From contig OZ038533.1 in assembly GCA_964036665.1 (NCBI GenBank), positions 14,541,075 through 14,605,074 on the forward strand: DNA of 64,000 nucleotides, read 5' to 3'. Below are positions 1 to 64,000 of the stretch, piece by piece (position 1 is the stretch's first letter; each line of letters starts with the position of its first letter). The notes below the pieces were generated by a model. That model made no database searches, had not been told where the DNA came from, and was given only the letters and a program-made list of their open reading frames with translations. Source of the DNA: Gordius sp. MW1. Taxonomy: Eukaryota; Nematomorpha; Gordioida; Gordea; Gordiidae. The translations under genes and the position numbers were made by a program.

Positions 1-3000
1 TTTTTTTTTTGACTATTATGAATTTATATCCACTTTTACCGTGTCCTGGCTGCTGACCAATGGAAAAAATGACCATTGGCCAAAATGTGATTCGAAATTT
101 TTTGTCTTTGTTTTTTTTACTCTTATGAATTTATATCCACTTTTACCGTGTGCTGGCTGCTGACCAATGGAAAAAAATGACCATTGGCCAAAGTGAGCAT
201 CAAAATTTTTTTTTCCGTTTTTTTGGCTATCATTGACTTATAGAGTATCTGTTGGTACTGACCAATAGAGAAAAAATGACCATTGGCCAAATTTTTGATT
301 TTTTTAATTAAAAATTGTTCAAATTCAACAAAAAATTTCTCCCAACAATTCTGCAAATTCTTAACATTGTGATGTTTTATAATATAATGTTTGTTAGCCC
401 CATAATCACTAAAGGCCATAAAAACTAATGTAATACGCAACTAGATGCAAACACTAAATCTAACCCTAACCCTTGCCTATATTACATTTTGCCTATATTA
501 CATTTTGCCTATAAATGAAAATTTGTATAAATAATTAATTAATTTTTAGGCATTTAATACCCCCTATAGGCATTCTCGCCCCTTCCCACCTTTCTCGCCC
601 ATAAATTGCATAGCAAATATGATACATTTATACGAAGTACAGATGAGTCGTCCCCCCTTTCCTTCCCCTCTTCCCTTCCCTTCTCCCCCTTCCCACGAGG
701 GCCGAAGGCCCGAGTTATTATATAATAAACATAAATAAAAGTTGTTTACTTTTAATTGCTATGCAATTTAACTAGTTTTTGGGTTAAAATCCCGGAGTTT
801 TTTTGACTCTTATGATTGTTCTTGTTACTATCATTGATAATAAGACTTTTTGGCCGTCCGCTGGCTGCTGACCAATGAAAAAAATGACCATTGACCAAAA
901 TGTGAATCCGAGTTTATTTTTTCGTTTTTTTTTTACTATTATGATTGTTCCTGTTACTACCATTGCTATTATGACTTTTTGGCCGTCCGCTGGCTCCTGA
1001 TTGATGTAAAAATGACCATTAGCCAAAATGTGAATCGAAATTATTTTTTTCGTTTTTTTTGACTATTATGATTGTTCCTTTTCCTACCATTGCTATTATG
1101 ACTTTTTGGCCGTCCGCTGGCTGCTGACCAATGGAATAAAATGACCATTGGCCAAAATGTGATTCGAAAAGTTTTTTTTCATTTTTTTTGACTATTATGA
1201 AATTATATCCACTTTTACCGTGTCCTGGCTGCTGACCAATGGAAAAAAATGATCATTGGCCAAAATGTTATTCGAAAATTTTTTTTTCGTTTATTTTACT
1301 CTTATGAATTTATATCCACTTTTACCGTGTGCTGGCTGCTGACCAATGGAAAAAATGACCATTGGCCAAAGTGAGCATCAAAATTTTTTTTCCCGTTTTT
1401 TTGGCTATCATTGACTTATAGAGTATCTGTTGGTTCTGACCAATAGAGAAAAAATGACCATTGGCCAAATTTTTGATTTTTTTAATTAAAAATTGTTCAA
1501 ATTCAACAAAAAATTTCTCCCAACAATTCTGCAAATTCTTAACATTGTGATGTTTTATAATATAATGTTTGTTAGACCCATAATCACTAAAGGCCATAAA
1601 AACTAATGTAATACGCAACTAGATGCAAACACTAAATCTAACCCTAACCCTTGCCTATATTACATTTTGCCTATATTACATTTTGCCTATAAATGAAAAT
1701 TTGTATAAATAATTAATTAATTATTAGGCATTTAATACCCCCCTATAGGCATTCTCGCCCCTTCCCACCTTTCTCGCCCATAAATTGCATAGCAAATATG
1801 ATACATTTATACGAAGTACAGATCAGTCGTCCCCCCTTTCCTTCCCCTCTTCCCTTCCCTTCTCCCCCTTCCCACGAGGGCCGAAGGCCCGAGTTATTAT
1901 ATAATAAACATAAATAAAAGTTGTTTACTTTTAATTGCTATGCAATTTAACTAGTTTTTGGGTTACAATCCCGGAGTTTTTTTTGACTCTTATGATTGTT
2001 CTTGTTACTATCATTGATAATAAGACTTTTTGGCCGTCCGCTGGCTGCTGACCAATGAAAAAAATGACCATTGACCAAAATGTGAATCCGAGTTTATTTT
2101 TTCGTTTTTTTTTTACTATTATGATTGTTCCTGTTACTACCATTGCTATTATGACTTTTTGGCCGTCCGCTGGCTCCTGATTGATGTAAAAATGACCATT
2201 GGCCAAAATGTGAATCGAAATTATTTTTTTCGTTTTTTTTGACTATTATGATTGTTCCTTTTCCTACCATTGCTATTATGACTTTTTGGCCGTCCGCTGG
2301 CTGCTGACCAATGGAATAAAATGACCATTGGCCAAAATGTGATTCGAAAAGTTTTTTTTCATTTTTTTTGACTATTATGAAATTATATCCTCTTTTACCG
2401 TGTCCTGGCTGCTGACCAATGGAAAAAAATGACCATTGGCCAAAATGTTATTCGAAAATTTTTTTTTCGTTTTTTTACTCTTATGAATTTATATCCACTT
2501 TTACCGTGTGCTGGCTGCTGACCAATGGAAAAAATGACCATTGGCCAAAGTGAGCATCAAAATTTTTTTTCCCGTTTTTTTGGCTATCATTGACTTATAG
2601 AGTATCTGTTGGTTCTGACCAATAGAGAAAAAATGACCATTGGCCAAATTTTTGATTTTTTTAATTAAAAATTGTTCAAATTCAACAAAAAATTTCTCCC
2701 AACAATTCTGCAAATTCTTAACATTGTGATGTTTTATAATATAATGTTTGTTAGACCCATAATCACTAAAGGCCATAAAAACTAATGTAATACGCAACTA
2801 GATGCAAACACTAAATCTAACCCTAACCCTTGCCTATATTACATTTTGCCTATATTACATTTTGCCTATAAATGGAAAATTTGTGTAAATAATTAATTAA
2901 TCATTAGGCATTTAATACCCCCCTATAGGCATTCTCGCCCCTTCCTACCTTTCTCGCCCATAAATTGCATAGCAAATATGATACATTTATACGAAGAGTC

Positions 3001-6000
3001 GTCCCCCCTTCCCTTCCCGGCTTCCCTTCCCTTCTCCCCCTTCCCACGAGGGCCGAAGGCCCGAGTTACATATATACACTTTACTTTTAATTGCTATGCA
3101 ATTTATGGGCTCGTTTTTGGTTGTCCGTTGTCCGTCCGTTGTCCGTTACCCTCCCTATCAATTTGCATTGGGTATATTAGGTTATCGATTTTTTAAATTA
3201 ATGCATGAGAAAGAGGTGCCCCACCCCTCATCTCTATCTCCCTCGCTGTGTTATTTTTTAAATTAATGCATAAGAGGTGCCCCACCCCTTATCTCTATCT
3301 CCCTCGCTTTCGGGCGGGGTTGGGGTTTAATTGCTACGTTAAATTAATGCATAAGTATATCTATTCGTTTTTGAATTGGGTAACATTGATATTAATTGCT
3401 ATAATTACCCTATGCCCTCCACTACAAGGGCCTATGCCTCTACTGATATGGGTCCCTGTACCCCTACAAAAGCCTATGCCTCTATTAATGTGGGTTCGAA
3501 CCCCGGCGAACGTTCTGAATTGCTGGTTCGATTCCCGGAGAGGGCAAAATTAATTGCTATGCAATTTATGGGCTCGTTTTTTGTTGTCCGTTGTCCGTCC
3601 GTTGTCCGTTACCCTCCCTATCTATTTGCATTGGGTATATTAGGTTATCGATTTTTTAAATTAATGCATGAGAAAGAGGTGCCCCACCCCTCATCTCTAT
3701 CTCCCTCGCTGTGTTATTTTTTAAATTAAAGCATAAGAGGTGCCCCACCCCTCATCTCTATCTCCCTCGCTTTCGGGCGGGGTCGGGTTTTAATTGCTAC
3801 GTTAAATTAATGCATAAGTATATCTATTCGTTTTTGAATTGGGTAACATTGATATTAATTGCTATAATTACCCTATGCCCTCCACTACAAGGGCCTATGC
3901 CTCTACTGATATGGGTCCCTGTGCCCCTACAAAAGCCTATGCCTCTATTAATGTGGGTTCGAACCCCGGCGAACGTTCTGAATTGCTGGTTCGATTCCCG
4001 GAGAGGGCAAAATTTTTTTTTATTTTTTAAATTAAATTAATATATTTTTCCTGTTACTACCATTGATAATATGACTTTTTGGCCGTCCGCTTGTTCTATT
4101 ATTGTTTCATTTTATTATATAATAAACATAAATAAAAGTTGTTTACTTTTAATTGCTATGCAATTTAACTAGTTTTTGGGTTAGAATCCCGGAGTTTTTT
4201 TGACTCTTATGATTGTTCTTGCTACTATCATTGATAATAAGACTTTTTGGCCGTCCGCTGGCTGCTGACCAATGAAAAAAATGACCATTGGCCAAAATGT
4301 GAATCCAAGTTTATTTTTTCGTTTTTTTTTTGACTATTATGATTGTTCCTGTTACTACCATTGCTATTATGACTTTTTGGCCGTCCGCTGGCTCCTGACC
4401 GATGGAAAAATGACCATTGGCCAAAATGTGAATCGAAATTATTTTTTTCGTTTTTTTTTACTATTGATTGTTCCTGTTCCTACCATTGCTATTATGACTT
4501 TTTGGCCGTCCGCTGGCTGCTGACCAATGGAATAAAATGACCATTGGCCAAAATGTGATTCGAAAACTTTTTTTTCGTTTTTTTTTGACTATTATGAAAT
4601 TATATCCACTTTTACCGTGTCCTGGCTGCTGACCAATGGAAAAAAAAGACCATTGGCCAAAATGTTATTCGAAAACTTTTTTTTCGTTTTTTTTTACTCT
4701 TATGAATTTATATACCGTGTGCTGGCTGCTGACAAATGGAAAAAATGACCATTGGCCAAAATTTGATTCGAAAACTTTTTTTTCGTTTTTTTTTTGACTA
4801 TTATGAAATTATATCCACTTTTACCGTGTCCTGGCTGCTGACCAATGGAATAAAATGACCATTGGCCAAAATGTGATTCGAAAACTTTTTTTTCGTTTTT
4901 TTACTCTTATGAATTTATATCCACTTTTACCGTGTGCTGGCTGCTGACCAATGGAAAAAATGACCATTGGCCAAAGTGAGCATCAAAATTTTTTTTCCCG
5001 TTTTTTTGGCTATCATTGACTTATAGAGTATCTGTTGGTACTGGCCAATAGAGAAAAAATGACCATTGGCCAAATTTTTGATTTTTTTAATTAAAAATTG
5101 TTCAAATTCAATAAAAAATTTCTCCCAACAATTCTGCAAATTCTTAACATTGTGATGTTTTATAATATAATGTTTGTTAGACCCATAATCACTAAAGGCC
5201 ATAAAAACTAATGTAATACGCAACTAGATGCAACACTAAATCTAACCCTAACCCTTGCCTATATTACAATTTGCCTATATTACATTTTGCCTATAAATGG
5301 AAAATTTGTACAAATAATTAATTAATCATTAGGCATTTAATACCCCCCTATAGGCATTCTCGCCCCTTCCTACCTTTCTCGCCCATAAATTGCATAGCAA
5401 ATATGATACATTTATACGAAGTACAGATGAGTCGTCCCCCCTTTCCTTCCCCTCTTCCCTTCCCTTCTCCCCCTTCCCACGAGGGCCGAAGGCCCGAGTT
5501 TTTTTTTATTTTTTAAATTAAATTAATATATTTTTCCTGTTACTACCATTGATAATATGACTTTTTGGCCGTCCGCTTGTTCTATTATTGTTTTATTTTA
5601 TTATATAATAAACATAAATAAAAGTTGTTTACTTTTAATTGCTATGCAATTTAACTAGTTTTTGGGTTAGATACCCGGAGTTTTTTTGACTCTTATGATT
5701 GTTCTTGTTACTATCATTGATAATAAGACTTTTTGACTGTCCGCTGGCTGCTGACCAATGAAAAAAATGACCATTGGCCTAAATGTGAATCCTAATTTTT
5801 TTTTTCGTTTTTTTTGACTATTATGATTGTTCCTGTTACTACCATTGCTATCATGATTTTTTGGCCGTCCGCTGGCTCCTGACCGATGGAAAAAATGACT
5901 ATTGGCCAAAATGTGAATCGAATTTTTTTTTTTCGTTTTTTTTGACTTTTATGATTGTTCCTGTTCCTACCATTGCTATTATGACTTTTTGGCCGTCCGC

Positions 6001-6830
6001 TGGCTGCTGACCAATGGAATAAAATGACCATTGGCCAAAATGTGATTCGAAAATTTTTTTTTCGTTTTTTTTGACTATTATGAATTTATATCCACTTTTA
6101 CCGTGTCCTGGCTGCTGACTAATGGAAAAAAATGACCATTGGCCAAAATGGGATTCGAAATTTTTTTTTTTTCGTTTTTTTTACTCTTATGAATTTATAT
6201 CCACTTTTACCGTGTGCTGGCTGCTGACCAATGGAAAAAAATGACCATTGGCCAAAGTGAGCATCAAAATTTTTTTTCCCGTTTTTTTGGCTATCATTGA
6301 CTTATAGAGTATCTGTTGGTACTGACCAATAGAGAAAAAATGACCATTGGCCAAATTTTTGATTTTTTTAATTAAAAATTGTTCAAATTCAACAAAAAAT
6401 TTCTCCCAACAATTCTGCAAATTCTTAACATTGTGACGTTTTATAATATAATGTTTGTTAGACCCATAATCACTAAAGGCCATAAAAACTAATGTAATCT
6501 AGATGCAAACACTAAATCTAACCCTAACCCTTGCCTATATTACATTTTGCCTATATTACATTTTGCGTATAAATGGAAAATTTGTATAAATAATTAATTA
6601 ATCATTAGGCATTTAATACCCCCCTATAGGCATTCTCGCCCCTTCCCACCTTTCTCGCCCATAAATTGCATAGCAAATATGATACATTTATACGAAGTAC
6701 AGATGTCCCCCCTTCCCTTCCCCTCTTCCCTTCCCTTCTCCCCCTTCCCACGCGGGCCGAAGGCCCGAGTTTTATATATATAGATATATTTCGTGTTATT
6801 TCCCATTAGTGTTCAACTAACTTTGTTTAT
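1..6830. repeat. Higher-order tandem satellite, about 1.18 kb units
   Basis: Long units recur head to tail. The anchor CTAAATCTAACCCTAACCC appears near 460, 1640, 2818, 5240 and 6515, so the first units are 1178-1179 bp apart. Later units are longer because of extra sub-repeats and an insertion at about 3.08-4.02 kb. Each unit holds about six sub-repeats of about 120 bp built round the hairpin TGACCAATGG / CCATTGGCCA followed by a T-rich tract. A single-copy part follows with the telomere-like motif, a C/T-rich tract and the small hairpin GGGCCGAAGGCCC. Minus-strand open frames of 80-105 codons recur because the units recur and resemble no known protein. I infer non-coding satellite; a mid-size mobile repeat amplified in tandem is possible. 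Confidence 0.9.
3088..4009. repeat. Two tandem copies of a 460 bp repeat with B-box-like sites
   Basis: The block from about 3088 to 3548 is repeated at about 3549 to 4009 with very few differences. Each copy starts with AATTGCTATGCAATT and ends with two consecutive B-box-like motifs, GGTTCGAACCC and GGTTCGATTCC, within 45 bp, then GGAGAGGGCAAAATT. A B-box is the internal Pol III promoter element of tRNA genes, but I cannot fold a complete tRNA here, so I read this as a tRNA-related or SINE-like repeat interrupting the satellite. Confidence 0.75.
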
Positions 6831-7066
6831 ATCGACGAAATGAAATGTGTTAAGGATAATTAGGTAGTATTTTAATTATAACCAGACTACCTAATAACCT
6901 AAATCCTGATAGATTGGCCTAATTTCTGAACACCCCTGAAATTAATAGGCATAGATCATATTAGAAATCTACTTACAAATACATTTTATTACCAATTAAT
7001 CTTTGACACCCATTAGTTAAAAAAACCAAAGTATGACCTTTTCTCCTAAAAAAGAATTAGTAATGA
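6831..7066. other. AT-rich spacer, nothing recognised
   Basis: The satellite decays here and I see no open frame, RNA gene or clear repeat boundary. Confidence 0.5.
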
Positions 7067-7211
7067 ATAATTCAATTGGTTAACATCGATAATTACCCTA
7101 TGCCCTCCCCTACAAGGGCCTATACCTCTACTGATCTGGCTCCCTGTGTCCCTACAAAAGCCTATGCCTCTCCTGATGTGGGTTCGAATCCCGGAGAGGG
7201 CAATTTTTTTT
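7067..7211 (+). repeat. tRNA-related repeat with B-box and T-run
   Basis: A diverged third copy of the 3.4 and 3.9 kb sequence. It has the B-box GGTTCGAATCC in a T-arm-like hairpin (GCCTCTCC pairing with GGAGAGGC), then a run of eight Ts that would work as a Pol III terminator. No cloverleaf can be drawn, so it is not called a tRNA gene. Confidence 0.5.
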
Positions 7212-7425
7212 AATTAAATGGAAAATTTGTATAAATAAGTAATTAATCATTAGGCATTTAATACCCCCCTATAGGCATTCTCGCCCCTTCCCACCTTTCT
7301 CGCCCATAAATTGCATAGCAAATATGATACATTTATACGAAGTAAAGATGAGTCGTCCCCCCTTCCCTTCCCCTCTTCCCTTCCTTTCTCCCCCTTCCCA
7401 CGAGGGCCGAAGGGCCGAGTTTTTT
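7212..7425. repeat. Detached fragment of the 1.18 kb satellite
   Basis: Matches the late part of the satellite unit (TTAGGCATTTAATACCCCCC, then the C/T-rich tract and the GGGCCGAAGGGCC hairpin) outside the array, next to the tRNA-related repeat. Confidence 0.8.
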
Positions 7426-7433
7426 TTTATCCC

Positions 7434-10280
7434 ACGTATGTTAATCTCTAAACCCCTATGCCCAACTTGTAGGCGACGAATATGCCTTGATAAACACAAT
7501 TGTTTTTGGATTCATGGCCCTGTGTCTTCAAGATGCGCTTCTCTGGCAAATTACCTCCACCCTGCTTACCACTTTCACCCCTGGCTTCTAACTTTAAAGA
7601 GGCTTCCCTATTGTCAATCCCTAGCCCCTTCATCCCCCCACCCTTACAATGCTCCCAATCAATTAATCAACCGCCTGACACATCTTGGAGCAATTCTTTT
7701 TTAACATATCCATTTCCTAATATTATCTCTAGAATCCCAATAGGAGCCAGACTTTCCATTCAACAATCTCTGCCAAATTAATTCACTTCTATTATCAAAA
7801 ACCCTTATAACTTAACTAATTAGGACAAACTTTTTAAATTTCCATATCATATCCTTTATGTTAAGGAACCTAATGAACATAATTTATCAAGTCTCATCAA
7901 GGAATCCCTCATGTGTTTTAATACTGATGTTCCCCTTACATGCACAAGTAAAACAAAACCCTTTCCACCGGAATTTTCAATTAACCAAACTGCCAAGCAC
8001 ATTTCAAATAAAATCTATAATTTCAACCCAAAAAGTGCCCTTAGAGCTATTTATGATAACAACTCAATTGCCCCTTGTTGCCCTGACTCTTATAGGGAGC
8101 TTAAACAAAAACACTCACCAGCATTTACAGCCAGTAAATACCCCACATCTCCTTCACCAATAGTGCTTGAGTCTTCAGACATCCGTGAAGCCTTTAACTC
8201 CTTTCCTTTGGACTCCGCAGCAGGACTTCACGGATGGCGCCTAGTATATCTACAAGATTATTCAACTTAAATAATTTAATTACTGTACCTCTTATAAATT
8301 CTGTTACTTCTTTTTGTAATATCATTGTTAATGGAAAATTTCCTCATGAAATCATCCCTATTTTACTCGGTGAACTTATCGCCATCAAAAAACCGTATAA
8401 CTCAGTTAGACCCATTGCCATTGGAAGTCTTTTTCGCCGTACATATCTAAAATCCTCTGCAAACTCATAAAACCCTCCTTATCCGCCAAGCTCTGCCCTC
8501 ATCAACTAGGCTTCGGAATTAAAGGCGTAGGTGAGGCAGCCAGCCATGCTGATCATACTTCAAAATCTCTACCGAGTCTTTCATTGTTAAATTAATTCGC
8601 GAATGCTTTTAACAGCATTCGAAGAGAAACCCTTATTAACACTTTTTTAGCTGAATTCCCACAATTTTTAAATTACATTTTATTAAGCAATGGTTCTACA
8701 ACCAAGCTTCGATTCGGCGAATACGTCAGTGACTCGTTCGAAGGCATCCAACAAGGAGATCCATTAGGCCCTCTTTTATTTTGTTTAGCCATTTATAATT
8801 TAGTCGAGGCTATATCATCTCAGTGTACCCTCGATTTAAATGTTTGGTATCTCGACGACGCCACCCTATATGGCCGCTTAGAGGAGATTAGTAAAGCTAT
8901 AGAGATCATCAAAAATTTTGAACCCACTCTAAATCTTAAAGTAAACTCGAAAAAATGCGAAATCTTTCAGGCCCCCAACTCTATTGACTTTCCAACCTTT
9001 TTAGTTTTAGAGAGAGAAAACATGTCCCTTTTGGGATCATCACCCATTGGCGGTGAAAAATCTCTTTTAAATTTTCTTCATAAGAACCTCAAAATTTTAA
9101 AATCTAAAACGGAACTTTTAAAATGCTTGCCTGCACATTACTCTTTTTACATTATCAAAAACTATTTTAACATTTCAAAAATTAATCTTTGTTTTCGCTC
9201 ATCTGGTGCATTTTAACACCCAGACGTTTTAAAGTTGTACGAAGGCTTTTTAAAACTTTATTAAAAAAATTTAAAATTTAATACTAACAATTGGATTCAA
9301 GCATCCCTCCCAACCAAATCTGGAGGATTAGGAATTCTACCTCCCGGCAGCATATCGCTAGCTGCTTTTATTTCCTCTTTTAAGTCGGTCAAAAACTTAA
9401 TTTTTAATCTCACAATACATGATTACGACCCTCTGTTAACTCAAGCCTTGGAACTTTAGAATTTGAATGTCACACCCGAGACCATTCAACCTCAAAGTAC
9501 GAGACTAAAGGATTGGGATTGTGGACTAGGATCGCGCTCCGTTGATTACCTTTTACCGAGCAGCAGGATAGCCAGACAACCTTAGGTCCCTCGCTTTTGA
9601 TGGTTCCGGTCACGAGTGGCTTGAAGGCTACCCCAGTAAACTTCTGGGAATGCTGCTTGAAGACTTTGAGTTATCATATTTTATAGCTTTAAGGTTGGGG
9701 ATTAGTTACAGCAGAGAATTCAATTGTCGAAAATGCCTTACCATTGTAGACGAATATGCTAGGCACCCTCTACACTGCCTAGCAAACAAATATAAATATG
9801 TTAGGCACACTAGAGTTAATTTATTAATTTAAGCTGCCCTTAATAATGCAAAAATCCCCTCAATCCTTGAGCCGTCAGATCCCTCTCTTAAAGATAGGAT
9901 GCGCCCTGACGGCTCTTCTCTAGTCCCCTGGCAAAATGGCTTATCCCTCAAATGGAATTTTACTTGTATTGACCTATTTGCCACTTCCCATTTTAATTAC
10001 GACCCTATCGCTACAGCAGAAGGGCACAAAACTACAAATTACTCTGCCCTTTTGGCATAATAATTTTATCCCTGTCGTTGCCTCGTGCTCCAGTTCCTTT
10101 GGTAAACAGGCAATGGTTTTTTTTAAAGAAATCGGAAAATGCTCACCAAAATCTAAAATTTCTGCGTCCTTTTTACTCAGGCAACAACTAGGGATTCTTG
10201 TTGTACGATACATCTTTAAATCCTTAGCCGACTCATGGCCCATTTTAGAAGATAATGATATAGATCTTTGTATTTAACCA
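7434..10280 (+). pseudogene. Decayed non-LTR retrotransposon (LINE) with reverse transcriptase
   Basis: Pieces of one LINE polyprotein lie in order in shifting frames. At about 7460 there is a Cys/His motif (CPTCRRRICL, then H). At 8160-8460 comes the start of the RT domain (FNSFPLDSAAGLHGW, KFPHEII, RPIAIGSLFRR). At 8610-9216 lies an open RT core with NAFNSIRRETL, GIQQGDPLGPLLF and the active-site block WYLDDATL. At 9690-9835 a CxxC...H...C cluster is followed by RH, and at 9890-10277 a C-terminal block has RPDGSSLVPW and WNFTCIDLF. The CCHC plus RPD order suggests a restriction-like endonuclease LINE such as those in the R2, CRE and Hero groups; that is inference. Stops and frameshifts, including one next to the first catalytic region, make it inactive. 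Confidence 0.85.
8610..9216 (+). pseudogene. Reverse transcriptase core of the LINE remnant
   Basis: This is the longest uninterrupted part of the element. The Y-x-D-D box (YLDDATL, near 8850) is preceded by the QGDPLGPLLF block about 35 residues earlier, the usual spacing in LINE RTs. The motif A region just upstream is split by a frameshift near 8600, and the expected aspartate before NAFNSIRR is not seen. Confidence 0.85.
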
Positions 10281-11426
10281 ATATGTCTCTATTTCTGTAT
10301 TTCGCTTATTTATGTAACTTTGTTTCGTGAAAATAATTTTTTTAACCATAAAAAAAATTAATTTGATATTTAATTTTAGATGAAATCTACTAATTATTAC
10401 ATTATTTATACAAAAAATTTATGTCCCGAGTGGTTTTTAATAAGAAGAAATTTAATTCACAATTATTTCTCTAAAAAACTATCTCAACCTAAATTAAACG
10501 AGGAAGATACTGATACAAGCCAAATTTTAGCATAGGGGCGAACTTGGACTTATAATTTCATTTAAACGGTCCCGGGCGGGACAATTATTGGTTTTGGTGG
10601 GAAATTTAAGCCTAAAAGGCCAATGCAAGTGTTTAGTTTGAACAATGGCCCTAATTAGCGCAAACAGAAAAATTGGAAAGAGCTCTTTGCAATTTGCGTC
10701 TCTGAAAATATTATTAATGCATTTTTGACTAAAAGCCCATCGTAGATATTGAATTTATATAATTTTAATAAGTTTTTGTTTGATCGAAATTCTTTGACAC
10801 AAAATTTACCCCCTCCCCCCCCCCCCCCTTAATTAGATAGTCCTACCTCCGTCACTATTGTATATTAATAAATCTTTGTTTAATAGCATCAGAGGGAATT
10901 TTTTTTGAAACCCCCCCCCATGAGGCAATCCTGGCTATGCCTATGTAGATAACAAAGAGGAAATTTGGTAGAAATAAGTCCCTTAGTCCTAAAGATTTAC
11001 ATATTCAAAAATTAGTAAATATGATTATTATTTTAAAGTTAAGATATATTAAATAATTGCTTGGGGCCGAAGGGGCCAGGATTTTGCTCTTTAGCTATGC
11101 CATTATTAATAAAAAATTTAAAAAGGGTTGCTTTTTAACAAATGAATAATATAATATTAACATTTAAAATGCTTTTAGTCGTGTAATAGTCACCTTCTAC
11201 ACAAACATATATTATTAAATTAATCTAGACTTTAAAGTATTAAAAGTACATATATTAATAATTATCAAAGAAGGAGTAATCATATAGTACATATATTTAC
11301 TAATTTACTAAAAAAAATTCTTATTCCAAATCGCTTTTTTTAAATAAATTGTACTAAATTTAATTTGTGAAAATCGGCTATTTTAGTCGCATTATGTATA
11401 GAAGTGTCGAGAAAATTTGAATCCAA
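10281..11426. other. AT-rich non-coding DNA, probable LINE 3' tail
   Basis: No coding frame is supported. Two short C-tracts with partial CTGGCTATGCC ends (10,800-10,945) look like worn remnants of the GGGCGTAGCC foldback family found elsewhere in the window. Confidence 0.4.
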
Positions 11427-11794
11427 CCCATCTGGCGAAATTCACAGCTGGCGAAAAGTCATAAAAGTTGCAAAAAAAGTGTTATTTATTATATATATAT
11501 AGAATATATGATATATATATAATATATATTATTTTTGTTATAATTGCAATATATAGTTACCCTAACCCTAACCTATACAAAATTTAACCTAAGTGTATGT
11601 ATGTATGTTCCAATGATATATAACTTGTAAATGATAATTGCAAAACAGAATTATTTATATTCCTGACAGAAAATAATCAAAAATTAGTGATAATATTATA
11701 TGTTGCTTAACTTTAGATTAACTTTAGATTATTATTTACTTAATATTAGCAAATTATTAGAAAATTCGCCACATCAAAATTTTGCCAGATGGGC
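11427..11794. mobile_element. Inverted-repeat element (MITE-like), CCCATCTGGC ends
   Basis: The ends CCCATCTGGCGAAATT and, on the other strand, CCCATCTGGCAAAATT face each other about 370 bp apart. The interior has a TA-rich stretch and the telomere-like run CCCTAACCCTAACC. No target-site duplication is clear and there is no coding content. Confidence 0.65.
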
Positions 11795-13022
11795 CGGAGC
11801 GGAAAATTTATAATGTATTTGTCTTGTTTTTATCATACCTTATTAAAGGTGATATACAAAATGTGAAGATTTTTCAATAAACACTTATAACAAATATGAT
11901 GTTTTAGGAGCAATTATATGAAATTTTAAATATTTTATTGTTTTTTATTTTTTACAACTCTACTAATTGTATGTTGGAAAAATTAAATCCAAATATTTTT
12001 CGAGAATATGTTATTTACGCTTTTGCCTTTTTATCATGATTTGAATAACATATGATTCATTTTATTTTTTCCAAAATACTCTCCGATGCCAAAATATAAA
12101 TACATACACAAACTTTGTTCATAGGTGGTGCTGTACTATGTCATTGCAATCATGTTCCCTTTTGAACGAGTAATTTATCAATATTTTACATATTAAAATT
12201 AATAAAATCATTGATTACAACGCATTTTTACAGCCAAGTTTTGGCACTATTCCATTTTTTAAATTTAATTATTAATAGTTTTAAATCAAGATTTGTATAT
12301 ACATTCTTTAATACAATATGCTGTATTTCCTTAGTTATAAATAAAATAATTTTGTTAAACCTGGATGTCTATTAATGAACTTTAGGATTTTTAATTATAA
12401 ATTTTTTTCATTAGGTATTTAAAATTTAATAATTGTGCAGTATCTATTATCTTTTGAAATTTATCATTCTTAAATTAAACCAATCTAAAATGTAAGCTTG
12501 TTTTGAAATTTTTACCTTATCTTTAAAATTTAACTTTTAAAATAACATTTTAATTTAAACGTTTAACTCATATTTGCCTAAATCACATAATTTGAATAAA
12601 GATTATATTATATATATCATTATTTCAATAATTTGCATTCACTTTTGCAATATTTTTATATTTTTTAACAAACACAAAGAAGCCTATAAAATAAAATATA
12701 ATGATGTTTTAACCCAAAGCATATAAAGTTTAAATTCATAAGATGAGGAGCAGTTGAACAAACTAATCTTTTTGTTAAGAAGACGCATCTTTTAATTTAT
12801 AATAAATTGCATGAGGCCATACTTTTGGAATGCAAAATAGGATGGTAGGAAAGTCCGGCATTCAAAAAAATATATATAGTTTTCAAGCAGAAAGACAAAA
12901 ATTTTAGTGTAGGAATACTATTCTTCAATTTATATGCCAGGTTTGATTCCAGTTTTTTAATTCTAGTGAATGAAAATATAACCACTTAATTTTGTAAAAT
13001 AGATATGGATAATAAAAAATTT
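11795..13022. other. AT-rich intergenic DNA, nothing recognised
   Basis: Long A/T-rich stretches with no credible exon, RNA gene or transposon end. Confidence 0.5.
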
Positions 13023-13095
13023 CGCCCTGGTTGGGGCTCGAACCCAAGACCGTTAGGTTAAAAGCCTAACGCTCTACCGACTGAGCTACCAGGGC
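13023..13095 (-). tRNA. tRNA-Lys (anticodon UUU)
   Basis: Read on the minus strand, a standard cloverleaf forms. Acceptor GCCCTGG pairs with CCAGGGC, the D-arm is GCTC...GAGC, the anticodon stem is TTAGG/CCTAA with loop CTTTTAA (anticodon TTT, decoding AAA and AAG), and the T-arm is TTGGG-TTCGAGC-CCCAA. The discriminator base is G, there is no encoded CCA and no intron. A run of six Ts follows within a few bases of the 3' end, a good Pol III terminator. The A box (TAGCTCAGTCGG) and B box (GGTTCGAGCCC) are intact, so this looks functional. Confidence 0.97.
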
Positions 13096-13587
13096 ATGTT
13101 AAAAATCTCTTTTTGTCGCTATTTATTCAACATAATTCATTCAAATTTAGCGCTTTAATTCTTTACTATTTTAAGTTCTAAAGCGTAAAAATATTAAAGT
13201 TTTGTGGAAGGTCTTTAATCAAAATGAAATTAGAAAACCCATCAATTTCTTCCTCATTATTAAATCCTTTTATTAACTTTATTGGAATGCAATATATTAA
13301 TTTCTATTGATTTTAAAAAAAATTTGTTTTAATCATTAATTTTTTTCATTCTTTTAGGCTTCTCTTTTGTTTTGGGCACAAATTTTCGCAATTGTAAATT
13401 AGTGTACAAGATATTGATTTGAGGGGGTAGGGTGAACTGCTATAAAGTATCTTTTGTTTTTATTTTTAATTTATACTTTCTCTTTTTTAATATTGAAAGT
13501 CTGAATAACTCTAATGTAAGTTTATATTTTAAAAAAAGACATAATTTGCCCATGGCCTTTTACACATTGATAAGGTAGGGATAGTGC
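13096..13587. other. Intergenic AT-rich DNA
   Basis: Nothing recognised apart from a few homopolymer tracts. Confidence 0.4.
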
Positions 13588-13830
13588 CAGTGGCGTTAAT
13601 AGGGGGGGGGGGGATTTCCCCCCCCCCCTTGGCAAAGATTTAAAAAAAAAATTTATAGCTTCTCAACGCTGAGGAGGCTAAAAATTGACATTAGAAATAC
13701 CATGTCTAAGAATAGATTAAATGGATTGGCTTTATTGACAATTCATCGGGAGTTAGCTCCTACTCCCGATGAAGTTCTTAAAATTTTTGAAATTTCCCCC
13801 CCCCTTGAGAAAATCCTGGCTATGCGCCTG
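13588..13830 (+). mobile_element. Short hAT derivative with exact 8 bp duplication
   Basis: The ends CAGTGGCGTTAATAGG and CTGGCTATGCGCCTG are flanked on both sides by GATAGTGC, the 8 bp duplication expected of hAT elements. Inside, from about 13702, a plus-strand frame reads NRLNGLALLTIHREL, which resembles the C-terminal hAT dimerisation region (NRL-GLALL-IHR). The element therefore looks like an internal deletion of an autonomous hAT. The frame continues out of the element by chance. Confidence 0.8.
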
Positions 13831-14213
13831 GATAGTGCAAACATAACATGGTTTTCGTTCATGGTTTATGCTAAGATAGAGCAAAAAATTACTTCAAATT
13901 TATGATGTTTGTTTAAACTTTGAATTTAGAGGTTTTGATTAACTTTGAAATATTTTTACTGGCTATTTTTTGCAGTAAATTTAAAATTTTTGCCCCTCCC
14001 CCTAATTGAATTTTTAAACATTTCGCCCCCCCCCCCAAAAAAATTTAAAACCTGGCTACCCCCATGTTAAAATTTATTATTAATTAAAAGAGAGTTTTTT
14101 TTGATTTCACGCCCCCAGGAAAATTTAACGTCCATCATCCTTTATAATATTTACTTTTAAACGAAAAATATTGATTAGAATTACTTAATTTAATTGGTCA
14201 TTTTATTTAGAGT
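13831..14213. other. Spacer with one partial GGGCGTAGCC-family foldback
   Basis: About 13,985-14,065 has the C-rich half and the end CTGGCTACCCCCATG of the foldback family, without its partner end. Nothing else is recognised. Confidence 0.5.
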
Positions 14214-14382
14214 CGTAGGCGTAGCGAGTATTGGAATTATAGGGGTTTATAATGATTTAGGTAAGAATAAAATGATCATTTTTTGAAACTTTAGCAATAA
14301 TTAATGAATTTCAACATTTATGGGGGATTTAAAGAAGAGGAGCCGCCCCTCCCTGCCCCCCCCCTCCTTGGCTACGCCCATG
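14214..14382. mobile_element. hAT-like MITE, family A (GGGCGTAGCC ends)
   Basis: Ends CGTAGGCGTAGCGAG and TTGGCTACGCCCATG, flanked on both sides by the exact 8 bp duplication TTTAGAGT. The C-rich arm lies on the right. Confidence 0.9.
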
Positions 14383-14698
14383 TTTAGAGTTATTAAGCAT
14401 GATAAGTGGTGTTTTAAGGTACCCAAAACTAATTAATATTGGCACTTCAAGCTTAATTTATAACGGAAAAATGTTTACATTTGGAGCCCAAAGCAATCTA
14501 ACCTTCAAACAGCACTGGATTTATGTAATAATCGATACCGAGTTGATGTATTATTAACCAACGTGATTTACCAAGAAAATTAACTTTGTATTTATGGCAT
14601 TTTAAAAATATTTTAGAATATAAGATTTTTTAAAAAGAAACTTTATACATATATTTTTTTAGCACGGGTCAACAAATAATGGACTTGTAAAGTTAATC

Positions 14699-15090
14699 TA
14701 TAAACTGTTTGTAGATTCTGGTAGAGTTTTTCGCGGTGAACACGTATATATTTTTAGTTTTTTCCCTATACGTCAAGTTTTTGAAATATTAACCGTCAAA
14801 GTTGCAAAAACAGCGATTTTGGCGTTTTCAAACGTCAATAACTTGCAATTAATCGGTAAAATTTTAATTTAATAAATTTGATTTATAAATAAATGGGAGA
14901 AGAATGCATTACAACTTTTTCTATCCTGGAGTAAATAATTTTTAAGTTATATACAAATGAATTTATTCCCATCCTTTAACAATGACAAATTGCCCAGGCT
15001 TGAGGTCGCCCTCCTTCCCTTAAAGCAAAAACTAAAAATATATTGGTGTTCACCGTGGAAAACTCTACCAGGATCTGCAAACAAACAGTG
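14699..15090. mobile_element. Foldback element, TGGTAGAGTTTTTC ends
   Basis: Arms of about 45 bp, related to GATTCTGGTAGAGTTTTTCG on the left and GAAAACTCTACCAGGATC on the right, face each other about 300 bp apart; both run into GGTGAACAC. A related, shorter copy lies at 28,399-28,622. Confidence 0.7.
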
Positions 15091-15437
15091 TGCCTGTTAA
15101 TTGTTTTTTGTTGAACCGCGTAATTTAAAATAAGTATAGTTTGAAAAATTTCAAAATTTAGAAATGTCAATTTATTGCCCCGTATAATTCCATCTTAACA
15201 CACGATTTAACTTTAAAATAACATATTTTTTGTCGAAATATGCAATTTATATGTCGTGGAATCCACAATTTTAGTTTCGCTACTATGTGAATATTCATTA
15301 TTAAGCCTAATAAATTAAAGGGTAAATATTTGTTTTATGAACGAAACACAGCAAAGATTGATTCAAAAATGGCGTGACGCTCGTATTAAGACGCGGCTAT
15401 GTTTTAATATGCATTCGCTTTTTTAATCTAGAATCCC
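15091..15437. other. Intergenic DNA, nothing recognised
   Basis: No gene, RNA or clear repeat end seen. Confidence 0.4.
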
Positions 15438-15640
15438 ATTCATAATGCCAATCATCCACAATGCCTATTATTTTTAAGTAATAGCTCATTATACAGTTAA
15501 TTCTATTATAATGATTATATTATATGTATGTGTACTTATTGTACTTATAATATTCCCTAACCCTAACCCTTAATTTTGATTGGTTAAGCCATTGGCGGTC
15601 TAAAGCATTGGCTTGGCATTATGGACGATTGGCATTTTGA
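15438..15640. mobile_element. Inverted-repeat element, ATAATGCCAATC ends
   Basis: Left CATAATGCCAATCATCCA and right TGGACGATTGGCATT are inverted copies about 200 bp apart. The interior contains CCCTAACCCTAACCC. No target-site duplication was assigned. Confidence 0.6.
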
Positions 15641-15657
15641 ACAGAAGCGATTAATCT

Positions 15658-15823
15658 GGTGCCCTATCAACTCGCCGAAACAGGGGACATTTTCTGATTG
15701 GTGCGAAAAATGTCCCCCAGCTTATTAACCCTAACCCATCAACCAATCACAAATTCGGGGACCTTTTTTAGCTGGGGGACATTATTTTCGTCGAGATTGT
15801 TTTCGGCGAGTTGACGGGCCACC
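15658..15823. mobile_element. Foldback element with 9 bp target duplication (Mutator-like)
   Basis: The ends GGTGCCCTATCAACTCGCCG and, on the other strand, GGTGGCCCGTCAACTCGCCG lie in an almost fully palindromic 166 bp element. It is flanked on both sides by the exact 9 bp sequence GATTAATCT. Nine-base duplications are typical of Mutator-like transposons. A second copy is at 53,693. CCCTAACCC occurs near the centre. Confidence 0.85.
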
Positions 15824-15832
15824 GATTAATCT

Positions 15833-16352
15833 ACATTCGAAATTGCTTATTAAGACACACCCTTATATCACTTATTTGTTCTAAAAGTGTTTTGGTTGGC
15901 ACCATCCGGACCTCAAATTTGTCATAATTTTAAAATTTTATTCAAAAGTTAGGTATGATTTTGTCATTTTTAGATTTTAAAAACTCAAACTAACTAACTG
16001 ACAAGACAACTAGATAAGGAAGGAGTTTAAACTAACTTAACAAACTTTTACGGGATTGTGATAGGCCAAAGGTTCATCCGCATTTAAGCTTTCTATTGTT
16101 ACGTCCCCGAGTATTATGAAAGGCATAAAAAAATCATATTTCACCGAATTCCTTTCAACTTTAGTTAACTTTCGAAGTTTAGACAATGGAAGTAGTAGCG
16201 CTTATATATCATTTCTAGAGTTACTTTAAGAATCTTCATTTCTTAAGTCAAGAACTATTTGTCACCCCCTTCGTCTTTCTAAGCTTCTATAATGTCTCGC
16301 TTTCTTCATATCACATAATAGTTTGGGCTTTGCTTTGATAATCCCTTTTTGA
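15833..16352. other. Intergenic DNA, nothing recognised
   Basis: Moderately AT-rich sequence with no gene or repeat boundary that I can support. Confidence 0.4.
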
Positions 16353-16660
16353 TTGCTATGCAATTTATGGGCTCGCTTTTGGTTGTCCATCCGTCCTGTC
16401 TTGTCCTGTCCTGTCCAACTCGTAATTTTTTAATAATTGCTGTGAAACCTTATACGGGTTTTTATTGGCGGTGGACTTATGCTTCTGTCAACGATTTTTA
16501 TTTTGCTTTGGCACATAGACTAGCTAATGACCGCAAGGTGGCTTAAATTTTTTCGACCTCGCCCGAGCCCAGATTCCATTATTGTTTTTTTACCCGATTG
16601 TTTACCTTTATATATAAATTTCTTTAGACACCTTATCTAGGTTGTCGCTTTTTATATAGT
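16353..16660 (+). repeat. Dispersed repeat, family C (TTGCTATGCAATTTATGGGC)
   Basis: This repeat of about 300-340 bp begins TTGCTATGCAATTTATGGGC, has a GTCC/TGTCC-rich stretch, then AATGACCGC and CGACCTCGCCCGAGCC. Other copies: 18,846-19,166 (minus), 20,036-20,320 (plus), 26,905-27,230 (plus) and 27,500-27,850 (minus), with fragments near 30.1 and 55.8 kb. Class unknown; no coding content. Confidence 0.7.
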
Positions 16661-16742
16661 TAATATGGCTAAGGACGTGTTCGTTTATATTTTGGTAAGT
16701 TAAAATGTGGACTGGACTTAGTTCTCGAAGGGGGGTTGTGTC

Positions 16743-17863
16743 TAGAGACCTGCACGGGCGGCCCGAGGCCCGGCCCGGAAAAGCCCGGGCCGGGCTCGGG
16801 CCTTAAATTTTTAGGCTTTAAAATTCCGGGCCGGGCCTAATATATAAATTATAGGCCCGGCCCGGAATAATTTAGAAGAGTCTAAGTAATCTTTTATTCT
16901 GTTTAAAACAATCTATAATATTTTAAAAAAATTAATTACAAGTTATTGAATCTGTTAAACACTCATTTATTCATTTAGCGCTTATTCTAATATGCATACA
17001 ATTAAGTATGTAACAAAAAAATCTACTGCTAATAGCTGAAAATATTCAGGAAGAATTTTATAAAGTAAAAGAAAACAGAGAAAAGAGTGAAGTATGGAAA
17101 AGATTATAAAAAAAATTTTGTTTTTTGTAAGATTTGCAGGAATGTGTTATGCTATAATTCCTACTCATCAGGCAATATTTATGTTAGTTTTGATAATGCT
17201 TAATATGGAACACCCATCTCCAAAAACATAAATGCTGTAAAGAAGTCCAGGAAAATAAAAATTGGACAATTACCTATGTTAGTTGTTTTAACAAAACTTA
17301 CAAACCCTACAAAAATCAAAAAAGATCTCATATCCTCAATAGCCCAATTTTGTTGAATTGATATGGCATGAAACATCTTCTATGAAGAAAGAGGTAGAGG
17401 AAAATGAAGTTGACACCAACACAGTTAAAGATCAATGAGAAAAAAAAAATTATCGGATTGTTCGAAAGACCACAGTGGTCATTTCCAGCGCTTAGCCCTT
17501 TTGTTTGTAAGATTTTTCGACACCTGATTTGGCCTCGAGTGAGAGGTGTTTTTCGTCAGCTGGCCGCATTTATGAAGAGCGGAGAACAAATCTAAAACAC
17601 GGAAATTTTTGATGCCTGTGTTTTTTGCATCAAAATAGTTTTTTATCCATTTATAATTTTTTCATGTGCGCTTTATTAAAAAAATTTTACCAAAATTAAG
17701 TTTGATTAAGTTTCTGCAATTACCGAAATTCCGGGCCCGGGCCGGGCTCGGGCCTTGTTTTTGAAGATGCTAAAATACGGGCCCGGGCCAGGCCTATTTC
17801 CCCATTTTAATTCCGGGCCCGGGCCGGGCCGGGCCTTAAAAAAATTGATTTTGCAGGTCTCTA
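16743..17863. mobile_element. hAT-like element, AGAGACCTGCA ends, GC-rich subterminal repeats
   Basis: Ends TAGAGACCTGCACGGG and TTTTGCAGGTCTCTA, flanked by GTTGTGTC and GTTGTGTT (7 of 8 matching), consistent with hAT integration. Both subterminal regions carry GGCCCGGCCCGG-type repeats that stand out in this AT-rich DNA. The interior has a 63-codon frame (17,404-17,595) that I do not recognise. Other members of the family: 27,323, 36,372 and 52,615. Confidence 0.8.
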
Positions 17864-17871
17864 GTTGTGTT

Positions 17872-18216
17872 TAGTTAAAAAAAACTAAAATGAAGTAGCT
17901 AGTTATTTTAAAAACGTTGCTATAAAAATTCTCAAAACTTTGTATAAAAGCTCCGTTTGTTATAGCTTAATTAGAGGATACGACGTAGCCCCAGCTAGGT
18001 TATTGTTCGAGTCGAGTTGACACCTTTTATATAATACATCATTGAGAAACAATGAATTTACTATTGTCTTTAGGGCGAAAATCTCAAATTTAAGGATTTT
18101 GATTGATTGATTGATTAGTATCAACGCTTAAAAACAACGTAGCCTTTTATATTAAATAAAATTAAAAACAACTGTTGTAAGTTTGATTTATACCCATTTT
18201 TTAGGTTATACGACAC
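17872..18216. other. Intergenic DNA, nothing recognised
   Basis: No gene, RNA or repeat end supported. Confidence 0.35.
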
Positions 18217-18395
18217 TAATGTTGTACAAATAGCTGGGGTTTTGTTTGGTCGATCGACCTTCGGTTTTAGTCGACTTGGTATAAACAGACCACAGGTTTA
18301 TGGTCTGTTTTAGCCGAAATTCGAAAAGTCGACCGTTAATCTTAGTTGAATCCAAATGTCGACCAAACGAAATCCAGCCATTTTTTACAACACTA
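18217..18395. mobile_element. hAT-like MITE, family B (TAGTGTTGTAAAA ends)
   Basis: This 179 bp inverted-repeat element begins TAATGTTGTAC and ends TTTTTACAACACTA, with GGTCGA/TCGACC blocks inside, and is flanked on both sides by TACGACAC (8 of 8). Confidence 0.9.
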
Positions 18396-18403
18396 TACGA
18401 CAC

Positions 18404-18845
18404 TATCTGATTTCTTTTTATATCGAATTTTCCTTTAAAAAAAATATATCTGCAATCTCTAAAGGATCTTTTGTGAGTTCAAACGTAACTAAATGGGATT
18501 AACATAGAGGGGGGTCGGGTGGGGTATATGGGTAAGAAAGTAATGAGGTTAATTGAATTATTATTGGTGAGGGCCTAACGAAATACCTATCTTACATTTT
18601 AGGTTATATAATGGGGCAAAACATTCATTTTAAATTGTATTTCTCTTGTTTTTCTTGATATTATTTACAAAAGTTGATTGGCCAAAGGTGCTTTGTAATT
18701 TTTTTCTCAACTTTAAAACATAAAGCAGTGCTTGCTTTTTATTTTATCATAAATCGTTGCAAAATTGTGCATTTATTGCTAAAGAACATCCTAGCATCGT
18801 GTAGAATTGGTAAGAAACAAGTTTTATATGATTAAACGGAAAGTT
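18404..18845. other. Intergenic AT-rich DNA
   Basis: A G-rich stretch near 18,510; nothing else recognised. Confidence 0.35.
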
Positions 18846-19166
18846 TTGCAGGGAATTATTTAGCCAGTTTCGCGATTATCCCTTAATAAGCAAGACAAGT
18901 TGCTAAAAGAAATTTATATAAAGATAATCCGTCAGGCCCAAAAACAAAAATGGAATTTGAGCTCGGGCTAGGTCTAAAAAATGTAGGCCAACCAGCGGTC
19001 ATTAGCTAGTCTATATGGGAAAGCAAAATAAAAGTCTTTTACAGAAGCATAAGTTCACAGAGCCATTAAAAACCCGTATAAGTTTCCACAACAATTAGTA
19101 AAAAAGTTGGACAGGACGGACTGACGGACAACCAAAAGTGCACCCATGGATTAGATTGCATAGCAA
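18846..19166 (-). repeat. Dispersed repeat, family C (minus orientation)
   Basis: Reads from GCAGGGAATTATTTAGCC to ATTGCATAGCAA, the reverse of the 16.35 kb copy. Its TTGCTATGCAATT end abuts the TTAA of the piggyBac-like element at 19,171. Confidence 0.7.
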
Positions 19167-19170
19167 TTAA

Positions 19171-19786
19171 CCTTCGAGAGTATTCGTGGGGTATTTTGGT
19201 ACCCCACACAAATTATAAATTTAAATATAAAATGCAATTTAAGTCTAATGAATCTGGCCTTTTCAGTAGCTTAATATTTTATCAAGAACTAGGTTAGGTG
19301 AAAATTTCATAGGTTTTGGCTTAATGCTTTTTAAAATATAGAAGTTTTTTGGCTCGTGGGGTTCTGTTATCCCCCACGAATACTCTCACGTAAGTTTTTT
19401 TCTATATGAAAAAATGTATGTATTTTTTTTATATGAAGATATCTTTTACAATTTGTGTTTTTAATACATTTTGAACATTCTTTTAATAAAAAATCACGTT
19501 TAATTTGATTTATTTTAAGGTATATGATGTCAAAAGGTAAGATGAGGGAAGCTCTAAAATAACCATAATAAAAATGGGGGTCCAGAAAATTGTTAATAAG
19601 TTTTGTAATGTTGAATAGATTTATATCAAAATTTATACCATCAATCTTAAGACCTTTATAAACATATGTTTAAAATTTCAAAGGTTTTAAAGGAATACTT
19701 TAAAAGTTATAAGAAGTTAAAAAGTGGGTAGAGTTATACCCCACGAATACTCTCGCGTTCGGGATTTTTGGGAATACTCTCGAGGG
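19171..19786. mobile_element. piggyBac-like non-autonomous element at TTAA
   Basis: It is flanked on both sides by TTAA (19,167-19,170 and 19,787-19,790), the target of piggyBac transposases. The terminal repeats CCTTCGAGAGTATTC and CCCTCGAGAGTATTC are followed by internal copies of GAGAGTATTCGTGGGG and of GTGGGG/CCCCAC hairpins. There is no transposase frame in its 616 bp. Confidence 0.85.
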
Positions 19787-19790
19787 TTAA

Positions 19791-20035
19791 CTAGCACCAC
19801 TGAATTTCGTATTTTTCAAATTTTAACCACTTAGTTCACAAGGAATTTTAACTCAATGACCGGGAGGTTTTTTAATATGGGGAAACAGCTATTTTTGGAG
19901 TTAAAATCACGTTTTCCCCCTTAAATCCTGTATCTAACCTTATAAATTTCTTTCCGCCACGTAATATGACCTCTCGGTCTCGTCTTCCCCATCTTTTTAA
20001 TAGTTGCATTTTTTTGACTAATATAAAATCTATTA
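19791..20035. other. Intergenic DNA
   Basis: Nothing recognised. Confidence 0.35.
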
Positions 20036-20320
20036 ATTGCTATGGGTTCGTTTTTGGTTGTCCGTCCTGTCCTGTCATGTCCAACTTATAATTTTCTAAT
20101 TTTTAAAAATTTCTGTGGGAACTTATACGGGTTTTTAATGGCTGTGGATTATGCTTCATTAAGAGACTTTTATTTTTTTTTGCAAATAAGCTAGCTAATC
20201 ACCACTGGTTGCCTTTAATTTTTTCGACCTCGCCCGAGCCGAAATTCCATTTTTAGGCCTGACGGATTTCCTTTATATAAAGTTCTTTTGGCAACTTGTC
20301 TATGTTGTTTTTCTAGCTAT
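20036..20320 (+). repeat. Dispersed repeat, family C
   Basis: Begins TTGCTATGGGTTCGTTTTTG, with the TGTCC run, and continues to CGACCTCGCCCGAGCCG, as in the 16.35 kb copy. Confidence 0.65.
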
Positions 20321-20459
20321 TTGTCGCGGTCTTAGAAATGTCCAGAATAAAAATCTAACTTCTTTTGATATCTAGATCTCGAGATATAAATTTAGCGATG
20401 CATTTGTTAATCGGCAATTAAAACACAAGTAAATCTGTGCTATTAAAGCTGGACTTCTC

Positions 20460-20695
20460 TTCTTCTTAATCAAATATTTGGTCCCACATTTGTGTGGTTT
20501 GTTTTGATGAGTTTTTTCAACCTTGATGGGGTAAGAACCATGTCTTAATTAATCTTCTTAGTTTTCATAGCTTTGTCCACTTGCCCTTTCCACGTGTCAT
20601 CGTCCTCTTCCCCGGTACCTCCATGTCCATTGCTTTTCGATTTACATCATTCGTCTCCCTTCTTAGTATATGCCCATACCCTGTTGGACTACAAA
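20460..20695 (-). pseudogene. RTE-like LINE 3' fragment
   Basis: Shares its order of motifs with the 61.3-62.1 kb fragment (CCACATTTGTGTGGTTTG, then CTTTCCACGTGTCATCGTCC). On the minus strand it reads like the tail of an RTE-type LINE frame, broken by stops. Confidence 0.55.
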
Positions 20696-20894
20696 ATTTA
20701 AATAATTTTAGTTAGTTTTAAGTAAAGAATCGTTATTAGATTTATTATTTATAGTTTGATAAACAGCTCGCACCTGACCCACGCACTCTTAATTACCCAG
20801 GACAAAACGTTTTTTAATTATGAAATTTACCGATTAGTGGAATGGAGGAGACAATTCATTTTAGCCACTACAATTTCTAGAAAATTAAAAGTAG

Positions 20895-21061
20895 CATGGG
20901 CGTAGCCAAGGGGGGGGCAGGGAGGGGCGGCCGCCCCCCTCTAAATCAAAAAATTTGTTATTTATTAAAATTATGGCTAAAATTTGAAAAAATACTCATT
21001 TTGCCCCTCCCTAAATCATTATTGCCCCCCCCCTCTAATTCAAATGCTGGCTACGCCCATG
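20895..21061. mobile_element. hAT-like MITE, family A
   Basis: CATGGGCGTAGCCAAG ... CTGGCTACGCCCATG, flanked on both sides by AAAAGTAG, an exact 8 bp duplication. Confidence 0.92.
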
Positions 21062-21069
21062 AAAAGTAG

Positions 21070-21495
21070 GCTTAGTTTTTCGATCTAAAACCTTTATTAA
21101 CACACTAGAAAAGTTGAAACAAATTATAAAAGTGGGCTAGGATTAGAGTTTGTGTATAATTATCGTTTTTAAATCATAATTTACCAGGGTACTGTTCATA
21201 GCGCTTAAGAAAATGGAAATTTTTTCTTTGAAAATGTACATAAAGTCAATTAATCTCATATCTTTACCGCTGATCCAGTTATATTTTACCTTGTAATTTA
21301 CAATTTTATATCACTCCTTATGTTTCTCTATATATATTACTTAGTTTTGATAAATAATATTGTAAACTATACTATGCAAATTGAATTTAATTCATTGGTT
21401 AAGGCTATATTTTTACTTTTTCATTTAAAATTTTATGGGAAAAGTGACAATTTTTGCCAAAAATTTATTCATAATATTAATTGTTTATAAAATCA
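21070..21495 (+). promoter_or_regulatory. 5' flank of AMN1, unresolved promoter region
   Basis: Lies directly upstream of the first AMN1 coding exon. It is AT-rich with no motif strong enough to place a transcription start. An acceptor-like TATTTTAG at 21,498-21,505 leaves open an upstream non-coding or coding exon. Confidence 0.3.
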
Positions 21496-21639
21496 ATGTA
21501 TTTTAGCTCCTTGAACGTTATATTGAACAATATGGAGAGATTTGAAACGTCGATTGGTTCCTTACCGCCAAACCTCAAAGATAAGGCTTCGTTTCTGATG
21601 GGCAAACGCAAGCTTATAACCGACGCTAACATCCATAGG
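21496..21639 (+). CDS. AMN1: AMN1 coding exon 1
   Basis: 48 codons from ATG to a GTAATT donor, phase 0. Contains NMERFETSIGSLPPNLKDK and KRKLITDANIHR, matching the conserved AMN1 N-terminus. The next in-frame methionine is 13 codons in, so a shorter start is possible. Confidence 0.88.
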
Positions 21640-24600
21640 GTAATTGTAAAACGTTATAAAAAGCTTTTTTATGCACTAAGTTAACACCTATTTGACAAAA
21701 TGGAAATGGATTTAATAAAATATATAGATATATCAAGATTTTTATTGTGTATATCGATAATAATTTAACTAAACAAAACCCAGCCGTTCAACACTATTTA
21801 TAACCCATAGGAGGCCTGAGGATTTTTACTTTTTATAAGCAATATTCTACTTCTAATATCAACTAGTTTTTTATGAAACAGAAATTTGAGGGAATTTTTG
21901 CTTCTTATACACATTCATATGTTAATTTGGCCGTGGTTCCATTGATTTGATTAAAATTGGAGGGGAAAAGACACATCATATTTTATAATTTTCGGGCTTT
22001 TAGATAATTTTTTAATGGTCACCTCTCTAAACCTTTGGTAAACTTATATTATTGTAGCAAATTATCAATTCATAGATTAGTGTGAGTTATAAATCGATAA
22101 TTAGGCGATGGAAGCTATAATGCCATTATTTTGGAATGGCTACATTGTGTGTGCGACCTTGAAAAATTGGAAAAATAAATGAAAAAAAGGAAACAAACGT
22201 CCAACTTAGTGTTTTTCTGGTGTTTGTTTTTTGAAATTTTACTGCTTTTGTCACCTTCTGTATTGTTATTTCTAAACTCTGAAATTTATCTAAATCGTAA
22301 ATCTAAGTTTGGAATTTGCCTTTTGGGGCTTTTTGATTATTTTTGATTAAAATAACTTTTCTCAGTTACGTTCGGCGAAAAATTTTATATGGATTTCGCA
22401 GATTTTATGTGGTTTATGACCTTTATGACAGGTGATTTTGATTCCTACTGCCAGAAAAAACTACGTACAATACACCTAGTCGATAGTGCACTCTTTTTGA
22501 AAGCGTTTATTTTGTTTATAAAATTTGTTTTATTATTAAATTGTGAAAAGACATAATGCCCGTTTTTTGTTGTTGCAAATAAATATTAATTTTTTTGACA
22601 TTCACTCGATTATTATCATTTAAAGATTTATGCGTGCCATGTCGTATTCACTTAGTTTAGTTTTTTTACTCGTCGGATGCTAGCTAACGTTAATACTTTT
22701 TCGAGCAACTAAAAATTGGACATTTATGTTATTTGGTTAAATTTTGATGAAAAACGGTATTAATTTTGTTATAAGAAATCTCACCTTGCGCTATGTATGC
22801 TTTTATTATTTACTTTAATAATAAGTTTCCTCCCCCATCCGCTTTTGCAGTTATGTATTTAAATTTGTTATATTAAGTAGGCCAAGCAAAGTACCCTATT
22901 TGCCAGCCGAAAAGAGGTATAGGCTGGCTGTATTGATTTAAGGCTAGGGTCTACTTAATGCCTTATTTAACAACGCCACCCCTAAAGGAGGTCAGTAATT
23001 TTTGAGTCTTTTTTTTTGTTTTCTATGCGATTCCGCTTGAATTCACGATGGAACATAAAATCTGGCAAAAATATTTTTGTCGTCGAATAAAAAATTTATT
23101 TTTCTTACCCCGGCCCGAGGCCGAAATCCTCTTTTTTATTTGTGGCCCTCAATTGACACCCCTTGTAAATTTCACCGATTCTAGCTTGTCCAACTTATTG
23201 GTTTATTTACTATAAATGTGAGTATTGTATATAAAACTTAAATTATTTCGTTTTTATGATGAATTTGTGAAAGTTGGTTTAAAATTGACAACTTTGTGTT
23301 GTTAAAAAATATCATTCAATCGAAAAATTGCCTAATTTTTTTATTTATAAAAGCATTGTTTTATGCAGTGTTAATCAAGCTTGGTATAATCATAAAAAAC
23401 AAGATAGACTGCTCATCAATTTTAAATAAGCGTATCATTTTTCCGCCATTTTGAAATGTGCACAAATAAGGAAAGGACATATGGATTATAATAGGTATTA
23501 ATCCACATTTATTACAACATGCTCATGGATCCTTTACTGCCTTTTAAGCCCTTATTCGATTAAAACTAAGATTCACTAATAGATTTGAAACTTGTTTATT
23601 TTACATGTTATCATTAAATTCGGGCCAAAAAATCATATTTAAGTCTAAATTTTTTAGTCAAAATCACAGAGAAAGTTAAACTAAAAGAGTTTTTAATTAC
23701 CACTAAAAGCAGAAAATTGCTATGAAAATTGTGAAATTTTATACAATTTCGATCCTTTATAGCTCTAGGCTTACTCTAATTCAACACATTTTAGCATATA
23801 TTTTTATAATAATTTCTAATGAAATAAATTGTGTTGCTGTAAAAAAGAAAAATCTAGCATTTTACACCACGTGTTTAGAAATAGAATCAAATTTAAAGAG
23901 TTTTTCGATCTATTTATACCGGTAAAAAATGTGAGATTTTTTTGTAATCAAAGAGTATGTCTTTGTGTATTTTTAATTTCCATGCATTTTGGTCACGCGA
24001 AACCTTACCTTCTCGCTTACAAGAAACCTAGATTACGCTGACTTAATTAAGGAATTAGGATTCATGGCCTCATGAGTTAAAAGATTATATGTCTGGCTGG
24101 GGTCAATTAAACCCCGCACTCCCCTCTGCAACTAGTTGTTAGTAATTAGAAAAGATGAAAAGATAAATAATGGATTGCAATTATTACTTTATTTTCCTCA
24201 TCTTTTTGCCATTTAACATAATCTACTCCAACAATTCCTATGAGCAATGATATATTAGTAACTACACTCTATATAAGAGTCTTTTCTATAAGCCTCCCAC
24301 TACTACCTGCCCTAGTAAGTTTTCCTTCCCTTGGCCTAATTAAAGCTTACACAAGATTTACACGCGTAAGTGGGAATTCAACCCAAATTTAATTGTTGTG
24401 TCATAATGGGGATTCAAGGCTGGCATGCCACCAAACTTGTTACTTTCAATATGGCGCTCGAAAAAGCGGGCACATTTTCAATAGCCTAGACCATTATATA
24501 TTTTCGTGCGAAATCTCCTTTATAAACATCACCTGATGAAAGCAAAAGGAATCATATGAATTTAACGAAGGCCGTTATAATAAATAGTACAGTCGAAACT

Positions 24601-27600
24601 TCTTAATCGCAAATCGGATTATCGCGAAAATCTTTTAATCGCGAAGTTAACCGCCATTTTGTTTTTAAACGATAATATTAACAAAAACATCGTTTATTGA
24701 CAAATCGCTTAGTAGTACAATATCGGATATTCACAAACATTTTCGAGTCCTTATATCAACCAGATAATCTATATATATAAAGTAAAGTGTATGTATATAT
24801 GTAAGAGCTAAATTCTGAAACTACCGGTCCGATTCGCGCGAATATTTACCCCTAGGTTCCCAGGGCGGCCAGGGGTAAAATAGCTTTTTCAGGATCCTAA
24901 AATTCTTTTAGTTTTCGATAAATTGGGTTTTATGCGTTTTGACGTTCAATAAAATGTCAATCAAACGCACCTCCTCGCGTTCGTTGAAAATTTGAATATA
25001 CAGACAGTTCTGTAGTAAAAGTGTATCACTTATAGTAGTTTGTAAAACGTAATCTTTTCTTAACGGTGACAACATAAAATTTATGAATTAAATTTCTTAA
25101 ACGTCATCTTTTCTTAACGATGACAATATAAAATTTATGAATTAAATTTCTTAAACGTCATCTTTTCTTAACGGTGACAACATAAAATTTAAGAATTAAC
25201 CTGAAATAAATAAAATTATAGATTATTTGAGAAAATATATAGGTGAAGAAGATAAATTTTTCTCATTATCATTAAATGAGATATTTTAAATGAGAAAGAT
25301 GATATAATTTAAATGTAATATAAAATAGTCCAACGTTGATTATTTTGAGTAAATGCTATTTATATATAAATGTCATTATTTATCTATCATTAATTTTTAT
25401 TAAATGAGATATTTAAATGAGAATAAATTCTGAAACTACCGGCCCGAATCGCGCGAAACTTTACCCGTAGGTTCTGAGGGCGGCCAGGTGTAAAATAGCT
25501 TTTTCAGATTGCTAAAATTCCTTTTAGTTTTAAAAAATCGGACATTTCTCGGCCTTTTGGTTTTAAAAAAGGGCTAAATTCTGAAACTTCAGATCCATTC
25601 GAGCGAAAATTAAGCCGTAGATGCCCAGATAGGCCAGGGATAAAATAGCTTTTTCAGATTCCTAAAATACCTTTTTGCTTTAAAAATATCTGACATTTCT
25701 TGTCCAGTTTCATTTATAGCAGCATATACAATAATGACGTCATACATACAAAGCTGAAGTTTTCTAGAATTAGATATTTAAAAGTATAATAAAAATGTTA
25801 CAGTATACGGTTAAAATTATTGGGGTTTAACAGACTATTTAAATTAAATAAATAAATAAAATTTAAATTATGCAGTTTTTGTCATTATTATCACGTGGTC
25901 GATCATAGAAGCATATTTTTAATAATTATCCATCCTTCAATTAATTATTTTATTATATTAAAGAAAATTGTATTTCAAATAAATCAGCTAACTAGAAAAT
26001 AAAATAATGGTATTATTGTATAATAAGTAACAGCATTAATAAGCAATTTTTTCAAAAACATTTAATTTTAGTCGGATTTGATGACTAAAACAGAATTTGC
26101 ATTTGGTTTGTCTTATTATATAAATATATACTAAAAATAGTGGGTTCATAAAATCATTCGGACCTTTCACATTATAAATTATTTCATATATGACCCCATT
26201 TTAGATAAGTCTTATTAATAGCTTATACTTAATTAACCACTTAAGGACTGAGCCAAAGCAACGCTTGGCCGGGCACAGCTAGTAATTATATAAAATATCG
26301 TTTTATTGCGAAGCTTAAGGAACAGGCGCGTATCCAAGGGGGCAGAAAGCTGGAATTTTCTACCCCCTGACCAAAATTTGAAAATTTTTTTGATTAATAA
26401 TTAGATTAAATGGGTTAAAATAGTTGCATAAAAGATTTTGAGACACTTAAAAAAGCCTGGAATAGATTAAATGGTTTGGCGCTTTTAACGATTCATCGGG
26501 AGTTAGCCCCAACTCCTGATGAAATTCTGATGTCTTATCTTTTGGCAAAAGAAAAATAAAAATTGTTTTATAGCGACTATTTTCATACATCGCTTTTGTA
26601 TTTATATTATTGAAATAAAAATGTTTTTAAAAAAATTGGAAATTTTCTATCCCCTTGAGAAAATCCTGGCTACGCGCCTGGTGAGAAATGAATATATAAT
26701 ATAATGTACATATACTTTTATTTCCATCGTTTAATCGCGAAATATCGGTTAATCGCGAATTTTTTTAGGCCCAAGGCTTTGCAATTAAACGGTTTTGACT
26801 GTAGTAACAACTTTCTTTTAGCGAAGTATGATGACAAAATTTTTTGTAATTAAAAATGGTTTGGTTCTAAAATAATCCAAGTTTCATTGTTCTGTTACTT
26901 TTAATTGTTATGCAATTCATGGGCTCGTTTTTGGTTGTCCGTCCGTCCTGTCCTGTCCAACTTGCAATTTTTTTGCTGTGGAAACTTATATGTGTGTTTA
27001 ATGGCTGTTAAAACTTATGCTACTGTAAAAAACATTTATTTTACTTTCGCATTTAGATAGCTAATGACCGCTGGTTGGCTTTAACTTTTTTCACCTCGCC
27101 CGAGCCCAAGTTCATTTTTGCTCTTGTGCCCGGTTAATTACCTTTTATAACACTTCTTTTGCTAACTTGTCGATGTTGTTGCTTTATAACGCGGGTAATT
27201 GCAAAACTGGCTAAATAAATTCCTGCAAATTAATGATCTTTCATAATCGCTATAGAGCTACAAACGAACCTAAAATATTAAATTCATTGTTGAACTTAAA
27301 GGATATAGGTGAAGGGCCGGAGTAGAGACCTGCACGGGTGACCTGAAACCGGACCCGACATCGATTCGGGTTCGGTTGAAAATTTTCATTTTTTCGGGAC
27401 GGGTCGGGTTGAAACTTTTTAAATCTTTGTCGGGTTCGGGTTGAAAATCTTCGGGTGGTCGGGTTCGGGTTGAAAAAATGTGACGTTGCAGTTCTCTAGG
27501 CCAGAGTTAGAAAAATAAAGTCAATCAGCGGTCATTATATTTCTATTCGGAGACAAAAAAAATCCCATAATTGTAGCTTTCCATTATAAAGTCAAGATGG

Positions 27601-30600
27601 ACAAGACAGGATGGGTCAGAGCATTTTTTACCCAAAAAGGGCTATTTTGAGAATAATTAAACTTGCTTCAAATCAGTGAATACACTACAAGCCATATGTT
27701 TTAGCTGTTTTTATATTGATTTTCAAAAAAATATTAAAGCCAACCAGGGGTCAGCAAAAAAGTCTTTTACAGAATCATAAGTCTATTATTAAAAACAAGT
27801 TGGACAGGACGGACAGCCGAGCCCAAAAATTGCATAGGAATTATTTCTTTTATCTTTGAAAGAGACTAGGCTGTCTAAAGCAATCGGCCACAAAACATTT
27901 AAGTTGTTTTTGAGCGGTAAGTGTTGTAAAATGACCTGGGTTATGTTTGGTCGACGATCGCCCTTTGTTTTATCTAAGATTAACGACCGGTCGACACTGG
28001 TCTGTTTTTCAACTTTTGACCAAGCCCAAATGTCGACTAATAAAAACAGTTTAAACGGCTAAAATTAAAGGTCGCCCAAACAAAACCCACTTCTTTTCAA
28101 CACTAGTAGGTAGCGTTATTAGTTCGTATGTACATTAATCTTACTTTTAATTGCTATGCAATTTTTTGTAAATGATAGTTTTTTGTGCTTTCATAGATTT
28201 TGCACCCGGGAACTAAAGAAATCGATCTCAGCGAATGTCGCATCACAGATCATTCCATTCAAAAACTTTCCCTATGCCCCTTACTCACCTACATCAATTT
28301 GGAATACGTTAATAGCCCCGATCACAATGATGGACCTCAAATTACTTCGAAAAGTATCCTTTTCTTTGATAAAAAATGCTATATTTATATATATCTGCTT
28401 TGCAGGTTCTGTTAGAGTTTTTCACGGTGAACACGATTTATGAATCAAATTTATTAAAATTAAATTTGGCCGATTAACTTGCACGTTATTGACGTTTGAA
28501 TAACGTCAAGATCGCTGTTTTTAGCAACTTTGAGAGCTAATAAAATTCAAAAACTTGGCCCATAATGAACAAAATAAAATTATATACGTGTTGATCGTGA
28601 AAAACTTTGCCAGAACCTGGAGTTTGCCGGTTGATTTTATAAGTCTATTATTTTTTAACCAGTGTTATACAATTAGTTCACAAATAATACAATTATAATA
28701 GTATATAAGGAGCATTATCATGGGCGTACGCAGGGGGGGGGGGGGGGCACTTATTTTAAAAATAAGATTTTTTCAATACAAAAACCCTCAAGAATTAAAA
28801 AAAATTATGTTTTGCCCCCCTCTAATTTTGCTCTGCCCCACCCTCATTAGGTTCTGCCCCACCCTAATTAGGCTTTGCTCCCCCCCCCTCGGGATAGCCG
28901 AGACCTTTTTTTTTTTTGCTCTCAGGCAAATTGTAGAGGAAAATTTTTGGATTTGGAAAGCCAAGACCTTTTTTTTTTTGCTCTCAGGAAAATATTGGAG
29001 GAAAATTTTTTTTAATCTGCCCCCCTCTAATTCAAAACCTGCGTACGCCCATGAGCATTATATAAGTTATATGTCTTTATCTTACTCTTTTGAAAAGGCC
29101 AGGAACAAAAATATTTCAAATTAAATTTTTTAAGCCAAAGCCATTTTTGCATATGATCCGGCCTGAACAGGGGTAAACTAGTGGGATAAAAATACTTTAC
29201 TCCAAGGGGCCTTGTATTTCTAGAGCTTACAATCTTTGGCGAGGGTTATGGGGTCATAATTAAAATTTTTAAATGGCAAACAAGTCAATGTGCATGCATG
29301 TGCATGTAAGGTATCATTTTAAAAAGTGATCATTTTTCCATGGGATTAGTGAGGGAGAGTCAGGACCCATTCTGCCTTCAAGGGAAGGGTCTGACTGTTC
29401 TAGTAGAGGGGGGGGGGGATCAGTAGCGATTAGTGTTGTAAAAGACTTGAGTGTAGTCTACCTTTAGTGTAGTCGACCAACGTTGATGGTCTGTTTTTCT
29501 TAAGTGACCTCCTCTAGGCTTTGTCGAAATATGAAAAACAAACCAGAGCATTTCGGTCTGTTTTTGTTGAGTCGGCCGTTGGCCTTAGTCGAACCAAAAG
29601 TCGACTTAACCAATCCTTTATCTTTTTTCGATACTATACTTTGAATGGCAGTAGCTATTTTTAACAACCACACAAAAAGTATTGTTTTTGCATCGCTCTA
29701 GTGCCCATGCCCAGTGAATGTCGTTTTTATGTAAATAAAATGATCTCGGTGTTTTTAAGATTAGAATTCTATTTGCCGACGAAAATTTTGGGTCATTTAG
29801 AATTTAACAAAAAAGATGTTTTACTTTTGCTTACCGCTTAAAAATGCATTCCATATTTATATATCTCCCCCCCCCCCAGGTTTAGTGTTGTTGGCGGAAA
29901 ATTGCAAAAATTTGCACGACGTATACCTAGCCCGTTCCGATTTCGTCAACGATACCGTCATATACAGTTTTGCCATGAATTGTCCTTACCTCCAAAAAAT
30001 CAATATATGCGGTTGCAAACTCATCTCGGATAAAGCTCTAAATCACCTGGGCCTATACGCCTCCAATCTCAGCTGCATCGACTTCTCCTACACTCTAGTA
30101 TTAATTCACTATGCAATTTTGTATGGGCTCCTGCCAAAAATGTCTTGTTTTGTCCTGTCCAACATGTTGGTCTGTATAAGGGAAAACTACGTATCTGGAT
30201 AGTTTTTTTAGTTTTTGGTTACCAATATGAATTTAATTTTGCTGACCGTGGCCTGAGGCCAAACCTTTTTCCCTTTTTAGGCCCGACTACAGCCCGTTCC
30301 AACAGCTTTGGTAAATATCAACTCTATTTTTGTAGTTGATCTAACTGGTCGATTCAGAAAGGAAAGCCACGAATCTGGCCAAAATCTTTGCCTAAAAAGA
30401 AATAATGACCGCTGTTGGAACATATTTTGTCTGAACCCCGGCTCTAGGACAAAATTATTTTTTATTTTTACAGATCTTAGATGATTTTTTCATCTCAACT
30501 GGTTATTTATGCAGCTCGTTCTATTAACTTTTACCTCGGAGAGACTTGGGACTTAAGAATTGCATCGCTTAAGGGGGGGGGGGGGCAAAAATGCTTTAAA

Positions 30601-32398
30601 AAGCTATGCAATTACGCCGACTTTCGCTTGCAAAAATATCCGTCTGTGCTGCCCATGTCCTTTCCAACTTTTTGAGTAAACTTTAACTCCTTTTTACGAA
30701 ATTAACGTCAAAATTTAGGGGCTTTTTTCTAGTTAAATGAACGTGAGTTGGATATTTGGGGACAAATTACTCCTAGTAGTTCCGATTTAAAAGTTCCCAT
30801 CGATAATTTATCTCCCTTTTGCTTTTATTTATGGACATGTTAGGGGAAAATATCAAGTGGGTTTTAAGCAAATCAATATTGCACAACTAATTTAAAAAGC
30901 GGTCTCTAGTGGATTTTAATTACTTAATCTCCAAAAAAATTTAACATTGAAACTTGTAATTTTGTATCCATTCGATGCTCAAGGTTACTAACAAAGGAGT
31001 TCACAAGCTGGTTAACGGAAAATGTCGAAACACCTTGCGAGTAAATTTTGTTACAAATAACATATATTTTTATTTTTTCTCAACCGTAAATTGTTATTTT
31101 AGGTAGAGCGGAAAAAATTTATAGCCATTAACTGTCCCTTATCGAATTCGTTGAGTTTTTTTGTTGAGAGTGAAATAAAATGGAATGTAGTATCTCATCT
31201 TTTGACACCACAAAACGATTAGAATAATTACTTTTTCATTTTTGAATATAAGTGTAAATTTTAATCATTTTTAAACAGTAACTAGTGTTGTAAAAACGGC
31301 TGGGTTTTGTACGATCGACCTTAACGGTCGACTCCGGTCTGTTTCTCAAATTTTGACCAAGCCTAGAGGTCTACTAAGAAAAACAGACCAACCAAAGAAA
31401 ACCCAGCCGTTTTTCCAACACTACAACAGTATTATATGTTACCATGTAATATTCATTTCTCCTGTATTACATAACTTAGGAAGTTCTTATGAACGGTTGC
31501 GTAAATTTAACGGATGAAGCCGTGGAGGCTTTCGTCCCGTTCGCCGGTTCATTGTGCATTTTGTGTTTCCAAGATTGCCCCCTCATGACATGTAAATCAT
31601 ATACTCGCCTTCGATCAGCATTTTTTGTGGTTTTCGTTCTTTTTTTATGGCTTTATCCAAAAAAAATTTTAGATTTGATAAAATTATATTTGCATTTTAA
31701 AAAAAAATGCCAAACTTTTTTGCCCTTAATTAATATACATGATCGTCAAGTGTTCATGCAATTAAAAAAAAATTGTAATGTTTATTTAAATTTGTTTACG
31801 TCCTGGGTATATAAAAAAAATTAATGCAGCCAACGGATAAAATAATTAATATAAAAAAATTTCCAATTTTGTATTAGGTGAAAAAGAATTGATAAGCAAC
31901 ATGCATGACCAATTAAACAATAATTTGTGTTTATTATTAAGGGGGCATAAATGGGACCAATGTTACACGATCCAAATTCTTGTACTGTATAAGCGATCTG
32001 ACATTCCATTTTCTTATTCGATCCAAAAAATAAGAAAAACACAAATCGTAAGAAATAAACAAAATTTCTTACTCACATTTTCATATTGTGATTTCGGGCT
32101 CGCAAGGGCAGGTTTTGTAGGGTTCGGGTTAAGTCATTTAGGTTCAAGATACATAATTACTTTTTTTGGATCGAATAAGAAAATGGAATGTCAGATCGCT
32201 TATACAGTACAAGAATTTGGATCGTGTAACATTGGCCCATAAATGATGTTAAAATGTTCACCAAATGTAATATGTATCAATGAAATATTTACATTTTCAT
32301 CTCTTATGGAACGTGTAGTTAGATCTACGTTCGCACTCGCCCGAATCACATCATCGCATCAATCCAGGCTACATTACGTAACCTTTACCATTTATTGA
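21496..32398 (+). CDS. AMN1: AMN1 homologue, six coding exons, 255 aa
   Basis: Joined exons 21496-21639, 28197-28353, 29880-30097, 30984-31040, 31480-31591 and 32319-32398 give 255 residues, against about 258 in human AMN1, colinear almost without gaps. Landmarks: the N-terminal SLPPNLKDKASF and ITDANIHR (human LPPNIKDR, ITDSNI), then cysteine-containing leucine-rich repeats (LHPGTKEIDLSECRITD, NLHDVYLARSDFVND, YLQKINICGCKLISDKAL, CVNLTDEAVEAF), and a C-terminus ending YVTFTIY (human VTWTVY). All introns are GT-AG and phases agree at every junction. AMN1 proteins are FBXL-like leucine-rich-repeat proteins without an F-box; the yeast namesake antagonises the mitotic exit network, and the animal role is poorly known. 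The weakest points are the start codon and the last exon. Confidence 0.92.
21640..24589 (+). other. AMN1 intron 1, first part
   Basis: AT-rich intron sequence. A small palindromic element (ATTAAGTAGGCC ... GGTCTACTTAAT, about 22,874-22,965) and a lone half of a family B MITE (about 21,773-21,808) are visible; no further exon is seen. Confidence 0.5.
24768..26282 (+). mobile_element. Helitron-like non-autonomous element
   Basis: Starts TCTATATATATAAAG after an A and ends CAGCTAG before a T, the A/T junction and TC...CTRR ends of Helitrons. Just inside the 3' end, CCAAAGCAACGCTTGG forms a short hairpin. Three diverged copies of a block with CTGAAACTACCGGTCCGATT and CGCGCGAA lie at about 24,810, 25,424 and 25,571. 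No Rep-helicase frame is present. Confidence 0.75.
25046..25206. repeat. 54 bp tandem repeat, three copies
   Basis: The block ACGTCATCTTTTCTTAACGG, then TGACAACATAAAATTTATGA, recurs exactly 54 bp apart three times inside the Helitron-like element. Confidence 0.9.
26333..26680 (+). mobile_element. hAT derivative with transposase C-terminal remnant
   Basis: Terminal repeats CAGGCGCGTA and TACGCGCCTG. The middle (about 26,458-26,530) reads NRLNGLALLTIHRELAPTPD, almost the same as the remnant at 13.7 kb. It is nested in the right part of the pogo-like element; the flanks do not show a matching duplication. Confidence 0.7.
26905..27230 (+). repeat. Dispersed repeat, family C
   Basis: TTGTTATGCAATTCATGGGC to CTGGCTAAATAAATTCCTGC. 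With the minus-strand copy at 27,500-27,850 it forms a large inverted pair in AMN1 intron 1. Confidence 0.7.
27323..27498. mobile_element. Short hAT-like element, AGAGACCTGCA ends
   Basis: TAGAGACCTGCACGGG ... ACGTTGCAGTTCTCTA with flanks GGCCGGAG and GGCCAGAG (7 of 8). The interior is a run of GGGTTCGG repeats rather than the GGCCCGG repeats of the 16.7 kb copy. Confidence 0.8.
27500..27850 (-). repeat. Dispersed repeat, family C (minus orientation)
   Basis: Carries AATCAGCGGTCATTAT, then AAGTTGGACAGGACGGACAG and CAAAAATTGCATAGG, the reverse of the other family C copies. Confidence 0.6.
27924..28107. mobile_element. Diverged family B MITE
   Basis: AGTGTTGTAAAATGACC ... TTCTTTTCAACACTA with TCGAC blocks inside. 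It ends about 90 bp upstream of AMN1 exon 2. Confidence 0.65.
28197..28353 (+). CDS. AMN1: AMN1 coding exon 2
   Basis: Acceptor CTTTCATAG, donor A/GTATCC, 157 nt ending in phase 1. Encodes ILHPGTKEIDLSECRITDHS through GPQITSK, two leucine-rich-repeat segments aligned to human LHPEVQTLDLRSC onward. Confidence 0.93.
28399..28622. mobile_element. Foldback element, GGTTCTGTTAGAGTTTTTCA ends
   Basis: GCAGGTTCTGTTAGAG and CTTTGCCAGAACCTGG are inverted copies about 220 bp apart in AMN1 intron 2, starting 45 bp after the donor. Same family as 14,699-15,090. Confidence 0.7.
28719..29053. mobile_element. Family A MITE, GTACGC variant
   Basis: CATGGGCGTACGCAGG ... CCTGCGTACGCCCATG, 335 bp, flanked on both sides by AGCATTAT (8 of 8). 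Long G and C tracts lie just inside the ends. Sits in AMN1 intron 2. Confidence 0.92.
29431..29640. mobile_element. Worn family B MITE
   Basis: Begins TTAGTGTTGTAAAAGACTTG and carries several TCGACC/GTCGAC blocks and GGTCTGTTTTT repeats. The right end is eroded (TTTTTTCGATACTA). Confidence 0.55.
29880..30097 (+). CDS. AMN1: AMN1 coding exon 3
   Basis: The acceptor follows an almost pure C polypyrimidine tract ending CCCAG; the donor is CTA/GTATTA. 218 nt, phase 1 in and phase 0 out. Encodes LVLLAENCKNLHDVYLARSD, then SFAMNCPYLQKINICGC and DKALNHL...IDFSYTL, the central leucine-rich repeats. Confidence 0.93.
30984..31040 (+). CDS. AMN1: AMN1 coding exon 4 (57 bp micro-exon)
   Basis: Acceptor CTCAAG, donor CGA/GTAAAT, 19 codons in phase 0: VTNKGVHKLVNGKCRNTLR. 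It fills exactly the gap between exons 3 and 5 and aligns without gaps to human VSDSGVIALVSGPCAKKLE. Confidence 0.9.
31283..31433. mobile_element. Family B MITE in AMN1 intron 4
   Basis: TAGTGTTGTAAAAACGGC ... CCGTTTTTCCAACACTA, 151 bp, with GATCGACC/GGTCGAC blocks. Confidence 0.85.
31480..31591 (+). CDS. AMN1: AMN1 coding exon 5
   Basis: Acceptor ATAACTTAG, donor T/GTAAAT, 112 nt, phase 0 in and phase 1 out. Encodes EVLMNGCVNLTDEAVEAF and CILCFQDCPLMT, matching human EIHMGHCVNLTDGAVEAV and LLFHGCPLIT. Confidence 0.93.
31954..32237. mobile_element. Young hairpin element with 74 bp identical arms
   Basis: The 74 bp arms at 31,957-32,030 and 32,162-32,235 are exact inverted copies by eye, separated by 131 nt. 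CATAAATG flanks the element on both sides (31,946-31,953 and 32,238-32,245), an 8 bp duplication suggesting hAT-type insertion. It lies in the last AMN1 intron and would form a long perfect hairpin in the pre-mRNA. Confidence 0.85.
32319..32398 (+). CDS. AMN1: AMN1 last coding exon
   Basis: Acceptor ACGTGTAG, 2 nt completing the split codon, 25 codons and TGA. The end RLHYVTFTIY aligns with the human C-terminus LKQVTWTVY, which is what identified the exon. The stretch before it (RSTFALARITSSHQS) is only weakly conserved. Confidence 0.8.
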
Positions 32399-32993
32399 AA
32401 AAGAAAAGGGGACGCTCAGGAAGGACATTGGATTATTTAACGCGATTACGTATGGAGTTGGATGTCGTCTAGTCGCTTATACTGTCTGGACAAGTGAATC
32501 CTACTGAATATCTATAAAATCCTGTTTAAATCCCGTCAAAAACGCGTTCATCAACATTTCACTCTCTGGTCAAATGAGATTTTAAACATTTCGTGGAATA
32601 ACAAGATGCAAAAATATATATATAATAATATTTTTAAAGAATAACATTACACACACACCCCCCTTCCCCCTTAATATATTCACTCCAGGATTATTGATAA
32701 ATATACACGCGTTCTTTGCGTTTTTCTTAGCTGTTTTTGACAAAATATTTGTTTAATGTTGTTATATCAATTAATTGTCCTCGCAAATTGTAACTAATGA
32801 TCGTCATATATATATATAATTAATTTATAAAACACCGCTTGAATCGAAGGTTATAGATTTAAAACAAATTATTTCTCTTATTTTATCACATTTTTGGAGC
32901 ATTGATTTAACATTAGGCACGTTGATTTCCTTAACATCTTTCATATTGTTATCCCGTTTTTGTCTATATTTATGTACACTTGCGTGGCAACGA

Positions 32994-32999
32994 AATAAA
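32994..32999 (+). terminator. Candidate AMN1 polyadenylation signal AATAAA
   Basis: AATAAA about 600 bp after the AMN1 stop and before the first SLC2A exon. Position only; no transcript evidence. Confidence 0.3.
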
Positions 33000-33383
33000 G
33001 AGTCATAGTATTGTTTAGACTATGGAAATTTAGCTTAAAACTTTTTTTTATAAAATTAATAATTTTTTCAACAATTAAATCTTAAGATCTTTTCAAAAAT
33101 CAAATTAGGATCAACCCTTTCAGCTAATTGTTTAAGATGTTTTTTGTATATTTATTCTAATATAAAATATTAATTATAATTAGAAGTTGTATAATAAGTT
33201 TTTATTCTTTTAAGTTTGTACAATATGTTAAGCTATTATTTAAACAAATTTTTAACCAGGCAAATCTATAACATTTATCACAAAGATAAAGAAACCTATA
33301 AATTTTGTCAATGAGACTTAGAATGTTAAAACGGTTATATTAAAGAACGTGTTATTCCAGCGGTTAATAATATTCAGTACATC

Positions 33384-33407
33384 ATGAGCGACGAAGACTT
33401 TTCTCAC
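33384..33407 (+). CDS. SLC2A candidate alternative first exon 1a
   Basis: ATG then MSDEDFSH, ending exactly at a consensus GTAAGT donor in phase 0, which matches the first constant exon. Short and acidic, as expected for a cytosolic transporter N-terminus. Supported only by phase and donor. Confidence 0.55.
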
Positions 33408-36400
33408 GTAAGTTAAATTAAATATAATTTCATCCATCCGATGTTAATTTTTTCATTGACTTTATAAATACTATTTAAAAACTTCATAGTATTAGCATAT
33501 AGATTTGCTTTTAAATTAAATACAACGTATTTTCTATACATCAGAGCCATTAAAGTCCAGTGGGCTTAGGGGGCCAGGGAAGGCTATGGGGCTTCTCAAC
33601 CCCCGAAGCCGCTTCCACAGGCCCACTAGACCAGTGGTTCTTAACCTTTTTATACATGCGACCCCCCAAATATTTTATAATTTTTTTGCGACCCCCCCAT
33701 TTTTTTTATAATAATTTATATTTGTTAAATTATCTATTATATGATTTTTTATTATTGTTTCATTTTATTAAATAATAAACATAAAACACAACTTTATTAT
33801 TTCATTATCTATTTAAAATTTAAATAGATAATGAAATAATATCAACATAAAAACTTCATAATTAAACATAAAAACAATTCATTTATAATAAAAAGGATAT
33901 GCATTCGGAAATATATTTAATGAGATTTCTGCTGCTGAACATCATCAACCAATTTGTTAATTCTTGGTTCAATTGATTGTAATGCTATCCTCATGCAGGA
34001 ATCTAGTCGCAATCGATTGCGTTTTTTAGTTTTTATATCCACCATAGTTGAGAAACCTTTTTCACACAAATATGTACTAGCGAAAGGCAGCAAATTTTGC
34101 ATTGCTGCTGAAAATAATGGAGGATATTCTGCACGAATTTGTATCCAAACTTGCGCCAAACTTTTAGTTTTAAACAAAGATTTTAAATTACAATCATTTA
34201 TTAATTCTAATAATGAATCTTCATCATCTGATGATAAATTGGTATTTTTATAATTGTTGTATGGATCTTGAATCCAGAGTTTTGTAATGTGACCTTCATC
34301 ATTAGGGAAATATTTTTCAAATTTATCAATTAATTTTAAAATATGACATTTAATCAAGTAATTTACATTTCCTTTCTCGAATTGAAATTTTGAATCAGAG
34401 ATTAGTTGTGAATAGAATGGAAACATTTCATATATATTTGAGTCTATTCTTTGAATCCATCTTTGTAATTTCATTTTCATAGCCTCAATTTTGTTATGCA
34501 TAGTAAAAATATCAGATTTAGGTCCTTGCATAGATATATTCAACTGATTTAGAATTGTAAAAATATCCGCTGGTTTGACAATTTAGCGACCCAATTATTG
34601 TCATCAAAATAGCTTGATAGGCTGGAGTTTTTATCATTTAAAAAAAGTTCAACTTCCAGTCTCAATTCAAATAAACGAGTTAAGATTTTTCCTCGTGATA
34701 GCCATCTCACTTCTGTGTGAAATAAAAGAGAACTATTATCTGCGCCAACTTCTTCACAAAAAATTGAAAATAATCTTGACTTTAGTGAACTTCCTTTTAT
34801 GAAATTTATAATCTTTACTGAAATTATCAAAACTTCATTCAATTCTTCACTCATTTCCTTGGAGGCTAATTGTTCCCTATGAATAAAACAATGAGTAGTT
34901 GTTATGTTTGCATGTGCAATACGTTTTATTCTTGATGTAATGCCCTTATAACAGCCAGTCATAGAGGCAGCACCATCTGTGCAAATTCCAACACAGTTTT
35001 TCCAGAGTAAGCCATTAGTATTCAGAAAGGAATCTATTTTGTTAAATATATTTTCACTTGTTGTATCTGTTTCTAAGTCTATGCAAAAGAGAAATTCTTC
35101 AGATATATCCATTTTTATAAAATCAATAAATCGAATGTATCCTAAGCAAATGCTCCTGTTAGAAACATCTGTAGATTCATCTATTTGTAATGAGAACCAA
35201 GGAGAATTTTTAATATAGCCAGTTAACTGTTCCTGAAGATCATTAGCTATTAATAAAGTTCTATTATAAATTGCATCATTTGACAAAGGTATTTCTTTAA
35301 TTTTGTTTGACACAAAGGGTTCAAATAGCTCTTTACAAATATTAAACATGGCAGGTTTTAATAATTCTTCGGCTATAGTAAATTTTTTGCTTTTGCAATG
35401 TACAAAGCTGCAATAAATGAAGCTTTTAATAAATTTTTATTGGTAGTAGTTGTCACATTTATGAGTGTCTTTTGATTTTTTAATTCATCTCTTTTTCTTA
35501 TAAAAAAATCTTCCTTTTTATTTTTATATTTATCATGGTTAAGATTTAAATGCCTCCACAATTTATTAGGTTTCATTGATTCATTAGAGAGAACTACACC
35601 ACATATAACACATTGTGGTTTTGTAGTTCCTCGAACTTCTATGCTTACAAACCCATATTTAATATAATCACGATAGTATTTTCTAATTCTATTGTTACTT
35701 GATTTTATACCTTTAGTTTTAGGACTATTGGTTTTTTCCGTTTCATTTTTCGCTGTATCATCATCGGAACCTTCACTAATATTTGAAGTTCCTGGTCCGC
35801 GATTATTTAGATCAAAAAAAATTTCCAATGTTTCTTTCTGCTTTTTGCTCATAATATGGAATATAATAACTATTTAAAATGAACAAACAATATAAGAAAT
35901 AATGCACTATTTTGCGATCCAAAGTCTGTGGTGAGAAGTTCGCTTTATTTTTAAATTTCAGAAGTTAAATTTGTTGAATTGTAAAATTAAATGAAGATAA
36001 TTATTTTAAAGATTAGAAAATGAATAAATTATGAAACAGCAAAAAAATCTACCATTCAAAAAATTATTTTCATTATAAATAATAAGTTTCACAACGTATT
36101 TTAATAGCAGCATGGTGTGAGTGGTTATAGCGACGTCTTGTAAATGTAAACAAACATAATGCAACGAGTTCGAATCCCAAGGTGAGTATTTTTTCTAAAG
36201 CTTTTCTGAATATTTTTATTTTATTCTAAAAAAATTTGGCGACCCCCCGGCAAACTTCTCGCGACCCCCTTGGGGGTCGCGACCCCTAGGTTAAGAATCA
36301 CTGCACTAGACCATTGGCCCCTTTTCTGATGCTCTAAAATCATCAAGCCTGAGCTAAAACGATATGCATACTAGAGATCTGCAACGCGGCGTTTTTTGCA

Positions 36401-39400
36401 TGGAAAATTTTCAGGCCCATCCGTAATTTGTTGTGTGCACTTCGGCCCGTCCGTACTTGGAAAACTTTCGGGCCCGTCCTTAATTTTTTTTATGCACTTT
36501 CGGCCCGGCCCATATGCAAGATTCGGCCTGCAGCCTACTGGGCCGGATCGTTGATTAATTTATAATTTATGCAACATATTGCTATTCAACTGTTATTATA
36601 TATCCGAGCAATTGAATAGGTACATATTTATAAGGCTTTGACTCTAACCCACTCGTAAAAAATGTTAACAACTTTTAGTGATGTTATTTGTTTAACATTC
36701 GTGGGCGTAGCCAGTATTGGGATTAGAGGGGGCAATAATGATTTAGGGAAGGGCAAAATGATCACTTTTTGAATTTTTAGCCATATATTTAATAAATTTC
36801 AGCAAATTTTTGGATTTAGAGGGAGGCAGCTGCCCCTCCCTGCCCCCCCCCTTGGCTACGCCCATGTTAACACTTTAATATTATGCGCTCATTTTTTTAT
36901 ACAAAATGGGGTTGTAAAAGATATTTCGAGATTATTTATAAATTCGAATTAAGGCTAAGCGTTAAAGATCTTTGTGTAATCCTTATGTCTATTGTTGCGC
37001 AGCCAATCCTTTCTAAGTGATTAAATATCTGGAAATGTCCCTATGTTAGAGGATTCGGAGCAATTCTACAATATAGCACAACGCCTTGAGCAAATACACC
37101 AAAGCATAAGCTTGTAAAATTGCAGCCTGCCAGTTGAGGAAATAGTACGGCACATTTTACACTGCAGGCTTAATAAATTTAGACATTTGCGAAAATCTAA
37201 AAGCAATGCCATCAGCTAGTCAGCCTTTAAAAAGGTCCAAACTTCCTCCATATTTGAATCGTCAGATCCTTCCCTTGAAGTTCGAATGCGTCCTGACCAT
37301 TCTTCACTGGTCCCGAAAATGGACTCCTGTTAAAATGGGACTTTACGTGCATCGACTAGTTTGCCCCCTCAAATCTTGATTATTACTCTCTGGCCCTCGC
37401 CGAAGATTGCAAGCTCAAAAAATAAAAGGCCCTCTTGGAATCTAATATTTTTCTCCATATTTTTTTCTTTTCTAAGCCCGGCCGTCTGCCGTGCAGATCT
37501 CTAATGCATACATTATACAAAAGAGGTTAGCTGTTAGCTATCCCGAACAAACAGGCGGCAAGTATACGAAGCTTACCAAAAGCTCTAAGTTTTTGCTTTC
37601 GAAAGTTGAATGCATTGATAGAGGCGGCGTTGGCTGTTATGGTATTATAAATAATTTTACAGAAGGAAACTGGGCCGGACTTTGCAAAATTATAGATTTT
37701 TTTAGATGGTTTAAGGCGATATGTACAGAAGACGCTGTTAAAATTGTAGCAGAACTCGTGAAACAATTCCCCTTGACTAACAGCAAATCCAGTACATCTT
37801 GACATAAAAAAAACTTTTTCTCCACTTAAAAAACCGTTAAAGTTCATTAATTTATTCAATGTAAAAATACTAGAGGGTTAAGGAAGTGGCCTATAAGGCT
37901 GAAAGTTCAGAAGCGGCTGAGTTAGATATGCCCGAAAGTCCCTTAGCCTCCCCAACACCAAATTCCTCGCCTTATAGGCCCACTCTAAACTCGACCTCCT
38001 TCCTCTGGCTAGGCGACTTTATAAAATAGGGTTACAATTTCAAAAAAATTTCCTTATCTCCCTCCCCAAATCATTTTTGCCAACCGCCCTTCCCCCCCCC
38101 CTCCTAATACTAGTTTCGCCCGGGATTCTATGGTTTCCTTCATATAATTTTAATTGTTGCACTAACCTAAGGCAACTGTTAATTTTAGTTGCACCCAAAT
38201 ATCAATACTTATTTTATTATATTATGTTGGCTTCTTATATAAAAAACCAAACTTATAATTTATATATTATTTTTATTCAGGCGCACTCTATTAAATGCAT
38301 AACCAAATATTTAAGTTGTATGATTAATATTTTAATAATTAATTTTTTGACTTGATAAAATTAATAGGAGATGGATGAAGATGAAAAGAGAATTCTGCCG
38401 AAAAGCACAGAGCAGGTAATTTTAATCTCATGATTAAGTCTTTACTTCCATGCGGATGCGATCCGAATTATTATAGACATTTATAAAAAAAAGATATTCT
38501 TTATAGGCACCACAATTATAAGACAAGGGTGTGCTCAAACCAAAAATAAATTATAGACAACAACTTATCTCCTTTTTAAATTGCAAATACGACAGTTAAG
38601 TTGCTATGAACTTAGCAAGTGTAGAGTTTTTGGTCATCAGAATCTTGGTAGACCAGAAAACTTAGGGTCTGCTAAATTGTAATGTTTATCATTGTAAAAG
38701 TTATTATTAATCCGAAATAAATAATCAAATATATTAGTATAATATTGCAATGTATTTCTAAACACGTTTTTGCTTTTGATTAAATAACCTAATCAATATA
38801 CAACGCGACTGTAATAAGATAATATGTTAACCAAACTTCAGCTTTAATTACACTATCAATATTCTAAACACGTAAAATAATTAATTAAATAAGGAATTGT
38901 TGCGCTGCGCAATTAGATACTATGTAAGTGATTTCTAAAAAAACTTAGACTATATGAATCGTGAATAAGGAATCAGTTTATTAGCGGTACAAGTATTATT
39001 AATAAGAGAGGATTTTAAACAATGGTGCCATGAACATGAGCTCTTACAATATAACGTTTTCTTTGCGTTTTTTTAGTTTAAAAAATTCTATAAAGTTACT
39101 TATATTTAAGACATAAAACTTAGTAATGTAATAATATTTGAAAGTTTATATGAGGCAAATGGCGTCTGAAAATCATTTCCCTTATATCTTTTTGTGCAAC
39201 CTAACTTAATAATGGACAGTTGTTTTTTATGAATGTTTTTTGATTCCAAATAAACATTTTGTTTAATACCATATTATGTGTCTATTTCATTTGCCTTTGA
39301 CTCCAAATTTTTTTACTTACCTTAATATAAATTTGTATCTTAATTTAATAACTCATATTGTAAAGTAACTACGGTATGATATGATGGCTATATTTTGGAT

Positions 39401-42400
39401 ATATAATATTACTTATGTACCAGGTGTGTAATATAAAAGCGGAATTTTTTTAATAGAAAATACATGTTTTACATCAGCAAGGATGGAAATATTTTATCCA
39501 AATTGTTGCACATCGCTAACTTTACTTGTTTTATCCTGTCTGGTAATTTGTTGATTTAATAGTATATAACTGTAACTCATCTGAGGCAAATCAGTCGTCA
39601 AAACAATTTCGTACATATAAGTGAAAAATGAAGCGCTGCTTAGCCAGTGGGCGTCCAACAAATAAATAGTAATCGGACGAAGCCAAGTTTGGTCACTATG
39701 CGGCATGCAAGAATATTTTCCAACTAATAGCGTTAATCTTTTTCTAATCCGTTTTGTTGTGTTTCCTGGTGCATTATCATTGACACTCTGCGTCGTCTTC
39801 TCTAAAATTCTCATGGTGTTTTTAATAAAAAACTGATTCTGATCAATCATTAGTCGTTGGTAACTATGAGAATTAACTGTTTTCTACAAGTTTTAGCAGC
39901 TTTTAAAAGATCAATTTCTTATGCTTCAAAAAGAGAGCATTGTCTCCTGACCATGGCGATTTGGTCTTACAGTTTCAGCCGATGGTTCGCATACTCGCTA
40001 TTGTTTTATAACTAGTACATTGAACTATTTACTATCGTTTTGTTAACACTTTTATGTATTATTCCCTATTTTTCCCTAATCAGTTTTATCAACTATTGTA
40101 GTTACATCTTTTCTCCCAATAAGCTATAATTTTAAAAACTTTTCTTTTTTCATAATGGACTTATGCGGCTCGAAATATTGGAACTCATTTCACAATCCTA
40201 TTAGACTATTAATATAACCAATTTTCTTGCTTAAGATCTTAATATACCTTAATATCATCTCCAGTAACAATTCGAAGGATAGCAATTAATAAATCGTAAA
40301 AATACTAAATGATCCATTTTATATATATAAATTTTGGTTTGAGGTAAATTAAAAATTGTTAATTTTGCTGATTATTTGGTAGTGCCTTAATCAGCAAAAA
40401 TATCAGTCCATTAATAACAAATTTCACGTGAATTTTAAGTCTTTTTTGAAACCGAGGCCCTCGAAGGCGAGATTCTTTATAATATTTTAACAAATTTTAA
40501 TAAGTGTTTGAACCCTAAAAAACAATATATAGAACCATCGAACTACAGAGTGACATCAAATTTGCGAATAGATCCCAGTATATTAATTTATTTTATCCGT
40601 TAATTATTTTATAATTAACAAGCTATGCTTTAATTGCTAGCTATTTATTAGGGCTAATGCAAAAACGAATCAAATTAATAAACAATTAATTGTTGGCTTT
40701 AATTTCAAAATCAATTTATAAATATTCCTTTATTTGCTATGATTGATTTTTGATTAAATAAATAATTTTTGCTTCTGACCCCGATGGTCCCAACATTTTT
40801 CTATTGTGGGGCCCTAAGGGGCCTGAATTTTGGGTTTTTAATTTGGGGTAGAAGTAGGGAAGGGGGGGGATTTGGGCCATTCGGCCCCTAGCTAAGCCAC
40901 TACTCGGTGGTACTGTTTTCCACCTCTAAAGAAATATAGGGCACTAAACTAAGAAGTCAAAAATATCAATTCAACCATTCTTTTATCCTTGGGAGAAGGG
41001 GATGAGACAAAAGTTTAAGATAAAGAAAAAAATAATTGGGCTAGCTTCGATAAATGAAAAGACCTGGGGTGATTGAAATTGTAAAATTTAAGCGAGCGTT
41101 TTGAGCTATATTATCTATCTATACGGCCTTGAAATCATTTAATCTAAAATTCTTACAAAAATTGTCATTGTTTTTAATTCGTAAATAGGATTTGCCACTA
41201 TTTCTTCTTTTTTTTAGGGAGGGGGGGGGTGTTTCTAAAAATCAGTGATAGGGGTAGCCCAAAGGAGTCAGGAATGGGCACTAATTCCCTCTAATTTTAA
41301 GAAAACTAATTTTATTAAAATCCTGGATAGACCTATGCAATCCAGTAATCGGATATTAAAATGAGAAACGCGAGTAAAACTATTATAGCGCGTCGCTAAT
41401 TTGAGAATCGATTTTTATAATTACATTTATAAAAGTATGTTCGTTGTTGTTAAGGGGAAAAGATTTTTCTAATCTGATAACGTATGCTTATGTTACTAAA
41501 TTTTAAAAAACTCAAACTTTTCAGGGTCAAACTTATTATACTCATTGCCCATTAATTCGATACATTGTGATCATAATAATCAATTAATTTTGACTCCCTA
41601 TACAAATTTAACCATCCTGTTAGTATTTTGCTTAACGCATAGAAACTGTATGTTTTTGCTGAAAAACATAAAGTTTGGAAGGTTATTTGTAACTGAGTCA
41701 GTATGAAGTATAGTTGTAAACGGCTGGGTTTTGTTTGGTCGACATTTGGTTTAATTAAGTCTAGCGGCCGATTCTGGTCTGTTTTTGAATTTCGACTTAG
41801 GCTAAAGGTCGATTAGGAAAACAGACCAGTAAACTTTTGGTTTGTTTATGTTTAGTCGCCTTAACACTTTGTTGGTTGGGTGGGGTCCTGAGGACCCCAA
41901 GTTATTTAAGATTGCTGTACAAAATAAGTTACTGAATATTATAATTTCGTTTTTTCAGTAGCTTAACAAAATTTACAGAATATATCTGCAAAATTTGGCT
42001 AGTTTTTATGCAATAGTTTTTAAGATAGAGAGTGTTTCAGATGCCCGGGGTCTTCCAAGACCCCACCTTCCATATTATGAAAAAATAAGATTTTCCAGCA
42101 TTTTTTTTTAAATATATTATTAAAACCAATTATTGTAAACCCATTTGGGAAGAAATTTTTTGTATACATTTCTTTTTATTTAAGATATTTATATTTTAAA
42201 CTCTGATTTTAACACATTAATTTTTCCTCGTGGTATTTCAAAATGCTTATTTATGTAATTTTTCCCTCCGCATTTTTTGATTTTCTAAAGTCTAATCTTG
42301 AAAAGTGCAGTATTTTTGATAGTTCTTCGTCAGTAGATGGTATATAAACATAAAAGTTAAAACATTTTATCAAGTAATTCCTGAAGATTCTGATGATTAC

Positions 42401-45400
42401 ATATACATGAGTAGTCATATATCGTAGAGTGAGTGAACAGGAAATGAAGATGAAGAAGAGTTAATTAATATGCCTAACAAAAATAGTTACTTCTATAGGA
42501 TATTTAACTTAGAAGCTTATATTTCAAAGGGAAAGACAATACAAAGTGGCACAAAAATTTTCCTTATAAAAATGTTACAATGGATAGAATTTTGTATTGC
42601 ATTTACCTGGAGTAAAGCCATATGGACAGGCAGCTAAAAATTTTGTTGATTGTTTTAAATTACTTATTACAGATGAAATAGTTCAGATTATAGTGAAATT
42701 TAGCAATTTGTGACTATAAAAATAGATATAATATGTATATGTAACTATTTTTATAGCCTCAAACAATTTCTTATATAAAATTTTTTATTAATATTTTCCA
42801 TCTTAATTTTTATCTTTTATTATGTATCTGTATAAAAAATTTATAATAACATTTGAATTTATAACAATATGAGTTGAGATCAATAGTAACTTATTTTGCC
42901 TTAAAATTTAAAAGGCCATTAATTCACTAAGTTTGCATCTCTTTTTTTTTGTTTTTGGTTTATTTTTTACCAAATTTTCTTTAGCATATTTATCGATCGA
43001 ACATTTTAATAGTTGGCTATTATTTCAGTAAGGTAATTTGAGTTGAAATTTATATTCGGGTCCGATTCGGAATAAAATTATAATATATTTTTCGGGTCGG
43101 GGTTGCAAAAAATTAACTTTGCAAAGCTAACCTTCGTATTTTATTAATTCACTTTACATTCAAAATAATCATTGATAAATAAATTTAATTTATCGGTTTT
43201 TTGTCATTTCTATATTATTAAGTTAAGGGGGGGGGGGGGGGGGCTGGATAACCCCCTTTAACTAAGGCCAGGGGGGCAAAAGCAAGTCATCATCCCCAAC
43301 CCTTTCATAATGAGCTGACATTGTTTCCGCAATATAAAGTGCTCATTCATCACTATATAATTAATCTCACTCAATCAAGAATTTAACTATGGCATGCGCA
43401 TAATTGATTACCATGATTTGCGAATCCTTAATGCTTAATCATTGTAAAAAAGCTATTGATAAACTAAATATAATAATTTGATAAGAGGATAAATTTACAT
43501 AGCACCCGGTTTATCGCAAATTTTTCATCGGAAAATAATCATGCTTCCCCCTTCAGTTTTGGTTGATGAAATTAATTTACTGATTTGTTAATTTATCTAT
43601 TTTATCCATATCCGATTGGGGCACCACCGGATCTAATCATCGCGTTTAATTAAGTCGCCTTCAAAATCAATAAAAGCTAGAGGCTCCCCCTTAGTTTTGT
43701 ATATCAAATCAATCAATATTTGCATTCAGCCATTTTATTTTATTATAACTACTAACCATTTAAGGTGATGAATGATGCATCTACCCCCCCCCCCCCCCCC
43801 TTCCTGCATATATTTATCACCTGCGAGGTCATGCATATAAATAATGTAAATGGTTGAGGCGCCCATTGGCTTAGCTTGACTTCTTTACAGCGTCCTGCCT
43901 TACTTAATTGTATTTAATAAGTGTGGGGGAGGGGTTGACCTATTAATCATGGGCGTGACCAAGGAAGGAGGGGGGGGGGCGAGAAGGTAATGGTGGCTGC
44001 CCCCCCCCTCTAAATCCAAAAAATTGTTGAAATTTTTCAAAATTATGGCTAAAATTTCAAAATGGATATTTTGCCCCTCCCTAAATCATTATTGCCCCCT
44101 TCTACCTCCAAAGCTGGCTACCCATGGTGTTACTACACTATGTTAATTGATTGGGTGTAAATTAATTTGAACTTAAATGGAAAAAACGGGGCAATTTAAA
44201 TCTTCATTTGTTTACTGTTTCGAACCAAAATTTATATTTTTAAGTCCCTATAAATTATTTTTTTCGAGTTTCGACCTGGATATTTGTATAAAAATCTCAA
44301 AAATGTTGTGGATTATTTTTAATTTTAAAACACTAACGGTATTCAAACCTTCAAATTTATCTTTTAGCATATCAGCCTTAACAAATCCGGGTCAAGTTTT
44401 AGGTTGCCAATACAGAAAGTAAGATAATTTTTGGCCTATGCCAATAGGTAGTGGAAATATAAAATTTGAAAATTAGTGGCTGGCTTTAGTATATGACTAG
44501 ATATCAGATTTTTCCCCCTGCCATGGATATAATTTATAACAAACCGTAATAGCTCCCTCGAGAAGAATTTAAGTTTGATTTACAAAAAATGAACAAACAT
44601 TATTGGAAAACAGCAGTTTATAAACGAAACCAAGAATGCAGACTTCATGGGCGCAGCCAGGGGGGGGGGGCAGGGAGGGGCATCTGCCTTCCTCTAAATC
44701 AAAAAAATGGTGAAATTTATTAAAATTAAGGCTAAAATTTCAAAAAGTAATTATTTTGCCCCCCCCCCCCCCCTAAATCATTATTGGCCCCCTCTAATTC
44801 CAATGTTGACCACGCCCATGGCAGACTTAATAGTTAGTGGACCAAGGTTACTTTAATTTTACGAACCCCATCACAAATATTTCTAAATTTAATCTCTGCC
44901 CTTTTCCAAAGGGGAGATAATCAATTAAATATAAAAAACACTTATTGTCTTGACCTCCTCAAATTTCGCCTATAAAAAAGTTTCACTACGAAGTCATACA
45001 AACTCTATTTTTAATACAAAGTAAACCGGTAGAGATTATTTTAAACATTTTTAAAATTAAACTCTAATGTTAAAACTTGTAATATTTTAAAAGTTAAAAA
45101 AATGTTGGTTTTATTATTAACGCTAAAGGGGGCAGCTGCCCTCACCCCTCTTTAAAATATATTTAGAGAGGTCTGATTATGTAAAAATGGACCAATAGAA
45201 TGTTGGGCCAATATGCCACACCCTCCACCTTCCTTACATACCACCACTGTAATACCGGAAATAAAATTTGGTTTTGTTTACATTGCGCGCCCAGTAAAAA
45301 CTCATTGAGGAAGAGAAATTAATTATTATGATTATACCATACAAGTCTTAAAAACATTAAAATGAAAATCGCACAGACAAAATATAACGTTTTCACTAGG

Positions 45401-48400
45401 AGTGTGTTCTGTTATAAATTATCATAGCGAGTACATCGTAGCCAGGGGGAGGCAGGGAGGGGCGGCTGCCCCCCTCTAAATCCATAAATCCTTTGGAATT
45501 TTATATATTTATGTCTAAAATTTCAAAAAATTATCATTTGCCCCCCCCCCCCCAAATCATAATTGTCCCTCTCTAGTTTCAATCCTGGCTACGCCCATGT
45601 CTATAAGTGCATCATTGGCGTCAATATTCTTTCTTAAAACATAATTTGTTTAAAACAACGTGTCTTAATCGATTAGGCGGAAACAATTAGTTATCGCTAA
45701 CTATAAGTAATAATAAACATCGATTTATCTTACAATTTACAAATTAAAAATCAATTGGCGTAGACTGTGATTCAATTAGTATGGGAAATGGGTATAATAA
45801 GTGTGTTTGTGTGCTAAAGCTAACGTCTAGACTGGCCTTCTAAAAGATAACATTTTGTAATAAAACACTAGCAGCACACATTCCTTTGCCCTCCCCCACC
45901 CCCTCCCTTTATAATTCTCAAGAGTAGAGCACGTGTTAGTTACGGAAAGGGGAGGAGAGCGAGAGAAAGGATAAGGATTAGTTATAATGGTTATAATATA
46001 AAAATAAGAAAAAAAGTTTATGGCAACTAAGTCATACTCATACTTACATTACATATATAAATATTGTAAACAAAATAAACATTTATTTATCAACATAGTA
46101 GTGTTGATATGATGGTATAGTAGTATAGGTAAAATAGAGTAAATAAAATAATATTATAAAGTACCCTCTCCCCCCCCCCCCCTCTGCCTTATTTGATTCA
46201 ACAACGTGGTGGTTTGTGCGTTAGCGTCGTATATACAGTTTAGGCGCAACAACAAATACAACATTTAATATATATTTTTATCTCTACCTCTACACTACAT
46301 ACACACCCTACTCCCCCCTTTCAATTTTTCATTTTTCTTCCTTTGCCACATTCATTATACATTACTACGTAAGCGCAATATCTCCTTATTGCCCAAAGCT
46401 ATTATTTCCTTGTGATAGGGAAGAATTAGAGAAAAATACTTATTAACCAAGTCTGTGAGAAAATCCCACAATACCCTTCCTATTTTAAGCTAGAAAAAAA
46501 AATTAGCCTATCCGTCGTTATAATTCATCGGGGGGCTTTATTTATTACCAGACCCACCTACCATTGCTTTTCACATTGTGTTTTAGTTGATTTTACGAGT
46601 CGCAAAATAGATTATTTTCTCGCACCCACCCAGAGGATAGAAAAAGCATAAGGCATCATAATTTACATTTGATTTTGGCTTGGATTAATGGCAACTCCCG
46701 TAGAAGGCCCCTCGGGGGAAACGCCCCAAGAATTGGAAAGACGGTATAAAGTGGAAGAAATCAGGCCCATGAGAGCTCAGGTATAATAAGCCACCCCTCA
46801 CATACCCCTCTAACCCATAATCTAATTTTTTTGTTTATGCTCTTTTCATTTTTATGATTTATGTATTTCCCTGAATTTTTTTTAGTGCTTAACAATTAGT
46901 TTACTTTCAAAACCTTTTAAAATGCTATTTAGTTTTAATTATAAAAGCTCTATTGTCCATTTTAAATTTTAGTTGAAATTTGTCATAGTATAATCTAATT
47001 TATTCTCAGCTTAACCTTGCCTCTTATTTAGAATGATCGTTTTGTCTATATATCCTTTTTGTCCTTTAAGTCATGGGCGTAGCCAAGGGGGAGGGGGCAG
47101 GGAGGAGCGGCTACCCCCTTTTAAATTCAAAAATTTCATTAAATTGTGGCTAAAATTTCTAAAAATGATGGTTCTGCCCCTCAAATCATTATTACCCCCT
47201 CTAATTCCAATGCTGGCTACGCCCTTGCTTTAAGATATTATTGTAGGAAAATTACCAAAAAATATTTAGCCTATATTTTTGCTTCAAATTATGTTTTACA
47301 GGTTTCAATAGGGGTAGGTCATTTAAATGCATCTAAATGTAGCTATGTATTGATTGATTTTTTGTCTATTGTCTGGCGCTTTCAAAAATCATTTGAATCC
47401 TATGTAATATCTTTTGTAAAAATTTTGACCTTTTTACGATAACCTCAAACTTTTATTATACTATAGCCTTAGTAAGCAATTATTTTTTGAAATGAAGCGT
47501 AAAATTTGATGATTTTGACGACCTTTAATTTCAAAATTGAATATGCTTATTCATAGGCCCGTTCAAATGCCAATAAATACGGGTGTAGCCAAGGGGGGGG
47601 AGGCTGCCCCCCTCTAAATCCAAAAACGTTGAAATTTAGGGTTAAAAATTCAAAAAAAGGTTTATTTTGCTCCTCCTTAAATCATTTATTGCCCTCCTCT
47701 AATTCCAATGCTGGCTACGCCCATGCCAATGAATAAAGAACGTATCGTTTGATTTTTGCGAAATATGATACTAAATTTAAAAATGCTTATTCTCTAACAT
47801 TTGCCTAATTTATACAGCACGAGATCTTCAGGCAAAATAAATTAATTAATAATGCAACGGAGTAGTTGCTGTAAAAGGGGGCAGAGGAAATTATCATTTA
47901 ACACCTCCCCGGTAATTAAAGAGAAGGTGGCAAAGCGGACCCTATAGCTTAGCTACAATAATTAATTTAAAGAAAATCGATTTTTACCAAGCCTTTCTTC
48001 GGAATATAGAGGTTAAATTTGCTTAAATTAATCTGTTGAAACCTGGCCCGATCCGATTTTATAATTAAACTGCCCGCCCCCCATGCCCGAATCATTAGAG
48101 CGGCTCCTCCCGAAATGCTGAATTTTTTTTTAGCAATAATTTCGCTAGATTTTTTAAAAATTGTTAATCTTCAATTTTTTTTCTGGTTAAGAACTACTAC
48201 AATTAATAACTATTATACAATCAAATAAAAATGTGACAAAATGATTCACAAAAACCAAATCATAAAAATATGTTAAAAATCTCACTGAGCCCGAATTGCC
48301 GTAATTTGTTCATAAACAGATCAAAGGCTTTTTGGTCTTTTTTTCTCAATCGACCTTAAGGCTTAGTTGAAATTTGAAAAACAGGCCAGAATCGACCGTT

Positions 48401-51400
48401 AGTTTTAGTGAAACCAAGAATTGACAAAACAATATCCAGCCGTTTTTACAACACAAGTTGCCCCGCCCATCGATGTAAAATTTTCATGAGAGTTATAAAT
48501 TTAAAACTAAGGAAGAATTTTTTTAACTCAAATTCTGTATTTTTAGGAGAGATTTTATGAGCGAGCTTTGCGTTGGTTTTTTTTATTAAGGAAGAACCTT
48601 GGATACATAATTAGGACTTAGTCCCACTGTTTACATCCTTTTTACCATTAAAACCGCCTAATTGAAGGCCAAAAATGTTTCTTCCATGTTTTTTTTGCAT
48701 CGTATCATTTTAGTAACATCTTCATTAACTTTGTCATTCAAAATTTATGTGCACGTGACGAAACCACCGTTTTACATCATGTCTCGCTCACTACTGTTGT
48801 AAAAACGGGTGAGTTTTGTTTGGTCGATCTCTGGCTGTAGTCGACTAAGCATAAACCGACCATAGTTTTTTGGGCAAACCACCCCCTCCGACCTTCCCCT
48901 TTTTTATTCACAAAAAAAGTCTTCTTGCTTATTTTTAAATGAAATAGAGCGAAAATTTGAAACAGTTATCAAAACGACTCCTCCTTTTACCAAGCCCCAT
49001 ATCATCATCACACATGTTCTTTGTGTGTAATTTATTTGGCAGCCTAATTTTTAAAATTCAATCGAAAGATCTGTGGGATGGGCGTAGCCAGTATTGGAAT
49101 TGGAGGGGAGGGGCAATAAGGCTTTAGGGCGAGGGGCAAAATAGTCATTTTTTGAAATGTAAGCCATAAATATTTTGAATTTTTAAAAATTTCTGATTTA
49201 GAGGCGGCAGCCGCCCCCTGGCTACATCATTGGGGGGGGGGGGGGTAAGGAGGAATCAAGAATCTTCTATTTTTAATGTGACCTGTTTGGTTCGGCCCAA
49301 ACCTGTTATATCAAATATCAATGACTAATAAATATCATGCGTATGAGAGTTTGGGCATTGACGTCAAATGGAAGAGCATGATGCAATTCAATCCTGACAC
49401 ACTCCCGTTAAAACCTTGAGGCTAGTGTAATAAAAATAATAAGGTATCGGTGTGAAAACACACCTCCCAGGAAAGAATTACGCCAAAAAACTTTTAGTGC
49501 TATGTAATTGTTGTTGATAATATTAAGATTATGCCGCCCTCCATTCCGTTAACATCTGCACTGTTGATTAATAAGCATTTTGTTTACGAAAATGCGGAAA
49601 TGGGCACTCGAATTTGAGGGGTGCGGGGTAAAAAGTTGGTGTATGAGTCCCTCACCCCGGCCCCTAATCTCAATTAGTGTAAGGTCTGTTTATGTTTAGT
49701 CGACTAAAACCAAAGGGCGACCAAACAGAACCCAGCCCTTTTACAGCACTAGTTTACAGTAATATAATATACTACCTTAAAACCCGATAAGCCTGCGGTA
49801 GTGAGGATGAGACCAAGGTAAAATAGATTTTTTAAAAATTTCGTATTTTAAATTTTGGCGCTTAAAAAGTGTAGATCAATGACTGGAGTAATCGACCCGA
49901 AAATTTTATTCGAGTGAAATCTATTGAATAAAATGACAAAACACTTTAGGATTTTAGAAATTCGTTAGTAAAACTAAGTGGTTAAAACAAGTTAAGGGCG
50001 GGGGGGGGGCAGTTGACCCTCTTTGCCTCCCCCCTCACTAAGCCCATGGGATTGGGGGAGGGTGATTAAAATGTGTCAAATAATGAATGACTATACAAAT
50101 AAACAACACTTCACAACCCTGGGGGCTGGGGTTGCATTGCGAGGCATAAATATTGTATCATCGACTAATCCGCCCCTCCCCCTCCTTAATCTCTCCCAAA
50201 CCCTCTGGTGTGATTTTGGAAAATATTTAAACGACGTAAACAATGTTGATCTTAATTATCTGACATTTATCTTAGTTACGTATTTTACGCTTAGTCATTA
50301 AAAGCATTTTTCCATATTCATCCTATCTTAAAGTTTTTTAAAATATTCAACTATATCTTTGGGGGCATATAACTTGAAATCATATATTCCTATATTCCAT
50401 AGCCAATTGAAGTTTTATTGGCAACACCATATAAAGTTTGCCCAAATCCTTACGGAGTCTATATATTGAAATATTTCGTTGGAATAAGGAAAGGGAATTA
50501 GCTAGCCCGTAGCAGTGATTTTTGGCGGGACCCGGGCTTTAATACTCACTTCAAAATACACATTTATTTATTTCGAATTTTCCATCTTTATAAATAACAT
50601 CTAAACCGTCGAGAGCTCATACATACATCATGTCCGCACAACCAGGGGTAAATAATTCAATAGAAATTCCATTTTTATCTTACTATATTTATCCCATATT
50701 CATTTTTAATTTTAAAACCTACTTATTTTTTCTGGATATGCCTTAATTGTGCAATTTTTTTGGCACATAGATATTTTTTAAATTAGGAAACAAACATTTA
50801 AAAACCGCTGGATTTTGTTTGGTCGACTTTTGGTTGGAGTCGACTAAACATAAACAGACCAAATGGTCTTGGTCTGTTGTGGTCTGTTTTTATTAGTCGA
50901 CCTCTTTATCCAATATTTATTGCAAGCTTTGTTGTTATTATTCAAATAATATTATAATTTTTTTTCAAAGTTTAAACTAGAATTACTCCCATAATCAGGG
51001 GCGTACGCAGGATTTTTTTTTTTTGGGGGGGGGGTTTCAAATTTTGGACTTCGCATATCAAAAGAATTTATAAGAATTTTTCAAGGCAAATACATTTAAA
51101 AATTAAAAAGATTATGTTATGCTTCCCCCCCCCCCCTAATTGAACTTTTGAACGTTTCGCCCCCCCCCTCCCTATTCCAAAACCTGGCTACGCCTAGATA
51201 TACCTAATGTAGCCTCCATGTGAGCTTATCCAGTCAAATTTAGATTTTAAACAGCAGGTTTTTGTTCCACGTGAACTAAATCTAAAATTATTATTTAACT
51301 ATAATCATTAAAAATCTTACCAGCAGCAAGTTCTTGTTTTACATGATTAACTTTTTTGACACAAAATTTAAATATTATGCCTTTTCTTTTATTCAAATTG

Positions 51401-54400
51401 ATTAACCGCAAGGAAAATTATGGAAAAATATATTAACGCGTAAAAATATTTAATGGTTGTTGATTATAAGTGCTCATAGTTAATTAAGTAACAACACTCA
51501 TTTCATAATATTTATTATATAATGCGATATTAGAAAATAAATAAATATTTTTCCGAAATCCGCGGGGGGGGGGGAGGGTTTGAACCCCAAAACCACCCCC
51601 TTGCGTACGTCACTGCCCATAATTATATAATATTAAAGTATCACAGTACGATTAAATTATTGATCGGTTAAAATTGCATTCGGACTGGGCAACATACATT
51701 TTTCATAGAGAAAGATCCAAATTCAATCACGCACATTAATTTAACTCCATTCCTCTACATAGTGTAAAAACGGCTGGGTTTTGTAGACCCATCCGTTTTA
51801 CAACACTACCTCTATAATATAACCCCCAAGTAATATTTAAAAACTTTTCCACCCTTATAATATTTTTAAAAATTTACAATATTTACTTTTTTAGAGGAGC
51901 CAGGTCAAAATTAAATTAAATCCACGTTTCATTCAATAGTTAACTGGGACTTTTTAAAAAAAATTATACCTTATTCTAGTGTTGCAAAAAGACATGTTTC
52001 ATTTAGTCGACGTTTGGTGTTAGTAACTTAGCAATGGCTTTTTGGTATGTTTTCCAAGTCGACTTCTAGGCATGGTCAAAATTTTAAAAACTGACCAGAA
52101 TCTATCCATTTGTCTCATTTGAACCATAGGTCAATTAAACTAAACCAACGTTTTTTTACAGCACTTCATTAAACTTACCCCTAAATTTACATGCAAACGC
52201 ACCGGAAGAAACTTATTTTATTATGTTTAGCTCGGCTCTCGGGCATAATAATCTTGACCTCGCTCGACCTCTCTTATTTTTCCAAACTAATTTTCACGCT
52301 TGAAATTTCAAACAGAATTTATTATCAATTTTTAAACGCATCATCCAATACAGAGAGTATCATATTCATATCTAAAATCGCTGCTCTTCCAACTAGCCCA
52401 CAGCCCCCACGTCAATTTTCTCATCAAATTACATTCTTACCCCAAGGCTTCCCTCCCCCCCCCCCCCCTTCCCATCTCTAGCACATTATTTGATATTATT
52501 TGGAGGGAGGTGTGCTTTTCAAACGACCTTCCCCCCCTCCCCTTACTACTACTATTACTATAATATCGATTTTTGCGTGGCCCCTTTAAACTTGGAAATA
52601 ATGGGAATATACAGTAGAGAACTGTAAAGTCATTTTTTTCAACCCGAACCCGACCCTCCCCGAATTTTTTTTTTAAATTTTTAACCCGGACCCTACCCGA
52701 CCCGAAAGCATTTTAAAATTTTCAACCCGACCCGGCCCGATCCGAAAGTGGCAAAAAAAAAATTTCATCGAATTCCTTCCGAACGTGGTTCAAATTTGGT
52801 ATCCAACGCTTTTGCAAGAAAAATTGCGGTGTGCATGGGCGTAGCCAGGGGGTGGCAGGGAGGGGCGGCTGCCCCCCAAATTTAAAAAAATCTTAGATAT
52901 TTTATCAAATTATGGCTAAAATTAAAAAAATGGTCATTTTGCCCCTCCCTTAATCATTATTACCCCCTCTATCCTGGCTACTCCCATGTGGGTGTTTAAA
53001 ATTTAATAACAAATTAAAGTGCGATCTATGAAACTAATTATTTCCACAGATTTTGATTACTAAATTTAGTTTCCTGATTAATTATAGATATATTTATATA
53101 TGATAGCATACAGTATCAGGTCACATTCAATTTGAAATATAGAGTTTTGCAAATGAATCATTTAATAAATTTAAACATAATCTTTTTTTTATGAATATAT
53201 ATTCATGTAGTTTAAATTAATAATAAACTACCACTTTACAACCCGACCCGAAAGTATTCCAAAATTTTCAACCCGAACCCGAACACATTTTAATCGAGTC
53301 GGGTCTCGGGTCACCCGTGCAGTTCTCTAAATACAGTATAAAACTTTTTAAAATTAAATACAAAATCCGAAAATTATGTGTTTGGACTAGATACCTCTTT
53401 ACATAAACCTATGCGCTGTGATGACATTCAAGCATATTTATCTTTTTTTAATTAAAATGCTGTTAATAAGTAAAAATGAGCTATAAAATATGCAATGAAC
53501 GAATTGATAAAAACAATATTCATCAGATTCGGCAAGAGCCAACGAGGGCCATCATGTGTCAGCTATAAAAATTTATAATTATATTTTGCTGTTTAAACAC
53601 CGAGTTTTTGACGTAATATAAAGCTGGGTCAATATTTAACTTTGATTTTTAAGTACTACTTTTTTTGATGCTATATGGAAAATACTTTTTTTGGTGCCCT
53701 ATCAACTCGCCGAAAACCATCTCGCCGAATTTAATGTCCCCCGGTTAAAAAAGGTCCCCTAATTTAAAATCTCCCCCAGGGGACCATTCTTAACTGGGGG
53801 ACATTAAATTTGGCGAGATGGTTTTCGGGAAGTTGACGGGCCACCACTTTTTTTTTTGGGGGGGGGGGGGTTTATCTCAACGTCTTTGACCCTCCTCCTT
53901 TCATTTCTAAATGATATGCATTATTCATGAGAGCGCGGAATTATGGAATGTGGTGGAGTACGTATTTAAAGCTCTACCACCGGGGGCCCTCTCCCTAACT
54001 TAACCTTCCCTAGTATTGTTATGTAATTAATAGGGGGTATTCAGCCCCCCCCCTTCCTCCCGTCTACAAGCGGAAGTAGAATTTGCTAAATAGTGGGTGG
54101 GCAAAATGTCGATATTTATCAAATTTTAACATTACTTGTATTGGTTTTAAACGAATTTTTAAGTTTCTTGATTTTTAACATTTTGATGGCATTTTAAGCT
54201 TAAAAAGCTAAGAAAGGATTTGATAAGGGGTATTAAAACGGTAAAACGTTGGAAAATAAATTTAGGTGGGCTATGTTTTTTACAAACGACCTTTTAAATA
54301 AAAATACAAAAATTTATTTTCATTAGAAATAATAAGTATAACATTTCTTAATTTTTTATATTTACGAAAAAATTCGATTTTTGGGCAACTACTACTTAAT

Positions 54401-57400
54401 ATCAAGTTTGCATTTAATTTTGTTTTGTTTTCCACAGGGTATGACGTGCATGTTGGCCACTTGTGTGGCGGTTATAGCGCTCAGCTCATTCCAATTTGGC
54501 TATAGCATTGGGGTCGTAAACGCCCCCGAAAAGGTATACAACTCGATATATTTTTTCAAATATATATTTATATATACTACGAAATTCCGCGAGATTTTAA
54601 ATGAATAAATCATGTTAGATTTAATTTTTAAAGCCTAAATTGCCGACAAAGTGTAAGGATTTTCCTAAAAGTTGTCAAAAAGTTATATGCCGTTCGAAAA
54701 ACTTAGACTTTTAATTCTATCTTATAATGTAAGGTCCTTTTGATTTCGATTTGAATTTTATATTTTGACACCCTATCACATAATCTCATGAATATTAAGT
54801 GTAAATTAGTGTTGTGAAAACGGCTGGGTTTTGTTTGGTCGACCTTCGATTTAGTCGACTCAACATAGACGGACCATTTGACCAAAAAATATTTAGTCTG
54901 TTTATGAGACTTAGAGAAATAGGCAAACAACCATTGGTGTCTGTTTATGTTTGGTCGACCAAAACTAGAGGTCGACCAAACAAAATCCACCCGTTTTCAC
55001 AACACTACTGTAAATTAAGCTTAAGAGATAGCACTTAAAATTATAAAAATAATTGAATAATTGAATTATTTTTCATATATGTATTACTTTAAATATTGTT
55101 GTTATATAGATTTTGAGAAGTTGGTACGGTGATATCTACTATCAGCGTTACGGGGCTGTCCTGGAAAATCGGAAAGTGACGATATTGTGGGGCGTGACCG
55201 TTGCTATTTTTTGCATCAGTGGTGGGATTGGTGGCTTATTGTCGGGCTACTTTTGCGACAAATTTGGCAGGTAAAAAGCAATTTTTACATTAGACTCCTC
55301 CACCAAAAACACCTAAAACCATTTTGAAAAAAACATAATTAAAATAATAAATTTGAACTTTAAAAAGGCAAAAAGGATCTTCAAATATATAAGTGTAAAA
55401 GAAGTCTAAAAAACGAATCCTCCTAATGATGTGAAGAATTTTAAATGTGTGTTTTAACTTTAAATCCACCAAAAATATTTAAAATTAGTTTAAAAAAAAC
55501 ATAACTAAAATAAAAAATTTGAATTTTTAAAAAGGCAAAAAGGATCCTCAAATACACAAGTGTAAACGCATTTTGAAAAAGGTTACGCTTACTAAAATAA
55601 ATGGTAAGTAAAGCCATCGCCTCCTCAACAGTGTTTTTTACTTATTACATCTAAGATTAAATAGTACCGGCTAATTGAATTTTAACTTTACACGCCATTA
55701 AGGATTTTGTAGTTTATACAAAGGTTAACGTAAATTCGATACGATTTTATAGTACTTTTGGATCATATTTTGAAGTAAAAGAAAGGGCTTGCAGTAATGA
55801 CAAGAATTGTAAACCCAAGATGGACAGGACAGGACACGACAACCGAAAGAGAGCCCATAAATTGCATATACGGGGAAGAGGGAACGTTTTTATTAGTATT
55901 TTTTGGTAATTTATGATAGGAAAGGGTGCCTCCTGTTCAACAATTCTACTGCCTTTTTGGCCGCAATTCTGATGGGCTGCGCTCGCCCGGCCCGTTCTTA
56001 CGAACTCATCATTTTGGGCCGTTTTATCATTGGGTTCAATTGTGGTAAATATCACATGATGCGTATGATACAAAAATTTTGTGGTTTCGATTGTTCGATT
56101 GGGGTCAATATGACCCCAAATCATTTAATGAGTGAGCTAAATAAATCTGCTGAAAAGGTTGTTTCTGACATAAATTCTGTTGTAAATTATAATTTAACAA
56201 GATTTTTGTAAATCGAAAGCGTGGAAAGTTTTAAATGTTTTCGCATCAAGCCTTCAATAATTTTGTAAATCTATATTGGTTTATAGACTTTTAACCTCTT
56301 TCATATACTTTAATTATTTCCCTTCGAATTTAGGTTAACTCTTTAGTCGTGGTCTGGGGTCAATCCCCAGAACCTAATTAATATTTATTATTTATTTAAT
56401 ATATGTATTTGCAGGGATAACGTCTGGTGCAGTTCCCATGTATTTGGCAGAAATATCTCCCGTCAGCTTGCGTGGAGCCACTGGGGCCGTACATCAATTG
56501 GCCATCACCATTTCAATCCTATTTTCCCAAATTTTGGGAATGACCCAACTGCTAGGAAACGTCTACAATTGGCCATTTTTGCTGGGTATGCAGCACTACA
56601 TGTGTTTTAATTTTTGCTCTCACTTTCCACAAAAATTGCCCTGTTCAGTAATGTCATGTGCTGCCCATTTTTGGCTTCCTTAATACATTCTTGCCTGGGG
56701 GTAGTTAAGGAAGGGAGGCAGGGAAGGGCGGATGCCCCCCTCTAAATCCAAAAATTTATTAAGATTTTTGCCGCTCCTAAAATCATTTTTGCTCCCGATA
56801 ATGCTGGCTACGCCCATGCATTCTTTAATAGTGCTTGTGATAAATTTCAGTCATGCTGTATAATAATACTATTAAAGCCGTTTTTGTGTGAGGTCAAACA
56901 CAGGCATAGCAAGAATTGATATTTATTTTAATGTCTCATATAGGCATATACGTATAAATCCTTATGCTTATAATTTGTTATTTATGTGACTTAATTTTTT
57001 GTATAGTTTATAGCCGCACGGACATGGCTTAGAAAAATTTTAATGAAAAGAGAATCGTTTAAAAACGACCTTTATGTCACTTTTTAAAGCTAGTCTTGTG
57101 GTTTCTTGATACTTGTTTCATTTATATAAATCTTAGTTTTTATAACGTTTTTCTATAAAGTTTTGGCCATTTTTTAATTTTTATTATATGATACTATTTA
57201 TTTTCATTATGCTCGCGTCGTATACAGCGTTTACCGCCATCCCAGCCTTGATCCAATGCATCCTGTTACCCATGATGCCAGAGAGCCCTAGGTATTTACT
57301 CATCACCAAGGGAGACGAAATTCGTGCCAGATACGGTATATGTATTTGCAGAAAAAAGGCCTTTTTTTTTTGAAAATTTTACACACTTTTTCCATTATGC

Positions 57401-60146
57401 TCGTTTTTTTTAATTACATTTTTTACTGGAGAATCATCGCCTTATAAATTGCAACTAGTGTTACCAAAACCCAGCCGTTTTTACGACACTAATTGCGACA
57501 ATAGCGTTTTTCCTGAGTACCAAAATTGATATTACAACGGGCAGTGGTTTAAAAATTCGGCTACAATTATCTCATCCATAGTGTGTCGTGTCTAATTTTG
57601 TTACACATCAAGATGATCATTATTTAATTTTTAACAAAAATATTTAATAAAAAAAAAGTATACATTACAAAAATTTATATGATTAAGGTAATGCCAAATT
57701 GAATCTAAATAAGAATTTATTTAAAACCGTTTAAATTTGTATTGTAAAACGGCTGGGTTTTATTTTGTCGCCTTTTGGTGTCGTGATTTTCTCAGTTTTT
57801 GTTTGGTCGACCAAAACCGAAGGTCAACCAAACAAAACCTATCTGTTTTTACAACTAGTATAAATACAATGTGACAAAAAAATAATTGGAAATAAAAGTC
57901 CCCCAGATCATTTTTAAATACCCAAAACGTTCGCGCTAAAATATAAAAAAAGTAAATTAATATATATAAATTTTTGAATTTGACTAATTTAGCCCTTTGC
58001 AAGTTGAGAAAGACGACTGACGTGACGGATGAAATAGATCAGATGAAGGCTGAAGCGGAGGAGCAAAAACGCTTGCCCCCCGTAACCTGGGGAGACATGT
58101 TCAAGAAAGCGGTGTACAGAAAGCCGTTGATTATTGCCAGCGAAACTCACATTTCACAACAGTTGTCGGGCATTAATGCAGTATGTAGTGTATCCCATTT
58201 TTTTAAACAAATCTCGTATTATTTTCGAGATTAGGCAAAACACTTGACTAGCATTATTTACTTTTTGTCGTACATTATAACATTGATAGGAAAATAAAAT
58301 TTGAGTAATCCCGAGTAGAGACCTAAACGGCCCGGCCAAGCTTGGTTAGGCATGGACCGGTTTTTTGTTCAATGTAATATTACTGCACTTGAGATAACCC
58401 AGCTTGCCCGCCGGGTTCAAATTATGGCCCGAAAATAAATTGTGTTTCTATTTTGTAGTTTACTTTGCACAAATAGTGCTTTTTTAAATTTTTCATAATG
58501 TTTACAAACCACAAAGAGCTTTTGAATAACTCACTCATAGGAGACTCCTATAATTTGTAATATGAATTTGAAAGATCACAATGGAAATCGTTAAATCCAA
58601 CACGATTTCCAAATACGGATCAATGCCATCCCTGTAGTTTTAGCGCGTTTTTATAGTTTTTTAGTCGCGAATGTAATTTTTTTTTATTAATATACCATAT
58701 ATATACTAATTTTGAAATCAACTTTCACAGGCCATGTTCTTTTCGACCAGTATCTTCATAGCCGCGGGCCTGGCTCCAGCTTCTGCCATATACGCCACGT
58801 GTGGAATGGGCGCCATTAACGTGCTCATGACCGTTTTATCGATGTTTATCATCGAGAAGGCCGGTCGAAGAACGCTGTATTTGTTGGGTTTGGCTGGGAT
58901 GTGGGTTTGTAGTATCCTTTTGACCATAACTTTGGTTTTGGGTTCGAACCCTAGACACGATTGGGCCAAGTATCTATCCATCATATTGGTCATTGTCTTT
59001 GTTTGTTTCTTCGCCATTGGGCCGGGTATAATTCTAATTACTTCGCAAAATTTAGCATTTATTTATATGTGATGGGCGTAGCCAGCAATGGAATTAGGGG
59101 GGGGGCAATAATGATTTAAGGAGGGGCAAAATGTTTTTTGAAATTTTAGCCATAATTTTAATAAGATTCAACAAATTTTTGGATTTAGAGCGGGCAGCCG
59201 CTCTTCCCTGCCCCCCCCCACTGTCTACGCCCATGTATGACTTTAGCATGGTTAGTGTTGCTTGTTTTATAGCTGGCTTCTTGCTCTTTATTTTAATAGA
59301 ATTGCAGTTTTAGGCGTTGAATTAGTTGTGAAGATGAAATCACCCAAAAAATAAGATTAAGATATATTATAAAAATAATTAATTTTCAATATGAATTATG
59401 TGCATTTACTAACCTCGTTCCTTCCTAGGTGTCATCGCGTGGTTCATTTCCGCCGAGCTCTTCACACAAGCTCCCAGACCTAAGGCTATGAGTATTTCTG
59501 TCATTTTCAATTGGTTCGGAAATTTCTTGGTCGGACTGCTGTTTCCCATTGCTTTCGTAAAATCATCTTATTATATCAAAAATTATTTAACTTCTCGTCA
59601 ATGGAGACACACAAATAAGATTATAATAATTCGTAGGTTTGGGTGGGATTTATTTTTAAATAGTTACAGAATTAACTACCTAACTTGCTGTATCATTTTG
59701 TTATTTAAGTTCAGTGATTGTATTTTTTTTGATACATCTTTAGAATTGACACTCAAAGTTTTCCTCTAAACTTTTAAACAGCTGGAAGATGTTACTTATC
59801 GTCGCTATAAATTAAATACGCCATTCGGAAATTAATATACAAATTTAATCTTAAATAATGATTTTATCAATTTTTATACTATATAAATTTTTGTGAAATC
59901 GCCACCCCCGTGCCCCCACCAATTTGTTAATTAAAATTTTTTGATATTTTACAACGTAATACTTTTACTTTAATATATTTTTCTCTTTAGGATTATTTGG
60001 GAAATTATGTTTTCTTGATTTTCACCGTGTTGTTGCTGATTTTCTGGTTGTACACCTACAAATTTTTGCCGGAAACGAAGGGAAAGACGTCCGAAGAATT
60101 GGCGCGCCTCTTCATGACGGACGAAGAAAAATTTACCCACGTCTAA
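33384..60146 (+). CDS. SLC2A (GLUT-type) facilitative sugar transporter, nine constant exons
   Basis: Constant exons 54438-54533, 55110-55270, 55920-56044, 56415-56585, 57228-57335, 57993-58180, 58731-59025, 59429-59556 and 59991-60146 join in phase to 475 residues. With one of four upstream first exons the protein is 481-506 aa (human GLUT1: 492). It should be a 12-helix plasma-membrane uniporter of hexoses. Visible motifs, numbering from the first constant residue: [13 protein letters not shown] (20-32), [49 protein letters not shown] (274-283), [24 protein letters not shown] and LPETKG (450-455). The QLS triplet of glucose-selective GLUTs is HIS here. Introns are GT-AG. Orthology to a particular GLUT is not resolved. 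Confidence 0.95.
33917..35852 (-). pseudogene. hAT transposase (ZBED5/Buster-like), two frameshifts
   Basis: Three frames run in order. 35852-35373 carries a BED zinc finger (CVICGVVL ... RHLNLNH, residues about 83-108). 35349-34549 carries the catalytic region with [10 protein letters not shown] and [10 protein letters not shown], holding the first two acidic residues. 34543-33917 carries the C-terminal dimerisation region with [10 protein letters not shown] and KKRNRL. The breaks are near 35,390, in a short A-run, and near 34,550; otherwise the roughly 640-codon reading is undamaged. This means recent inactivation or an assembly error. Confidence 0.92.
36108..36185 (+). repeat. tRNA-Thr-like segment inside the hAT element
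   Basis: AGTGGTTATAGCGACGTC, then TTGTAAATG and GAGTTCGAATCCC, resembles the A box, anticodon arm (TGT) and B box of a tRNA-Thr gene, but stems are broken and the anticodon-to-T-arm spacing is long. Probably the head of a SINE or a decayed tRNA gene carried by the transposon. Confidence 0.5.
36710..36866. mobile_element. Family A MITE (nested)
   Basis: CGTGGGCGTAGCCAG ... TTGGCTACGCCCATG, flanks TTAACATT and TTAACACT (7 of 8). Confidence 0.85.
37050..37470 (+). pseudogene. C-terminal fragment of the 7.4-10.3 kb LINE family
   Basis: The segment around TCGTCAGATCCTTCCCTTGA and GCGTCCTGACCATTCTTCAC matches the LINE C-terminal block at about 9,860-9,930 (RMRPD, SSLVP, then WDFTCID). Several stops and frameshifts. 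Confidence 0.75.
37504..37860. other. Stretch open on both strands, function unknown
   Basis: Plus strand 37,491-37,802 (103 codons) and minus strand 37,859-37,527 (110 codons) are both open. The minus reading is rich in F, C and K ([10 protein letters not shown] near the end). I recognise neither, and neither has clear splice sites. It could be a remnant of the retroelement next to it. Confidence 0.25.
37861..38370. other. SLC2A intron, AT-rich, partial foldback
   Basis: Half of a family A foldback (CTCCCTCCCCAAATCATTTT near 38,052). Nothing else recognised before the next first exon. Confidence 0.4.
38371..38415 (+). CDS. SLC2A candidate alternative first exon 1b
   Basis: ATG and 15 codons, [15 protein letters not shown], ending in CAG/GTAATT in phase 0. 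Acidic and charged like exon 1a. Protein with this start would be 490 aa. Confidence 0.55.
38416..41712 (+). other. SLC2A intron, no gene recognised
   Basis: Mostly AT-rich. A 118-codon minus-strand frame at 39,850-39,494 resembles nothing I know and has no neighbouring exon, so I do not call it a gene. A worn G/C-tract element near 40,790-40,900 and G-tracts near 41,220 are the only other structure. Confidence 0.45.
41713..41867. mobile_element. Family B MITE fragment
   Basis: AGTTGTAAACGGCTGGG and GGTCGACATTTGG, then GGTCTGTTTTTG; its right part is cut off where the piggyBac remnant begins. Confidence 0.65.
41868..42725 (+). pseudogene. piggyBac-type transposon remnant
   Basis: Next to a TTAA lies CACTTTGTTGGTTGGGTGGG and then a hairpin GGGGTCCTGAGGACCCC, like piggyBac termini. 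From about 42,370 broken frames read [18 protein letters not shown], then [20 protein letters not shown] and [17 protein letters not shown]. This order (acidic start, W-K block, TDE-VQ-IV) resembles the N-terminal part of PGBD transposases. Stops and shifts are frequent and no right end was found. Confidence 0.6.
42726..43947 (+). other. SLC2A intron, nothing gene-like
   Basis: Contains a short GGGTCCGATTCGG / TTTTCGGGTCGGGG remnant (43,050-43,125) of the AGAGACCTGCA family, an 18-20 nt G-run at 43,226 and a C-run at 43,785. Confidence 0.45.
43948..44126. mobile_element. Family A MITE
   Basis: CATGGGCGTGACCAAGG ... CTGGCTACCCATG with internal G and C tracts; duplication not clear. Confidence 0.75.
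44646..44820. mobile_element. Family A MITE
   Basis: CATGGGCGCAGCCAGG ... TGACCACGCCCATG, flanked on both sides by GCAGACTT (8 of 8). Confidence 0.92.
44821..45433 (+). other. SLC2A intron, nothing recognised
   Basis: AT-rich with short C-runs. Confidence 0.35.
45434..45599. mobile_element. Family A MITE
   Basis: CATCGTAGCCAGGGGGAGG ... CTGGCTACGCCCATG. Confidence 0.8.
45600..46687 (+). promoter_or_regulatory. Region upstream of first exon 1c, candidate promoter, unresolved
   Basis: Contains purine- and pyrimidine-rich tracts (GGGGAGGAGAGCGAGAG near 45,950; C-run near 46,170) directly upstream of the longest candidate first exon. No TATA box or initiator can be assigned with confidence. 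Confidence 0.25.
46688..46780 (+). CDS. SLC2A candidate alternative first exon 1c
   Basis: ATG and 31 codons: [20 protein letters not shown], then [11 protein letters not shown], ending CAG/GTATAA in phase 0. It is the most gene-like of the four: long, GC-richer than its surroundings, hydrophilic with a charged helix-like stretch. The protein would be 506 aa. Confidence 0.75.
47072..47227. mobile_element. Family A MITE
   Basis: CATGGGCGTAGCCAAGG ... CTGGCTACGCCCTTG, flanks CTTTAAGT and CTTTAAGA (7 of 8). Confidence 0.88.
47580..47725. mobile_element. Family A MITE
   Basis: CGGGTGTAGCCAAGGGG ... CTGGCTACGCCCATG; related CCAAT-rich flanks, but no exact duplication in register. Confidence 0.8.
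47726..48299 (+). other. SLC2A intron, nothing recognised
   Basis: AT-rich with no exon-like sequence. Confidence 0.35.
48300..48455. mobile_element. Family B MITE fragment
   Basis: Right part ends CCAGCCGTTTTTACAACACA, with CGACCTTAAGG and GAATCGACCGTT blocks; the left end is worn. Confidence 0.6.
48795..49752. mobile_element. Family B MITE split by a later insertion
   Basis: The left half (CTGTTGTAAAAACGGGTG ... CATAAACCGACCATAG, to about 48,865) and right half (AAGGTCTGTTTATGTTTAGT ... TTTTACAGCACTAG, from about 49,683) are the two arms of one element, separated by about 800 bp of other DNA including a family A MITE at 49,078. Confidence 0.6.
49078..49231. mobile_element. Family A MITE (nested)
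   Basis: ATGGGCGTAGCCAGTATTGG ... CCCTGGCTACATCATTGG, with the C/G-rich arm on the right. Confidence 0.7.
49753..50629 (+). other. SLC2A intron before first exon 1d
   Basis: G-rich stretch at 49,995; no gene recognised. Could hold the promoter for exon 1d. Confidence 0.3.
50630..50647 (+). CDS. SLC2A candidate alternative first exon 1d
   Basis: ATG then MSAQPG, ending GGG/GTAAAT in phase 0. Only six codons, so chance is a real possibility; included because donor and phase fit the first constant exon. Confidence 0.45.
50800..50905. mobile_element. Family B MITE fragment
   Basis: AACCGCTGGATTTTGTTTGG and GGTCTGTTTTTATTAGTCGA blocks without clear ends. Confidence 0.55.
50996..51615. mobile_element. 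hAT-like element, GGCGTACGCA ends, 620 bp
   Basis: Ends CAGGGGCGTACGCAGG and, on the other strand, CAGTGACGTACGCAAGG, flanked on both sides by CCCATAAT (8 of 8). A CCTGGCTACGCC end near 51,183 marks an internal or nested foldback. Confidence 0.85.
51762..51812. mobile_element. Solo ends of family B
   Basis: AGTGTAAAAACGGCTGGG directly joined to CCGTTTTACAACACT: a family B element reduced to its terminal repeats. Confidence 0.65.
51978..52165. mobile_element. Worn family B MITE
   Basis: TAGTGTTGCAAAAAGACATG ... GTTTTTTTACAGCACTT with eroded TCGAC blocks. Confidence 0.65.
52166..52614 (+). other. SLC2A intron, nothing recognised
   Basis: A 96-codon plus-strand frame (52,191-52,481) ends in a proline run encoded by a C-tract and looks fortuitous. 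Confidence 0.4.
52615..53329. mobile_element. hAT-like element, AGAGAACTG ends, with nested MITE
   Basis: TAGAGAACTGTAAAG ... CCGTGCAGTTCTCTA with CCCGACCCG / CAACCCGA repeats inside both ends, the same plan as 27,323-27,498. Flanks (ATATACAG, AATACAGT) do not match in register. A family A MITE sits inside at 52,834. Confidence 0.78.
52834..52988. mobile_element. Family A MITE (nested)
   Basis: CATGGGCGTAGCCAGGGGG ... TCCTGGCTACTCCCATG. Confidence 0.85.
53693..53845. mobile_element. Foldback element with 9 bp duplication, second copy
   Basis: GGTGCCCTATCAACTCGCCG ... GTTGACGGGCCACC, flanked on both sides by ACTTTTTTT (9 of 9, though T-rich). Related to the 15,658 element over its full length, except that the CCCTAACCC motif is absent here. 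Confidence 0.85.
53855..54437 (+). other. End of SLC2A intron 1
   Basis: AT-rich with a G-run near 53,860 and a C-run near 54,045; ends in the TTTTCCACAG acceptor of the first constant exon. Confidence 0.5.
54438..54533 (+). CDS. SLC2A constant exon 2
   Basis: 32 codons in phase 0: [18 protein letters not shown], then [14 protein letters not shown], covering helix 1 and the GYxxGVxNAP signature. Donor AAG/GTATAC. The upstream in-frame sequence is intron-like, so the start must come from an earlier exon or the internal ATG. Confidence 0.95.
54807..55007. mobile_element. Family B MITE in SLC2A intron 2
   Basis: TAGTGTTGTGAAAACGGC ... CCGTTTTCACAACACTA, 201 bp, flanks GTGTAAAT and CTGTAAAT (7 of 8). 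The GGTCGACC blocks are well preserved. Confidence 0.88.
55110..55270 (+). CDS. SLC2A constant exon 3
   Basis: Acceptor TTATATAG, donor GCAG/GTAAAA, 161 nt, phase 0 in and 2 out. Encodes [20 protein letters not shown] and the helix 2 region [18 protein letters not shown] to CDKFG. Confidence 0.95.
55920..56044 (+). CDS. SLC2A constant exon 4
   Basis: Completes the FGRK motif across the junction, then [20 protein letters not shown] and [15 protein letters not shown] (helices 3-4). Donor G/GTAAAT, phase 1. A family C fragment ends about 50 bp before its acceptor. Confidence 0.95.
56415..56585 (+). CDS. SLC2A constant exon 5
   Basis: Acceptor TATTTGCAG, donor G/GTATGC. Encodes [20 protein letters not shown], then [19 protein letters not shown] and helix 5-6 sequence to WPFLL. 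The PMYLAEISP and RGA motifs are standard. Confidence 0.95.
56694..56818. mobile_element. Worn family A MITE
   Basis: GGGGGTAGTTAAGGAAGGG ... ATGCTGGCTACGCCCATG in SLC2A intron 5. Confidence 0.65.
57228..57335 (+). CDS. SLC2A constant exon 6
   Basis: Acceptor TATACAG, donor G/GTATAT. Encodes [20 protein letters not shown], then [15 protein letters not shown]: end of helix 6 and the PESPR motif that begins the cytosolic loop. Confidence 0.95.
57454..57493. mobile_element. Family B terminal fragment
   Basis: TAGTGTTACCAAAACCC directly joined to CAGCCGTTTTTACGACACTA, ends only. Confidence 0.6.
57739..57860. mobile_element. Family B MITE
   Basis: TATTGTAAAACGGCTGGG ... CCTATCTGTTTTTACAACTA with GGTCGACC inside; lies 130 bp before exon 7. 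Confidence 0.75.
57993..58180 (+). CDS. SLC2A constant exon 7
   Basis: Acceptor CTAATTTAG, donor GCA/GTATGT, phase 0 out. Encodes the central cytosolic loop ([20 protein letters not shown], then [17 protein letters not shown]) and helix 7 ending [15 protein letters not shown]. In human GLUT1 the last part is [15 protein letters not shown], so QLS is replaced by HIS and extra polar residues enter the helix. Confidence 0.95.
58315..58400. repeat. Fragment of the AGAGACCTGCA element family
   Basis: GTAGAGACCTAAACGGCC, then GGCCAAGC; only the left end is present. Confidence 0.45.
58731..59025 (+). CDS. SLC2A constant exon 8
   Basis: The largest constant exon, 295 nt, acceptor TTTCACAG, donor G/GTATAA. 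Encodes [16 protein letters not shown], helix 8, the [16 protein letters not shown] loop-and-helix signature, helix 9 and [19 protein letters not shown] (helix 10). Confidence 0.95.
59071..59235. mobile_element. Family A MITE at the start of SLC2A intron 8
   Basis: GATGGGCGTAGCCAGC ... CTGTCTACGCCCATG, starting 45 bp after the exon 8 donor. Confidence 0.82.
59429..59556 (+). CDS. SLC2A constant exon 9
   Basis: Acceptor CTTCCTAG, donor TTC/GTAAAA. Encodes [20 protein letters not shown] and helix 11 ([17 protein letters not shown]). The tryptophan equivalent to GLUT1 W388 is present. Confidence 0.95.
59991..60146 (+). CDS. SLC2A last coding exon
   Basis: Acceptor TTCTCTTTAG, 51 codons and TAA. 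Encodes helix 12 ([18 protein letters not shown]), [18 protein letters not shown] and the C-terminus [10 protein letters not shown], shorter than that of human GLUT1. Confidence 0.95.
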   Translation, partial: DYLGNYVFLIFTVLLLIFWLYTYKFLPETKGKTSEELARLFMTDEEKFTHV

Positions 60147-61339
60147 ATTTTTAGCCGTAAAACGGGGAAAAAGTGGGGGAAAAAACATTTTACCCTGTGT
60201 CAACGACAACAATGTTGATTTCTTTGTACAATCCATTATAAATACTACCTATACATCAGACTCTTTTTTTTTCAAGTTAAATGTATAAGTTCTTTCCCCC
60301 CCCCCACCCGATATTATTACCATTATTATGTATCATACCTTTCTTTATATATACAACTTTTAATTGCCAACCCCTCAGTTTTTTGCGTGTGTTTTATCAT
60401 TGATAATATTTATAGTGAAAAGTGGCAATTATACACCTACAACCCCCCCCCCCCCCATACATTTTTAATTTTGCATTCGCTCACATCATATTTGAAATTG
60501 CCAGACCTACCGTACGTACGTTTTCGTCGTTGTACAAATGATTTCAATTTTATTCGCACTCGAGTGCAGCAGTCTGCGCTGCGATGATTAAATATAATGT
60601 TTTACGGAGCAGGCACCTCATCAATACTACCTGTGTATGCCAATTTCAAATTTTTTGTAACCAACGACTATCATCAGCCATGTTATATACACACATACAT
60701 TTACCGCCTAGAATTATAAAATACATACGAATAGGAATAGCCCTTTATCATACACAAACTTGTTATACGGAGTTACAAATAAATTTTAAAACCACGTAGT
60801 GCCATTTTGATTTTGTATTTTTTGTTAAATAAGCGATCAGCTCATCTTGCGACCTGCTTTGAAATTTTTGTTTTTAGTTAACAGAATTATTCCAAAATAG
60901 TCTGTTTATTAACACTTATGAATAAAATTAACATTGTAAATAATGATGGTATAAAAGACCTTTAATTAACGTGAATTTTATAAGGTAAAAATGACAATGG
61001 AAAATATGTGTTTTAAACAATAAAAATTAAAATAATTAATGATATAAAAACGATATTTATTTGTTTATATTACTATAGATAGGAAAGATAATTTCATAAA
61101 ACGTTTATCATACAATATCCATTTTTCATATAAGCTCATTTGGCACAATGTTAATGGGGGACTTACAACAATCATTTATAAGAAGGTACGAAAAATGCGC
61201 TCTTAAAAACTTAAGCGCTTTATTGTCCATAACTTTTGAATTGTTTTATTAGCACAATTGAACCGTAAGATTGCTAAAAATCCTTTTCTTAACTTTAATT
61301 GAAGGCAGATTTTTTTTAAACTTTTAATCTTTCATGTAT
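60147..61339 (+). other. SLC2A 3' UTR and AT-rich spacer
   Basis: C-runs at 60,296 and 60,443; no coding frame or RNA gene recognised. Confidence 0.45.
60778..60783 (+). terminator. Candidate SLC2A polyadenylation signal AATAAA
   Basis: AATAAA 632 bp after the SLC2A stop; others occur near 60,920. Position only. Confidence 0.35.
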
Positions 61340-62090
61340 TTGGTCCCAAAGTCGTGTGGTTTGTTTTTGTTCGTTCGCTTGATCGAGTGAGGGCCATGGC
61401 CGGATCTATCCTATTAAATGTAACTTTGTCAACTTTCCACGTAACACAAGATCGTCCTCTTACTCTCTTCCCCCCGCACCTTCATGTCCAATACAATTCA
61501 ATTTACATAATGCCCATCCATTTTCGTCTATCCTGTCTCCCATAGGGTGGATACCCATTTTTGCCCAGAGCAGTCATTCTCATATGGTTTAGCTTAGTTA
61601 ACCCTAAACTCCATCGTATCATTCTCATCACTTTGGCTCACAAAAACTTTTCTTCCGACGTTTAATGCCCATGTTTCACTCCTTGTAATAAACCCGATTT
61701 TGTGATTGTAAGCTTTGCTCTTCAGCCATATCGGCATCTTCTTGTCGCACATTACACCGGATTTACTTCGCTATCTAAGCCATCCTTTTTAGATCCGTGC
61801 ATTGACTACATATGCGCAACCTCCCTCCTGATGTAGCAACGAACCGAGGTATGTACACCTTTCTACATTCGGATATTTCAACTGGTGATCCAGCGATGAA
61901 GTCCCTGTAGCGTTCATCTCCGTGTATATCGTTTTCCATTATTCACTTTTATACTATATCCACCTAATCGTTTTGATCATTCCAAGATTTTATCCTTTGT
62001 CTCATCGCAAAGTAGGTACTAGATAACCCTTGTAGAGCATATAAGAAGTCGCTTTTCGATGTCGCTCGTTAACATATTCCTAATAATATT
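61340..62090 (-). pseudogene. RTE-like LINE C-terminal fragment
   Basis: On the minus strand, from about 61,960 down to 61,600, a frame reads SPVEISECRKVYIPRFVATS and then, after a shift, GVMCDKKMPIWLKSKAYN and ETWAL. The block CDKKMP-LK-K-Y...WAL is characteristic of the region after the reverse transcriptase in RTE-type LINEs. Stops and frameshifts throughout; a related 3' piece is at 20.5 kb. Confidence 0.7.
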
Positions 62091-62937
62091 AATAATTATA
62101 TTGAATTAAAAATGGCTTAGGCCAATCCATACTTTAAATTTATCCCGTTAAAACTTTTATTGATTGTTAGCAATCTATAGGCTAACCGTCCTGTCCTGCC
62201 CTATCTCGTTCGCCTTTTTGAATAATGTTATATAAAAAACAGGCATTTTTTGTTTCCTGGGTTAAAAAACCGTTTCATTTAATTACAAATCAATTTGGTG
62301 TATTTATTGACTTTATTTTTGCTTGAGTTAATCGGTAATGTCAGACTAGTGATTTCTAATTAAATTTATAATAAAATAATATTTGAAAATAAATTACAAT
62401 ATATTTATTTTACAAAATAAAGATGTTAGCATTTAATTCCTCCTCCTCTGCTATGATATTTGGCGAAGTTCAAGTGCGGAATAAGATTATATAAGCCTAG
62501 AAAAGTAGTTTTTCCCCATTATTTTAGCTAAACTATTTGCTAAAGATTATCTATTCCGGAAACTAATTCTGTACTACAAACCTAAGTTTCTATAACACCC
62601 TATTTGTTGGAACTTTTTGTCGTTGGGTAGGTTAGAGAAAGCTTAGATAATCTTATGTTCGATCTGACTAAAAAGTGGGGGAGGGGTGCCTGTTATTGTA
62701 ACCTAAATTGAAGGAAAAATTCATTTATAAACTTTAAATATTACATTTTGACTTTCTATGCATGCAATAATATTTACAGGGGTAGTTTTGCTATCGTTCA
62801 TTCATCTTACACCCTTTTCAAGTATAATTTCTATCTATATGTCATAAAATAGTATAATATTTCAATAATGATATTCTCTCCATTTTTAACATTTTTTAGT
62901 TGCCAAAATAATTTTAACTTAACAAAGGAAATACTGA
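62091..62937. other. Intergenic DNA, nothing recognised
   Basis: AT-rich; a short GTCCTGTCC remnant of family C at 62,188. Confidence 0.4.
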
Positions 62938-63105
62938 CATGGGCGTAGCCAAGATTGTACTACAGGAAGGGGGGCAATAATGATTTTGGAAGGAGCAAAA
63001 TAAGATTTTTGGATATTTTAGCCATTATTATAATAAAATTTCAAACATTTTTTGGATTTATAGGGGGCGGTCGCCCCTCCTTGCCTCCTTCTAGCTACGC
63101 CCATG
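62938..63105. mobile_element. Family A MITE
   Basis: CATGGGCGTAGCCAAG ... CTAGCTACGCCCATG, flanks AATACTGA and AATACTGC (7 of 8). Confidence 0.88.
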
Positions 63106-63451
63106 AATACTGCTATTTTAGGTATATTCAATGATTTACATATGATCTCATATTAGTCAAAATTTTGTGATATAAATGCAGTGCATCCTCTCAAAAATAT
63201 GTCTAGCTAGGTTTATTTATTTACTCAAAAGTTTAAACACTGACATTTAATTAATATCCGGCATGGGCAGCCCGAGGCCCGACCAGGCCGCACAAAAATT
63301 AATAGATTAGTTAAGCCTCGGGTAGGACCTTTTCGTCTTTGCCCCAAGGCTCATTAAAACATTCAAAACCATTAAATCACTTTGGTACTAAAATGTTTCA
63401 AAACACGTGTATTTCACTTTCTTTTTTATTATGCAACATATTACGTTTTAG

Positions 63452-64000
63452 ATGCCAGAGTTGCGAAAAGGCCATCTGAAATGTCCAAACTTTTAATGGA
63501 TCCCAAAACTCGAGATCCTAGCTATTTATCTTTCATTTCGAGAAATCCCGCCCTGAGAAAGTTATGGCTAAAGGCGCCCAAAACAAAACTATTTTACGAC
63601 AAACGTCACCCGAGGCAAAAACAAGTTAATGTCACTTACCTTTTGGTGGATAAAAGTATGAATCGAAGCGATTTTTTGAATCACTTTAATCATTGGAGAA
63701 GGACTCAAAGTCTTAAAATTAGCAAGGCCTCGTTAGTTTTAGGAAGAAAAAGGGTTAATTTAAAAAAAAGAGCCGTTGCAAAAAAACAAGTTGTCGGCTT
63801 AAAATTGAATCTTTCTTATGTGACCTTAACACCCCCGCAGGTTAATTTATATAAAAGTGTCCCATTTTATACCACCACCCTTGCTTCTCAATGGTCCTAC
63901 GATGGTTATAAAGAAAAGGGTGGATCAAGAGTTAAAACTTTGAATACCATGATGCAATCTTTCCCAAACAACAAAGACAATTTTTACATTGATTATCAGG
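63452..64000 (+). CDS. Partial gene, unrecognised protein, runs off the window
   Basis: After a good acceptor (TTACGTTTTAG) a single frame stays open for about 180 codons to the window edge. The first in-frame ATG is at 63,481 (MSKLLMDPKTRDPSYLSF); either this is the start or the exon continues an upstream one. The product is strongly basic: ALRKLWLKAPKTKLFYDKRH, then FLNHFNHWRRTQSLKISK and GRKRVNLKKRAVAKKQ, later QWSYDGYKEKGGSRVKTL. I see no signal peptide, membrane segment or known motif. GC content and codon use resemble the SLC2A and AMN1 exons rather than the spacers, and no transposon domain is visible. Confidence 0.75.

Follow-up and report, generated by a model that had tools for sequence, protein, structure and literature searches.

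The window analysed here, a stretch of 64,000 nucleotides (C7:14541075-14605074, forward strand) from a genome of 211.8 Mb in 12 contigs, carries an SLC2A sugar transporter gene, gene A, which we read as an ordinary GLUT1-like gene whose main start most likely lies in the exon at 46688, with a second start at 50630 possible. We hold this overall reading to be moderately probable; both the start exon that gene A uses and any promoter are deduced from the DNA sequence. The protein would begin in a separate upstream exon, joined in phase 0 to the exon of the first helix. The exon at 46688 would supply a hydrophilic cytosolic tail of 31 residues, comparable to those encoded by the tail exons of three paralogs (B, C and E), and a further promoter nearer the gene body, at 50.6 kb, could possibly give a tail of six residues, MSAQPG. 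The first-pass annotation had instead proposed four alternative first exons, at 33384, 38371, 46688 and 50630, with separate promoters over about 21 kb. Those at 33384 and 38371 would most likely be chance open frames or, less likely, a single distal leader in two exons. Features are listed in Table 1.

Table 1. Features of gene A, its paralogs and the upstream interval. Single numbers are window positions; Mb values are positions on C7; a slash marks the exon-intron border; TM1 is the first transmembrane helix.
Feature	Position	Strand	Description
Gene A, constant part	54438-60146	+	SLC2A, GLUT1-like; 9 exons, AG/GT borders, joined frame open
Constant exons 1-3	54438-54533, 55110-55270, 55920-56044	+	
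Constant exons 4-6	56415-56585, 57228-57335, 57993-58180	+	
Constant exons 7-9	58731-59025, 59429-59556, 59991-60146	+	
First constant exon	54438-54533	+	phase 0 at both ends; carries most of TM1
Candidate start exon	33384-33407	+	MSDEDFSH; donor CAC/GTAAGT; little else in its favour
hAT-type DNA transposon	33632-36303	-	inverted ends, 8-bp repeat CACTAGAC, Pfam domains
Exon-like segment	38368-38415	+	16 codons; ATG at 38371, 3 nt past acceptor; donor CAG/GTAATT
Best-supported start exon	46688-46780	+	31 codons; donor CAG/GTATAA
Possible second promoter and start exon	50589-50647	+	TATAAATA, TCATAC, MSAQPG at 50630-50647; donor GGG/GTAAAT
Paralog B	14.247-14.260 Mb	-	
Paralog C	7.970-7.981 Mb	-	
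Paralog D	7.994-8.016 Mb	+	
Paralog E	12.713-12.730 Mb	-	
Paralog F	14.610-14.622 Mb	-	more distant
Start exon of B	311 nt upstream		63 codons, end AAA/GTAAGA
Start exon of C	2354 nt upstream		118 codons, end AAA/GTAAGT
Start exon of E	386 nt upstream		127 codons, end AAG/GTAAAC

Gene body, paralogs and their start exons

The joined frame of gene A encodes 475 amino acids and a stop. Among solved structures, the set within which relatives were ranked, human GLUT1 is the best match (E 4.9e-143, with residues 6-465 of the 475 aligned), followed by GLUT3 (1.7e-128), GLUT4 (4.2e-123) and GLUT5 (8.7e-111). This full-length match to GLUT proteins, best to class I, upholds the SLC2A identity assigned at first pass, and by homology gene A is a complete animal GLUT1-like, class I-like SLC2A gene. 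Searched against the genome, its protein gave 48 matches among 57 scored candidates; 47 of the 48 are on C7, where they represent gene A itself and five paralogs, B to F. With phase held to that of gene A, 44 of 45 paralog constant exons were fitted with splice signals at the gene A borders and the remaining one approximately; a few vary in length by some codons relative to gene A.

The start exons found upstream of B, C and E encode hydrophilic tails of 63-127 residues. Those of D and F were searched for upstream and not found. For B, C and E the search was stopped at one clear tail exon, which does not imply a single start per paralog. Alignment shows homology between the C and E tails: their Smith-Waterman score of 78 was reached by none of 500 shuffles. 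Against the whole genome, the E tail finds two places: its own locus and, with a weak match (E 0.6), the C tail, which sits exactly upstream of paralog C. The B tail did not rise above shuffles against the C tail (236 of 500) or the E tail (391 of 500), so that the B start exon is placed solely from its frame, donor and position. TATA-like words stand 53 nt (B) and 39 nt (E) before the start-exon ATG, with no initiator match. In this small GLUT family the body appears to be conserved exon by exon and the start exon free to change.

The acceptor of the first constant exon of gene A is strong, with a score of 10.4 where the 53 acceptors of the six modelled genes, among which it is counted, have a median of 7.5, and the earlier statement that this exon begins in phase 0 is sound. 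A phase-0 AG acceptor occurs at the same place before TM1 in all six genes. Because the five paralogs share it, gene A, too, is expected to start in a separate upstream exon, and in three of the five a coding start exon does lie upstream. We regard it as very likely, from these comparisons, that gene A needs such an exon. The accompanying statement that the first constant exon has no natural start is inexact, since in-frame ATGs occur at its codons 2 and 5 (GMTCML). If the leader exon were non-coding, translation could consequently begin at one of them, at 54441 or 54450, and the protein would have almost no N-terminal tail. The corresponding exon has no ATG in paralogs B, D and F, and the tails of B, C and E are coding, which makes translation from an internal ATG very unlikely for gene A.

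Candidate start exons compared with chance

All four proposed exons have the form ascribed to them. They are open, with 8 codons at 33384, 15 at 38371, 31 at 46688 and six at 50630, and end in phase 0 at a GT; CAG precedes two of the four donors (38371 and 46688); and all four peptides are hydrophilic, with mean Kyte-Doolittle values from -0.43 to -1.75. The interval 33384-54437 holds 169 ATG-to-GT phase-0 candidates of at least four codons, of which eight, including the claimed four and one nested in 46688, have a donor score of at least 6.5; seven of these eight are hydrophilic. Nine control stretches, taken from reverse strands and other loci (the stretch upstream of D, being the reverse of that upstream of C, was left out), contained, per 21.15 kb, 5.5-22.3 candidates with good donors and 0.8-16.4 hydrophilic ones. 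Figures for the forward controls from B, C and E are inflated because they contain those genes' own start exons with nested ATGs. The six other controls gave 5.5-22.3 good-donor and 0.8-7.1 hydrophilic candidates per 21.15 kb, so that the hydrophilic count of seven falls at the upper end of their range and not outside it. The interval has no more in-phase candidate start exons than chance provides, with eight good-donor ones in 21.1 kb against 5.5-22.3 per 21.15 kb: the four proposed exons were picked out of a set about as large as chance would give. The locus illustrates how readily chance produces short in-phase "first exons".

Each candidate region matches the genome once, at itself, in a search that skips very common words, and none of the four is thus part of a detected repeat. 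When the four peptides were compared with the paralog regions by tblastn, all matches were weak, and the best (E 0.17) contained stops. In end-anchored alignment to the C and E tails, a comparison among paralogs within this genome, 46688 shows a weak likeness and the other three none. By local z-score against the paralog tails those other three rank 53, 93 and 103 of 160.

Weighing the individual candidates

Candidates were ranked on donor and coding score with two scorers, a smaller one trained on gene A and a larger one trained on the six paralogs (2767 codons and 47 donors). By both, 46688 ranks first of 185, scoring 14.6 with the smaller and 12.5 with the larger, which is built on membrane-protein codons and may underrate hydrophilic tails. 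Frames in two controls exceed 12.5, on the reverse strand of B (13.9) and of E (14.7). GC content is 54% in the 46688 exon and 34% in the surrounding 2 kb. Anchored at its end to the C and E tails, it scores 21, a value reached by four of 300 shuffles, or by two of 300 if the exon ends at 46750, at a weaker inner GT that follows codon 21; the same score is reached by five of 339 control segments, and a segment at 35288, not among the claimed four, ties with it. In local alignment to paralog tails, 46688 tops the 186 candidates in raw score, but its unanchored similarity to the C tail is matched by 169 of 2000 shuffles and so lacks significance. When candidates are ordered by local z-score against the tails of B, C and E, 46688 comes 17th of 160, or third of 160 if the exon ends at codon 21. 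Its distance from the constant exon is 7.7 kb, compared with no more than 2.4 kb for the tails of B, C and E.

The exon at 50630 bears on whether gene A has two alternative promoters, one for 46688 and one for 50630, giving isoforms with tails of 31 and six residues in the manner of SLC2A9-L and SLC2A9-S. Its donor, at 9.1, is the best in the interval, and it ranks fourth of 185 with the gene A-trained scorer and second of 185 with the six-paralog scorer. Upstream, TATAAATA stands at -30 of the initiator-like TCATAC, which is followed by an 11-nt leader before the ATG; these promoter words follow the arthropod-type consensus. A TATA/initiator-like layout with a short leader occurs at one of the eight good-donor candidates here and at one of 80 in controls. 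Against this, TATA plus initiator-like words are found at six of the 331 ATGs of the region, which makes one in eight a weak signal; the layout is absent from all three paralog start exons (B, C and E); 11 nt is very short for a leader; and MSAQPG, anchored at its end, does not resemble the C and E tails (300 of 300 shuffles). Paired promoters are a tentative proposal, rather unlikely on balance. The segment at 38368 fits a different role. Its acceptor scores 7.4, close to the median of 7.5 for real ones, its donor scores 8.5, and with an ATG only 3 nt past that acceptor it reads as an internal in-frame exon, which, if it is real, is more likely than a first exon; as a start exon it ranks 9 of 185 (gene A-trained) and 7 of 185 (six-paralog). 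A distal transcript beginning at or before 33384 could use it, splicing 33407 to 38368 and 38415 to 54438 and placing 24 residues before TM1, beside a start at 46688. The frames join across these splices, 33384 stands alone in having a GTRAGT donor among the 169 candidates of 5-60 codons between 32001 and 54437, and no segment of the interval other than 38368-38415 looks like an internal exon with phase 0 at both ends. Controls, however, contain seven such segments in 176.5 kb, so that about 0.8 is expected here, and similarity of this leader to the C and E tails is not beyond shuffles (137 of 300). The MSDEDFSH peptide encoded at 33384 likewise shows no end-anchored similarity to those tails. 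We consider the distal transcript improbable.

As first proposed, each of the four would be a genuine alternative first exon with a promoter of its own; this seems extremely unlikely. Each is open, in phase and has an acceptable donor, and GLUT genes with alternative first exons exist. Their number, however, is what chance predicts. Within the set, 46688 alone leads on coding and donor score and 50630 alone looks promoter-like; 38371, with a good acceptor 3 nt before it, resembles an internal exon more than a first one; 33384 offers only its good donor, ranking 18 of 185 with the larger scorer and 6 of 185 with the smaller; and the interval is crowded with short repeats and also carries a hAT element. 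A further account, in which gene A gained several starts over 21 kb (46688, 50630 and a leader made of 33384 and 38368) and swaps its tails, while each paralog has one long tail exon close by, is decidedly improbable. If several start exons were used, the same glucose carrier might be sent or regulated differently through a swapped cytosolic tail, as described for SLC2A9. The reading we prefer remains a main start at 46688, perhaps with a second at 50630.

Known GLUT first exons and contents of the interval

As may be the case in gene A, human SLC2A1, the gene for GLUT1, has a short first coding exon, with six codons and followed by a 96-bp exon; it has one standard start exon. A 2005 study by Scheepers reportedly concerned, to go by its title, alternative promoters of SLC2A11. 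The first-pass annotation was right that alternative first exons are known in GLUT genes, examples being GLUT11, SLC2A9 and C. elegans fgt-1. Human SLC2A11 (GLUT11) is described as having three distinct first exons, each giving a different N-terminus (PMC2913528); its isoforms are known from transcripts, whereas the gene A starts come from sequence alone, and gene A, unlike GLUT11, is closest to GLUT1. SLC2A9-L and SLC2A9-S (human GLUT9) are described as differing only at the N-terminus and sorting differently (PMC3883675); these are two experimentally shown isoforms of a urate transporter, in contrast to the predicted isoforms of gene A. The invertebrate fgt-1 gene produces FGT-1A and FGT-1B from two distinct first exons, FGT-1B having a distinct exon 1, with promoters that differ by 186 bp (compared with 21 kb in the proposal for gene A), and the same tissues and the same uptake activity are reported for both (PMC4887973). 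Alternative starts in gene A, if confirmed, would be a further case of this known phenomenon. A limited literature search found no report on the gene A locus.

The hAT element lies between the two distal candidates, 33384 and 38371. The 8-bp sequence on both its flanks is a direct (target) repeat, and its Pfam matches, to Dimer_Tnp_hAT and zf-BED, fall below curated cut-offs. Short repeats are also numerous in the interval. The sequence TGGGCGTAGCCA, which looks like the end of a small repeat, has 20 copies in the window at no more than one mismatch, against 0.13 expected. Mobile insertions may account for the long first intron without spread-out promoters. An Rfam search found only one tRNA. 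Nine reading frames of the window were searched against Pfam, with matches in four, transposon-like except for DUF4371; the DUF4371 match falls in the hAT frame.

Six GLUT genes on one contig

The contig carrying the window, C7, holds six GLUT genes, A to F (loci L036-L050), whose constant exons match among them; paralogs C and D are divergently arranged, with about 15 kb between their first constant exons. The N-terminal tails coded by the upstream start exons of paralogs C and E are long and hydrophilic, with basic-serine stretches (RRRAS, RRRS) that, we presume, could be kinase sites. Paralog E has two copies of the exon coding residues 128-176, about 4.3 kb apart and identical in their first 46 residues, representing either an exon duplication or an assembly artefact.

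Mobile elements and neighboring features

Just upstream, putative exons at 29880-31600 (+) resemble, in our reading, a leucine-rich-repeat F-box-like gene, with no Pfam match for the two frames tested. The transposase-like frame of the hAT-type element is distributed among three reading frames that overlap. Short inverted-repeat elements of about 160 nt, with ends TGGGCGTAGCCA, occur across the whole window, where this motif has 20 matches versus 0.13 expected.

Features of the window and of contig C7 (C7 prefix, contig positions)
Feature	Position	Strand	Remarks
Paralog E exon copies (residues 128-176)	about C7:12717.9k-12718.1k and 12722.3k-12722.4k		L045
C tail	C7:7981017-7981370		L041
E tail	C7:12729673-12730053		L046
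hAT-type transposon	33632-36303	(-)	inverted ends, 8-bp target repeat
Short inverted-repeat elements (examples)	36702-36864, 20897-21059, 62940-63103		
Retroelement reverse-transcriptase fragment	7824-9216	(+)	RVT_1, E 2.9e-13, in 8596-9216
tRNA-Lys (TTT)	13022-13096	(-)
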